From assembly GCA_030681525.1 (NCBI GenBank), contig JAUXSD010000190.1, forward strand, positions 1-32,767: DNA of 32,767 nt, given 5' to 3'. Source of the stretch: Solirubrobacteraceae bacterium (GTDB lineage: Bacteria; Actinomycetota; Thermoleophilia; Solirubrobacterales; Solirubrobacteraceae). The notes beneath the pieces are model-generated. The model did not search any database. It saw nothing but the letters and a program-made list of their open reading frames with translations, and was not told the DNA's origin. The translations under genes and the position numbers were made by a program. Below, piece after piece: positions 1 to 32,767 of this stretch. Position 1 is the first letter of the stretch. Every line of letters starts with the position of its first letter.

Positions 1-2
1 CC

Positions 3-962
3 TCAGCGCGGCGCGCGCAGCCCGAACGGCGCCCGCACGCCGGGCACGCGCTTGGCCTGCACCACCCGCCGCCGCCGCCGCGCGGCCGGCAGCGCCCGCA
101 GCGCCGCCCCGTACGCGCGCAGCAGGTGGCGCTCGCGCAGCACGACGTGGCCCAGCGCCAGCACCTCGTAGAAGGCGATCCGGTGCAGGTCGCGGCGCAG
201 ATCGGGCCACGCGTCGTTCTTGACCATCATGAGCAGGCGGTTGCGAAACTGCAGCCGCCGGTGCGCCTCGGGCAGGCCCGAGCGGGTCGTCGGCGAGTAG
301 AAGCGCATGTGCCACGCCACCGCGCGCGGCTCGTACACGCAGCGCCAGCCCAGCAGCCGCGCGCGCCACGCGACGTCGACGTCGGAGGCCCACAGCTCGA
401 GGTCCTCGTCGAAGACCTCGCCGCCGATCGCGCACGCCTCGAGCACCTCGCGGCGATAGAGCACGCACGCGCCGTCGCCGCCGAACACCTCGGCCGCCTG
501 CCGGTAGCCCGTCGCGGGCTCGTCGTGGCCCACGAGGTTGTTCTTGCGGCGCCGGTCGATGACCATCCCGGCCGTGTCGAGCCGGTCGAGGCGGTCCGCG
601 GGCCGCATCCCGGTCGCGCGCACGAGCCGCGGCGCGACCGAGCCGATGCCGCGCCCCTCCAGCCGCGGCCGCGCGGCAGCGAGGAAGCCCTCGTCGAGCA
701 CGCAGTCGGCGTTGAGCAGCAGCACCGCGTCGCCCTCCGTCGCGACGATCCCGGCGTTGATCGCCGCCGCGTAGGACACGCGGGCGTGCAGCGTGACGAT
801 CCGTGCCCCGCAGCGCTCGGCGACCGACCGCGTCGCGTCGGTGCAGGCGTTGTCGATGACGACGAGCTCGGCGTCGGGCTGCGCCGCCGCCGCGGGCAGC
901 GAGTCCTCCAGCAGGTGCGCCTCGTCGACGCTGAGCACGAGGATCGTCGTGCGCCGGCTCAC
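3..962 (-). CDS. Glycosyltransferase family 2 (rhamnosyltransferase-like)
   Basis: A 319-residue GT-A fold glycosyltransferase, expected to transfer a sugar from a nucleotide donor on the cytoplasmic face during surface glycan assembly. Visible are the N-terminal strand TTILVLSVDEAHLLEDSL, the donor-site block VVIDNACTDAT, the metal-binding-like segment LLLNADCVLDEGF and the acceptor-side block LELWASDVDVAWRARLLGW typical of the WbbL/rhamnosyltransferase branch. The GTG start at 962 is chosen because it overlaps the TGA of the upstream glycosyltransferase (GTGA, 4 nt), so the pair is probably translationally coupled; longer in-frame starts lie inside that gene. The C-terminal ~45 residues are Arg-rich and probably membrane-associating. 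Sugar specificity cannot be read from the sequence. Confidence 0.88.
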   Translation of the reverse strand: MSRRTTILVLSVDEAHLLEDSLPAAAAQPDAELVVIDNACTDATRSVAERCGARIVTLHARVSYAAAINAGIVATEGDAVLLLNADCVLDEGFLAAARPRLEGRGIGSVAPRLVRATGMRPADRLDRLDTAGMVIDRRRKNNLVGHDEPATGYRQAAEVFGGDGACVLYRREVLEACAIGGEVFDEDLELWASDVDVAWRARLLGWRCVYEPRAVAWHMRFYSPTTRSGLPEAHRRLQFRNRLLMMVKNDAWPDLRRDLHRIAFYEVLALGHVVLRERHLLRAYGAALRALPAARRRRRVVQAKRVPGVRAPFGLRAPR

Positions 963-1975
963 AGCATCTCTTCGTACACGGCGACCGTGAGCGCGGCCGT
1001 CGCCGCCCATGACAGCCTCCGCGCCCGCCCGCGCCCGCGCTGCACGAGCTCGGCGTGACGCTCGCGGTCGCCGACCACCCGGCGGATCGCCGCCGCCATG
1101 TCGCCGACGTCCAGCGGGTCGAAGTACTCGGCCGCGTCGGCGCCCGTCTCGGGCAGCGCGGTCGCACGGGCCGCGACGACCGGCACGCCGCGCGCCATCG
1201 CCTCGACGAGCACGAGGCCGAAGCCCTCGTACAGCGACGGGTGCACGAGCGCGTCGGCGCCGCGCATGAGGGCATCAAGGCGTGCGTCGGACAAATAGCC
1301 GGTGAGGCGCACGGGCGCCCCGTCGGCCGCCGCGCGCACGCGGTCGGCCTCCGGGCCGCTGTCGATCCCGGCCAGCACGAGGCGGTGCGGCAGGCCCTCC
1401 TTGCGCAGCCGGGCGAACGCCTCCACCAGCCGCAGCAGGTTCTTCTTCGGCCGCAGGTCGCCCACCGCCAGCAGATAGGGACCGTCGTTGGGCACCGGCT
1501 CGACGCCGATCGGCAGCGACGGGGCGTTGGGGACGATCCGCACCCGCGCCTCGTCGACGTCGTAGCGGCGCACCACGTCGGCCGCCGTGTAGCCCGACAC
1601 GCAGATCACCCGCTGGGCCGATCGCGCCGCCCGGCGGGCGAACGTGCGGTACTTCCAGCCCGTCCGCCTGGAGAAGTCGTCGGGGAAGACCTCGAAGGCG
1701 AGGTCGTGGATCGTCACGACGCCCATGCAGGGCCGCGCGAGCGGCAGAAAGCAGTTCGGGGCGTGGACGAGATCGACCGCCTCGCGGCGCAGCAGCCGCG
1801 GCAGCTCGACCTGCTCGAAGAGGACCTCCGGGCCGCGCCCCTTGGCCTGCTCGATGATCCGGTACTCGATCCCCGGCCGGTCGGGCAGGGCGTCGATGAG
1901 CTCGCGCACGTAGCGCCCCCAGCCCCGCAGTTGCGGGGCGAAGGCATCACGGGCATCGATGGCGACGAGGGGCAC
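959..1975 (-). CDS. Glycosyltransferase family 1 (GT-B, GT4-like)
   Basis: A 338-residue GT-B glycosyltransferase. The N-terminal acceptor domain carries RGWGRYVRELIDALP, a typical GT4 entry loop. The C-terminal donor domain carries LLAVGDLRPKKNLLRLVEAF and the nucleotide-sugar motif HPSLYEGFGLVLVEAMARG with two spaced glutamates (EX7E type). I prefer the GTG at 1975 because the protein then begins directly with the first beta strand (VPLVAIDARD). An ATG at 2011 would add 12 residues and overlap the divergent methyltransferase start by 2 nt. It lies directly upstream of, and overlaps, the GT2 gene, so both probably act on the same glycan. No Shine-Dalgarno is visible; a CATCGT hexamer ends 7 nt before the GTG. 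Confidence 0.87.
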   Translation of the reverse strand: MPLVAIDARDAFAPQLRGWGRYVRELIDALPDRPGIEYRIIEQAKGRGPEVLFEQVELPRLLRREAVDLVHAPNCFLPLARPCMGVVTIHDLAFEVFPDDFSRRTGWKYRTFARRAARSAQRVICVSGYTAADVVRRYDVDEARVRIVPNAPSLPIGVEPVPNDGPYLLAVGDLRPKKNLLRLVEAFARLRKEGLPHRLVLAGIDSGPEADRVRAAADGAPVRLTGYLSDARLDALMRGADALVHPSLYEGFGLVLVEAMARGVPVVAARATALPETGADAAEYFDPLDVGDMAAAIRRVVGDRERHAELVQRGRGRARRLSWAATAALTVAVYEEML

Positions 1976-1996
1976 GCACGCAACGATGTCACGCAC

Positions 1997-2009
1997 TAGG
2001 TTCCGGCGC
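1997..2009 (+). promoter_or_regulatory. Putative leaderless promoter (-10 TAGGTT)
   Basis: TAGGTT at 1997-2002 is followed by 7 nt and then the ATG at 2010. No purine-rich ribosome binding site fits between them, so the mRNA probably starts at or next to the start codon. Confidence 0.45.
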
Positions 2010-2654
2010 ATGGGCCGCGCCCGTCCGCACCTCTTTCGCTCCGACGACGAGCGCTCGCCGGTCGAGCGCGCGCGCCGCCTCGCCCTGCAGGCGGCGAGCC
2101 TCGCCCGCCTGCCCCGGCCGGTCGCGGCCTTCTGGGTGCGGGCCATGCGCCGCGCGCAGGCGGAGGGCGACACGTGGAGCATCGACGTGGCCTGCCGCCC
2201 GGCCGAGCTGCGCGTGCTGCTCGATGCGCTCGCCGACGCGCCCCGCATCGCCGAGGTCGGCACGGCGGCGGCGTGGACGACGTGCTGCCTGACGCTCGCC
2301 CGCCCCGGCCGCGAGGTCCATTCCTGGGACGTCGAGGCGCATCCCGAGCGCGAGCGCTATCTCGCGCTGCTGTCGGCGGCCGACCGCGCGCGCGTGCACC
2401 TGCACGACCGGCCCGGCGGCCTCGGACCGTCCGATCCCCCGCCGGTCGACGCCGTGTTCATCGACTCCTCGCACGAGCTCGAGGAGACCGTCGCGACGTT
2501 CCGCACATGGCAGCCGGCGGTGTCGCCCGGCGGCGTGATCGCCTTCCACGACTACGCCGACGACGCCTATCCCGGCGTCACCGAGGCCGTCCGCGAGCTC
2601 GGCCTGCAGGGCGAGGCGCGCGGGCACCTGTATGTCTGGCGCAAGCCGCGCTGA
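2010..2654 (+). CDS. Class I SAM-dependent methyltransferase
   Basis: A 214-residue protein with a Rossmann-type SAM-binding fold. Motif I is IAEVGTAAAWT (residues 80-90), the acidic end of beta-2 is SWDVEAH, and the post-I strand is VDAVFIDSSHELEET, followed by PGGVIAFHDY. The FIDSSHE and FHDY blocks resemble methyltransferases that act on sugars or small molecules in glycan clusters. It starts at ATG 2010; the longer reading back to 1959 would overlap the divergent glycosyltransferase. It is followed after 43 nt by the WecG-like gene on the same strand, but that gene has its own likely promoter. The substrate is unknown. Confidence 0.82.
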   Translation: MGRARPHLFRSDDERSPVERARRLALQAASLARLPRPVAAFWVRAMRRAQAEGDTWSIDVACRPAELRVLLDALADAPRIAEVGTAAAWTTCCLTLARPGREVHSWDVEAHPERERYLALLSAADRARVHLHDRPGGLGPSDPPPVDAVFIDSSHELEETVATFRTWQPAVSPGGVIAFHDYADDAYPGVTEAVRELGLQGEARGHLYVWRKPR

Positions 2655-2681
2655 AGCGTCCGCCCCGCACGGCCGGTCCTC

Positions 2682-2697
2682 TACGATCACGGAGCCC
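2682..2697 (+). promoter_or_regulatory. Putative promoter (-10 TACGAT) of the WecG-like gene
   Basis: TACGAT at 2682-2687 ends 10 nt before the GTG at 2698. GGAG at 2691-2694 is too close to the start to be an ideal Shine-Dalgarno, so a leaderless or near-leaderless transcript is plausible. Confidence 0.4.
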
Positions 2698-3495
2698 GTG
2701 CCCCAGGCCACGCAAGATCCCACCGACACCTCGCCGCCGACCCAGTCGAGGATCTTCGAGCTGCCGATCGAGCTCGGGCATCCCGACGAGCTGCTGCAGC
2801 GGATCGTCGGCTGGGTGGGCGGCGACGAGCCGACCAAGCGGGTCATGTACGTCAACGCCCACGTGCTCAACCAGTCGCGGGAGGACCCGGCGCTGCGCGA
2901 GGCGCTCGAGAACGCCGACCTCGTCTACTGCGACGGCTACGGCGTGCGGCTCGCCGCCAAGGCGCTCAGCGCCGAGATCCCGCACCGGATGACCGGCGCC
3001 GACTGGATCTGGGATCTGGCCGCCCTCTGCGAGCAGCAGGACCGCTCGGTCTACCTGCTGGGCTGCGATCCGGGCGTCGCCGCCCAGGCCGGCCAGCGGC
3101 TGCGCCGCGCGCACCCCGGGCTGCGCGTCGTCGGCACCCACCACGGCTACTTCCAGATCGGCTCGGGCCACGACGAGCGCGTCATCGAGGACATCAACGC
3201 GCGCGCCCCCGACATCCTGCTCGTCGGCATGGGAACGCCGAAGCAGGAGGTCTGGGCGCACCGCACGGTCGACCGCCTGAACTGCGATGTCCTGTGGAGC
3301 GTCGGGGCCCTGTTCGACTTCGTCTCGGGACGCGTACCGCGCGCGCCGGCCTCCTTGTCCGACAATGGGTTGGAATGGATCTTCAGACTGGCGATCGAGC
3401 CGAAGCGGATGTGGCGGCGCTATCTGGTGGGCAATCCGGTGTTCCTGCACCGGGTGATGGCGCAGGCCCGCCAGCGCCACGACGACCCCCGCTGA
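2698..3495 (+). CDS. WecG/TagA/CpsF family glycosyltransferase (GT26)
   Basis: A 265-residue member of the GT26 family, which adds N-acetylmannosamine-type or related sugars to a lipid-linked GlcNAc in enterobacterial common antigen, teichoic acid and exopolysaccharide synthesis. Diagnostic pieces are VNAHVLNQS (residues 52-60), the catalytic-region Asp in ADLVYCDGYGV (about residue 79), the glycine-rich VYLLGCDPGVA and GMGTPKQE (177-184), and the C-terminal amphipathic Arg/Trp-rich tail ([17 protein letters not shown]) that usually docks on the membrane. The GTG start at 2698 lies just after a -10-like hexamer; an upstream ATG at 2632 would overlap the methyltransferase. Family assignment is strong, donor and acceptor are unknown. 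Confidence 0.92.
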   Translation: MPQATQDPTDTSPPTQSRIFELPIELGHPDELLQRIVGWVGGDEPTKRVMYVNAHVLNQSREDPALREALENADLVYCDGYGVRLAAKALSAEIPHRMTGADWIWDLAALCEQQDRSVYLLGCDPGVAAQAGQRLRRAHPGLRVVGTHHGYFQIGSGHDERVIEDINARAPDILLVGMGTPKQEVWAHRTVDRLNCDVLWSVGALFDFVSGRVPRAPASLSDNGLEWIFRLAIEPKRMWRRYLVGNPVFLHRVMAQARQRHDDPR

Positions 3496-5429
3496 GCCCG
3501 CGCGTCCAGCTGGCGCTCGTCTGGCTGGGGCTGATCGGGGCCGCCTCGATCGCGCTCGGGCTGGCGACGTACGCCGGCGTGCAGGGCCGCGGCGGCGTCG
3601 CGGACGCCGGGCGCGTGGCGCTGGCCTGCGTCGCGCTGTTCGCGATCGTCGGCTTCGCGCCGACGCGCCTGTTCCTGCCGGCCGGGCTGCGCCGCCACGA
3701 GCTGCTGTGGGTCCTGCCGGTGGGGGCGATCGGCGCGGCGCTCGAGCTGGCCCTGCTCGTCTACGCCTTCGTCCCGTTCGACATCGCCCTGGCGATCGTC
3801 CTGGCCGGCGGCATCGGCGCCGGGATCTACGCCTGGCGGCGCGATCCCGGTCTGCCGCTCGCGCGGTCGGCGCGGCAGGCCGGCGTCCACGTCACGTGGG
3901 GCACGCTGCTCGTGCCGTTGTACCTCGCGGTCCTGATCGGCGCGATCGCGCTCGTCCCGATGTTCCGCGGCGGCTTCGTGACCGTCATCGGCAACGGCTC
4001 GGATGCGCACCTGGCCGTCGGCACCGCGGACTTCCTGCAGGACCACCACCCCAACGAGGCCGCGCCTGCCGAGGCGGTCGACCGCGTGCCGCTCGTGTGG
4101 CGCTCCAAGCCGCCGATCTACCTCGCGTTCGGCGCGGTCGCGCGCGTCGCCGGGATGGAGCCCTATGCGGTGATCGCCACGCTCGCGGCCGCGCTGCTGG
4201 CGCTCGGAGCGCTCGGCTTCTGGCTGCTCACGCGCGAGCTGCTCGGCGCCGGCGCCTGGGCGGCCGCCGCGGCGATGGGCCTCGTCGGCCTCAACCGGAT
4301 GACGCTCTTCACCGGCATGCACCCGTACTTCAACCAGACGTGGGGCTACATGGCGCTGCCCTTCGCGATCGTCCTGGCCTGGTACGTCGTGCGAAGACGC
4401 TCGCGCGGCGGCCTGCTGCTGTTCGCGTCGTTTCTCGGGGTGCTCGTGTTCGCCTACCCGCTGGCGATGCCGATCCCGCTCATCGCCGCGATCATCTTCT
4501 GGGCCTTCGAGCGCCGCCGCCAGGGCCGCTCGCTGCTGCGCCTGCCGCGGCTTCAGAACAAGCGCAACCTGCTGTGGATCGTGCCCCTCTTCGGGCTGCT
4601 GCTGCTGCCGCTGCAGGGCGTCCTGGAGAAGGTGTCGGTGTCGACGCGCGTGCTCGCCCCCGGCTACTCGCTCGTCAACTGGGGCGGTGACCTGACGGGG
4701 TTCTTCCCCGAGCGCTACTTCCTCGGCTTCGACGAGGCCGGCTTCGGGCTGGCCGGGATGATCCTGCTGATCGCCGGCCTGGTCATCGCGCTGCGCGCGG
4801 CGCCGCGCGACATCCGCTGGGGGCTGGGCGGGATCGTCGCCTTCGGCGTCCTCGCCGCGCTGTACTTCCGCCCCCGCGAGTACGGCTGGTACTTCCACTA
4901 CAAGGCGCTGGCGTTCGCGGCGCCGCTCGGCGTCGCGGTCGGCGCGGCGGGGCTCGCGCGGATCAGGTGGAAGTGGGTCGGCGTGGTGGCGCTGCTCTTC
5001 CTGATCGGCGCGACGCGCCTCGGCGCCGCGAAGGAGATCGGCCGCACGTTCGACCAGCTGCCCGTGAGCATGCTCGAGCTCGAGCGCGTCGACGAGTACC
5101 TGCCCGCCGACGCGTCGGTGCGGCTCGACATGCCGGCCGACGGGCGCCAGCTGTGGGCCGGGATCATCCTGGCCGGCCAGCCGCTGTGCTCGCAGCGGCC
5201 GGTGCTCGAGACGAGCTACCCCCACGTGCCGGTGTCGCGCAAGGCCGACTACGTGCTCGTCGACGACGACTGGCGCAAGCCGTTCGACGCCGTCGGGCCC
5301 CCGCTGCTGACGCTCGACCGCTACGTCCTGTACCGGATGGGCGCCGACGTGCCCGGCCCGGACCGCTGCTCGCGCAAGATGACGCTGACCGTGAAGAAGC
5401 TCTACGCCGGCGGCAAGGACGTCGAGTAG
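3411..5429 (+). CDS. Large polytopic membrane protein, possible GT-C glycosyltransferase
   Basis: About 672 residues, with some 11-13 hydrophobic segments over the first ~540 residues and a soluble C-terminal tail of ~130 residues starting near [11 protein letters not shown]. The first large extracytoplasmic loop holds [17 protein letters not shown] and [12 protein letters not shown], an arrangement that recalls GT-C (ArnT/PMT-like) enzymes using polyprenyl-phosphate sugars; this is inference, as no diagnostic motif is certain. The start is uncertain. GTG 3411 overlaps the WecG-like gene by 85 nt and ATG 3375 by more, while the first membrane segment begins only near 3504. A CTG at 3492 would give a 4-nt CTGA overlap with the WecG stop and fits the other junctions in this window. 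It is probably co-expressed with the WecG-like gene. Confidence 0.75.
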
Positions 5430-5437
5430 GGAGCGGG

Positions 5438-6004
5438 CTACACGACCGGCGCGCGCCCGGGGTCGACGACGTTGGCCTCGCTGCGCTGCAGGAGCTCCTC
5501 GAACCTCTGGACGCCGTGCTGGCGCACGAAGCGCGCCTCCGCCGAGGTGATCGGCACGAGCCACAGGACCACGATCCGCCGCGCCGCGTCCGGCGGCTCG
5601 TAGACCTCGAAGCCGGGGCCGAAGACGTAGGGCGGCAGCACGAGCAGGTTCTTCGCCGCCGAGGATCCGGTCCACGGGCGGCCGAGGTTGACGATGCTGC
5701 CCACCCCGAGGCGCTTGGCCGGATCGGCGTTGACGGTCGCCAGCGCGGCGAGCATCTCGACGAGGACCGGATCGGCGACCGGCGCGAGCACGACGTACTC
5801 CGCGCCGTCCTCGTCCTCTCCGACCGCGACCGAGGCGCCGTTCGTCGCGTAGACCCACGGCTTGTCCGGGGAGGCGGGGGCGATCCGCCGCACGCCGAAG
5901 CCCGGCAGCCGCTCCTCGATCTCCGGCCGGGCGGAGCGGAAGTCCTCGTGCACGCCGTCGGGATGGAAGCGCTCGAGGTGCTCGGCGAAGCTCATGGCGC
6001 GCAT
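5438..6004 (-). CDS. Suppressor of fused (SUFU) domain protein
   Basis: About 188 residues spanning almost a whole SUFU domain. Recognisable blocks are the central [27 protein letters not shown] and the C-terminal [19 protein letters not shown] followed by FEELLQ. Bacterial SUFU proteins are soluble and often serve as immunity proteins in polymorphic toxin loci, but no toxin gene is seen next to this one. Three in-frame starts compete (GTG 6010, ATG 6004, ATG 5995); the homologous part begins at [10 protein letters not shown] (5995). Its stop is only 8 nt from the stop of the convergent membrane-protein gene, and it diverges from the response regulator across a 75-nt spacer. Confidence 0.78.
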
Positions 6005-6065
6005 GGTCACACACGCGCTGGGCCGGCACTTCGTAGCCTCTTATGCGGCCGTGCTGTGCTGTGGC

Positions 6066-6071
6066 AAGGAG
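6066..6071 (+). promoter_or_regulatory. Ribosome binding site AAGGAG of the response regulator
   Basis: AAGGAG sits 8 nt before ATG 6080 and fixes this start. It is one of the few textbook Shine-Dalgarno sites in the window. Confidence 0.75.
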
Positions 6072-6079
6072 CATGTGAG

Positions 6080-6748
6080 ATGAAGGTCCTCGTGGTCGAC
6101 GACGAACCCGGTGTGCGCTCCGCGCTGCAGCGTGCGCTGACGCTCGAACGCCACGACGTGCGCCTCGCCGAGGACGGCCAGGTCGCGCTCGACACGCTGG
6201 CGGAGGGCACCGTCGACGCGATCGTGCTCGACGTCATGATGCCGCGCGTCGACGGCCTGGAGGTCTGCCGGCGCCTGCGCGCCGCGGGCGACCGCACGCC
6301 GGTGCTCATGCTCACCGCGCGCGACGCGATCGACGACCGCGTCGACGGCCTGGACGCCGGCGCCGACGACTACCTCGTCAAGCCGTGCGCGCTGCGCGAG
6401 CTCACCGCGCGCCTGCGCGCCCTGCTGCGGCGCGTCGACGCGGGCGGCCCGACGCTGGCGTTCGCCGACCTCGTGCTCGACCGCTCCGCGCACGAGGTCC
6501 GCCGCGGCGAGCGCCCGATCGAGCTGTCCAAGACCGAGTTCGCGCTGCTGGAGACGTTCCTCGAGCACCCGCGCCAGGTGCTGACCCGGTCGGTGCTGTT
6601 CGAGCGCGTGTGGGGCTATGACTTCGGCGCCACCTCCAACGCGCTCGGCGTCTACATCGGCTACCTGCGCCGCAAGACCGAGGAGGGAGGCGAGCGGCGG
6701 CTGCTGCACACCGTGCGCGGCGTCGGCTACGTCCTGCGCGATCCATGA
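6080..6748 (+). CDS. OmpR-family response regulator (MprA-like)
   Basis: A 222-residue two-domain regulator. The receiver domain has the acidic pair D7-D8, the phosphoacceptor D51 in VLDVMMP, T79 and K101 in DDYLVKP. The C-terminal winged helix (about 130-222) has [10 protein letters not shown], the [10 protein letters not shown] block and the RRK...[13 protein letters not shown] recognition and wing motif of OmpR/PhoB regulators. It is phosphorylated by the kinase encoded immediately downstream, whose ATG overlaps this stop by 4 nt (ATGA at 6745-6748). Overall sequence is closest in style to MprA/TcrA regulators of Actinobacteria, which respond to envelope stress; the actual signal here is unknown. 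Confidence 0.95.
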
Positions 6749-8184
6749 TGGCGCTGCGCCACCGGCTGACGCTGCTGGCGGCGGCGACGGTCGGCGTGAC
6801 GGTCGTGCTCGTCGCGATCGTGGCCTACGTCGCGCTGCGCAGCGAGCTGCGCGGGCAGGTCGACGAAGCGCTCAAGACGCAGTACGTCCAGGTTCTGCGC
6901 AGCGTGCGCAGCGAGGGCATCGCGCGGTCGCGCGGCTACGACCTGCCGGCGCCGTCGCTGCGCGCCGGCGACCCGAGCGGCCCCGTCCAGCTCATCGCCC
7001 CCGACGGCGGCGTCATCTTCCGCACGCCCGGCACCGATCTGACCGTGCCCGTCGACGAGGCCGACCGGGCGCTGGCCGACGGCGCCGGGCGGCGGGCGGT
7101 GCTGCGCGACGTGCGCGGGCCCGACGGCCTGCACCTGCGCGTGCTCACCGTCAGCGTGCCGACCGGCGGGGCGATCCAGCTCGCGCGCAGCCTCGAGAAC
7201 GTCGACGCGACGCTGGGACGCCTGCAGCTCGTGCTCATCGTGCTGTGCGCCGGCGCGACGCTGCTGGCGGCGTTCTTCGGGCGCCTGTTCGGCCGCCAGG
7301 TCATCCAGCCCGTCACCGAGCTGACCGCCGCCGCCGAGCACATCACGCGGACCGACGACCTGGGCCGGCGCATCGAGGTCCGCAGCGACGACGAGGTCGG
7401 TCAGATGGCGCAGCGCTTCAACGCGATGCTCGACGCGCTCGAGCGCTCGCGCCGCGCGCTCGACGACTCGGTGCACTCCCAGCGCCAGCTCGTGGCCGAC
7501 GCCTCGCACGAGCTGCGCACGCCGGTCACGTCGCTGCGCACGAACATCGAGGTCCTGCTCAGCGAGGGCGGCGAGCTGCCCGCCGACGACCGCACGCGGC
7601 TGCTCGAGGACGTCCGCGCCGAGACCGAGGAGCTGACGGCGCTCATCACCGACGTCATCGAGCTGGCGCGCGGCGACGAGCCGCTGCAGGGCGTCGACGA
7701 CGTGCAGTTCGACGACGTCGTCGCGGAGGCGGTGGCCCGCGCCCGGCGCCGGCGGCCGCGCACGACGTTCGCGGCCGAGCTCGAGCCGACGCTGGTGGAG
7801 GGCCTCTCCGAGCGCCTCGGCCGCGCCGTCGACAACCTGCTCGACAACGCCGCCAAGCACGCCCCCGAGGACAGCGTCGTCGACGTCGTCCTGCGCGGCG
7901 GCGAGCTGACCGTGCGCGACCGCGGACCCGGCATTCCCGAGGCCGAGCGCGCCCACGTCTTCGACCGCTTCTACCGCGGCGCGAGCGCGCGCGGCCGGCC
8001 CGGCTCCGGCCTCGGCCTGGCGATCGTCCGGCAGGTCGCCGAGACCCACGGCGGCTCGATCGCCGTCGAGGCCGGGCCCGGCGGCGGCGCGCTGTTCCGG
8101 CTGCGGCTGCCGAGCACCGGCCGCGCGCCGGCGGCGGCGTCAAGCGAGCAGCCCGAACCCGCCACGCCGCCGGCCGCGTCGTGA
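6745..8184 (+). CDS. Sensor histidine kinase (MprB-like)
   Basis: A 479-residue membrane kinase. There is an N-terminal transmembrane segment (about 8-31), an extracytoplasmic sensor of ~125 residues, a second membrane segment (about 160-180), a HAMP linker (to ~232), a DHp helix with the phospho-acceptor His255 in DASHELRTP, and an ATPase domain with N-box [10 protein letters not shown] (363-372), G1 DRGPGIP (392-398) and G2 GSGLGLA (420-426). The Ala/Pro-rich tail after ~450 is probably disordered. It is translationally coupled to the response regulator by the ATGA overlap and ends before a long hairpin. No cofactor-binding domain is visible in the sensor region, so the stimulus cannot be inferred. 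Confidence 0.95.
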
Positions 8185-8194
8185 TCGCCCGCGG

Positions 8195-8245
8195 GGGGTC
8201 ACCACGAAAACGTCCCGCATAGGGACGGTTTCGCGGTGACCCCCT
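8195..8245. terminator. Long near-perfect hairpin between convergent genes
   Basis: The arms 8195-8217 and 8223-8245 (23 nt each) pair at 21 of 23 positions around a 5-nt loop (gcata). The stem is relatively A/T-containing in its middle (CGAAAACG against CGGTTTCG). Read from the minus strand, one mismatch becomes a G-U wobble. It lies in the 82-nt space between the kinase stop (8184) and the convergent AIM24 stop (8267). It probably acts as a bidirectional terminator, although no T-run follows. It could instead be a copy of a dispersed palindromic repeat. Confidence 0.6.
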
Positions 8246-8266
8246 GCGCACGACGCGCACCCGCGC

Positions 8267-8944
8267 TCACCCCGACGCCAGCACCGGCCGCCCCTCCGAC
8301 GGCTGGATGAGCACCCAGCCCTGGCCGGTGAAGCCGAGCTGCAGGCTCTCGCCCGAGCCGAACCCGATGAGCGACTTGGCCTGCATGTCGGTCTTCAGCG
8401 TCGTCGTCACGCCGCCCGACCAGGCGATCGCCGCCTGCGGGTCGGCGAACGTCGGCGCCTCGGAGACGTCGAGCTTCATCGGCTGGCCGTCGGAGGTCAG
8501 CGCGACCAGGCCGGTGCCGCGCAGCGTGATGTTGAACAGACCGCCGGCGAGCATCCCCGCCGCACCGCCCTTGACGCGCGTCACGTCCCATTCGATCTGG
8601 TCGTCGAAGGCCAGGATGTTCTGACCGTTGACGGTCATCGACTCGTCCTGCAGGCGCAGGACGTGGACGAGCATCGCCTGGTTGGCGAGAAACAGCTCGC
8701 CGCTGCCGGAGCACTGCATGAGCCGCAGGTCCTCGCCGCTGGCGGCCTTCTTGAGCATCCGCCCCAGCCCGCCGCCCTTGTGCTCGAAGCGCACGTCGCC
8801 CTGGTAGGCGACCATCGCGCCGCCCCGCGCCATCACCGACGTCTCCGACAGCTCGACCTTCAGCGCGTACGGACCCTGCGGCGTGAACGCCTCGCCGGTC
8901 TCGACCTCGCGGTACTGCTCGAACGCTCCGCCGATGTCGCTCAT
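8267..8944 (-). CDS. AIM24 family protein (DUF124)
   Basis: A 225-residue protein of the AIM24/TRAP-like beta-sandwich family. Typical blocks are LKVELSETSVMARGGAMVAYQGDV near the N-terminus, a glycine-rich turn before LKKAASGEDLRLMQCSGSGELFLA, and the C-terminal AIAWSGGVTTTLKTDMQ...GFGSGESLQLGFTGQGWVLIQPSEG. Bacterial members have no established biochemical role. The start at 8944 is supported by GAGGAG 5 nt upstream; an in-frame upstream extension to 9064 would run into the GH65 gene. It lies 37 nt downstream of that gene on the same strand and may share its transcript, or use a TAGCGT-like hexamer in the gap. Confidence 0.88.
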   Translation of the reverse strand: MSDIGGAFEQYREVETGEAFTPQGPYALKVELSETSVMARGGAMVAYQGDVRFEHKGGGLGRMLKKAASGEDLRLMQCSGSGELFLANQAMLVHVLRLQDESMTVNGQNILAFDDQIEWDVTRVKGGAAGMLAGGLFNITLRGTGLVALTSDGQPMKLDVSEAPTFADPQAAIAWSGGVTTTLKTDMQAKSLIGFGSGESLQLGFTGQGWVLIQPSEGRPVLASG

Positions 8945-8981
8945 CGCTGCTCCTCGCGTCGGAGGGAGAAACGCTACAGGC

Positions 8982-11381
8982 TCAGCCCGCGGCGGCGGGC
9001 AGCGCGACCGGCACGACGACCGGCTCGTGGGCCGAGACCGTGAAGCTCTCGCCGTTCGTGGCAAGCGTCAGCGGCGAGCCGTCGAGCAGGGTGAACGTCG
9101 TCGCCTCCTGGGTCATCTCGACCTCGAGGCGACTGCCGCGGAAGATCAGCCGGAAGCGCATGCGGCTCCAGTCGGCCGGCAGGCGCGGCGTGAAGCGCAG
9201 GTCGAAGCCGTCGATGTCGCGCAGCCCGGCGAAGCCGTTGACGAGCGCCATCCAGACGCCGCCGCAGGAGGCGACGTGGATGCCGTCGGAGACGTTGCCC
9301 GCGAGGTTCGCCAGGTCGACGGCGACGCTGAGCAGAAAGTAGTCGTAGGCCGCCTGCATGTCGCCGACCTCGGCCGCCATGACGCTCTGCACGCAGGACG
9401 ACAGCGACGAGTCGCCGGTCGTCAGCGGGTCGTAGTACTCGAAGACGCGGCGCTTCTCGTCGATCGAGAAGCGGTCGCCGGCCAGGAACGTCGCGAGCAC
9501 GACGTCGGTCTGCTTGATGACCTGGTGGCGGTAGATGTTCAGCGGGTGGTAGTGCAGCAGCAGCGGATAGTGGTCCAGCGGCGTGTTCTCGAAGTCCCAC
9601 GGCTTGCGGTTGAGGAAGTGCTCGTCCTGCAGCAGCACGCCATCGCGGTCGTCGTGCGGGATGAACATCCGCTCGGCGGCACGGCACCAGTCCTCCGGCT
9701 CGTGCGGCTCGATCCGCAGCCGCGTGACGAGACGGTCGTACGCGTCGGGATCGGTGTCGCGCAGCATCTCCAGGCCCTCGGCGGCGGCGGCGAGGTTCTC
9801 GCGCGCCATGAGGTTCGTGTAGGCGTTGTTGTCGACCACGGCGGAGTACTCGTCGGGGCCGGTCACCCCCTGGATGCAGAACTGGCCGTCGCGGCGCTGG
9901 GAGAAGAACCCCAGGTCCGCCCACAGGCGCGCGGTCTCGACGAGGATCTCGACGCCCTCCCGGGCGATGAACTCCTCGTCGCCGGTGACCCGCACGAACT
10001 GGCGCACGGCGTAGGAGATCGCGGCGTTGATGTGGTACTGCGCGGTGCCGGCGGCGTAGTACGCGGAGGCCTCCTCGCCGGAGATCGTGCGCCAGGGAAA
10101 CAGCGCACCGCGGTGGCCGAGCTGGCGCGCCCGGCGCCGCGCGGCCTCGAGCATCTCGTAGCGGAAGTGCAGCAGCCGCCGCGCGACGTGCGGCTGGGTG
10201 TAGGTCAGCACCGGCAGGACGTAGATCTCCGTGTCCCAGAAGTACTGGCCTTCGTAGCCACGGCCGGTCAGGCCCTTGGCGGCGATCCCGTGGCCCTCGA
10301 CGCGGGCCGACGCCTGGCGGATCTGAAAGAGGTTGAAGCGCACGGCCTGCTGGATGTCCTCCGGGCCGTCGATCTCGATGTCGGAGTGCTCCCAGAACGC
10401 GTCGAGGCGCTCGCGCTGGACCTCGGCGATGCGCGCGAAGCCGTCGTTGGCGGCGCGGTCCAGCGTGCGGTGCACGCGCCGCGCGAGATCGCCCGGCGGC
10501 GCCTTGTCGGCGTGGTGGTAGCCCAGCAGCTTCGTGATCCGGGCGGGCACGCCCGGCTCGGCGTCGAGGAAGAACACGACGCGCCCCTCGTCCTCCTGGA
10601 CGTTGGACTCGATCGTGTGGCGCAGCGCCGTGTCGATGCTGTGCTCCATGCCACAGGCCAGGCCGATCCCGCTCGAGCGGGTGCGCAGCTCCAGCAGGAC
10701 CCGCGTACCGTCGGAGAACTGGTTGACCGGCGCCAGCGCTGACTCGTCCATCCGCACGCCGATGCGCGGGTCGTCGTGACCCTTGGGCCGCGGCAGGTGC
10801 GTCACGAGCTCGGAGGCGATCGCCAGCTCCGCCTGCCCCGACAGCAGCGTCACCTCGTAGGAGATCGCGGCCAGGTGGCGCCAGTGCAGCGAGGCCAGGC
10901 GCTGGGAGCGCAGCTGCACGACAGCACCACGGGCGGTGCGAAAGCGCGCGCTGCGCTCGAGGATGCCCGTGCGCATGTCGAGCACCCGCTCGTAGGCCAG
11001 CAGCTTGGACTCGCCGAGGACGAGCGGCTCCTCGTCGACGTACAGGCGCATGACCGAGCCGTCGGGCGCACTGACGATCGTCTGGCCGGTCGTCGCGAAG
11101 CCGAACGCGGCCTCGCCGTAGGGAATCGGCCAGGTCTCGTGAAAGCCGTTGAGGAAGAAGCCGGGGTCGTTGGAGGGCAGGCCCTCGTCGTGCGCCCCGC
11201 GGATCCCCATGTAGCCGTTGGCGACGGCGAAGAGCGTCTCGCCCTCGGCCGGGGTCTCGAGCGAGAAGCGCCGCGAGATCAGCCGCCACGGATCGATCGG
11301 CATCGCCCGGGTCAGCGCGGGCGACATGCGGGCGTCGCGGATCCGGCCGAGCGCGGTCAGACGTGAGTCGCGCAGGGTCAT
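8982..11381 (-). CDS. Glycoside hydrolase family 65 phosphorylase (maltose/trehalose/kojibiose type)
   Basis: A 799-residue cytoplasmic enzyme that should cleave an alpha-glucobiose with phosphate, giving beta-glucose 1-phosphate and glucose. It has the N-terminal beta-sandwich (ETLFAVANGYMGIRGAHDEG), the (alpha/alpha)6 barrel with GQYFWDTEIY (378-387), the general acid Glu511 in VTGPDEYS followed by DNNAYTN, and the phosphate-site region YRHQVIKQTDV. The length is normal for the family. No beta-phosphoglucomutase gene adjoins it, so disaccharide specificity is open. The start is uncertain: ATG 11381 gives the longest form, while ATG 11327 and 11303 (MPIDPWRL) also fit. A 14-codon ORF ends on the 11381 start. 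Confidence 0.9.
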   Translation of the reverse strand: MTLRDSRLTALGRIRDARMSPALTRAMPIDPWRLISRRFSLETPAEGETLFAVANGYMGIRGAHDEGLPSNDPGFFLNGFHETWPIPYGEAAFGFATTGQTIVSAPDGSVMRLYVDEEPLVLGESKLLAYERVLDMRTGILERSARFRTARGAVVQLRSQRLASLHWRHLAAISYEVTLLSGQAELAIASELVTHLPRPKGHDDPRIGVRMDESALAPVNQFSDGTRVLLELRTRSSGIGLACGMEHSIDTALRHTIESNVQEDEGRVVFFLDAEPGVPARITKLLGYHHADKAPPGDLARRVHRTLDRAANDGFARIAEVQRERLDAFWEHSDIEIDGPEDIQQAVRFNLFQIRQASARVEGHGIAAKGLTGRGYEGQYFWDTEIYVLPVLTYTQPHVARRLLHFRYEMLEAARRRARQLGHRGALFPWRTISGEEASAYYAAGTAQYHINAAISYAVRQFVRVTGDEEFIAREGVEILVETARLWADLGFFSQRRDGQFCIQGVTGPDEYSAVVDNNAYTNLMARENLAAAAEGLEMLRDTDPDAYDRLVTRLRIEPHEPEDWCRAAERMFIPHDDRDGVLLQDEHFLNRKPWDFENTPLDHYPLLLHYHPLNIYRHQVIKQTDVVLATFLAGDRFSIDEKRRVFEYYDPLTTGDSSLSSCVQSVMAAEVGDMQAAYDYFLLSVAVDLANLAGNVSDGIHVASCGGVWMALVNGFAGLRDIDGFDLRFTPRLPADWSRMRFRLIFRGSRLEVEMTQEATTFTLLDGSPLTLATNGESFTVSAHEPVVVPVALPAAAG

Positions 11382-11422
11382 CGGGGTGCGACGGGGATCA
11401 GGGATGCGGTCGGCTCGGCCAT
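11378..11422 (-). CDS. Possible 14-codon upstream ORF overlapping the GH65 start
   Basis: The ORF ATG 11422 to TGA 11380-11378 encodes MAEPTASLIPVAPR and ends in CGATGA, so its stop overlaps the ATG at 11381 by the 4-nt ATGA arrangement used by known coupled genes here. There is only a weak GAG before its ATG and no clear -10 hexamer. It may be chance; the overlap is the sole argument. Confidence 0.25.
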   Translation of the reverse strand: MAEPTASLIPVAPR

Positions 11423-11491
11423 CTCGACTCGGTTCGGCGGGTGTTCAGAGAAAGACCCACGGCCGACGAGACGGCGGGGCGGGTAATCATC

Positions 11492-12829
11492 TTACGCAGC
11501 GTCCGCGCCATTCGTCATTGGAATCTCGATGGGTGTGTCGCGCGCGAGCACGATGAGCGCCGCGTCGACGACCACGGGATCGAACTGCGTGCCGGCGTGC
11601 AGGCGCAGCTCGCGGATGGCTCCGCCCGGCGTCATCGGCTCGCGGTAGGTGCGGCGCGTCGTCATCGCGCTGTACGCGTCGGCGACCGCGACGACGCGCG
11701 CGGGCAGCGGGATCGCCTCCCCCCGCAGCCCGTCGGGGTAGCCGCTTCCGTCGTAGTGCTCGTGCGACGAGCGCACGACCTCGCCGACGTCGTGCAGGGT
11801 CCCGCCGACCTGGTCGAGCATCCGCTGTCCGTCGATCGTGTGCCGGCGCATCGTCACCCACTCATCGTCATCCAGCGGCCCGGGCTTGTGCAGGATCTCC
11901 TTCGGCGTCGTCATCTTTCCGATGTCGTGCAGCAGCGCGCCGAACTCGACGAGCCGGCGCTGCTCCTCCTGCATGCGCAGCTCGTCGGCGATCTCCAGGG
12001 CGAACGTCACCACGCCCCTGCTGTGCGAGCCCGTGTACTCGTCGTCCTCGGAGAGGACGTCGCCGAGCAGCAGCGCGGTGCCGCGGTAGGCGGAGCTCAG
12101 CTCGATCGCGGTCCCGATCCGCTCGCGGCGCTCGCGCGCGAAGACCGCCAGCAGCGCGCCGAGCGGCATGACCAGCAGGTAGGCGTGGTGCTCGACCGTG
12201 CTCGCCAGCGCGGCGAGCAGCCCGATCGGCGACAGCAGCGCGTCGACGAGCCAGACCTCGCGCAGGACGCCGAGCTGGAGCTTGGGCGCGACGCCGTGGG
12301 CCAGGCGCTCGCGCAGCGTCGAGATGCACAGCTCACCGCCGAACTGCGTCGCCAGCGCGAGCAGGTACACGGGCCAGTCGGCGAGCGCGGGCTCCCGCAC
12401 GTCGGCCAGGACGAAGACCAGGGCGGGCCCCAGCGCGAACCACGCGTCGCCCGCCACCGCCGCGAGACGCTGCGGGTGCTGACGCCCCGCGAGCACCTCG
12501 GGCACGTCGGCGAGCGCGAGCGCCGCGACGACGACGAGCGGAGCGACCGCCGGCGGCAGCACGAACAGCATCGGCACGAAGATCAGCTGCGTCGGCACGA
12601 GGACGCCGCTGCCGGCCTCGAACTCGAAGTGACCCATGACCGCCAGGGCGATCACGAACAGCACGACCGCCACCGTGTCGACATCGCCTTCGACGCCCAT
12701 GGCCGCGAGCAGGACGCCGGCGACGAGGAGCGGGACGCCGACGATGGCGTAGGCGGCGAGTTCGCGCTGGCCCATCGGCGTGGCGATGCGTGATCGCGTC
12801 GCCTCCGTGAGGCCCAGCGGTTCCGGCAT
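11492..12829 (-). CDS. Membrane-bound HD-GYP domain phosphohydrolase
   Basis: A 445-residue protein. About six hydrophobic segments fill residues 25-230, forming an uncharacterised membrane sensor module. The cytoplasmic C-terminus is an HD-GYP domain: HS at 269-270, HDIGK (301-305), H330, SSHEHYDGSGYPDGL (355-368, with GYP at 363-365) and VADAYSAMT (382-390). HD-GYP domains with these metal ligands hydrolyse cyclic di-GMP or related cyclic dinucleotides. The start at ATG 12829 follows a TAGGCT hexamer by 6 nt with no Shine-Dalgarno. It lies 110 nt upstream of the GH65 gene on the same strand, so read-through is possible. The ligand of the membrane part is unknown. Confidence 0.9.
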   Translation of the reverse strand: MPEPLGLTEATRSRIATPMGQRELAAYAIVGVPLLVAGVLLAAMGVEGDVDTVAVVLFVIALAVMGHFEFEAGSGVLVPTQLIFVPMLFVLPPAVAPLVVVAALALADVPEVLAGRQHPQRLAAVAGDAWFALGPALVFVLADVREPALADWPVYLLALATQFGGELCISTLRERLAHGVAPKLQLGVLREVWLVDALLSPIGLLAALASTVEHHAYLLVMPLGALLAVFARERRERIGTAIELSSAYRGTALLLGDVLSEDDEYTGSHSRGVVTFALEIADELRMQEEQRRLVEFGALLHDIGKMTTPKEILHKPGPLDDDEWVTMRRHTIDGQRMLDQVGGTLHDVGEVVRSSHEHYDGSGYPDGLRGEAIPLPARVVAVADAYSAMTTRRTYREPMTPGGAIRELRLHAGTQFDPVVVDAALIVLARDTPIEIPMTNGADAA

Positions 12830-12841
12830 GTTCCGAGCCTA
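12830..12841 (-). promoter_or_regulatory. Putative leaderless promoter (-10 TAGGCT) of the HD-GYP gene
   Basis: On the minus strand TAGGCT (12841-12836) is followed by 6 nt and then ATG 12829. The identical hexamer and spacing occur before the small Cys-rich gene at 24604. Confidence 0.5.
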
Positions 12842-12949
12842 TCCCTCGCGGCGGTGTCCAGGAGCACGTGGACGCCCGCCCTGGACGTTCGTCGCAGGTT
12901 CGGGGCCCGCGGGGCGACGGACGGACGTTCGGGCCCGATAGGCCAGGCA

Positions 12950-12994
12950 GAGCGGGCTGCGCCGCTTCAACCAATCGAGCGGGCTGCGCCGCTC
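12950..12994. repeat. Two direct copies of a 17-bp dyad upstream of a secreted-protein gene
   Basis: GAGCGGGCTGCGCCGCT occurs at 12950-12966 and again at 12977-12993 (27-nt period). Each copy is itself a dyad: GAGCGG, loop GCTGCG, then CCGCTC (second copy, perfect) or CCGCTT (first copy, one G-T pair). A second, shorter direct repeat, GGACGTTCG, occurs at 12883-12891 and 12923-12931. The block lies about 70-110 nt before the start at 13062 and could be a tandem operator or a structured 5' leader. Confidence 0.5.
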
Positions 12995-13041
12995 TGCACC
13001 ACGTCTGCCGGGTGGGCCGAGCCCGCTCTTCATCACATCTC

Positions 13042-13061
13042 TTCTGGAGGAGGGACCCTCA
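13042..13061 (+). promoter_or_regulatory. Ribosome binding site of the secreted protein at 13062
   Basis: GGAGGAGGG lies a few nt upstream of ATG 13062, a strong Shine-Dalgarno that fixes the start. Confidence 0.7.
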
Positions 13062-13682
13062 ATGCATCTCCCAGCTCGCTGGCGTACCGTCGCGTCCGCC
13101 ACCACCGCCGCACTCGCGGCCATCGCGCTGAGCGCCGGTTCAGCGGCCGCCGACGCCGGGCCCAGCCCGGGCGGCTGCCCCGACGTGCCGACCGGCCAGC
13201 CGTTCAGCCCGTGGCAGGACTTCGCCGATTACTTCCTCGCTCCCGACGGCGACTTCGAGGCCGGCGCGAGCAGCTGGCAGCTCGAGGACGGCGCGGCCGT
13301 CGTCGAGGGCAACGAGCCCTTCGTCGGCGCCGCGGGCGACCATCGGTCGCTGCGCCTGCCGGCGGGCGCGTCAGCCACGAGCGCGCCGATGTGCATCGGC
13401 GAGGAGCACCGCACGATGCGCTTCGTCGCCATGAGCACGGATGCCAGCCCCCTGCGCGTCGAGGCCCTCTACACGAAGCACAACGGCCAGCGCAAGAGCG
13501 TCACCCTGGGCAACGTCCGCGGCACCGACGCCTGGGCGCCGAGCGACGTCCTGGCGATGCGCGTCAACGAGGACGCCGGCGAATACGGCGACGCGATGTC
13601 GGTCTCCCTGCGCTTCAGCGCCCGCGGCAACGCGACATGGCAGATCGACGGCGTGCACGTCGACCCGTTCCGCACGAAGTAG
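13062..13682 (+). CDS. Secreted protein of unknown function, beta-sandwich-like
   Basis: A 206-residue protein with an obvious Sec signal peptide: basic n-region (RWR), hydrophobic core to ~27, likely cleavage after SAAA around residue 30. The mature part begins with a Cys-containing Pro/Gly stretch, then FSPWQDFADYFLAPDGDFEAG and WQLEDGAAVVEGNEPF, alternating hydrophobic strands, and a final WQIDGVHVDPF. The layout resembles carbohydrate-binding jelly-roll modules, and the two mature cysteines could form a disulfide; this is inference. It is preceded by a tandem dyad repeat and followed by the FkbM gene after 64 nt. I do not recognise a characterised homologue. Confidence 0.75.
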   Translation: MHLPARWRTVASATTAALAAIALSAGSAAADAGPSPGGCPDVPTGQPFSPWQDFADYFLAPDGDFEAGASSWQLEDGAAVVEGNEPFVGAAGDHRSLRLPAGASATSAPMCIGEEHRTMRFVAMSTDASPLRVEALYTKHNGQRKSVTLGNVRGTDAWAPSDVLAMRVNEDAGEYGDAMSVSLRFSARGNATWQIDGVHVDPFRTK

Positions 13683-13746
13683 GCGGTCGGTCGCAGCCGC
13701 GTCGCCCGCGCGAGAGCGCCCGGCACCCGGCTGCGATCATCCGCGG

Positions 13747-14631
13747 ATGCCCGGCCCGCTGCGAGACCTGCGCCACGAGCTGACCGGGCGCGTGCGCAAC
13801 GGCGCCACGCACCTCATCACCGGCCTGCCGGAGGACCGCCGCGCCGAGCTGGCCGAGCGCGTCCGCGGCGGCCGCGCCTCGCGCGCACTGCTGCGGCGGG
13901 CGTCGAGCTGGTACGGCCGCGCCCCCGTCCCGGTGGCCGGCGGCCTGGGCCACCTGCTCTACGTCTCGACCGCCGATCTGCCGCTCGACCACGCCCACGC
14001 CGGGCTCATCGTGCGCGGCACGCTCGAGCCGCCGGTGCAGGAGGCCCTGCGGCGGCTCGTCGCGCCCGGCGCGGTGTTCTACGACGTCGGCGCGAACGTC
14101 GGCTTCTTCACGATCCTCGGCGCGCGCCTCGTCGGTCCGCGCGGTCGCGTGGTCGCCTTCGAGCCGGTGCCGGCCTGCGCGCGCGCGGTGGCCAACAACA
14201 TCGCGCTCAACGACTTCGCGCACGCGGAGATCCGCGAGGCGGCGGTGGGCGCGGCGAGCGGCCGCGATCGCCTGCTCGTCGTCGGTGAGGCGAGCTGGTC
14301 GCACCTGGCCTCGACGGGCCGCCACGCCGACGTGCGGGCCGAGATCGACGTCGTCGTCGAGTCGATCGACGAGCTCGTCGCCGGCGGCGAGATCCCGCCG
14401 CCGGACGTCGTGAAGATCGACACTGAGGGCGCCGAGCTGCAGGCGATCGCCGGTATGCGCGCGACGATCGCGGAGCACGGGCCGTCGATCGTCTGCGAGC
14501 TGCACGACACGAACGAGGCGTTCTGCGCGGTCATGGACGAGCTCGGCTACACGACGACGAACCTCGACGGGCCCGAGCCCGTCGCGTCCGCCGGGCCGGT
14601 CCACGCGCTGGCGCAGCCGCGCGTGGACTGA
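13747..14631 (+). CDS. FkbM family methyltransferase
   Basis: A 294-residue SAM-dependent methyltransferase of the FkbM family, which O-methylates sugars or polyketides. Motif I is FYDVGANVGFFTILGARLVG (from residue 111), the ribose-binding strand is VVAFEPVP (135-142), and the C-terminal signature is VVKIDTEGAELQAIAGM. A helical Arg-rich N-terminal region (1-70) precedes the catalytic domain. The ATG at 13747 follows a TGCGAT hexamer by 9 nt with no Shine-Dalgarno. Given the flanking polysaccharide genes, methylation of a surface glycan is the likely role, but the substrate is not shown by the sequence. Confidence 0.88.
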   Translation: MPGPLRDLRHELTGRVRNGATHLITGLPEDRRAELAERVRGGRASRALLRRASSWYGRAPVPVAGGLGHLLYVSTADLPLDHAHAGLIVRGTLEPPVQEALRRLVAPGAVFYDVGANVGFFTILGARLVGPRGRVVAFEPVPACARAVANNIALNDFAHAEIREAAVGAASGRDRLLVVGEASWSHLASTGRHADVRAEIDVVVESIDELVAGGEIPPPDVVKIDTEGAELQAIAGMRATIAEHGPSIVCELHDTNEAFCAVMDELGYTTTNLDGPEPVASAGPVHALAQPRVD

Positions 14632-14730
14632 CCGCCGGCACAGGAAAATTCTCGACCGCCGCCGTAATTCGCCGCGGAGCCGGCCGGTTCTCCTCGTGAC
14701 AGCGTCATCCACCGCCTCGAGGAGGCCCCC

Positions 14731-15996
14731 ATGTTGCACCGCAAGCTCGCCCTCGCCGCCACCGTCGCCGGCATCGCCGTGACCGCCTCTCCAGCGTTCG
14801 GACAGGTGCCGGTCCCGGGCGGTCCCGGCTCGCTCCAGCCGCCGACGCAGGCGCCCCCGCCGCCGCCTCCACCCGGTCCGCAGGTGGTCGCGCCGCCCGT
14901 CGCGCCGCCGCCGCCCGCCGGCCCTCCGCAGCTCCAGGGCCCGGCCCCACCAGACGTCGCGACGATGGTCGCGGGCATCAATTCCCGCCTGTCCGGCGCC
15001 GTCGGATACGCGTACACGATCACGCGCAACGGGCAGGTCGTCGCCGAGGCCGGCGTGCGCGACCGGCGCCGCGCGATCGACGGACAGGCCGACTTCACGC
15101 CCACCTCGCGGCTCGAGGTCATGTCGGTCACGAAGAACATGACCGCGATCGCGCTGCTCAAGCTGCTGCACCAGCGCGCCATCTCCGTCGACGCATCGAT
15201 CGGCCGGTACCTGCCGCTGCAGTGGAAGAAGGCCAAGGGCTTCAGGAGAAAGGGCTACAAGCGCATCACCTTCCGCCACCTGCTGACGCACACGTCGGGC
15301 ATCCGGCAGGTCATGAACGCCGCGCCGGCGAGCGCCGGCCTGGGCAACGGGTGGGACGGCCTGCGCAAGCTCGTGGCACGCGGCGCCTACCCGAACCCGG
15401 CATCGGGGCAGTACAAGAACGCCAACTACGCGCTGATGCGGGTCCTGATCCCGCGTCTGACCGGGATGATCTTCGTCAGCGAGGCGAAGGCCTACAAGCG
15501 CTACCTGTACTGGATGAACAAGGCCGTCTTCAAGCCGGCCGGCGTCGCCACGGTGCGCTGCCACGCCCCGGTCGACAGCGTGGCCGCTCTCGCCTATGAC
15601 GCCGGCGACCCGGCGGAGGGCGGCGTGCTGCCCGAGCGCCAGGGCGACGACGCGGTCGATTGTGGCGGGCACACCGGCCTGCACCTGTCCTCGCGCGACC
15701 TCGCCAAGGTGCTCGCGCACCTGCGTCACTCGGGCAAGGTCCTGCCCGCCGCCGTGCGCAGCGCGATGTTCGCCGGCCGCCTGGGCTGGAGCGAGGGGTC
15801 CAACAACGGCGCGGGACGCACCGACACGGCGAACACGTGGTGGCACGGGGGCGACGGCACGTTCTCGGGCCGCCAGATCCACACCTGCGTGATGGCGCTG
15901 CCGCAGGGCTTCGAGGCCAGCCTCGTCGTCAACTCGCAGCCGGGCGGCGCCTGCGGCGTGCTGCTGGGCTCCTACAAGGAGGCGGCCGCGGCGTAG
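14731..15996 (+). CDS. Secreted serine hydrolase, beta-lactamase class C / D-Ala-D-Ala carboxypeptidase fold
   Basis: A 421-residue exported protein. The signal peptide (about 1-24, ending SPAFG) is followed by a Pro/Gln-rich linker (~25-75) that may span the cell wall. The catalytic domain has the SxxK motif S132-V-T-K135, the second motif Y228-K-N230 in YKNANYALM, ITFRHLLTHTSGIR, and HGG (372-374) in place of KTG. These are hallmarks of the PF00144 family, which covers class C beta-lactamases, DD-peptidases and esterases; which activity applies cannot be told. The start is supported by GAGGAGG just upstream (about 14718-14724). A terminator hairpin follows. Confidence 0.88.
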   Translation: MLHRKLALAATVAGIAVTASPAFGQVPVPGGPGSLQPPTQAPPPPPPPGPQVVAPPVAPPPPAGPPQLQGPAPPDVATMVAGINSRLSGAVGYAYTITRNGQVVAEAGVRDRRRAIDGQADFTPTSRLEVMSVTKNMTAIALLKLLHQRAISVDASIGRYLPLQWKKAKGFRRKGYKRITFRHLLTHTSGIRQVMNAAPASAGLGNGWDGLRKLVARGAYPNPASGQYKNANYALMRVLIPRLTGMIFVSEAKAYKRYLYWMNKAVFKPAGVATVRCHAPVDSVAALAYDAGDPAEGGVLPERQGDDAVDCGGHTGLHLSSRDLAKVLAHLRHSGKVLPAAVRSAMFAGRLGWSEGSNNGAGRTDTANTWWHGGDGTFSGRQIHTCVMALPQGFEASLVVNSQPGGACGVLLGSYKEAAAA

Positions 15997-16024
15997 CCCC
16001 CCACGGGCCAGCCGCATGCCGCGT

Positions 16025-16052
16025 CGTGGGCGGCCCTCCGGGGCCGCCCACG
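16025..16052. terminator. Perfect 12-bp GC-rich hairpin between convergent genes
   Basis: Arms CGTGGGCGGCCC (16025-16036) and GGGCCGCCCACG (16041-16052) are perfectly complementary around a 4-nt loop. It sits midway between the serine hydrolase stop (15996) and the convergent glycosyltransferase stop (16071). It has no U-tract, as is common in very high-GC genomes. It probably serves both genes. Confidence 0.65.
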
Positions 16053-16070
16053 CGCATGTGGGGCGGCGGC

Positions 16071-17105
16071 TCAGGCGGCGAGCGACTCGAGCACGTCGCG
16101 CAGCTTCTGCGCGGTCCGCTCGGGCGCGTAGGCGGCGACCCGGGCGGCGCCGCGCGCGCGCAGCTCGGCGCGCAGCTCGGAGTCGCCGACGGCCAGCGCC
16201 AGCGCCTCGGCGGCGACGCTCTCGTCGTCGGCGTCGGCGAGCAGCAGCGCCGCGTCGCCGGCCACCTCGGGCACCCCGCCGATCGCCCGCGCGATCACCG
16301 GCACGCCGAAGTGGAAGGCCTCCAGCAGCGGGATGCAGAACCCCTCGTGCTCGGACAGGCACAGAAACGCGTGGGCCGAGCGCCAGCGCTCGGCGAGCTG
16401 CTCGCGCGTCAGCCCCGACTCGATCGCGACCCGTCCGGGGGAGAGCTCCTCGGCGAGCGCCCGCATCGCGGCGTCGTACGGCCAGTTGATCGGCGCGCCG
16501 ACGAGCACGAGCCGCGCGTCGGGCGCGTGGCGGCGGCGGTAGAGCTCGAACGCGCGGATGACGGCGTCCTGGCGCTTGTGCGGGGCGAGGCGCCCGACGA
16601 AGAGGATCGTCGGCGGGGCGTCGGGCTCGGCCGCTGCCGGATCGCCGAGCTGCGACGGATCGAAGAGGATCGGGATGACGACGTCGGAGCCGAACTCGCG
16701 GGCGTTGTACAGCGACACGCCGGCGGCGACGTCGGCCGCGGCGGCGAACTGCGGCAGCTGCTTGCGGCCCAGCGCGCACACGACGCCGGCCTGCGGGTCG
16801 TGGTCCCAGAACCAGCGCGCGGGGGTGATGTTGTGCGAGATGAGCAGCGTGCGCTGGGGCATCTCGAGCACGCTGCGCAGCTTCGGCGCATAGGCCGAGT
16901 AGTGGACGAGCAGCACGTCGCCGTCGCGCGCCGCCAGCGAGCGCAGTGGGGCGATCCGGTCGCCGATGCGCGGATCGATCTCCGCCGCGACGTCGCTGCC
17001 GCCCCAGCCCCAGTCGCGGAAGCGGTCGCGGAAGGCCAGCGCCTGCGTCGTGACGGCGTCGTAGGGGCCTGCCCCGCTGAGGATCTGGTGGACGCGGAGC
17101 GTCAC
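16071..17105 (-). CDS. Glycosyltransferase family 1 (GT-B, GT4-like)
   Basis: A 344-residue GT-B enzyme, last gene of the minus-strand export operon. The donor domain shows ILFVGRLAPHKRQDAVIRAFEL and LSEHEGFCIPLLEAFHFGVPVIARAIGG, the EX7E-type nucleotide-sugar motif of GT4 enzymes. The N-terminus begins TLRVHQILSGAGPYDAVTTQA. GTG 17105 is chosen because it forms a GTGA overlap with the stop of the preceding small gene, and everything upstream in this frame is Arg/Pro-rich shadow sequence. Coupling to an ABC exporter suggests it adds a sugar to the exported polymer or its cap. Confidence 0.9.
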   Translation of the reverse strand: MTLRVHQILSGAGPYDAVTTQALAFRDRFRDWGWGGSDVAAEIDPRIGDRIAPLRSLAARDGDVLLVHYSAYAPKLRSVLEMPQRTLLISHNITPARWFWDHDPQAGVVCALGRKQLPQFAAAADVAAGVSLYNAREFGSDVVIPILFDPSQLGDPAAAEPDAPPTILFVGRLAPHKRQDAVIRAFELYRRRHAPDARLVLVGAPINWPYDAAMRALAEELSPGRVAIESGLTREQLAERWRSAHAFLCLSEHEGFCIPLLEAFHFGVPVIARAIGGVPEVAGDAALLLADADDESVAAEALALAVGDSELRAELRARGAARVAAYAPERTAQKLRDVLESLAA

Positions 17106-17458
17106 CGCGGCGCGGCCTCGTCGCGCTGCGCGGCGGCCTGCTCCTCGAGGCGCGCGACGCGATCCTCGATCTCGGCGACGCGGATGAGCAGGTTGAGGTT
17201 GAAGCGCGTCTGCTGGGACTGCAGCTCGCGCAGGTACTGGCGCAGGATGTGGACGAGCTGGCGCTTGGCCCACGTGATCGGCGCGCCGAGCTTGCGCGTC
17301 GAGCGCATGAGGTCGACGTCGGGCTCGATGTTCGCCCACTCCATGAGCTGCTCGATCGAGACGCGCTCGGTCGGCTCGATCGACATGCCGGGCGCCAGCG
17401 CGTCGTCGCGCTCGGCGGCCGCGGCGCGGGCGGCGGGCAGCGCCTCCTCGGGCTTCAT
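17102..17458 (-). CDS. Small coiled-coil protein coupled to an ABC exporter
   Basis: A 118-residue acidic/basic protein with no recognised domain. Residues ~1-30 are Ala/Glu-rich. The middle has VSIEQLMEWANIEPDVDLMRS and KLGAPITWAKRQLVHILRQYL. The C-terminus (LIRVAEIEDRVARLEEQAAAQ) has heptad spacing of a coiled coil. It overlaps the ATPase gene upstream (ATGA at 17455-17458) and the glycosyltransferase downstream (GTGA), so it is firmly part of this translational unit. Because the ATPase lacks the usual C-terminal module, this protein may replace it as an adaptor between exporter and glycosyltransferase; that is a guess. Confidence 0.75.
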   Translation of the reverse strand: MKPEEALPAARAAAAERDDALAPGMSIEPTERVSIEQLMEWANIEPDVDLMRSTRKLGAPITWAKRQLVHILRQYLRELQSQQTRFNLNLLIRVAEIEDRVARLEEQAAAQRDEAAPR

Positions 17459-18255
17459 GACGACTGCACCGGGTCGGCCGTGCCCATGAGCCGGTGGTAG
17501 AACGGCATGCCCTCGCCGACCGGCCCGTCGAAGATCTTCTCGCCGCCGTCGAGCACGATCACCCGCTCGCACGTGCGCTCGATGAGCGCGGGGTCGTGGG
17601 AGACGAGCACGAGCGTCGCGCCGCCGGCGATCTGCTCGGCGATGCGCGCCTCGCACTTGCGCTGGAAGGCCTCGTCGCCGACCGCGAGCACCTCGTCGAT
17701 GAGCAGCACGTCGGCGTCGAGGTGCGCGGCGATCGAGAAGCCCAGGCGCAGGAACATGCCCGACGAGTACGTCGCGACCGGGGCGTCGATGAAGTCGCCG
17801 AGCTCCGAGAAGGCGACGATCGCATCGAGGCGCTCCTCGATCTGCTCCTTGACCAGGCCGTGCAGCGCGCCGTTGAGGAAGATGTTCTCGCGTCCGGAGA
17901 AGTCGCGCCCGAAGCCCGCGCCGAGCTCGAGCTGGGCGACGACCTGGCCGCCGCAGGCGACGCGGCCGCGGTTCAGCGGGACGATCCCCGCCAGGACGCG
18001 CAGCGTCGAGGACTTGCCGGCGCCGTTGCGGCCGACCATGCCGACGGTCTCGCCCGGCTCGATGCGCAGCGAGACGTCGCGCAGCGCCTGCACCGGGGCC
18101 GGGCCGCCGGCCCGCGCGCGGCCGATCAGCATCTCCTTCAGCGTCCGGCCGCGGTCGGCCTTGACGCTGAACGCGCGCGAGGCGTGCTCGAGCACGATCT
18201 CGCCCGGCCGCACGCCGTCGTCGTAGACACCGCGCCCGCCTGCCCGCCGGCTCAC
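17455..18255 (-). CDS. Polysaccharide ABC transporter ATP-binding protein (Wzt-like, short form)
   Basis: A 266-residue ATPase for export of a polyprenyl-linked glycan. Walker A is GRNGAGKSS (75-83), the signature motif is YSSGMFLRLGFSIA (163 onward), Walker B is VLLIDE (183-188) with the typical LAVGDEAFQRKC following, and the H-loop is VLVSHD. The YSSGM signature and GDEAFQRKC are characteristic of the Wzt/TagH/RfbE branch. It ends soon after the nucleotide-binding domain, so the O-antigen-binding C-terminal domain of long Wzt proteins is absent. GTG 18255 overlaps the permease stop (GTGA), and its own stop overlaps the next gene. Confidence 0.92.
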   Translation of the reverse strand: MSRRAGGRGVYDDGVRPGEIVLEHASRAFSVKADRGRTLKEMLIGRARAGGPAPVQALRDVSLRIEPGETVGMVGRNGAGKSSTLRVLAGIVPLNRGRVACGGQVVAQLELGAGFGRDFSGRENIFLNGALHGLVKEQIEERLDAIVAFSELGDFIDAPVATYSSGMFLRLGFSIAAHLDADVLLIDEVLAVGDEAFQRKCEARIAEQIAGGATLVLVSHDPALIERTCERVIVLDGGEKIFDGPVGEGMPFYHRLMGTADPVQSS

Positions 18256-19016
18256 ACGACCACCGCCAGCTCGTCCTGCATGCGATCGAACAGCCACCTG
18301 CCGCCGAGCAGCATGAGCAGCGCGGCGCCCGCGACGTAGGCCAGCACGGCGAGATCCGGCACGACGCCGCCGTAGATGACGTCGCGGATCGCCGTGATGA
18401 ACGGCGCGATCGGGTTGCCCCACTCGAGCAGGTGGCGGTACGCGTCGCGGCGGGTGATCGACTCGATCTGAAAGAAGATCGGCGAGACGAAGAACCAGGG
18501 CAGCAGCGCCGCCGACAGGATCGGCGCGACGTCGCGGAAGTACGCGTGCAGGATGCTCACCGCCAGCGCGAAGCCCAGCGTGAAGGCGTACAGGCAGGCG
18601 AGGATCAGCGGCAGCAGCAGCAGCGCCACGTCGAGCGTCCCGCGGATGGCGATGGTCACGATGGTGACGAGCGCCAGGATCACGAGGAACGTCACGAGCT
18701 GCACGCTCACGACCGCGCCCGGGATCGCGGCGCGCGGAAAGCGCGCCTTGCGCACCAGCGCGCCCTGTTCGAGCAGCGACGGCGCGGCCGACAGCACCGA
18801 CTGGCTGAAGAAGATCCAGACGACGAGCCCGACCATGAGAAACAGCGGGTAGTCGGGGATGTCGTCGAGCTTGAAGATGAGGCCGAACATGAGGTAGTAG
18901 GCGCCCATCAGCACCAGCGGGTTGATGAGGTACCAGGCCACGCCGAGCGCCGAGCCCTTGTACTTCTGGCGCAGCTCGCGCCGCACGAGCTGCTCGAAGA
19001 GGTAGCGGTAGGCCAC
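18252..19016 (-). CDS. Polysaccharide ABC transporter permease (Wzm-like, ABC-2 family)
   Basis: A 254-residue inner-membrane permease. It starts with the amphipathic interface helix YLFEQLVRRELRQKYKGSALGVAWYLINPL, a hallmark of Wzm/TagG permeases. About six membrane segments follow, with the short loop VRKARFPRAAIP between segments 2 and 3 and the C-terminal NPIAPFITAIRD block before the last membrane pair. It partners the overlapping ATPase gene to translocate a lipid-linked glycan. The GTG start at 19016 lies 6 nt after a CATAAT hexamer, so this gene probably begins a transcript of its own covering 19016-16071. Confidence 0.93.
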   Translation of the reverse strand: MAYRYLFEQLVRRELRQKYKGSALGVAWYLINPLVLMGAYYLMFGLIFKLDDIPDYPLFLMVGLVVWIFFSQSVLSAAPSLLEQGALVRKARFPRAAIPGAVVSVQLVTFLVILALVTIVTIAIRGTLDVALLLLPLILACLYAFTLGFALAVSILHAYFRDVAPILSAALLPWFFVSPIFFQIESITRRDAYRHLLEWGNPIAPFITAIRDVIYGGVVPDLAVLAYVAGAALLMLLGGRWLFDRMQDELAVVV

Positions 19017-19028
19017 GCGCCGATTATG
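19017..19028 (-). promoter_or_regulatory. Putative leaderless promoter (-10 CATAAT) of the export operon
   Basis: On the minus strand CATAAT (19028-19023), 5 of 6 matches to TATAAT, is followed by 6 nt and then the GTG start at 19016. No Shine-Dalgarno is present. Confidence 0.55.
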
Positions 19029-19073
19029 GCCGTCGCGCGCGCGGCGCCGGGGGCCGGGCGCCCCGCGCCGCGG

Positions 19074-20681
19074 TCACGGACCCTTCGCGTTGAGCCGTTT
19101 GAAGACGCCGTAGCGCTCGTCGAGCGACGCGATGAGCCCCAGGGCGCTCGACAGCGACCGCGGAGGGTGCGCGACGAGCGAGTCGCGGGCGGCGAGCGCG
19201 CCGAAGTCGATCTGCACCGGGCCCTCGCGGCCCGGGAAGACGACCCCGGCGAGCTGCATGACGTTGATGATCTCCTGCGCCATGAGCCCGTACATGATCG
19301 TCGTCGGGTGGACCCCGTCGAGCGAGAACAGCCCGCCGGCGGTGCGCCCGCTCTCGTCGCTGGCGAAGAAGCGCGAGTCCGGCACCGGGCGCAGCTCGCG
19401 CAGGCCCCGCGGCAGCGGATACGCCGTCCACCAGCTCGGTCGCGACGACTCGTCGTTGATGTAGCGGCGCGAGGCCAGCCGGTCGAGCTGGCCGCAGAGG
19501 TCCAGCAGCAGCCAGTCGTGGCCGGCCAGGCGGGCGGCGTGGACGGCGTCCTCGATCGCGGCGTTGTAGAGATCGATCGCGGCGTCGATCGCGCGCGCCT
19601 CGGCGGCGGTGATGTGCTGGTGCACGCGCGGGTCGAAGCGCTCGTCGGTCACCCACGGGCGCGCGTAGAACGGGAAGTAGCGCGCGTCGCCGGAGACCTT
19701 GTCGCCGATGCCGCGCGCCAGCGGCGCGATCGTGACGTGCGGCACGGTGCACCAGACGACGTGGCGCGCCCGGATCGCACGGACCGCAGCTGCCGCGGCG
19801 GCGAGCTCCTCGCGAAAATGCGCGGGGTCCCAGACCGTCCACGTACCGCGCGCCTCGGGAGCGTCGTAGGAGCTGCTCGCCGACCAGCAGACGCGCAGCT
19901 GCGTCACCGCGCCGAGCACGTTGTTGGCGCCGAGCATGACGACGAGCGTCTCGATGCCGTCGCCCTCGCCCGGCGTCTGCACGGTCCCGTCCGCGCCCAG
20001 CGCGGCCGCGGTGGCGATCGGGCTGAGCTCCTGCTGGCCCTCCGGCCCCGGCGCCAGGACGCGCAGCGCCGCGCGCTCGTTGGCGTTCTGCACGACCTGC
20101 TTGAGCAGCGCGTCGGTCGGCGCCGCGATGTCCGTGCGGCACATCTGCGCGGTGCGCACGTTGGCGTCGTAGAAGTCCCAGCCGTAGATCCCGAGGTTGT
20201 GGTTGCGCGTGCCGAAGCGGCCCGGCTCCTGGGCATCGCGCTCCCACCAGTCCTCGATCTCGTCCATGAGGTCGTGGATCTTCATCGCGGCGAACGCCAG
20301 CTCCAGCCCGCTGATGCGATCGCCGAACCGGCTCTCCAGCTCGCGCAGGAAGTACTCGATGTTCAGCGGCAGCCCGCCGAAGCGGTCGTAGCTCGGATGC
20401 TGGAAGCGGTCGTACATGCCCAGCTCGCGCGCGACGAGCGCCGGATAGGCCAGGTGGGTGTTGTGGATCGCGCCGCTCTGGAAGCCGTGCGTCAGCGAGT
20501 CGCCGACCGTCACCAGCCGGTGCGTGGGCAGCTCCGCGGGCCGCCCGTCGACGGCGCGCGGGCGGCGAGGATCGAGCTCGACGCCGAGCTGCGGGTCCAA
20601 GCGCGGGACGCGCGCATCCTGCGGTGACTGCGCGGCGAGGACCTCGGGTGGCACCGCCTTGATGCACTCTGCCGTCGCCAT
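19074..20681 (-). CDS. SGNH/GDSL-family hydrolase, large form
   Basis: A 535-residue protein with the three visible SGNH blocks: block I VGDSLTHGFQSG with nucleophile Ser62, block III LGANNVLG with N253/N254, and block V SLDGVHPT with Asp455 and His458. Families with this set are esterases or lipases that remove acyl groups from glycans or lipids. At 535 residues it is much longer than typical 200-250 residue members, mainly from insertions between blocks I and III and between III and V. I see no signal peptide, so it is predicted cytoplasmic unless exported otherwise. It lies between the GH10 gene (79 nt upstream) and the exporter (57 nt downstream). GAGGGG before ATG 20681 is a fair Shine-Dalgarno. 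Confidence 0.85.
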   Translation of the reverse strand: MATAECIKAVPPEVLAAQSPQDARVPRLDPQLGVELDPRRPRAVDGRPAELPTHRLVTVGDSLTHGFQSGAIHNTHLAYPALVARELGMYDRFQHPSYDRFGGLPLNIEYFLRELESRFGDRISGLELAFAAMKIHDLMDEIEDWWERDAQEPGRFGTRNHNLGIYGWDFYDANVRTAQMCRTDIAAPTDALLKQVVQNANERAALRVLAPGPEGQQELSPIATAAALGADGTVQTPGEGDGIETLVVMLGANNVLGAVTQLRVCWSASSSYDAPEARGTWTVWDPAHFREELAAAAAAVRAIRARHVVWCTVPHVTIAPLARGIGDKVSGDARYFPFYARPWVTDERFDPRVHQHITAAEARAIDAAIDLYNAAIEDAVHAARLAGHDWLLLDLCGQLDRLASRRYINDESSRPSWWTAYPLPRGLRELRPVPDSRFFASDESGRTAGGLFSLDGVHPTTIMYGLMAQEIINVMQLAGVVFPGREGPVQIDFGALAARDSLVAHPPRSLSSALGLIASLDERYGVFKRLNAKGP

Positions 20682-20707
20682 GTTGCGTCCCCTCGCTCGC
20701 GGTCTTG

Positions 20708-20727
20708 CCGCAGGCCGCCGGCTGCGG
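20708..20727. other. Small dyad in the leader of the SGNH gene
   Basis: CCGCAG (20708-20713) and CTGCGG (20722-20727) form a 6-bp stem with an 8-nt GC loop in the 79-nt gap between the GH10 stop and the SGNH start. It may be an attenuating or terminating hairpin; evidence is weak. Confidence 0.25.
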
Positions 20728-20760
20728 TTCGGCCTAGCCTCGCAGAGACGCGCGGCGCTG

Positions 20761-21807
20761 TCAGCCGCCGAGCGCGCGCTGCACGGCGCCGAAGGCCGGC
20801 TTGGGCGCGAGCTTGTCGGTGAGCAGCGTCGCGGCGCCCATCCCGGGCTGCGTCTCGGAGATCCACGAGCGGCTGTCGGTGAAGCCCCAGAACGTCAGCG
20901 ACCGGCACGTCACCGTCAGGCAGCCGCGGACGATCTGCTCGTAGATCTGCGCCTGGTGGTCGAGCTTCTGCCCGTCCGGCGGCAGCGGGACGCCGACGTC
21001 GGCCTCGGTGATCGCGATGTCGAGTCCGAGCGCCGCGAAGCGCTGCAGGTTGGCCACGTGGTCGTCCGGCAGCCCGTCGAGGTTGGCGTGGAACTGAAAG
21101 CCGACGCCGTCGATCGGCACGCCGTCGCGCTTGAGCCGGCTGACGATCTCGTAGAGCCGGTCGGACTTCGCGTTGATCCCCTCGGCGCCGATCTCGTTGA
21201 GGTAGAGCTTGGCGTCGGGGTCGGCCCGGTGCGCGAGGCGGAAGGCCAGCGCGATGAAGTCCTCGCCGAGGCGGCGGGCGAAGACCGACGGGCGCAGCCC
21301 GCCGCGGTCGGAGACCGGCTCGTTGACGACGTCCCAGACGCCGACGTCGCCCTTGAAGTGGCCGACGACCTCGGCGATGTGCGTGCGCATCGCCGCCTCG
21401 AGCTCGCGCGGGCCGAGCTCGCGCACCCAGCCGGGCAGCTGGAAGTGCCAGACCAGCGTGTGGCCGCGGATCTTCTGTTTCGCCTCCCGGGCGCGGTCGA
21501 CGATGTCGTCGGCCGGGCCGAACTCGAACTCGCCGCGCTCCGGCTCGATCTGCTCCCACTTCATCTCGTTCTCCGGCGTCACCGTCGAGAACTGCGCCGC
21601 GATCGTCTGGCGGTAGGCGCGGTTGCGCTTGGCGTGGTCGCCGCGCACCGCGGTGCCGATCTCCAGCCCCTTCGCCTTGGCCAGCGTGCGCAGCGGCTGG
21701 CCCGGCAGCGGCTCGGCGTCGGCGCCCCCACGCAGGACCCAGATCGCGCAGAGAACGGCGATGACGACGACGACGCCGAGCGCCACCCGGCGCGGAAATC
21801 CGCCCAA
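20761..21807 (-). CDS. Membrane-anchored glycoside hydrolase family 10 (endo-beta-1,4-xylanase)
   Basis: A 348-residue GH10 enzyme. A basic N-terminus and one hydrophobic helix (about residues 8-25) act as signal anchor. The TIM barrel carries FSTVTPENEMKWEQIEP, HTLVWHFQLPGW, the acid/base Glu163 in WDVVNEP and the nucleophile Glu268 in ITEADV, so all catalytic residues of GH10 are present. GH10 members hydrolyse beta-1,4-xylan and related chains. The start is uncertain: TTG 21807 (1 nt after the upstream stop) keeps the positive n-region, while GTG 21786 removes it. Lying inside a surface-polysaccharide locus with a UDP-xylose synthase, it may trim the cell's own polymer rather than plant xylan. 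Confidence 0.9.
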   Translation of the reverse strand: MGGFPRRVALGVVVVIAVLCAIWVLRGGADAEPLPGQPLRTLAKAKGLEIGTAVRGDHAKRNRAYRQTIAAQFSTVTPENEMKWEQIEPERGEFEFGPADDIVDRAREAKQKIRGHTLVWHFQLPGWVRELGPRELEAAMRTHIAEVVGHFKGDVGVWDVVNEPVSDRGGLRPSVFARRLGEDFIALAFRLAHRADPDAKLYLNEIGAEGINAKSDRLYEIVSRLKRDGVPIDGVGFQFHANLDGLPDDHVANLQRFAALGLDIAITEADVGVPLPPDGQKLDHQAQIYEQIVRGCLTVTCRSLTFWGFTDSRSWISETQPGMGAATLLTDKLAPKPAFGAVQRALGG

Positions 21808-21808
21808 C

Positions 21809-23335
21809 TCAGAAGGCGCCGCGGCGCGTCAGCACGGCGGGGACGGTCTTGAGGAGGATGCTGAGGTCCAGGAAGACCGACCAGCGCTCGAGGTAGAGGA
21901 AGTCCAGCCGCACGAGGTCGTCGAAGTCCAGCTCCGAGCGCCCGGAGACCTGCCACAGCCCGGTGATGCCCGGCGTGACGAGGTAGCGCTTCTTGTGCCA
22001 TTCCTCGAGGCGCTGGAAGTCGCGCTCGGGCAGCGGCCGCGGGCCGACGAGCGACATCTGCCCGCGCACGACGTTGAACAGCTGCGGCAGCTCGTCGAGC
22101 GAGTAGCGCCGCAGGAAGCGCCCGACCGGGGTCATGCGCGGGTCGTCGCGCATTTTGAACAGCGCGCCCGTCGCCTCGTTGAGCGACTCGAGGTCGGCCT
22201 GGCGCTGGTCGGCGTCGCGGTACATCGTGCGGAACTTCAGGCAGGCGAACGGCGCCCCGCCGATGCCCGGCCGCATCGAGCGGTAGATGACCGGGCCGCG
22301 CGAGCTGAGCCGGACGGCCAGCGCGCCGAGCGCCAGCACCGGGCTGAGCAGCACGATGAGAACCAGCGAGCCGGCGAGGTCGAACGTGCGCTTGACGAAG
22401 AAGTCGAAGCCCTCGAACACCGGCGGCTTGAGCTCGAACAGCGGCACGGCCTCGCCCGGCACGAACTCGGCGCGGTGCACGAGCAGCTCCATCGTCGACG
22501 GCGCGATCCGCACGCGCACCCCGGCCCCGTGGGCGACGTCGACGAGCTCGACGGCCTGCGGCTGCGGGAAGTCCGGGTCGGCGATGATGACCTCGTCGAT
22601 GCGGTGGCGGTGGATCACCTGCGCCAGCTCGCTGAGCGTGCCGAGCGACAGCAGCCCGTTGTCGGGGCGCGGCGTCAGCGAGATGAAGCCGACGACGTTG
22701 ACCGTCGGGTGCGCGGCGTCGCGCAACGCGTGGCCGACGGCCTCGATGTGCTGGCCGCTGCCGACGAGCACCGCGCGGCGCTGGTAGCCGGCGGCGCGCA
22801 GCAGCGCGCCGGTCGACTTCTCGTAGCCCAGGCGCAGCAGCGAGACGTACACGACCGCGAAGAACAGCGAGCCGTAGAAGATGTAGTAGGACGTGAACTC
22901 GTGGCCGCTGGCGACCGCGTAGACGAGCGCCACCAGCGCCACCTGCGCCAGCGAGGAGGCGATGCGCGACAGGCCGGGCCGCTCGCCGCGCGCCGAGTAC
23001 AGCCCGGACCGCGCGAACAGCAGCACGGTCAGCAGGCAGGCGAAGTCGAAGAGCTCGTCGGTCGCGGCCGCCTGCGCGCGCAGCTGCCAGACGCCGGTCA
23101 GCAGCCCGGCCTTCAGCCACAGCGCCGTCAGGATCGCCATGTAGATCCCGATCGCGTCGAGCATGAACAGCGCGCCGACGCGCAGCAGGCTGCGCAGCGT
23201 GTCCAGGCGCAGCAGGAACGAGAGGACCGGCGGGCGCTTGCGGCGCACGTCGCGCTCGGACAGCGCGAACTCCGGCGTCGGCGTCGCCACCGTCGCCTTG
23301 GGCACGCCCTCCCGTGGCTGCTGCGTTGTCGGCAT
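21809..23335 (-). CDS. Polyprenyl-phosphate sugar-1-phosphate transferase (WbaP/ExoY type)
   Basis: A 508-residue initiating enzyme that moves a sugar 1-phosphate from a UDP-sugar to undecaprenyl phosphate. The N-terminal half has about four membrane helices followed by a cytoplasmic Rossmann-like CoA-binding domain (RRAVLVGSGQHIEAVGHALRD). The C-terminal catalytic domain begins with a membrane helix after VKRTFDLAGS and shows SRGPVIYRSMRPG, ACLKFRTMYRDAD, LRRYSLDELPQL, GQMSLVGPRPLP and ITGLWQVSGRSELDFDDLVRLD. This is the full-length architecture of bacterial priming glycosyltransferases. The ATG 23335 is preceded at 6 nt by TTAGAG. It is followed 1 nt later by the GH10 gene. Confidence 0.95.
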   Translation of the reverse strand: MPTTQQPREGVPKATVATPTPEFALSERDVRRKRPPVLSFLLRLDTLRSLLRVGALFMLDAIGIYMAILTALWLKAGLLTGVWQLRAQAAATDELFDFACLLTVLLFARSGLYSARGERPGLSRIASSLAQVALVALVYAVASGHEFTSYYIFYGSLFFAVVYVSLLRLGYEKSTGALLRAAGYQRRAVLVGSGQHIEAVGHALRDAAHPTVNVVGFISLTPRPDNGLLSLGTLSELAQVIHRHRIDEVIIADPDFPQPQAVELVDVAHGAGVRVRIAPSTMELLVHRAEFVPGEAVPLFELKPPVFEGFDFFVKRTFDLAGSLVLIVLLSPVLALGALAVRLSSRGPVIYRSMRPGIGGAPFACLKFRTMYRDADQRQADLESLNEATGALFKMRDDPRMTPVGRFLRRYSLDELPQLFNVVRGQMSLVGPRPLPERDFQRLEEWHKKRYLVTPGITGLWQVSGRSELDFDDLVRLDFLYLERWSVFLDLSILLKTVPAVLTRRGAF

Positions 23336-23428
23336 CCCCTGCTCTAACGCCTCACGATGGCAGATGTTCCGTCACCGCGCCAGCGGTGGACGGAGAACCT
23401 TTTTGGCCTGCTGTGTCCAGGGTTCCGA

Positions 23429-24379
23429 TCAGGCACCGCCGCGTCCGACGAGCGCCGCGGCGCCCGACGCCTCGAGGGTTCGTGCGAGGCCGTCGTGCAG
23501 CTCGATCTCGGGCTCCCAGTGCAGCAGCTCGCGCGCCAGCGTGATGTCCGGCTGGCGCACCTGCGGATCGTCGGTGGGCAGCGCCTCGTAGACGATCTCC
23601 GAGCTCGAGCCGGTCACGTCGATGACCTGTTGGGCCAGCTCCAGCAGCGTGAACTCGTTCGGGTTGCCGACGTTGATCGGCCCCTGCTCGCCGGATTCCG
23701 CGAGCGCGATCATGCCGCGGATGAGGTCGTCGACGTAGCAGAACGAGCGCGTCTGACTGCCGTCGCCGAACACGGTGATCGGCCGGTTCTGCAGCGCCTG
23801 GCGCAGGAACGTCGGGATCGCGCGGCCGTCGTACGGCCTCATTCGACTCCCGTAGGTGTTGAAGATGCGGATGATCGACGTGTCGACGCCCTGCTGGCGG
23901 TGGTAGGCCATCGTCAGCGCCTCGGCGTAGCGCTTGGCCTCGTCGTAGACGCCGCGCGGGCCGATCGGGTTGACGTGGCCCCAGTACGTCTCCTTCTGCG
24001 GATGGACCTGCGGGTCGCCGTAGACCTCGCTCGTCGAGGCCAGCAGGAAGCGTGCGCGGTGCTTCTTGGCGAGGCCCAGCGTGTGGTGCGTGCCGTGCGA
24101 GCCGACCTTCAGCGTGTGCAGCGGCAGGCGCAGGTAGTCGATCGGCGAGGCCGGCGACGCGAGGTGGTAGACGACGTCCACCGGCCGCTGCACGAAGTAC
24201 GGCTGCACGATGTCGCACTGCAGAAACTCGAACTCCGGCACCCGGATGTGCTCGATATTGCGCAGCGAGCCGGTCTCGAGGTTGTCGACGCAGACGACGT
24301 GGTGGCCGCGGCGCAGCAGCTCGTCGCACAGATGCGAGCCCAGAAACCCCGCGCCACCGGTGACAAGGCAGGTGGCCAT
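23429..24379 (-). CDS. UDP-glucuronate decarboxylase (UDP-xylose synthase)
   Basis: A 316-residue NAD-dependent extended SDR enzyme. GGAGFLG (8-14) binds NAD, D32 begins the adenosine-ribose contact, [16 protein letters not shown] (115-130) and YDEAKR (145-150, Y145/K149) hold the catalytic residues. [30 protein letters not shown] and [19 protein letters not shown] are the classic UDP-xylose synthase blocks, separating it from epimerases and dTDP-glucose dehydratases. It converts UDP-glucuronate to UDP-xylose. It is the first gene of the minus-strand polysaccharide run. A TAGAGT hexamer ends 8 nt before ATG 24379. Confidence 0.9.
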
Positions 24380-24393
24380 AGGCGTGGACTCTA
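24380..24393 (-). promoter_or_regulatory. Putative leaderless promoter (-10 TAGAGT) of the UDP-xylose synthase gene
   Basis: On the minus strand TAGAGT (24393-24388) is followed by 8 nt and ATG 24379. There is no Shine-Dalgarno in the 45-nt gap to the preceding small gene. Confidence 0.45.
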
Positions 24394-24424
24394 GCGGCGC
24401 AAGGCCGAACGACGGGGGCGTGAG

Positions 24425-24604
24425 CTAGCGCTTGCGCGCGGCCCGCAGGTGCTTCTTCTTGAGGTCGGGCGTGATCACGACCAGGCCGTCGGGGCGCTTG
24501 TAGGCGAAGCCGCGCACGATCAGCCGCTTCGTCACCACAGGACAGCGCTTGCAACGCGGGCTGCTCTTGCAGCAGCGCTTCTTCGGCTTGACGAGCAACT
24601 TCAT
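24425..24604 (-). CDS. Small basic Cys-rich protein (59 aa)
   Basis: ATG 24604 to TAG 24427-24425 encodes 59 residues: a Lys-rich start (MKLLVKPKKR), then CCKSSPRCKRCPVV with four cysteines (11, 12, 18, 21), then VTKRLIVRGFAYKRPDG and a basic C-terminus. The CC-x5-C-x2-C spacing suggests a zinc or iron-sulfur site, and the many Lys/Arg suggest nucleic-acid contact; both are inference. It seems to resemble small conserved actinobacterial proteins of unknown role, from memory only. A TAGGCT hexamer ends 6 nt before the ATG, which supports real expression. It is divergent from the ferritin gene across 45 nt. Confidence 0.75.
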   Translation of the reverse strand: MKLLVKPKKRCCKSSPRCKRCPVVTKRLIVRGFAYKRPDGLVVITPDLKKKHLRAARKR

Positions 24605-24616
24605 TAGGGGAGCCTA
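24605..24616 (-). promoter_or_regulatory. Putative leaderless promoter (-10 TAGGCT) of the Cys-rich gene
   Basis: On the minus strand TAGGCT (24616-24611) plus 6 nt leads to ATG 24604. The ferritin promoter hexamer faces the other way only 21 nt further on, so the two promoters are back to back and could share a regulator. Confidence 0.5.
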
Positions 24617-24637
24617 ACGGGTGCCACCAAACGCGGG

Positions 24638-24649
24638 TACTCTTTCGGC
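24638..24649 (+). promoter_or_regulatory. Putative leaderless promoter (-10 TACTCT) of the ferritin gene
   Basis: TACTCT at 24638-24643 is followed by 6 nt and ATG 24650, without a Shine-Dalgarno. Confidence 0.5.
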
Positions 24650-25183
24650 ATGCCCGCCCAACCTTTTGTCGAGCTTCTCAACGAGCAGATCGGCCACGAG
24701 TTCGCCGCGTCGCAGCAGTACCTCGCGATCGCCTCCTACTACGACGACGAGACGCTACCGCGACTGGCCGCGTTCTTCTACGCCCAGGCGCTCGAAGAGC
24801 GCAATCACGCGCTGATGATGGTCCAGTACCTCCTCGACGCGGACGCGCCGGCCCCGATCCCCGGCGTCGCCGCGCCGCAGAACGGCTTCGGCGACGTCGT
24901 CGAGCCGATCGCCCTGGCGCTCGAGCAGGAGAAGCGCGTGACCCAGCAGATCAACGCGCTGGCCGCGACCGCCCGGCAGGAGGGCGACTACTCCAGCGAG
25001 CAGTTCATGCAGTGGTTCATCAAGGAGCAGATCGAGGAGGTCGCCTCGATGAACGACCTGCTCAAGGTCGTCCAGCGCGCCCGCGAGAACCCGCTGCTGG
25101 CCGAGGAGTACCTCGCCCGCGAGGCGCCCGGCGAGGAGGGCCCGGATCCGACGGCGCCGCCCGTCGCCGGCGGCCCCCTGTAG
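24650..25183 (+). CDS. Ferritin (non-haem, FtnA/BfrB type)
   Basis: A 177-residue iron-storage ferritin that oxidises Fe(II) and stores it in a 24-subunit shell. Ferroxidase ligands appear at E17 (helix A, IGHEFAASQQY), E50 and H53 (ALEERNHALMM), E94 (ALEQEKRV) and Q127/E130 (IKEQIEEV), the arrangement of bacterial non-haem ferritins. No haem-binding Met as in bacterioferritin was identified. The Gly/Pro-rich C-terminal 15 residues extend past the last helix. It is divergent from the small Cys-rich gene. Iron-dependent control would be expected, but no iron box is evident in the short spacer. Confidence 0.93.
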   Translation: MPAQPFVELLNEQIGHEFAASQQYLAIASYYDDETLPRLAAFFYAQALEERNHALMMVQYLLDADAPAPIPGVAAPQNGFGDVVEPIALALEQEKRVTQQINALAATARQEGDYSSEQFMQWFIKEQIEEVASMNDLLKVVQRARENPLLAEEYLAREAPGEEGPDPTAPPVAGGPL

Positions 25184-25204
25184 TCCGGCGGAGCGCCGGC
25201 CCGC

Positions 25205-25220
25205 CATACTCGGCGCGACC
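25205..25220 (+). promoter_or_regulatory. Putative promoter (-10 CATACT)
   Basis: CATACT at 25205-25210 ends 10 nt before GTG 25221, which lacks a Shine-Dalgarno. Confidence 0.35.
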
Positions 25221-25853
25221 GTGCTCGGCCGCACCCTCACCGCCGCCGCGCGCGTGCGCGCCCGACTCGGCTCGGCGTCGCCCCCGCGCGAGGAGCTCAT
25301 CGCCCGCCACGCGGCGGGCCGCTCGTTCGTCGACGTCGGCTGCATGTGGACGGTCCACGGCGCGCTGTGCTTCGCCGCCGAGGACGCCGGCGCGGCGAGC
25401 GTCACCGGCGTCGACGTCATGGGCGCGACCGACCGCTTCCGCGCCGAGGTCGCCCGGCGCGACTCGAAGGTGCGCTTCGTGCAGGGCGACCTGCACGACC
25501 CCGCGACGGTCGCCGCGGTCGGACCGCACGACGTCGTGTGGTGCTCGGGCGTGCTCTACCACGCGCCGCACCCGCTGCTCACGCTGCAGCGCCTGCGCGA
25601 GCTGACGGCGGGCACGCTGCTGCTGGCGACCGAGACCGTCGCCGAGACGCCGGGGCGGCGCGGCACGCTCGTGATCGCACCCGGCCCCGAGGAGCACCCG
25701 AACGCCGAGCCGGCACGTGGCCCGGACGAGGGCTACGGCCCGTGGTACTGGGGAATCTCGCCCTCCGCGCTGCGCACGATGCTCGCCCTGGCCGGCTTCG
25801 CCGTCGACGAGGAGCACCGCACGCCGTTTCACGTCACCGTCGTCGCGCACTGA
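25221..25853 (+). CDS. Class I SAM-dependent methyltransferase
   Basis: A 210-residue protein with motif I SFVDVGCMWTVHGALCF (from residue 35), acidic motif II GVDVMGAT, motif III VRFVQGDLHDP and the post-motif strand DVVWCSGVLYHAPHPLL that is common in small-molecule or tRNA-type methyltransferases (VLYH as in CmoB-like enzymes). The C-terminal GYGPWYWGISPSALRTML is reminiscent of enzymes acting on lipids or sugars. It begins at GTG 25221, 37 nt after the ferritin stop and 31 nt before trigger factor. The substrate cannot be named. Confidence 0.82.
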   Translation: MLGRTLTAAARVRARLGSASPPREELIARHAAGRSFVDVGCMWTVHGALCFAAEDAGAASVTGVDVMGATDRFRAEVARRDSKVRFVQGDLHDPATVAAVGPHDVVWCSGVLYHAPHPLLTLQRLRELTAGTLLLATETVAETPGRRGTLVIAPGPEEHPNAEPARGPDEGYGPWYWGISPSALRTMLALAGFAVDEEHRTPFHVTVVAH

Positions 25854-25872
25854 GCGGTGGGCCGTCCACAGG

Positions 25873-25884
25873 TATCTTCACGCG
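25873..25884 (+). promoter_or_regulatory. Putative leaderless promoter (-10 TATCTT) of trigger factor
   Basis: TATCTT at 25873-25878 is followed by 6 nt and ATG 25885; no Shine-Dalgarno is visible. Confidence 0.5.
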
Positions 25885-27297
25885 ATGGGCCGCGCCTCCA
25901 TCAGCACGACAGTCACCGAGCTTCCCGAGAGCCGCGTCCGCGTGCTCGCCGAGGTCGCGCCGGATGAGGTGCAGCGCTCGCTCGAGCGCGCCGCCCGCCA
26001 GCTCGGCCGCAACCTGCGCGTCGCGGGCTTTCGCAAGGGCAAGGTCCCGCCGCCGATCGTGATGCAGCGGCTCGGCCGCGAGACCGTCGTCGAGCGCGCC
26101 GTCCAGGACGGCCTCAAGCGCTGGTGGCGTACCGCGCTCGACGACGCCGGCGTCGCGTTCGTCGGCCAGCCGCGCCTGGACGTCACCGGGTCGCCGGCCG
26201 ACGGCGGGCCGCTGGAGTTCGCCATCGAGATCGGGGTGCGCCCGCCGGCGACGCTCGGCGAGTACAAGGGGCTGGAGATCGGCCGTCGCGAGCCGGAGAT
26301 CGAGCCCGACGCGGTCGAGGCCGAGCTGCAGACGCTGCGCGAGCGGCTCGCCCGTCCCGAGGCGGTCGATCGCCCGGCGCAGACCGGCGACCTGCTGGTC
26401 ATCGACTTCGAGGGGCTGATCGACGGCGAGCCCTTCGACGGCGGTCGCGGCCGCGACCAGATGGTCGAGCTCGGCAGCGGGATGCTCATCGCGGGCTTCG
26501 AGGAGCAGCTCGAGGGCGCGGTCGCGGGCGAGGCGCGCACGGTCCACATCGACTTCCCCGCGGAGGTCGACTCGCCGACCGACCACCGCGCCGAGGACGT
26601 CGCCGGCAGCCGCGCGACGTTCGAGGTCAGGGTCAAGGAGGTGCTGGCCCGGAAGCTGCCCGCGCTCGACGACGCGCTGGCCCAGCAGGCCGCCGGCTGC
26701 GACACGCTCGAGGAGCTGCGCGAGGACATCGCCGCCGAGCTGCTGGCCACCGACGAGGCGCGCATCGCCGCGGAGTTCGCCGAGACGGCGCTCGACGCGG
26801 TCGCCACCGACGCGGCGATCGATCTGCCCGCAGCGCTCGTCGCCGCCCGCGCCCGCGAGATCTGGGAGAGCACGCTGCGCACGCTGGACTTCGACGGCGT
26901 CTCCAAGGACGTCTACCTGCAGATCGCCGGCAAGACCGAGGAGCAGGCGCTGGCCGAGCTGCGGCCGCGGGCGGCCCGCGAGCTGCGCCGCGAGGCCGCG
27001 GTGAGCGCGATCGCCGCGGCCGAGGGCATCGTCGTCGGCGACGCCGAGCTGCGTGCCGGCGACCCGCCGCCGCAGCCCGCCGAGGGGCCGGCGCCGCCGC
27101 CCACGAGCCGCGTGCGCCGCCGCGAGGAGCTGCTGCGCGAGCGGGTGCTCGAGCTGCTGACGCGCGAGTCGGTGGCGATCTCGATCGAGGACGCGCGGGC
27201 CCGCGGCAAGCCCTGGCCGCTGGACCACGAGCGCGTCGAGCCCGAGCTGCCGCAGCCCGAGATCCCGCCGCTGACCCCCGAGGGCGGCCTCACCTAG
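25885..27297 (+). CDS. tig: Trigger factor, ribosome-associated chaperone and peptidyl-prolyl isomerase
   Basis: A 470-residue protein. The N-terminal ribosome-binding domain has the signature GFRKGKVPPPIV (48-59). The FKBP-like domain follows at about 165-250 (GDLLVIDFEGLIDGEPFDGG, LGSGMLIAGFEEQLEGAVAGE, FEVRVKEVLARKLPALDD). The C-terminal helical arms run to ~440. Length and domain order are those of standard trigger factor; the Pro/Glu-rich final ~25 residues are an extension. It binds ribosomes at the exit tunnel and helps fold nascent chains. Unlike the common tig-clpP-clpX order, it is followed by a convergent membrane-protein gene here. The start at 25885 is supported by the -10-like hexamer and the conserved N-terminus. 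Confidence 0.95.
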   Translation: MGRASISTTVTELPESRVRVLAEVAPDEVQRSLERAARQLGRNLRVAGFRKGKVPPPIVMQRLGRETVVERAVQDGLKRWWRTALDDAGVAFVGQPRLDVTGSPADGGPLEFAIEIGVRPPATLGEYKGLEIGRREPEIEPDAVEAELQTLRERLARPEAVDRPAQTGDLLVIDFEGLIDGEPFDGGRGRDQMVELGSGMLIAGFEEQLEGAVAGEARTVHIDFPAEVDSPTDHRAEDVAGSRATFEVRVKEVLARKLPALDDALAQQAAGCDTLEELREDIAAELLATDEARIAAEFAETALDAVATDAAIDLPAALVAARAREIWESTLRTLDFDGVSKDVYLQIAGKTEEQALAELRPRAARELRREAAVSAIAAAEGIVVGDAELRAGDPPPQPAEGPAPPPTSRVRRREELLRERVLELLTRESVAISIEDARARGKPWPLDHERVEPELPQPEIPPLTPEGGLT

Positions 27298-27322
27298 CAG
27301 GCGGGCAGCGGGCCGAGCCGGG

Positions 27323-27751
27323 CTACTGGCGTCCGCCGGCGGGCGGCGCCTGGGCGCGACCGGCCTGCGCGGCCTGCTGTGCCGCCGCGCGGCGGCGGCT
27401 GGCGTGCAGCGCCTGCTCGAGGTGCTTCACGCCGGCGTGGATCTCGCGCTGGGTCTGCTGCAGCTCGGCGAGCACCTCGATGAGCTTCTCCGACGACGCG
27501 ATCGAGATCTCGCGCTCGTAGGCGTCCTCGAGGAACTCCGGCGGGCGCAGGATCATGTAGACGACCGGGCCCGCCAGGGGCACGAACGCCAGGGCCGTCG
27601 CCGCGCGCACGAGCCGCGGGTTGCGCAGGCGCCGCCGCGCGTCGGTGAAGGTCCAGCGGATCAGCGCGAGCCAGACGACGGCCGCGAACGCGATCAGCAG
27701 GACGACCACGCCGCCCGGGACGTCGCTCCCGAAGATCTCGGCTGCCAGCAT
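27323..27751 (-). CDS. Small two-helix membrane protein with coiled-coil tail
   Basis: A 142-residue protein. Two membrane helices (about 12-33 and 49-68) flank a basic loop (TDARRRLRNPRLVR); the block VPLAGPVVYMILRPPEFLEDAYERE is well ordered and looks conserved among actinobacterial membrane proteins of unknown role. Residues 85-120 (LIEVLAELQQTQREIHAGVKHLEQAL) have heptad spacing and are cytoplasmic if the N-terminus is outside. The Ala/Gln/Pro tail is disordered. A TAGCCT hexamer ends 7 nt before ATG 27751. It is convergent with trigger factor (25-nt gap) and divergent from the next gene. Confidence 0.75.
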   Translation of the reverse strand: MLAAEIFGSDVPGGVVVLLIAFAAVVWLALIRWTFTDARRRLRNPRLVRAATALAFVPLAGPVVYMILRPPEFLEDAYEREISIASSEKLIEVLAELQQTQREIHAGVKHLEQALHASRRRAAAQQAAQAGRAQAPPAGGRQ

Positions 27752-27764
27752 GAGCGCAAGGCTA
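27752..27764 (-). promoter_or_regulatory. Putative leaderless promoter (-10 TAGCCT)
   Basis: On the minus strand TAGCCT (27764-27759) is followed by 7 nt and ATG 27751. Confidence 0.45.
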
Positions 27765-27875
27765 GACGAACATGGCGGACGAGCGGGACCGGCGGTGCCG
27801 CGGCCGCGTGCGAGGCTGCGTCCGGCCGCCGCCGCCGGGCGGCGCGACCCGGTCGAAGCCGCTCGATCTTTCCTC

Positions 27876-27889
27876 TATGCTGCCTCGCA
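27876..27889 (+). promoter_or_regulatory. Putative promoter (-10 TATGCT) before a short upstream ORF
   Basis: TATGCT at 27876-27881 ends 8 nt before ATG 27890. The same hexamer precedes the gene at 30325. Confidence 0.45.
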
Positions 27890-27958
27890 ATGCCGGATCG
27901 TGGTATGCGCGTGATCACGGTTTCGCCGCGGGCAATCGGACAGGGCGGTCGATCGTGA
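27890..27958 (+). CDS. Possible leaderless 22-codon upstream ORF (leader peptide)
   Basis: ATG 27890 opens a 22-codon frame starting MPDRGMRVITVSPR and ending in TCGTGA, where its TGA (27956-27958) overlaps the GTG start of the next gene (27955-27957). It is placed right after a TATGCT hexamer, where a leaderless transcript would begin, so the ribosome would have to translate it to reach the downstream start. Codon third positions are mixed rather than strongly GC, which weakens the case for a conserved peptide. It may serve only for coupling. Confidence 0.4.
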   Translation: MPDRGMRVITVSPRAIGQGGRS

Positions 27959-28998
27959 ACATCAGGGAACTGGACGAGGAATCCCGCCGGACCGGGGTCT
28001 GGCCTCCGCGACGGATCATCCTTCGCGTCGAGCGCGAGAAGGCCGAGGCCGAGGCCGCCGAGGCGGCGGCCGCCGCCGGCCCGGCGCCGGTCAAGGTCGC
28101 CGAGGTCGACCTCAACGCGCCGCGGGCCGCGGCCGCCCCGCCCAAGCCGCGACCCCCCGCGCCGCTGCCGGCGCCGTCGCTGTCGCCGTCGGTCACGCCC
28201 TCGCGCCGTCCCGGACTGCCCGGGGCGCGCAGCATCACCCCGGCGCCGGCGATCTCGCCGGAGGAGGCCGAGTTCGAGAAGTGGGTCGCGTCGCCGCTGC
28301 CGGAGACCGACGCCGAGCCGGAGTTCCAGGCGCCGCCCGCATGGCTGCCCGCCGACGTCCGGGTTCGCGCGGAGCGCCGGCACCGGCGCGTGGCGCGCAA
28401 GGCGCGCACGCAACTCTTCGGCGCCAGCGCCGCGACGACGCTCGCCGTCGGCGGCGCCGCCGCCGTGGTGGCCCTCGTCGGGCTCTCGCAGACCGAGTCC
28501 GTGGGCGGCGCGGTCGGCGCCCCGTCGATCGGGCTCTTCGGCAGCGCCCCGAAGGCCCCGAGCCCCGCCGAGACGGCGGACACCGCCTCCACGAAGCCGG
28601 CCGCGAAGAAGCCGGCCCGCTCGGAGTCCAGGCGGTCGTCGTCGCGCCGCCAGCGGCGTGCCGCACCGGCCCCACGGGGCAGTTCCGGCGCATCCTCGGC
28701 CTCGGCGCAGGCGTCGACGCCGTCAGCCTCGCCGGCGCCGTCCACGCCGACCGCCAACCGGCAGCCCGCCCAGACGCGTGCCCCGAGCCCGCCGCCCCCG
28801 CCCCCGCGTGCGAGCCCGCCCCCGCCCCCCCCCCCCCCTCCGCCACCGCCTCCGGCGGCGCCGCAGCAGTCGGCCCCGGTGGTCTGGGACACGCCGTCGC
28901 AGCCGACCGGCAGCGCGCCCGCGCCCTCGCGGCCTGCCAACAGCACGCCTTCGCGGCCGGCGGGCCCGGCGCCGACGACCAGCTCGCCCGCACCGTAG
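27955..28998 (+). CDS. Membrane-anchored proline-rich protein with C14 tract
   Basis: A 347-residue protein of unknown function. A cytoplasmic N-terminus (VNIRELDEESRRTGVWPPRR), a Glu/Ala-rich helix, a Pro-rich linker and an acidic segment (EEAEFEKWVASPLPE) come before a basic stretch and one membrane helix (about 155-178). The extracytoplasmic part is Ser/Ala/Pro/Lys-rich, ending in long proline runs and a Ser/Pro/Thr tail, as in wall-spanning proteins. A homopolymer of 14 C lies at 28825-28838 within a proline codon run, so slippage would change the C-terminus. GTG 27955 is chosen because residues upstream in this frame look non-coding and because the short ORF at 27890 ends on it. Confidence 0.7.
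   Translation: MNIRELDEESRRTGVWPPRRIILRVEREKAEAEAAEAAAAAGPAPVKVAEVDLNAPRAAAAPPKPRPPAPLPAPSLSPSVTPSRRPGLPGARSITPAPAISPEEAEFEKWVASPLPETDAEPEFQAPPAWLPADVRVRAERRHRRVARKARTQLFGASAATTLAVGGAAAVVALVGLSQTESVGGAVGAPSIGLFGSAPKAPSPAETADTASTKPAAKKPARSESRRSSSRRQRRAAPAPRGSSGASSASAQASTPSASPAPSTPTANRQPAQTRAPSPPPPPPRASPPPPPPPPPPPPPAAPQQSAPVVWDTPSQPTGSAPAPSRPANSTPSRPAGPAPTTSSPAP
28825..28838. repeat. Homopolymer tract of 14 C inside a coding region
   Basis: Fourteen consecutive C residues encode part of a proline run in the 27955-28998 gene. Tracts of this length are prone to slippage during replication. Loss of one C would move the reading frame into the one that stays open through the downstream gene to 30223. 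Confidence 0.85.
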
Positions 28999-29110
28999 GT
29001 GCCCATCCGTCGCGGCGTGTGCCGAAGCTGCGCCCGGACCGCATCGACGGCTTCGAAGTGGTGTTCTCGCACCGTGTTCTTGCAGACCTAGCCGACAGGA
29101 CGTCCGCCCC

Positions 29111-30223
29111 ATGCGCCCCAGCCTCCTCATACGTGCCACCGGCCTGACCGCTCTGCTCGCCTCGCTGGGCACCGTCGCGCCGGCGCAGGCCGCGACCACC
29201 GTCGGCAGCAATCTCGCCGCGACGCCCAACGCCGGCGCAGCGGTCTGCGACGCAAACAACGGCTGCACGGTCGCCCAGGCCACGATCGATCCCGCGAACG
29301 GCAGCCTGACCACCGTGTCGGGCGTGATCGTGCGCTGGCGGGTCAAGGCCGCGTCGGCGGCTCAGACCTCGGTCGCACTGCGGGTGCTGCGCGGCAACGC
29401 GGCCGTCGGACGCTCCGCCGCGCAGACGCTGCCGTCCGCAGGCATCCACACCTTCGGGACGCGGCTCTCCATCCAGGCGGGCGATCGCATCGGGCTCGAC
29501 GTGCTGGGCGACAATCCAGCGATCCTGGCGTTCCCGTCGGCCAGTGCGACGCTCGACCGCTGGACCCCGGTGCTCGGCCCCGCGGGGAACAGCCCGCCGA
29601 CGGGACAGCTGCTGCTGTCCGAACTTCTCCTCAACGCCGACATCGAGGCCGACGCGGACGCTGACGGATGGGGCGACGAGTCGCAGGACACCTGCCCCGG
29701 CGTGGCCGGGCCGAACAACGGGTGCGCACCGCCACCGCCACCGCCACCGCCACCGCCGCCGCCACCGCCGCCGCCGCCGCCGCCACCACCGCCGCCGCCT
29801 GCCGCTGGCCAGATCATCTCGCCGCCGCCCGCGGGCGGCTCGACGCCGACGCCGTCGGGCGACCCGACGCCGGCCACCCCGTTCGGCGACGGGGTCAACC
29901 CCCGGGTGACGGCGCTGCAGTTCAGCGCGACGCGCCTGCGCTTCCGCATCTCCGAGCCCGCTTCGGTCTCGCTGCTCATCCAGCGCGTCCTGCCGGGGCG
30001 CCGCGTGGGCACGCGCTGCGTCAAGCCGACGCGCCGCAACCGCAGCCGCCGCAGCTGCACGCGCCGCGTGCGGGCGATCGCGGGACGGACGAACGTCGAG
30101 CCGGGCCTCAACACCGCACGCCTGCGCCGCCTTCCGGCGGGCCGCTACCGCGTGCGCCTGCTCACGATCGACCTGTCGGGCCGCAGCTCCACCGTCATCC
30201 GCTACTTCCGCCTGCGGCGCTGA
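29111..30223 (+). CDS. Secreted poly-proline protein with Asp-rich Ca-binding-like motif
   Basis: A 370-residue exported protein. The signal peptide is about 1-28 (ending APAQAA). The next ~150 residues form an all-beta domain (TVGSNLAATPNAG, GVIVRWRVKAAS, VALRVLRGN, IQAGDRIGLDVLG). DADADGWGDESQDTCPG (181-197) matches thrombospondin type 3 calcium-binding repeats. Twenty-four prolines follow, then a Thr/Pro linker and a C-terminal basic beta domain (LRFRISEPASVSLLIQR, RRLPAGRYRVRLLTIDLSG) of a kind common in Solirubrobacterales secreted proteins. It probably binds the cell envelope; no function is known. ATG 29111 is supported by the signal peptide, with a weak AGGA upstream. Confidence 0.85.
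   Translation: MRPSLLIRATGLTALLASLGTVAPAQAATTVGSNLAATPNAGAAVCDANNGCTVAQATIDPANGSLTTVSGVIVRWRVKAASAAQTSVALRVLRGNAAVGRSAAQTLPSAGIHTFGTRLSIQAGDRIGLDVLGDNPAILAFPSASATLDRWTPVLGPAGNSPPTGQLLLSELLLNADIEADADADGWGDESQDTCPGVAGPNNGCAPPPPPPPPPPPPPPPPPPPPPPPPAAGQIISPPPAGGSTPTPSGDPTPATPFGDGVNPRVTALQFSATRLRFRISEPASVSLLIQRVLPGRRVGTRCVKPTRRNRSRRSCTRRVRAIAGRTNVEPGLNTARLRRLPAGRYRVRLLTIDLSGRSSTVIRYFRLRR
29729..29800. repeat. CCN triplet repeat encoding 24 prolines
   Basis: Seventy-two nt of pure CCG/CCA codons (one final CCT), starting with a CCGCCA hexamer unit repeated several times. Its length is expected to vary between strains in steps of three, changing spacer length without shifting frame. Confidence 0.85.
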
Positions 30224-30235
30224 CGCCTCCGCGGC

Positions 30236-30270
30236 GCGGCGCCGTCCCGGGGGCGTCCCCGGGCGCCCCG
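30236..30270. terminator. Possible GC hairpin downstream of the secreted protein gene
   Basis: CCCGGG at 30246-30251 can pair with CCCGGG at 30258-30263, extended by flanking GGCG/CGCC with a bulge. It lies 13-47 nt after the stop at 30223. The dyad is imperfect and without a T-run. Confidence 0.3.
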
Positions 30271-30312
30271 CGGCGCCCTACCGGCGGGCCCTGACGCCGC
30301 CCGCGCGGTCGC

Positions 30313-30324
30313 TATGCTCGCGCG
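30313..30324 (+). promoter_or_regulatory. Putative leaderless promoter (-10 TATGCT)
   Basis: TATGCT at 30313-30318 is followed by 6 nt and ATG 30325. Confidence 0.5.
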
Positions 30325-30822
30325 ATGAGCGGCCCCCGCATGCCGGCCGGCGGCGATGACGAGAACGTCGTCGTCACGGCCGGCGACGTCACCTCGATCA
30401 GCGACTCGGCGACCGGTGCCGACGCCGTCGCGTCGGGCGGTCCGTCGATCGCGGCCAGCCTGGCGACCGACCCCGACGTGCTGAACATCGCGTTCGTGAC
30501 CGGCGGGGGGGACGTGCAGTTCGTCCAGATCAAGGTCGCCGACCTGGTCCCCGGCGAGGGCGGCGCGACAGGCGCCGACGTCGTCGTGGACGCGGAGCTG
30601 ACCGCGCTCGGCGCCGACGTCATCAGCCGTGGCGGCGGCGCCGCGACCCCGATGGGCACGATCGCCGTCGCGGCGAGCCTGACCGGCGCGGGTGACCTCA
30701 CGCTGTCGTTCGCCGACGGCCACGGGGATCTGCAGCTCATCGAGACGAACGTCGCCGAGCTCCTGCAGGGGCGGCCGCCTGCCGCCCCGGGCGACGGCGG
30801 CGCCGGACCCTCACCGGCCTGA
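30325..30822 (+). CDS. Hypothetical protein with internal two-fold repeat
   Basis: A 165-residue acidic protein with no cysteine, no signal peptide and no membrane segment. Two halves look like diverged copies. Residues ~31-77 (ADAVASGG..IAASL..DVLNIAF..GGGDVQFVQIKVADLVPG) and ~96-149 (ADVISRGG..IAVAASL..DLTLSFADGHGDLQLIETNVAELLQG) share the pattern IAxSL, D-L/V, a GxGD turn, a Q-containing strand and VAxL..G. The C-terminal ~16 residues are Pro/Gly-rich. The ATG 30325 sits 6 nt after TATGCT; ATG 30340 is possible. It ends before a convergent gene, and I do not recognise the family. Confidence 0.7.
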   Translation: MSGPRMPAGGDDENVVVTAGDVTSISDSATGADAVASGGPSIAASLATDPDVLNIAFVTGGGDVQFVQIKVADLVPGEGGATGADVVVDAELTALGADVISRGGGAATPMGTIAVAASLTGAGDLTLSFADGHGDLQLIETNVAELLQGRPPAAPGDGGAGPSPA

Positions 30823-30942
30823 GCCGCCGTCCGCGGGCAGCGGTCGCTGACGGCTGCCGCGCGCTGCGGTGCCGATGCCCGCCGCCCGCAGCGTCACACA
30901 TGGTCGAGTGACGCTCGCCTGGGCAGGCGGCCCCGAACGACA

Positions 30943-30968
30943 ACCGGGGCGCCGCATGGCGCCCCGGT
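30943..30968. terminator. Perfect 11-bp hairpin downstream of the LPFTG protein gene
   Basis: Arms ACCGGGGCGCC (30943-30953) and GGCGCCCCGGT (30958-30968) pair perfectly around a GCAT loop. On the minus strand it lies about 30 nt after the stop at 30998 and is followed by the modestly T-rich TTGTCGTTC. It probably terminates the repeat-protein transcript. Confidence 0.6.
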
Positions 30969-30997
30969 CGGTTCGGTTGATGTTTCTCGACGCTCGC

Positions 30998-32767
30998 TCA
31001 GTCGATGCGGCGGCGCAGCGCACCGCCACCGGCGGCGAGCAGCGCACCGAGCAGCCCGAGCAGCCCGAGCGGCAGACCCGTGAAGGGCAGCTCGCCGGCC
31101 TGGACCTGCGGCACCATACGCGGAGCCTGCTCCGGGGTGTCCGGGACATCCGGCTCCCCGACCTCCGGCGGCGGCGGAGGCGTGACCTCCGGCGGCGGCG
31201 GGGGCGTGACCGGCGGGGTCGTCGGCGGCGTCGCCGGCGGGGTCACCGGAGGCGTCGGGGCCGGCGGCTGCGCGACCTGCGTCACCGGAGGCGTCACCAC
31301 GCCGGGCGGGGTCACCACCGGCGGCGTGACCGGCGGCTTCGGCTTGCCCGGGATCACGATCGGCGGCTTCTTCGGGACGTTGATCTCCGGCACGCCACCC
31401 GTCTGGGTGTTGCCCGAGCTGGCGTTGCCGCCGGAGCCGCCGGTGCCCGTCGCGTCGCCGCCGCGGGCGGTGTTGCCGCCCTGGACGAGCTCCTCGTCGT
31501 TGTCCTGCGTCAGCGCGACGTCGCCGTCGCCGTCGGCATCGATGTCGGCGTCGTTGACGCCGGCCTGGACCGCGATGTTGGCCGCGATGGCCTCGCCGCC
31601 GACCACGACCGCGTCGCCGCCGTCGCCACCCTCGGCGTCGCCGCTCTCAGCCTCGGTGTCGCCACCGAAGAGCTGCACGTTGCCGCCGGTGCCCTCGAAC
31701 ACCTGGTTGCCGTTGCCGTTCTGGACGTTGCCGCTGTCCGCGTCGCCGCCGGGACCGCCGGTCGCCGTGGCGTCGCCGCCCTCGGCGTCGTTGCCACCCT
31801 GCTCGAGCGACGCGTCGTTGTCCTGGATGACGCCGACGTCGCCGTCGTCAGCTTCGACCTCGGCGTCGTTGTCGAGGATCTGGATGCCGATGTTGCCGGC
31901 GATCGCGATCCCGCCGACGGCCGCGGCATCGCCGCCGTCGCCGCCCTCGGCGTCGTCGCTCTCGGCCTCGGTGTCGCCACCGAAGACCTGGACGTTGTCG
32001 GCGTCACCTTCGACGACCGCGTTGCCGTTGGTGTCCTGGACGTTGCCGCTGTCGGCGTCGCCGCCGGCACCGCCGGTAGCCGTGGCCGCGCCGCCCTCGG
32101 CGTCGTTGCCACCCTGCTCGAGCGAGGCGTCGTTGTCCTGGGTCAGCCCGAGGTCGCCGTCGCCGTCGGCCTCGATGTCCTCGGCGTCGTTCTCGACGAG
32201 CTGCACGCCGATGTTCCCGGCGATCGCGGGACCGCCGACGGCATCGGCGTCGCCGCCGTCGCCGCCCTCGGCGTCGTCGCTCTCGGCCTCGGTGTCGCCA
32301 CCGAAGGCCTGGATGTTGTCGGCGTCGGAGTCGACGAGCGCGTTGCCGTTGGTGTCCTGGACGTTGCCGCTGTTGGCGTCGCCGCCGGCACCGCCGGTGG
32401 CCGTGGCCGCGCCGCCCTCGGCGTCGTTGCCACCCTGCTCGGCCGTGACGTCGTTGTCCTGGATCACGCCGACGTCGCCGTCGTCGTCGGACTCGACCTC
32501 CTCGGCGTCGTTCTCGACGACCTGGACGCCGATGTTGCCCGCGACCGCGAGCCCGCCGGTGGACTCGGCGTCGCCGCCGTCGCCACCCTCGGCCTCGTCG
32601 CTCTCGGCCTCGGTGTCGCCACCGAACGCCTGGACGTTGTCGCCGTCGCCGTCGATGACCGCGTTGCCGTTGCCCTCCTGGACGTTGCCGCTGTCGGCGT
32701 CGCCGCCGGCACCGCCGGTAGCCGTGGCCGCGCCGCCCTCGGCGTCGTTGCCACCCTGCTCGAGCGA
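30998..32767 (-). CDS. Cell-wall-anchored acidic tandem-repeat protein, LPFTG sorting signal (N-terminus outside window)
   Basis: At least 589 residues are visible and the frame stays open to the right edge, so the N-terminus and signal peptide are missing. Most of the visible part is a tandem array of ~107-residue units very rich in Gly, Asp, Ala, Glu and Asn, almost without Lys or Arg. Each unit contains EQGGNDAEGGAATATGG, DSGNVQ.TNGN, FGGDTEAESDDAEGGDGGDA, IAGNIGVQ and TQDND. The array is followed by a Pro/Thr/Val-rich wall-spanning segment. The C-terminus is a classic sortase signal: LPFTG (31076-31090), a hydrophobic helix (LPLGLLGLLGALLAA) and the tail RRRID. Sortase should link it to peptidoglycan. 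Possible roles are adhesin, surface layer or calcium binding; none is shown. Confidence 0.88.
   Translation of the reverse strand, partial: SLEQGGNDAEGGAATATGGAGGDADSGNVQEGNGNAVIDGDGDNVQAFGGDTEAESDEAEGGDGGDAESTGGLAVAGNIGVQVVENDAEEVESDDDGDVGVIQDNDVTAEQGGNDAEGGAATATGGAGGDANSGNVQDTNGNALVDSDADNIQAFGGDTEAESDDAEGGDGGDADAVGGPAIAGNIGVQLVENDAEDIEADGDGDLGLTQDNDASLEQGGNDAEGGAATATGGAGGDADSGNVQDTNGNAVVEGDADNVQVFGGDTEAESDDAEGGDGGDAAAVGGIAIAGNIGIQILDNDAEVEADDGDVGVIQDNDASLEQGGNDAEGGDATATGGPGGDADSGNVQNGNGNQVFEGTGGNVQLFGGDTEAESGDAEGGDGGDAVVVGGEAIAANIAVQAGVNDADIDADGDGDVALTQDNDEELVQGGNTARGGDATGTGGSGGNASSGNTQTGGVPEINVPKKPPIVIPGKPKPPVTPPVVTPPGVVTPPVTQVAQPPAPTPPVTPPATPPTTPPVTPPPPPEVTPPPPPEVGEPDVPDTPEQAPRMVPQVQAGELPFTGLPLGLLGLLGALLAAGGGALRRRID
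31476..32767 (-). repeat. Tandem coding repeats, about 321 bp per unit
   Basis: The landmark CCACCCTGCT recurs at 32751, 32430, 32109 and 31794 and, degenerate, at 31476. The spacings are 321, 321, 315 and 318 nt (107, 107, 105 and 106 codons). Nucleotide identity between the outer units is very high over long stretches, and the copy nearest the C-terminus is the most diverged. The array continues beyond the window. Confidence 0.92.

What the first reader, a model, noticed from the sequence alone, without database searches (positions are those of the whole stretch)
16071..24379. Candidate system: a surface polysaccharide locus that both makes UDP-xylose and encodes a xylanase
Eight consecutive minus-strand genes encode a UDP-xylose synthase, a priming sugar-phosphate transferase, a membrane-anchored GH10 endo-xylanase with intact catalytic glutamates, a large SGNH hydrolase, Wzm/Wzt-like export components, a coiled-coil protein and a GT4 glycosyltransferase. 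GH10 genes normally sit in plant-xylan degradation loci. Here the xylanase begins 1 nt after the priming transferase gene and shares a locus with the UDP-xylose source. The simplest reading is an endogenous xylose-containing (xylan-like) exopolysaccharide, trimmed by GH10 and perhaps acyl-modified through the SGNH enzyme. Gene content is seen; the polymer is inference.
Basis: partly seen in the sequence, partly recalled or inferred. Interest (0 to 1): 0.72.

Follow-up and report, generated by a model that had tools for sequence, protein, structure and literature searches.

The report
Xylanase inside a surface-sugar export locus
A soil actinobacterium and its relatives keep a xylanase-family enzyme inside the gene cluster that builds and exports a cell-surface sugar polymer, most likely to trim the cell's own polymer rather than to eat plants; a similar arrangement in another bacterium goes with a polymer that has no xylose, so a bacterial xylan is possible but unproven.

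Summary
GH10 is no stray insertion. In 146 family genomes, 17 of the 18 best GH10 matches lie beside the priming transferase or Wzm, 14 of them 4-165 nt from the transferase on the same strand, in five genera. These 17 occur in 17 of 34 genomes with a strong Wzm match and 0 of 112 others. All 17 have an N-terminal hydrophobic stretch or lipobox, so export is likely and anchoring probable. The genome has no GH43 match and no xylose isomerase above cut-off. A dedicated processing enzyme for an exported surface glycan is the best reading. UDP-xylose synthase sits beside the transferase with or without GH10. SGNH was in no other locus fetched. A published Sphingomonas exopolysaccharide cluster contains a GH10 gene, yet its polymer is Glc/Gal/GlcA and that gene is dispensable (PMC11340318). 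A xylan-like polymer is possible, not shown. I rate this a new variant of a known kind: hydrolases within polysaccharide-making operons.

The parts
23429..24379 (-). UDP-glucuronate decarboxylase / UDP-xylose synthase (UXS), 316 aa
   Evidence: phmmer against PDB: human UXS1 8e-106, first match of another name 4e-42; 129 of 146 family genomes have a match at E<=1e-90
21809..23335 (-). priming polyprenyl-phosphate glycosylphosphotransferase (Bac_transf), 508 aa
   Evidence: PF02397 4e-64; TIGR03025 above cut-off, WbaP and WcaJ models below cut-off, so its sugar is undetermined
20761..21807 (-). GH10 glycoside hydrolase, 348 aa, no other Pfam domain
   Evidence: PF00331 1e-95; best PDB 3wuf 2e-83; catalytic residues invariant in A1; beside the transferase or Wzm in 17 of 18 best family matches
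21733..21786 (-). hydrophobic N-terminal stretch of GH10 (residues 8-25 from the TTG start), predicted anchor or export signal
   Evidence: 18 uncharged residues followed by Arg, H=3.13, 51 residues before TPEN; an A-D-A follows, so cleavage is not excluded
21319..21321 (-). GH10 acid/base Glu163
   Evidence: invariant column in A1; role recalled
21004..21006 (-). GH10 nucleophile Glu268
   Evidence: invariant column in A1; role recalled
19074..20681 (-). SGNH-type hydrolase, 535 aa; seen only in this genome's locus
   Evidence: PF13472 below cut-off; motifs GDS/GANN/DGVH; no match in the other loci held
18252..19016 (-). Wzm-like ABC-2 permease
   Evidence: PF01061 6e-18; only NCBIfam match is galactan exporter permease NF050109, below cut-off
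17455..18255 (-). Wzt-like ABC ATPase
   Evidence: PF00005 1e-15; best NCBIfam match is galactan exporter ATPase NF050108, below cut-off; start
17102..17458 (-). small conserved protein with C-terminal coiled-coil-like part (by eye), 118 aa, unknown function
   Evidence: no family match; same place between Wzt and GT4 in the 13 loci chosen for alignment
16071..17105 (-). GT4-family glycosyltransferase
   Evidence: PF00534 1.5e-29; start
3579..5429 (+). 616-aa membrane protein, GT-C-like fold; recurs near the locus in relatives
   Evidence: AlphaFold2 pTM 0.79; eight of the nine Foldseek matches at E<=1e-3 are GT-C enzymes (class recalled), led by AftA, TM 0.29-0.41; orthologues
2698..3495 (+). 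WecG/TagA/CpsF-family glycosyltransferase, recurs near the locus in relatives
   Evidence: PF03808 3e-59; TIGR00696 above cut-off
959..1975 (-). second GT4-family glycosyltransferase
   Evidence: PF00534 1e-30
3..962 (-). GT2-family glycosyltransferase at the window edge
   Evidence: PF00535/PF13641; recurs beside the locus

Best explanation
The locus builds a surface polysaccharide on a polyprenyl lipid and exports the chain through Wzm/Wzt. The GH10 protein is its dedicated processing hydrolase. It is exported and probably held on the outer face of the cell membrane by a helix or a lipid, with the catalytic domain close to the membrane, and cuts newly exported chains to set their length or release them. 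Xylose made from UDP-glucuronate by UXS is probably one component of the glycan. Shown: gene content, conserved order, co-occurrence of GH10 with the Wzm gene, intact catalytic residues. Predicted: export and anchoring. Inferred: the substrate, the direction of export and the trimming role.
For: Of 146 family genomes, 18 GH10 matches reach E<=1e-76. Of these 18, 14 lie 4-165 nt from the priming transferase on the same strand, 2 lie 1.6 and 2.0 kb away on the same strand, 1 lies 20 nt from Wzm with the transferase on another contig, 1 is unlinked. The 17 linked ones (five genera) occur in 17 of 34 genomes with a strong Wzm match and 0 of 112 others (Fisher p 3.5e-13, not corrected for kinship). 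In genus g9 the two genomes with Wzm have the linked GH10 and the five without Wzm lack it (two of the five are under 70% complete). On a tree of 59 GH10 proteins the 17 can form one clade (p-AU 0.39), and the unlinked one (G028) falls among unlinked GH10s with 99/98 support. None of the 20 other family GH10 matches is within 45 kb of a listed transferase match (one search's list is cut at its weak end). Each of the 17 has an N-terminal hydrophobic stretch (14) or a lipobox-like motif (3), 41-57 residues before TPEN; in 10 of the 14 an Arg follows the stretch directly, against 2 of 15 unlinked ones measured, where Pro is usual (12 of 15). No GH43 match, no xylose isomerase above cut-off; two nucleotide-sugar dehydrogenase genes above the TIGR03026 cut-off could supply UDP-GlcA.
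Against: No biochemical data. The substrate-binding residues look like those of ordinary plant-xylan GH10s, which does not separate own from foreign xylan. GH10 at the locus is optional: 17 of 34 strong-Wzm genomes lack it. In Sphingomonas the GH10 of an EPS cluster is dispensable (PMC11340318). Unlinked family GH10s also associate with Wzm, more weakly (11 of 20 genomes, p 9e-4), so shared ancestry explains part of the co-occurrence. Anchoring is not firm: hydrophobic runs overlap with those of the other GH10s (median 18 residues in the 18 best matches, 16 in unlinked, 14.5 in outgroup), and an A-x-A-like site follows in several, the window's included, so a cleaved, secreted enzyme is not excluded. 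In G021 GH10 stays with Wzm but UXS and the transferase are elsewhere.
Confidence: 0.7

Rival explanations
1. The GH10 is an ordinary xylanase that attacks plant xylan; its place in the polysaccharide locus is accidental or reflects co-regulation on plant litter.
For: The closest solved relatives are named endo-xylanases, and the xylan-binding positions checked are kept. The genome holds a second GH10. A cleavable export signal is not excluded.
Against: Linkage to the transferase or Wzm in 17 of 18 best matches across five genera; no GH43 match and no xylose isomerase above cut-off. The second GH10 also sits outside any xylan locus I can see, beside genes that look like riboflavin synthesis (by eye). 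None of the GH10 loci from other taxa that I checked (13 contigs from other phyla with flanks up to 10 kb; 27 loci from other actinobacterial genomes with flanks of at most about 1.5 kb, some of them weak partial GH10 matches) shows a transferase, Wzm or UXS homologue.
Confidence: 0.16
2. The polymer is truly xylan-like (beta-1,4-linked xylose stretches) and GH10 edits it: the reader's reading. This is a special case of the best explanation, not an alternative to it.
For: UXS in the locus; GH10 subsite residues typical of xylanases (roles recalled); nucleotide-sugar dehydrogenase genes present.
Against: UXS is family-wide (129 of 146) and next to the transferase with or without GH10. No xylosyltransferase is identified: GT4 enzymes are retaining, so an inverting enzyme would be needed for beta linkages (recalled). 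The GH10-containing Sphingomonas cluster makes a Glc/Gal/GlcA polymer (PMC11340318).
Confidence: 0.22
3. GH10 works as a transglycosylase that moves the exported chain from its lipid carrier to a wall or glycan acceptor, or re-joins chains.
For: GH10 is a retaining family with known transglycosylation (recalled); catalytic domain close to the predicted anchor; a GT-C-like enzyme and the closest exporter models recall the mycobacterial arabinogalactan pathway.
Against: No sequence feature separates it from hydrolases; a tethering role would predict that GH10 is not optional, yet 17 of 34 strong-Wzm genomes lack it.
Confidence: 0.08

Closest known systems
Promonan cluster of Sphingomonas sp. LM7 with GH10 gene prmN and GH16 gene prmQ (PMC11340318; passages, outline with abstract, sections 7, 8 and 12 read)
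   Same: A GH10 gene inside a polysaccharide-making cluster with a priming sugar-phosphate transferase and a WecG/TagA-type transferase.
   Different: Wzx/Wzy pathway in an alphaproteobacterium, not Wzm/Wzt; polymer is Glc/Gal/GlcA, no xylose listed; prmN deletion had no visible effect; a text search for UDP-xylose found nothing. PrmN was not compared by sequence.
Hydrolases of exopolysaccharide operons: BcsZ, PslG, PgaB, PssZ, AlgL (PMC5933820; passages read)
   Same: A carbohydrate-cleaving enzyme encoded with the synthesis and export genes, thought to affect length, export or degradation of excess polymer.
   Different: Other enzyme families and polymers; activity is shown there, not here.
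Mycobacterial galactan exporter Wzm/Wzt (NCBIfam NF050108/NF050109) with GT-C arabinosyltransferases such as AftA
   Same: Best NCBIfam matches for this Wzm and Wzt; the GT-C-like 616-aa protein matches AftA first among PDB folds.
   Different: Scores far below the equivalog cut-offs (157 of 400 and 58 of 380 bits); arabinogalactan genes were not looked for; I know of no GH10 there (recalled).
Xylan-utilisation loci with GH10 endo-xylanases
   Same: The enzyme family and its active-site residues.
   Different: No GH43 match and no xylose isomerase above cut-off in the genome; neighbours are synthesis and export genes.

Membership tests
GH10 (PF00331) | profile match above curated cut-off | tested here: met
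   320.9 bits against 22.1
GH10 (PF00331) | two catalytic glutamates and conserved -1/-2 subsite residues (residue roles recalled) | tested here: met
   E79, N80, K83, H116, N162, E163, H240, E268, W307, W315 invariant, W120 and Q238 nearly so, in the 18 sequences aligned
GH10 (PF00331) | endo-beta-1,4-xylanase activity | not testable with these tools
   needs assay
UDP-xylose synthase | much closer to UXS enzymes than to other SDR sugar enzymes | tested here: met
   human UXS1 8e-106, first match of another name 4e-42
UDP-xylose synthase | UDP-GlcA decarboxylase activity | not testable with these tools
   needs assay
ABC-transporter-dependent polysaccharide export (Wzm/Wzt) | adjacent ABC-2 permease and ATPase with glycosyltransferase genes | tested here: met
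Galactan exporter equivalogs NF050108/NF050109 | score above equivalog cut-off | tested here: not met
   157 of 400 and 58 of 380 bits; not filed as a galactan exporter
Polysaccharide-operon glycoside hydrolase (BcsZ/PslG kind) | encoded with the synthesis and export genes, conserved across genomes | tested here: met
Polysaccharide-operon glycoside hydrolase (BcsZ/PslG kind) | located outside the cytoplasmic membrane | tested here: inconclusive
   N-terminal hydrophobic stretch or lipobox-like motif in 17 of 17 by hydropathy and motif only; no topology program; anchor and cleaved signal not separated
Polysaccharide-operon glycoside hydrolase (BcsZ/PslG kind) | cuts the polymer made by its own locus | not testable with these tools
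   polymer unknown
Xylan-utilisation locus | companion xylan/xylose catabolic genes | tested here: not met
   no GH43 match, no TIGR02630 match, one TIGR02631 match at 50 bits against 447 in the genome; none among the window genes scanned; other catabolic families were not searched

The most novel reading that the evidence does not exclude
The Solirubrobacteraceae locus makes a bacterial surface polymer with beta-1,4-xylose stretches, a true bacterial xylan, and trims it with its own membrane-bound GH10, so that part of the GH10 diversity counted as plant-biomass enzymes in soil metagenomes is in fact for cell-surface maintenance.
Probability: 0.2. Interest if true: 0.75.

Novelty: new variant of a known kind. 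Interest (0 to 1): 0.48.

Why it matters
GH10 genes are routinely read as signs of plant-biomass breakdown (recalled). A conserved GH10 group tied to a Wzm/Wzt export locus in soil-type actinobacteria would mean that some such calls are wrong, and gives a clear two-way test (own glycan against plant xylan). It also extends the trend of hydrolases in polysaccharide operons to an exporter type and a phylum for which the papers seen here show no case.

Tried and rejected
Strain-specific insertion of GH10: rejected by conservation in five genera. SGNH as part of the conserved system: rejected, matched only this genome's locus among 156 loci held; I had no genome search left to look for it in whole genomes. 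UXS as a GH10-specific partner: rejected, family-wide. Two independent recruitments of GH10 into the slot: suggested by both trees, but one clade is not rejected (p-AU 0.39). Other hydrolases taking the slot in GH10-less genomes: none recognised; occupants look unrelated or the slot is empty (of the occupants only some were scanned against Pfam). A second, weakly recognised hydrolase lies upstream of UXS in two genomes of genus g8.

Literature: ten searches accepted. brought the Sphingomonas precedent. The other listings showed no GH10 in a Wzm/Wzt locus in their titles or abstract openings; one search listed 15 of 25 and one search listed 20 of 161 papers. Seen beyond listings: PMC5933820, PMC6193724 and PMC8205485 (passages; the last had no bearing) and PMC11340318 (passages, outline with abstract, sections 7, 8, 12). 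No claim is made about papers outside this library.
Full report
What is there. The window lies in a 4.56 Mb, 352-contig assembly (completeness 95, contamination 5.4). The nearest named relatives found with the GH10 protein are MAGs titled Solirubrobacteraceae bacterium, so the host is a Solirubrobacteraceae-like actinobacterium; the genome itself is unnamed. The GH10 protein is a single-domain enzyme with both catalytic glutamates. Its start codon is uncertain (TTG at 21807 or GTG at 21786), so the exact 1-nt gap is uncertain too. Wzm, Wzt, the 118-aa protein and GT4 overlap by 4 nt each, which suggests one transcript; a consensus scan found no sigma-70-like promoter, which in a genome of this type says little.

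Is GH10 part of the locus? I searched 146 genomes of the same family with four proteins of the locus. UXS matched in 129 of 146 (E<=1e-90), the priming transferase in 134 of 146 (E<=1e-60), Wzm in 36 of 146 (E<=1e-30; 34 of them E<=1e-79) and GH10 in 30 of 146 (E<=1e-20). The 18 GH10 matches with E<=1e-76 were checked against transferase and Wzm positions. Fourteen lie 4-165 nt from the transferase on the same strand. Two (G009, G063) lie 1.6 and 2.0 kb away on the same strand. One (G021) lies 20 nt from Wzm, with UXS and the transferase on another contig beside other genes, so there the locus is split and GH10 stays with Wzm. One (G028) is unlinked. The linked 17 come from five genera (g1, g4, g8, g9, g16). 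The other 20 family GH10 matches are on another contig than the listed transferase matches, in genomes without a listed one, or at least 45 kb away; the list is cut at its weak end, so a distant transferase paralogue could be missed. The 17 occur in 17 of 34 strong-Wzm genomes and in 0 of 112 others (Fisher p 3.5e-13, kinship ignored). Within genus g9 the two Wzm genomes have it and the five without Wzm do not; g8 splits 7 to 1 and g1 6 to 1 in the same sense. Four of these seven negatives are incomplete assemblies (65-87%); the other three are at least 95% complete. The unlinked family GH10s also lean towards Wzm genomes, less strongly (11 of 20 genomes, p 9e-4; G028 was put in this set after the tree was seen).

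Reading the neighbourhoods shows a recurring order: UXS, priming transferase, [GH10], [variable gene or none], Wzm, Wzt, 118-aa protein, GT4, with inversion of the Wzm-GT4 block in G034. In many loci a WecG-type transferase, GT2, GT4 or the 616-aa membrane protein lie close by. In all 35 genomes where both lie on the stretch read (36 loci; L035 and L116 are the same sequence), UXS is directly upstream of the transferase; 20 of those 35 stretches have no GH10 (in G021 it lies beside Wzm on another contig). The match tables show exceptions to the UXS-transferase pair elsewhere: about 23 kb apart in G008, and 2.5-2.8 kb apart in G026 and G094. So UXS and the transferase are the old core, and GH10 comes with the Wzm/Wzt version. 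The gene between GH10 and Wzm differs from genome to genome (SGNH here, a 234-aa membrane-type protein by eye in G006, a ceramidase-like protein in G147 and its homologue in G152, nothing in G001, G004, G005, G009, G014 and G021). The SGNH gene matched nothing else in the 156 loci held.

Controls. No transferase, Wzm or UXS homologue was found beside GH10 in the 13 loci from other phyla (flanks up to 10 kb), in the 13 further loci of the class search (L094-L106, unlinked family, order and class GH10s, flanks at most about 1.5 kb), or in 27 of 29 loci of the phylum search (L128-L156, same flanks; the two exceptions are the family members G014 and G005). Some of those 27 are weak partial GH10 matches, and with short flanks a more distant link would be missed. 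In a class-wide search of 399 genomes every GH10 match better than 1e-70 was in the same family.

Tree. I built trees of 61 and then 59 GH10 proteins (18 best family matches, 22 other family, order and class ones, 21 outgroup ones; a choice, not every match; two very long outgroup rows were dropped from the second). The 14 linked genes of g1, g4 and g8 form one supported clade, and the 3 of g9 and g16 another; in both trees outgroup rows stand between them, but holding all 17 together is not rejected (p-AU 0.39). G028, the unlinked one, groups with unlinked GH10s at 99/98.

Location. All 17 linked GH10s start with a hydrophobic stretch (14) or a lipobox-like motif (G009, G021, G063), and the catalytic domain follows closely: the stretch ends 41-57 residues before TPEN. 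I checked this against the other GH10s. Run lengths overlap: median 18 in the 18 best matches, 16 in 15 unlinked ones, 14.5 in 14 outgroup ones; rows without the motif or a run were left out. What differs more is the next residue: Arg directly after the stretch in 10 of the 14, against 2 of 15 unlinked ones, where Pro is usual (12 of 15). Arg after a long run fits a retained anchor, Pro and A-x-A fit a cleaved signal (recalled). But several linked ones, the window's included (A-D-A), also have an A-x-A-like site, so secretion after cleavage is not excluded. Export is likely; anchoring is probable, not shown.

What does it cut? The GH10 positions that I recall as contacting xylose at subsites -1 and -2 are kept, so beta-1,4-xylose or a close mimic is the natural guess. 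UXS is a convincing UDP-xylose synthase by similarity, and two nucleotide-sugar dehydrogenase genes are above the TIGR03026 cut-off. Against a xylan: UXS does not track GH10; no inverting xylosyltransferase is identified; and the Sphingomonas LM7 promonan cluster has a GH10 gene (prmN) while its polymer is Glc, Gal and GlcA and the gene is dispensable (PMC11340318, sections 7, 8 and 12 and passages). I did not compare PrmN with this protein by sequence.

Not a food locus. The genome has no GH43 match, no TIGR02630 xylose isomerase, and only a weak TIGR02631 match (50 bits against 447). Other xylose pathways and other xylan enzymes were not searched genome-wide. The second GH10 of the genome stands beside genes that look like riboflavin synthesis (by eye) and membrane proteins with PMT-type matches, with homologous neighbours in two congeners.

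Wider machinery. The 616-aa protein has no Pfam or NCBIfam match. Its AlphaFold2 model (pTM 0.79) has nine Foldseek hits at E<=1e-3: eight are GT-C enzymes (AftA, DPY19, PglB, AftD; class recalled), the ninth is a chain of a translocon complex, probably its oligosaccharyltransferase. TM-scores are 0.29-0.41, so the fold class is likely and the family is not assigned. With the Wzm/Wzt models closest to the galactan exporter (below cut-off), the system may work like mycobacterial wall-glycan assembly; membership is not claimed.

Verdict. Observation confirmed. Because hydrolases in such operons are an established trend (PMC5933820, passages) and a GH10 example is in print, I rate it a new variant of a known kind.

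Noticed in passing
L054:12505-14901 (genome G013): The UXS gene carries an intein (PF14890 splicing domain above cut-off, LAGLIDADG match below cut-off); split UXS matches with long open frames in G068 and G126 suggest more.
   Followed up: partly
L088:2199-3323 and L118:13471-14589 (genus g8): A second hydrolase-like protein (PF11790 below cut-off in L088; no NCBIfam match) lies directly upstream of UXS, and a ceramidase-like protein (PF04734 in L088, homologue in L118) between GH10 and Wzm.
   Followed up: partly
L062:9201-10442 (own genome, contig C130): Second GH10, outside the locus, beside genes that look like riboflavin synthesis (by eye) and PMT-like membrane proteins, with homologous neighbours in G005 and G006.
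   Followed up: partly
window 24650-25183: A ferritin-like gene sits divergently upstream of UXS in many family loci read, an unexplained conserved neighbour.
   Followed up: no
window 17102-17458: A 118-aa charged protein with a conserved core (RSTR.LGAPIT in most) between Wzt and GT4 in the 13 loci aligned; no family match. Possible length or assembly factor.
   Followed up: partly
L120:3755-4702 (genome G150): UXS gene interrupted by a stop codon (one search reports one TAG; one search calls two pieces); may be an assembly error.
   Followed up: no
window 30998-32767: Large Gly/Asp-rich repeat protein with a Pro-rich, LPFTG-like C-terminal end, running off the window edge.
   Followed up: no
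window 8982-11381: GH65-family enzyme also present downstream of the locus in three congeners (L051, L052; L122); role in the glycan unknown.
   Followed up: no
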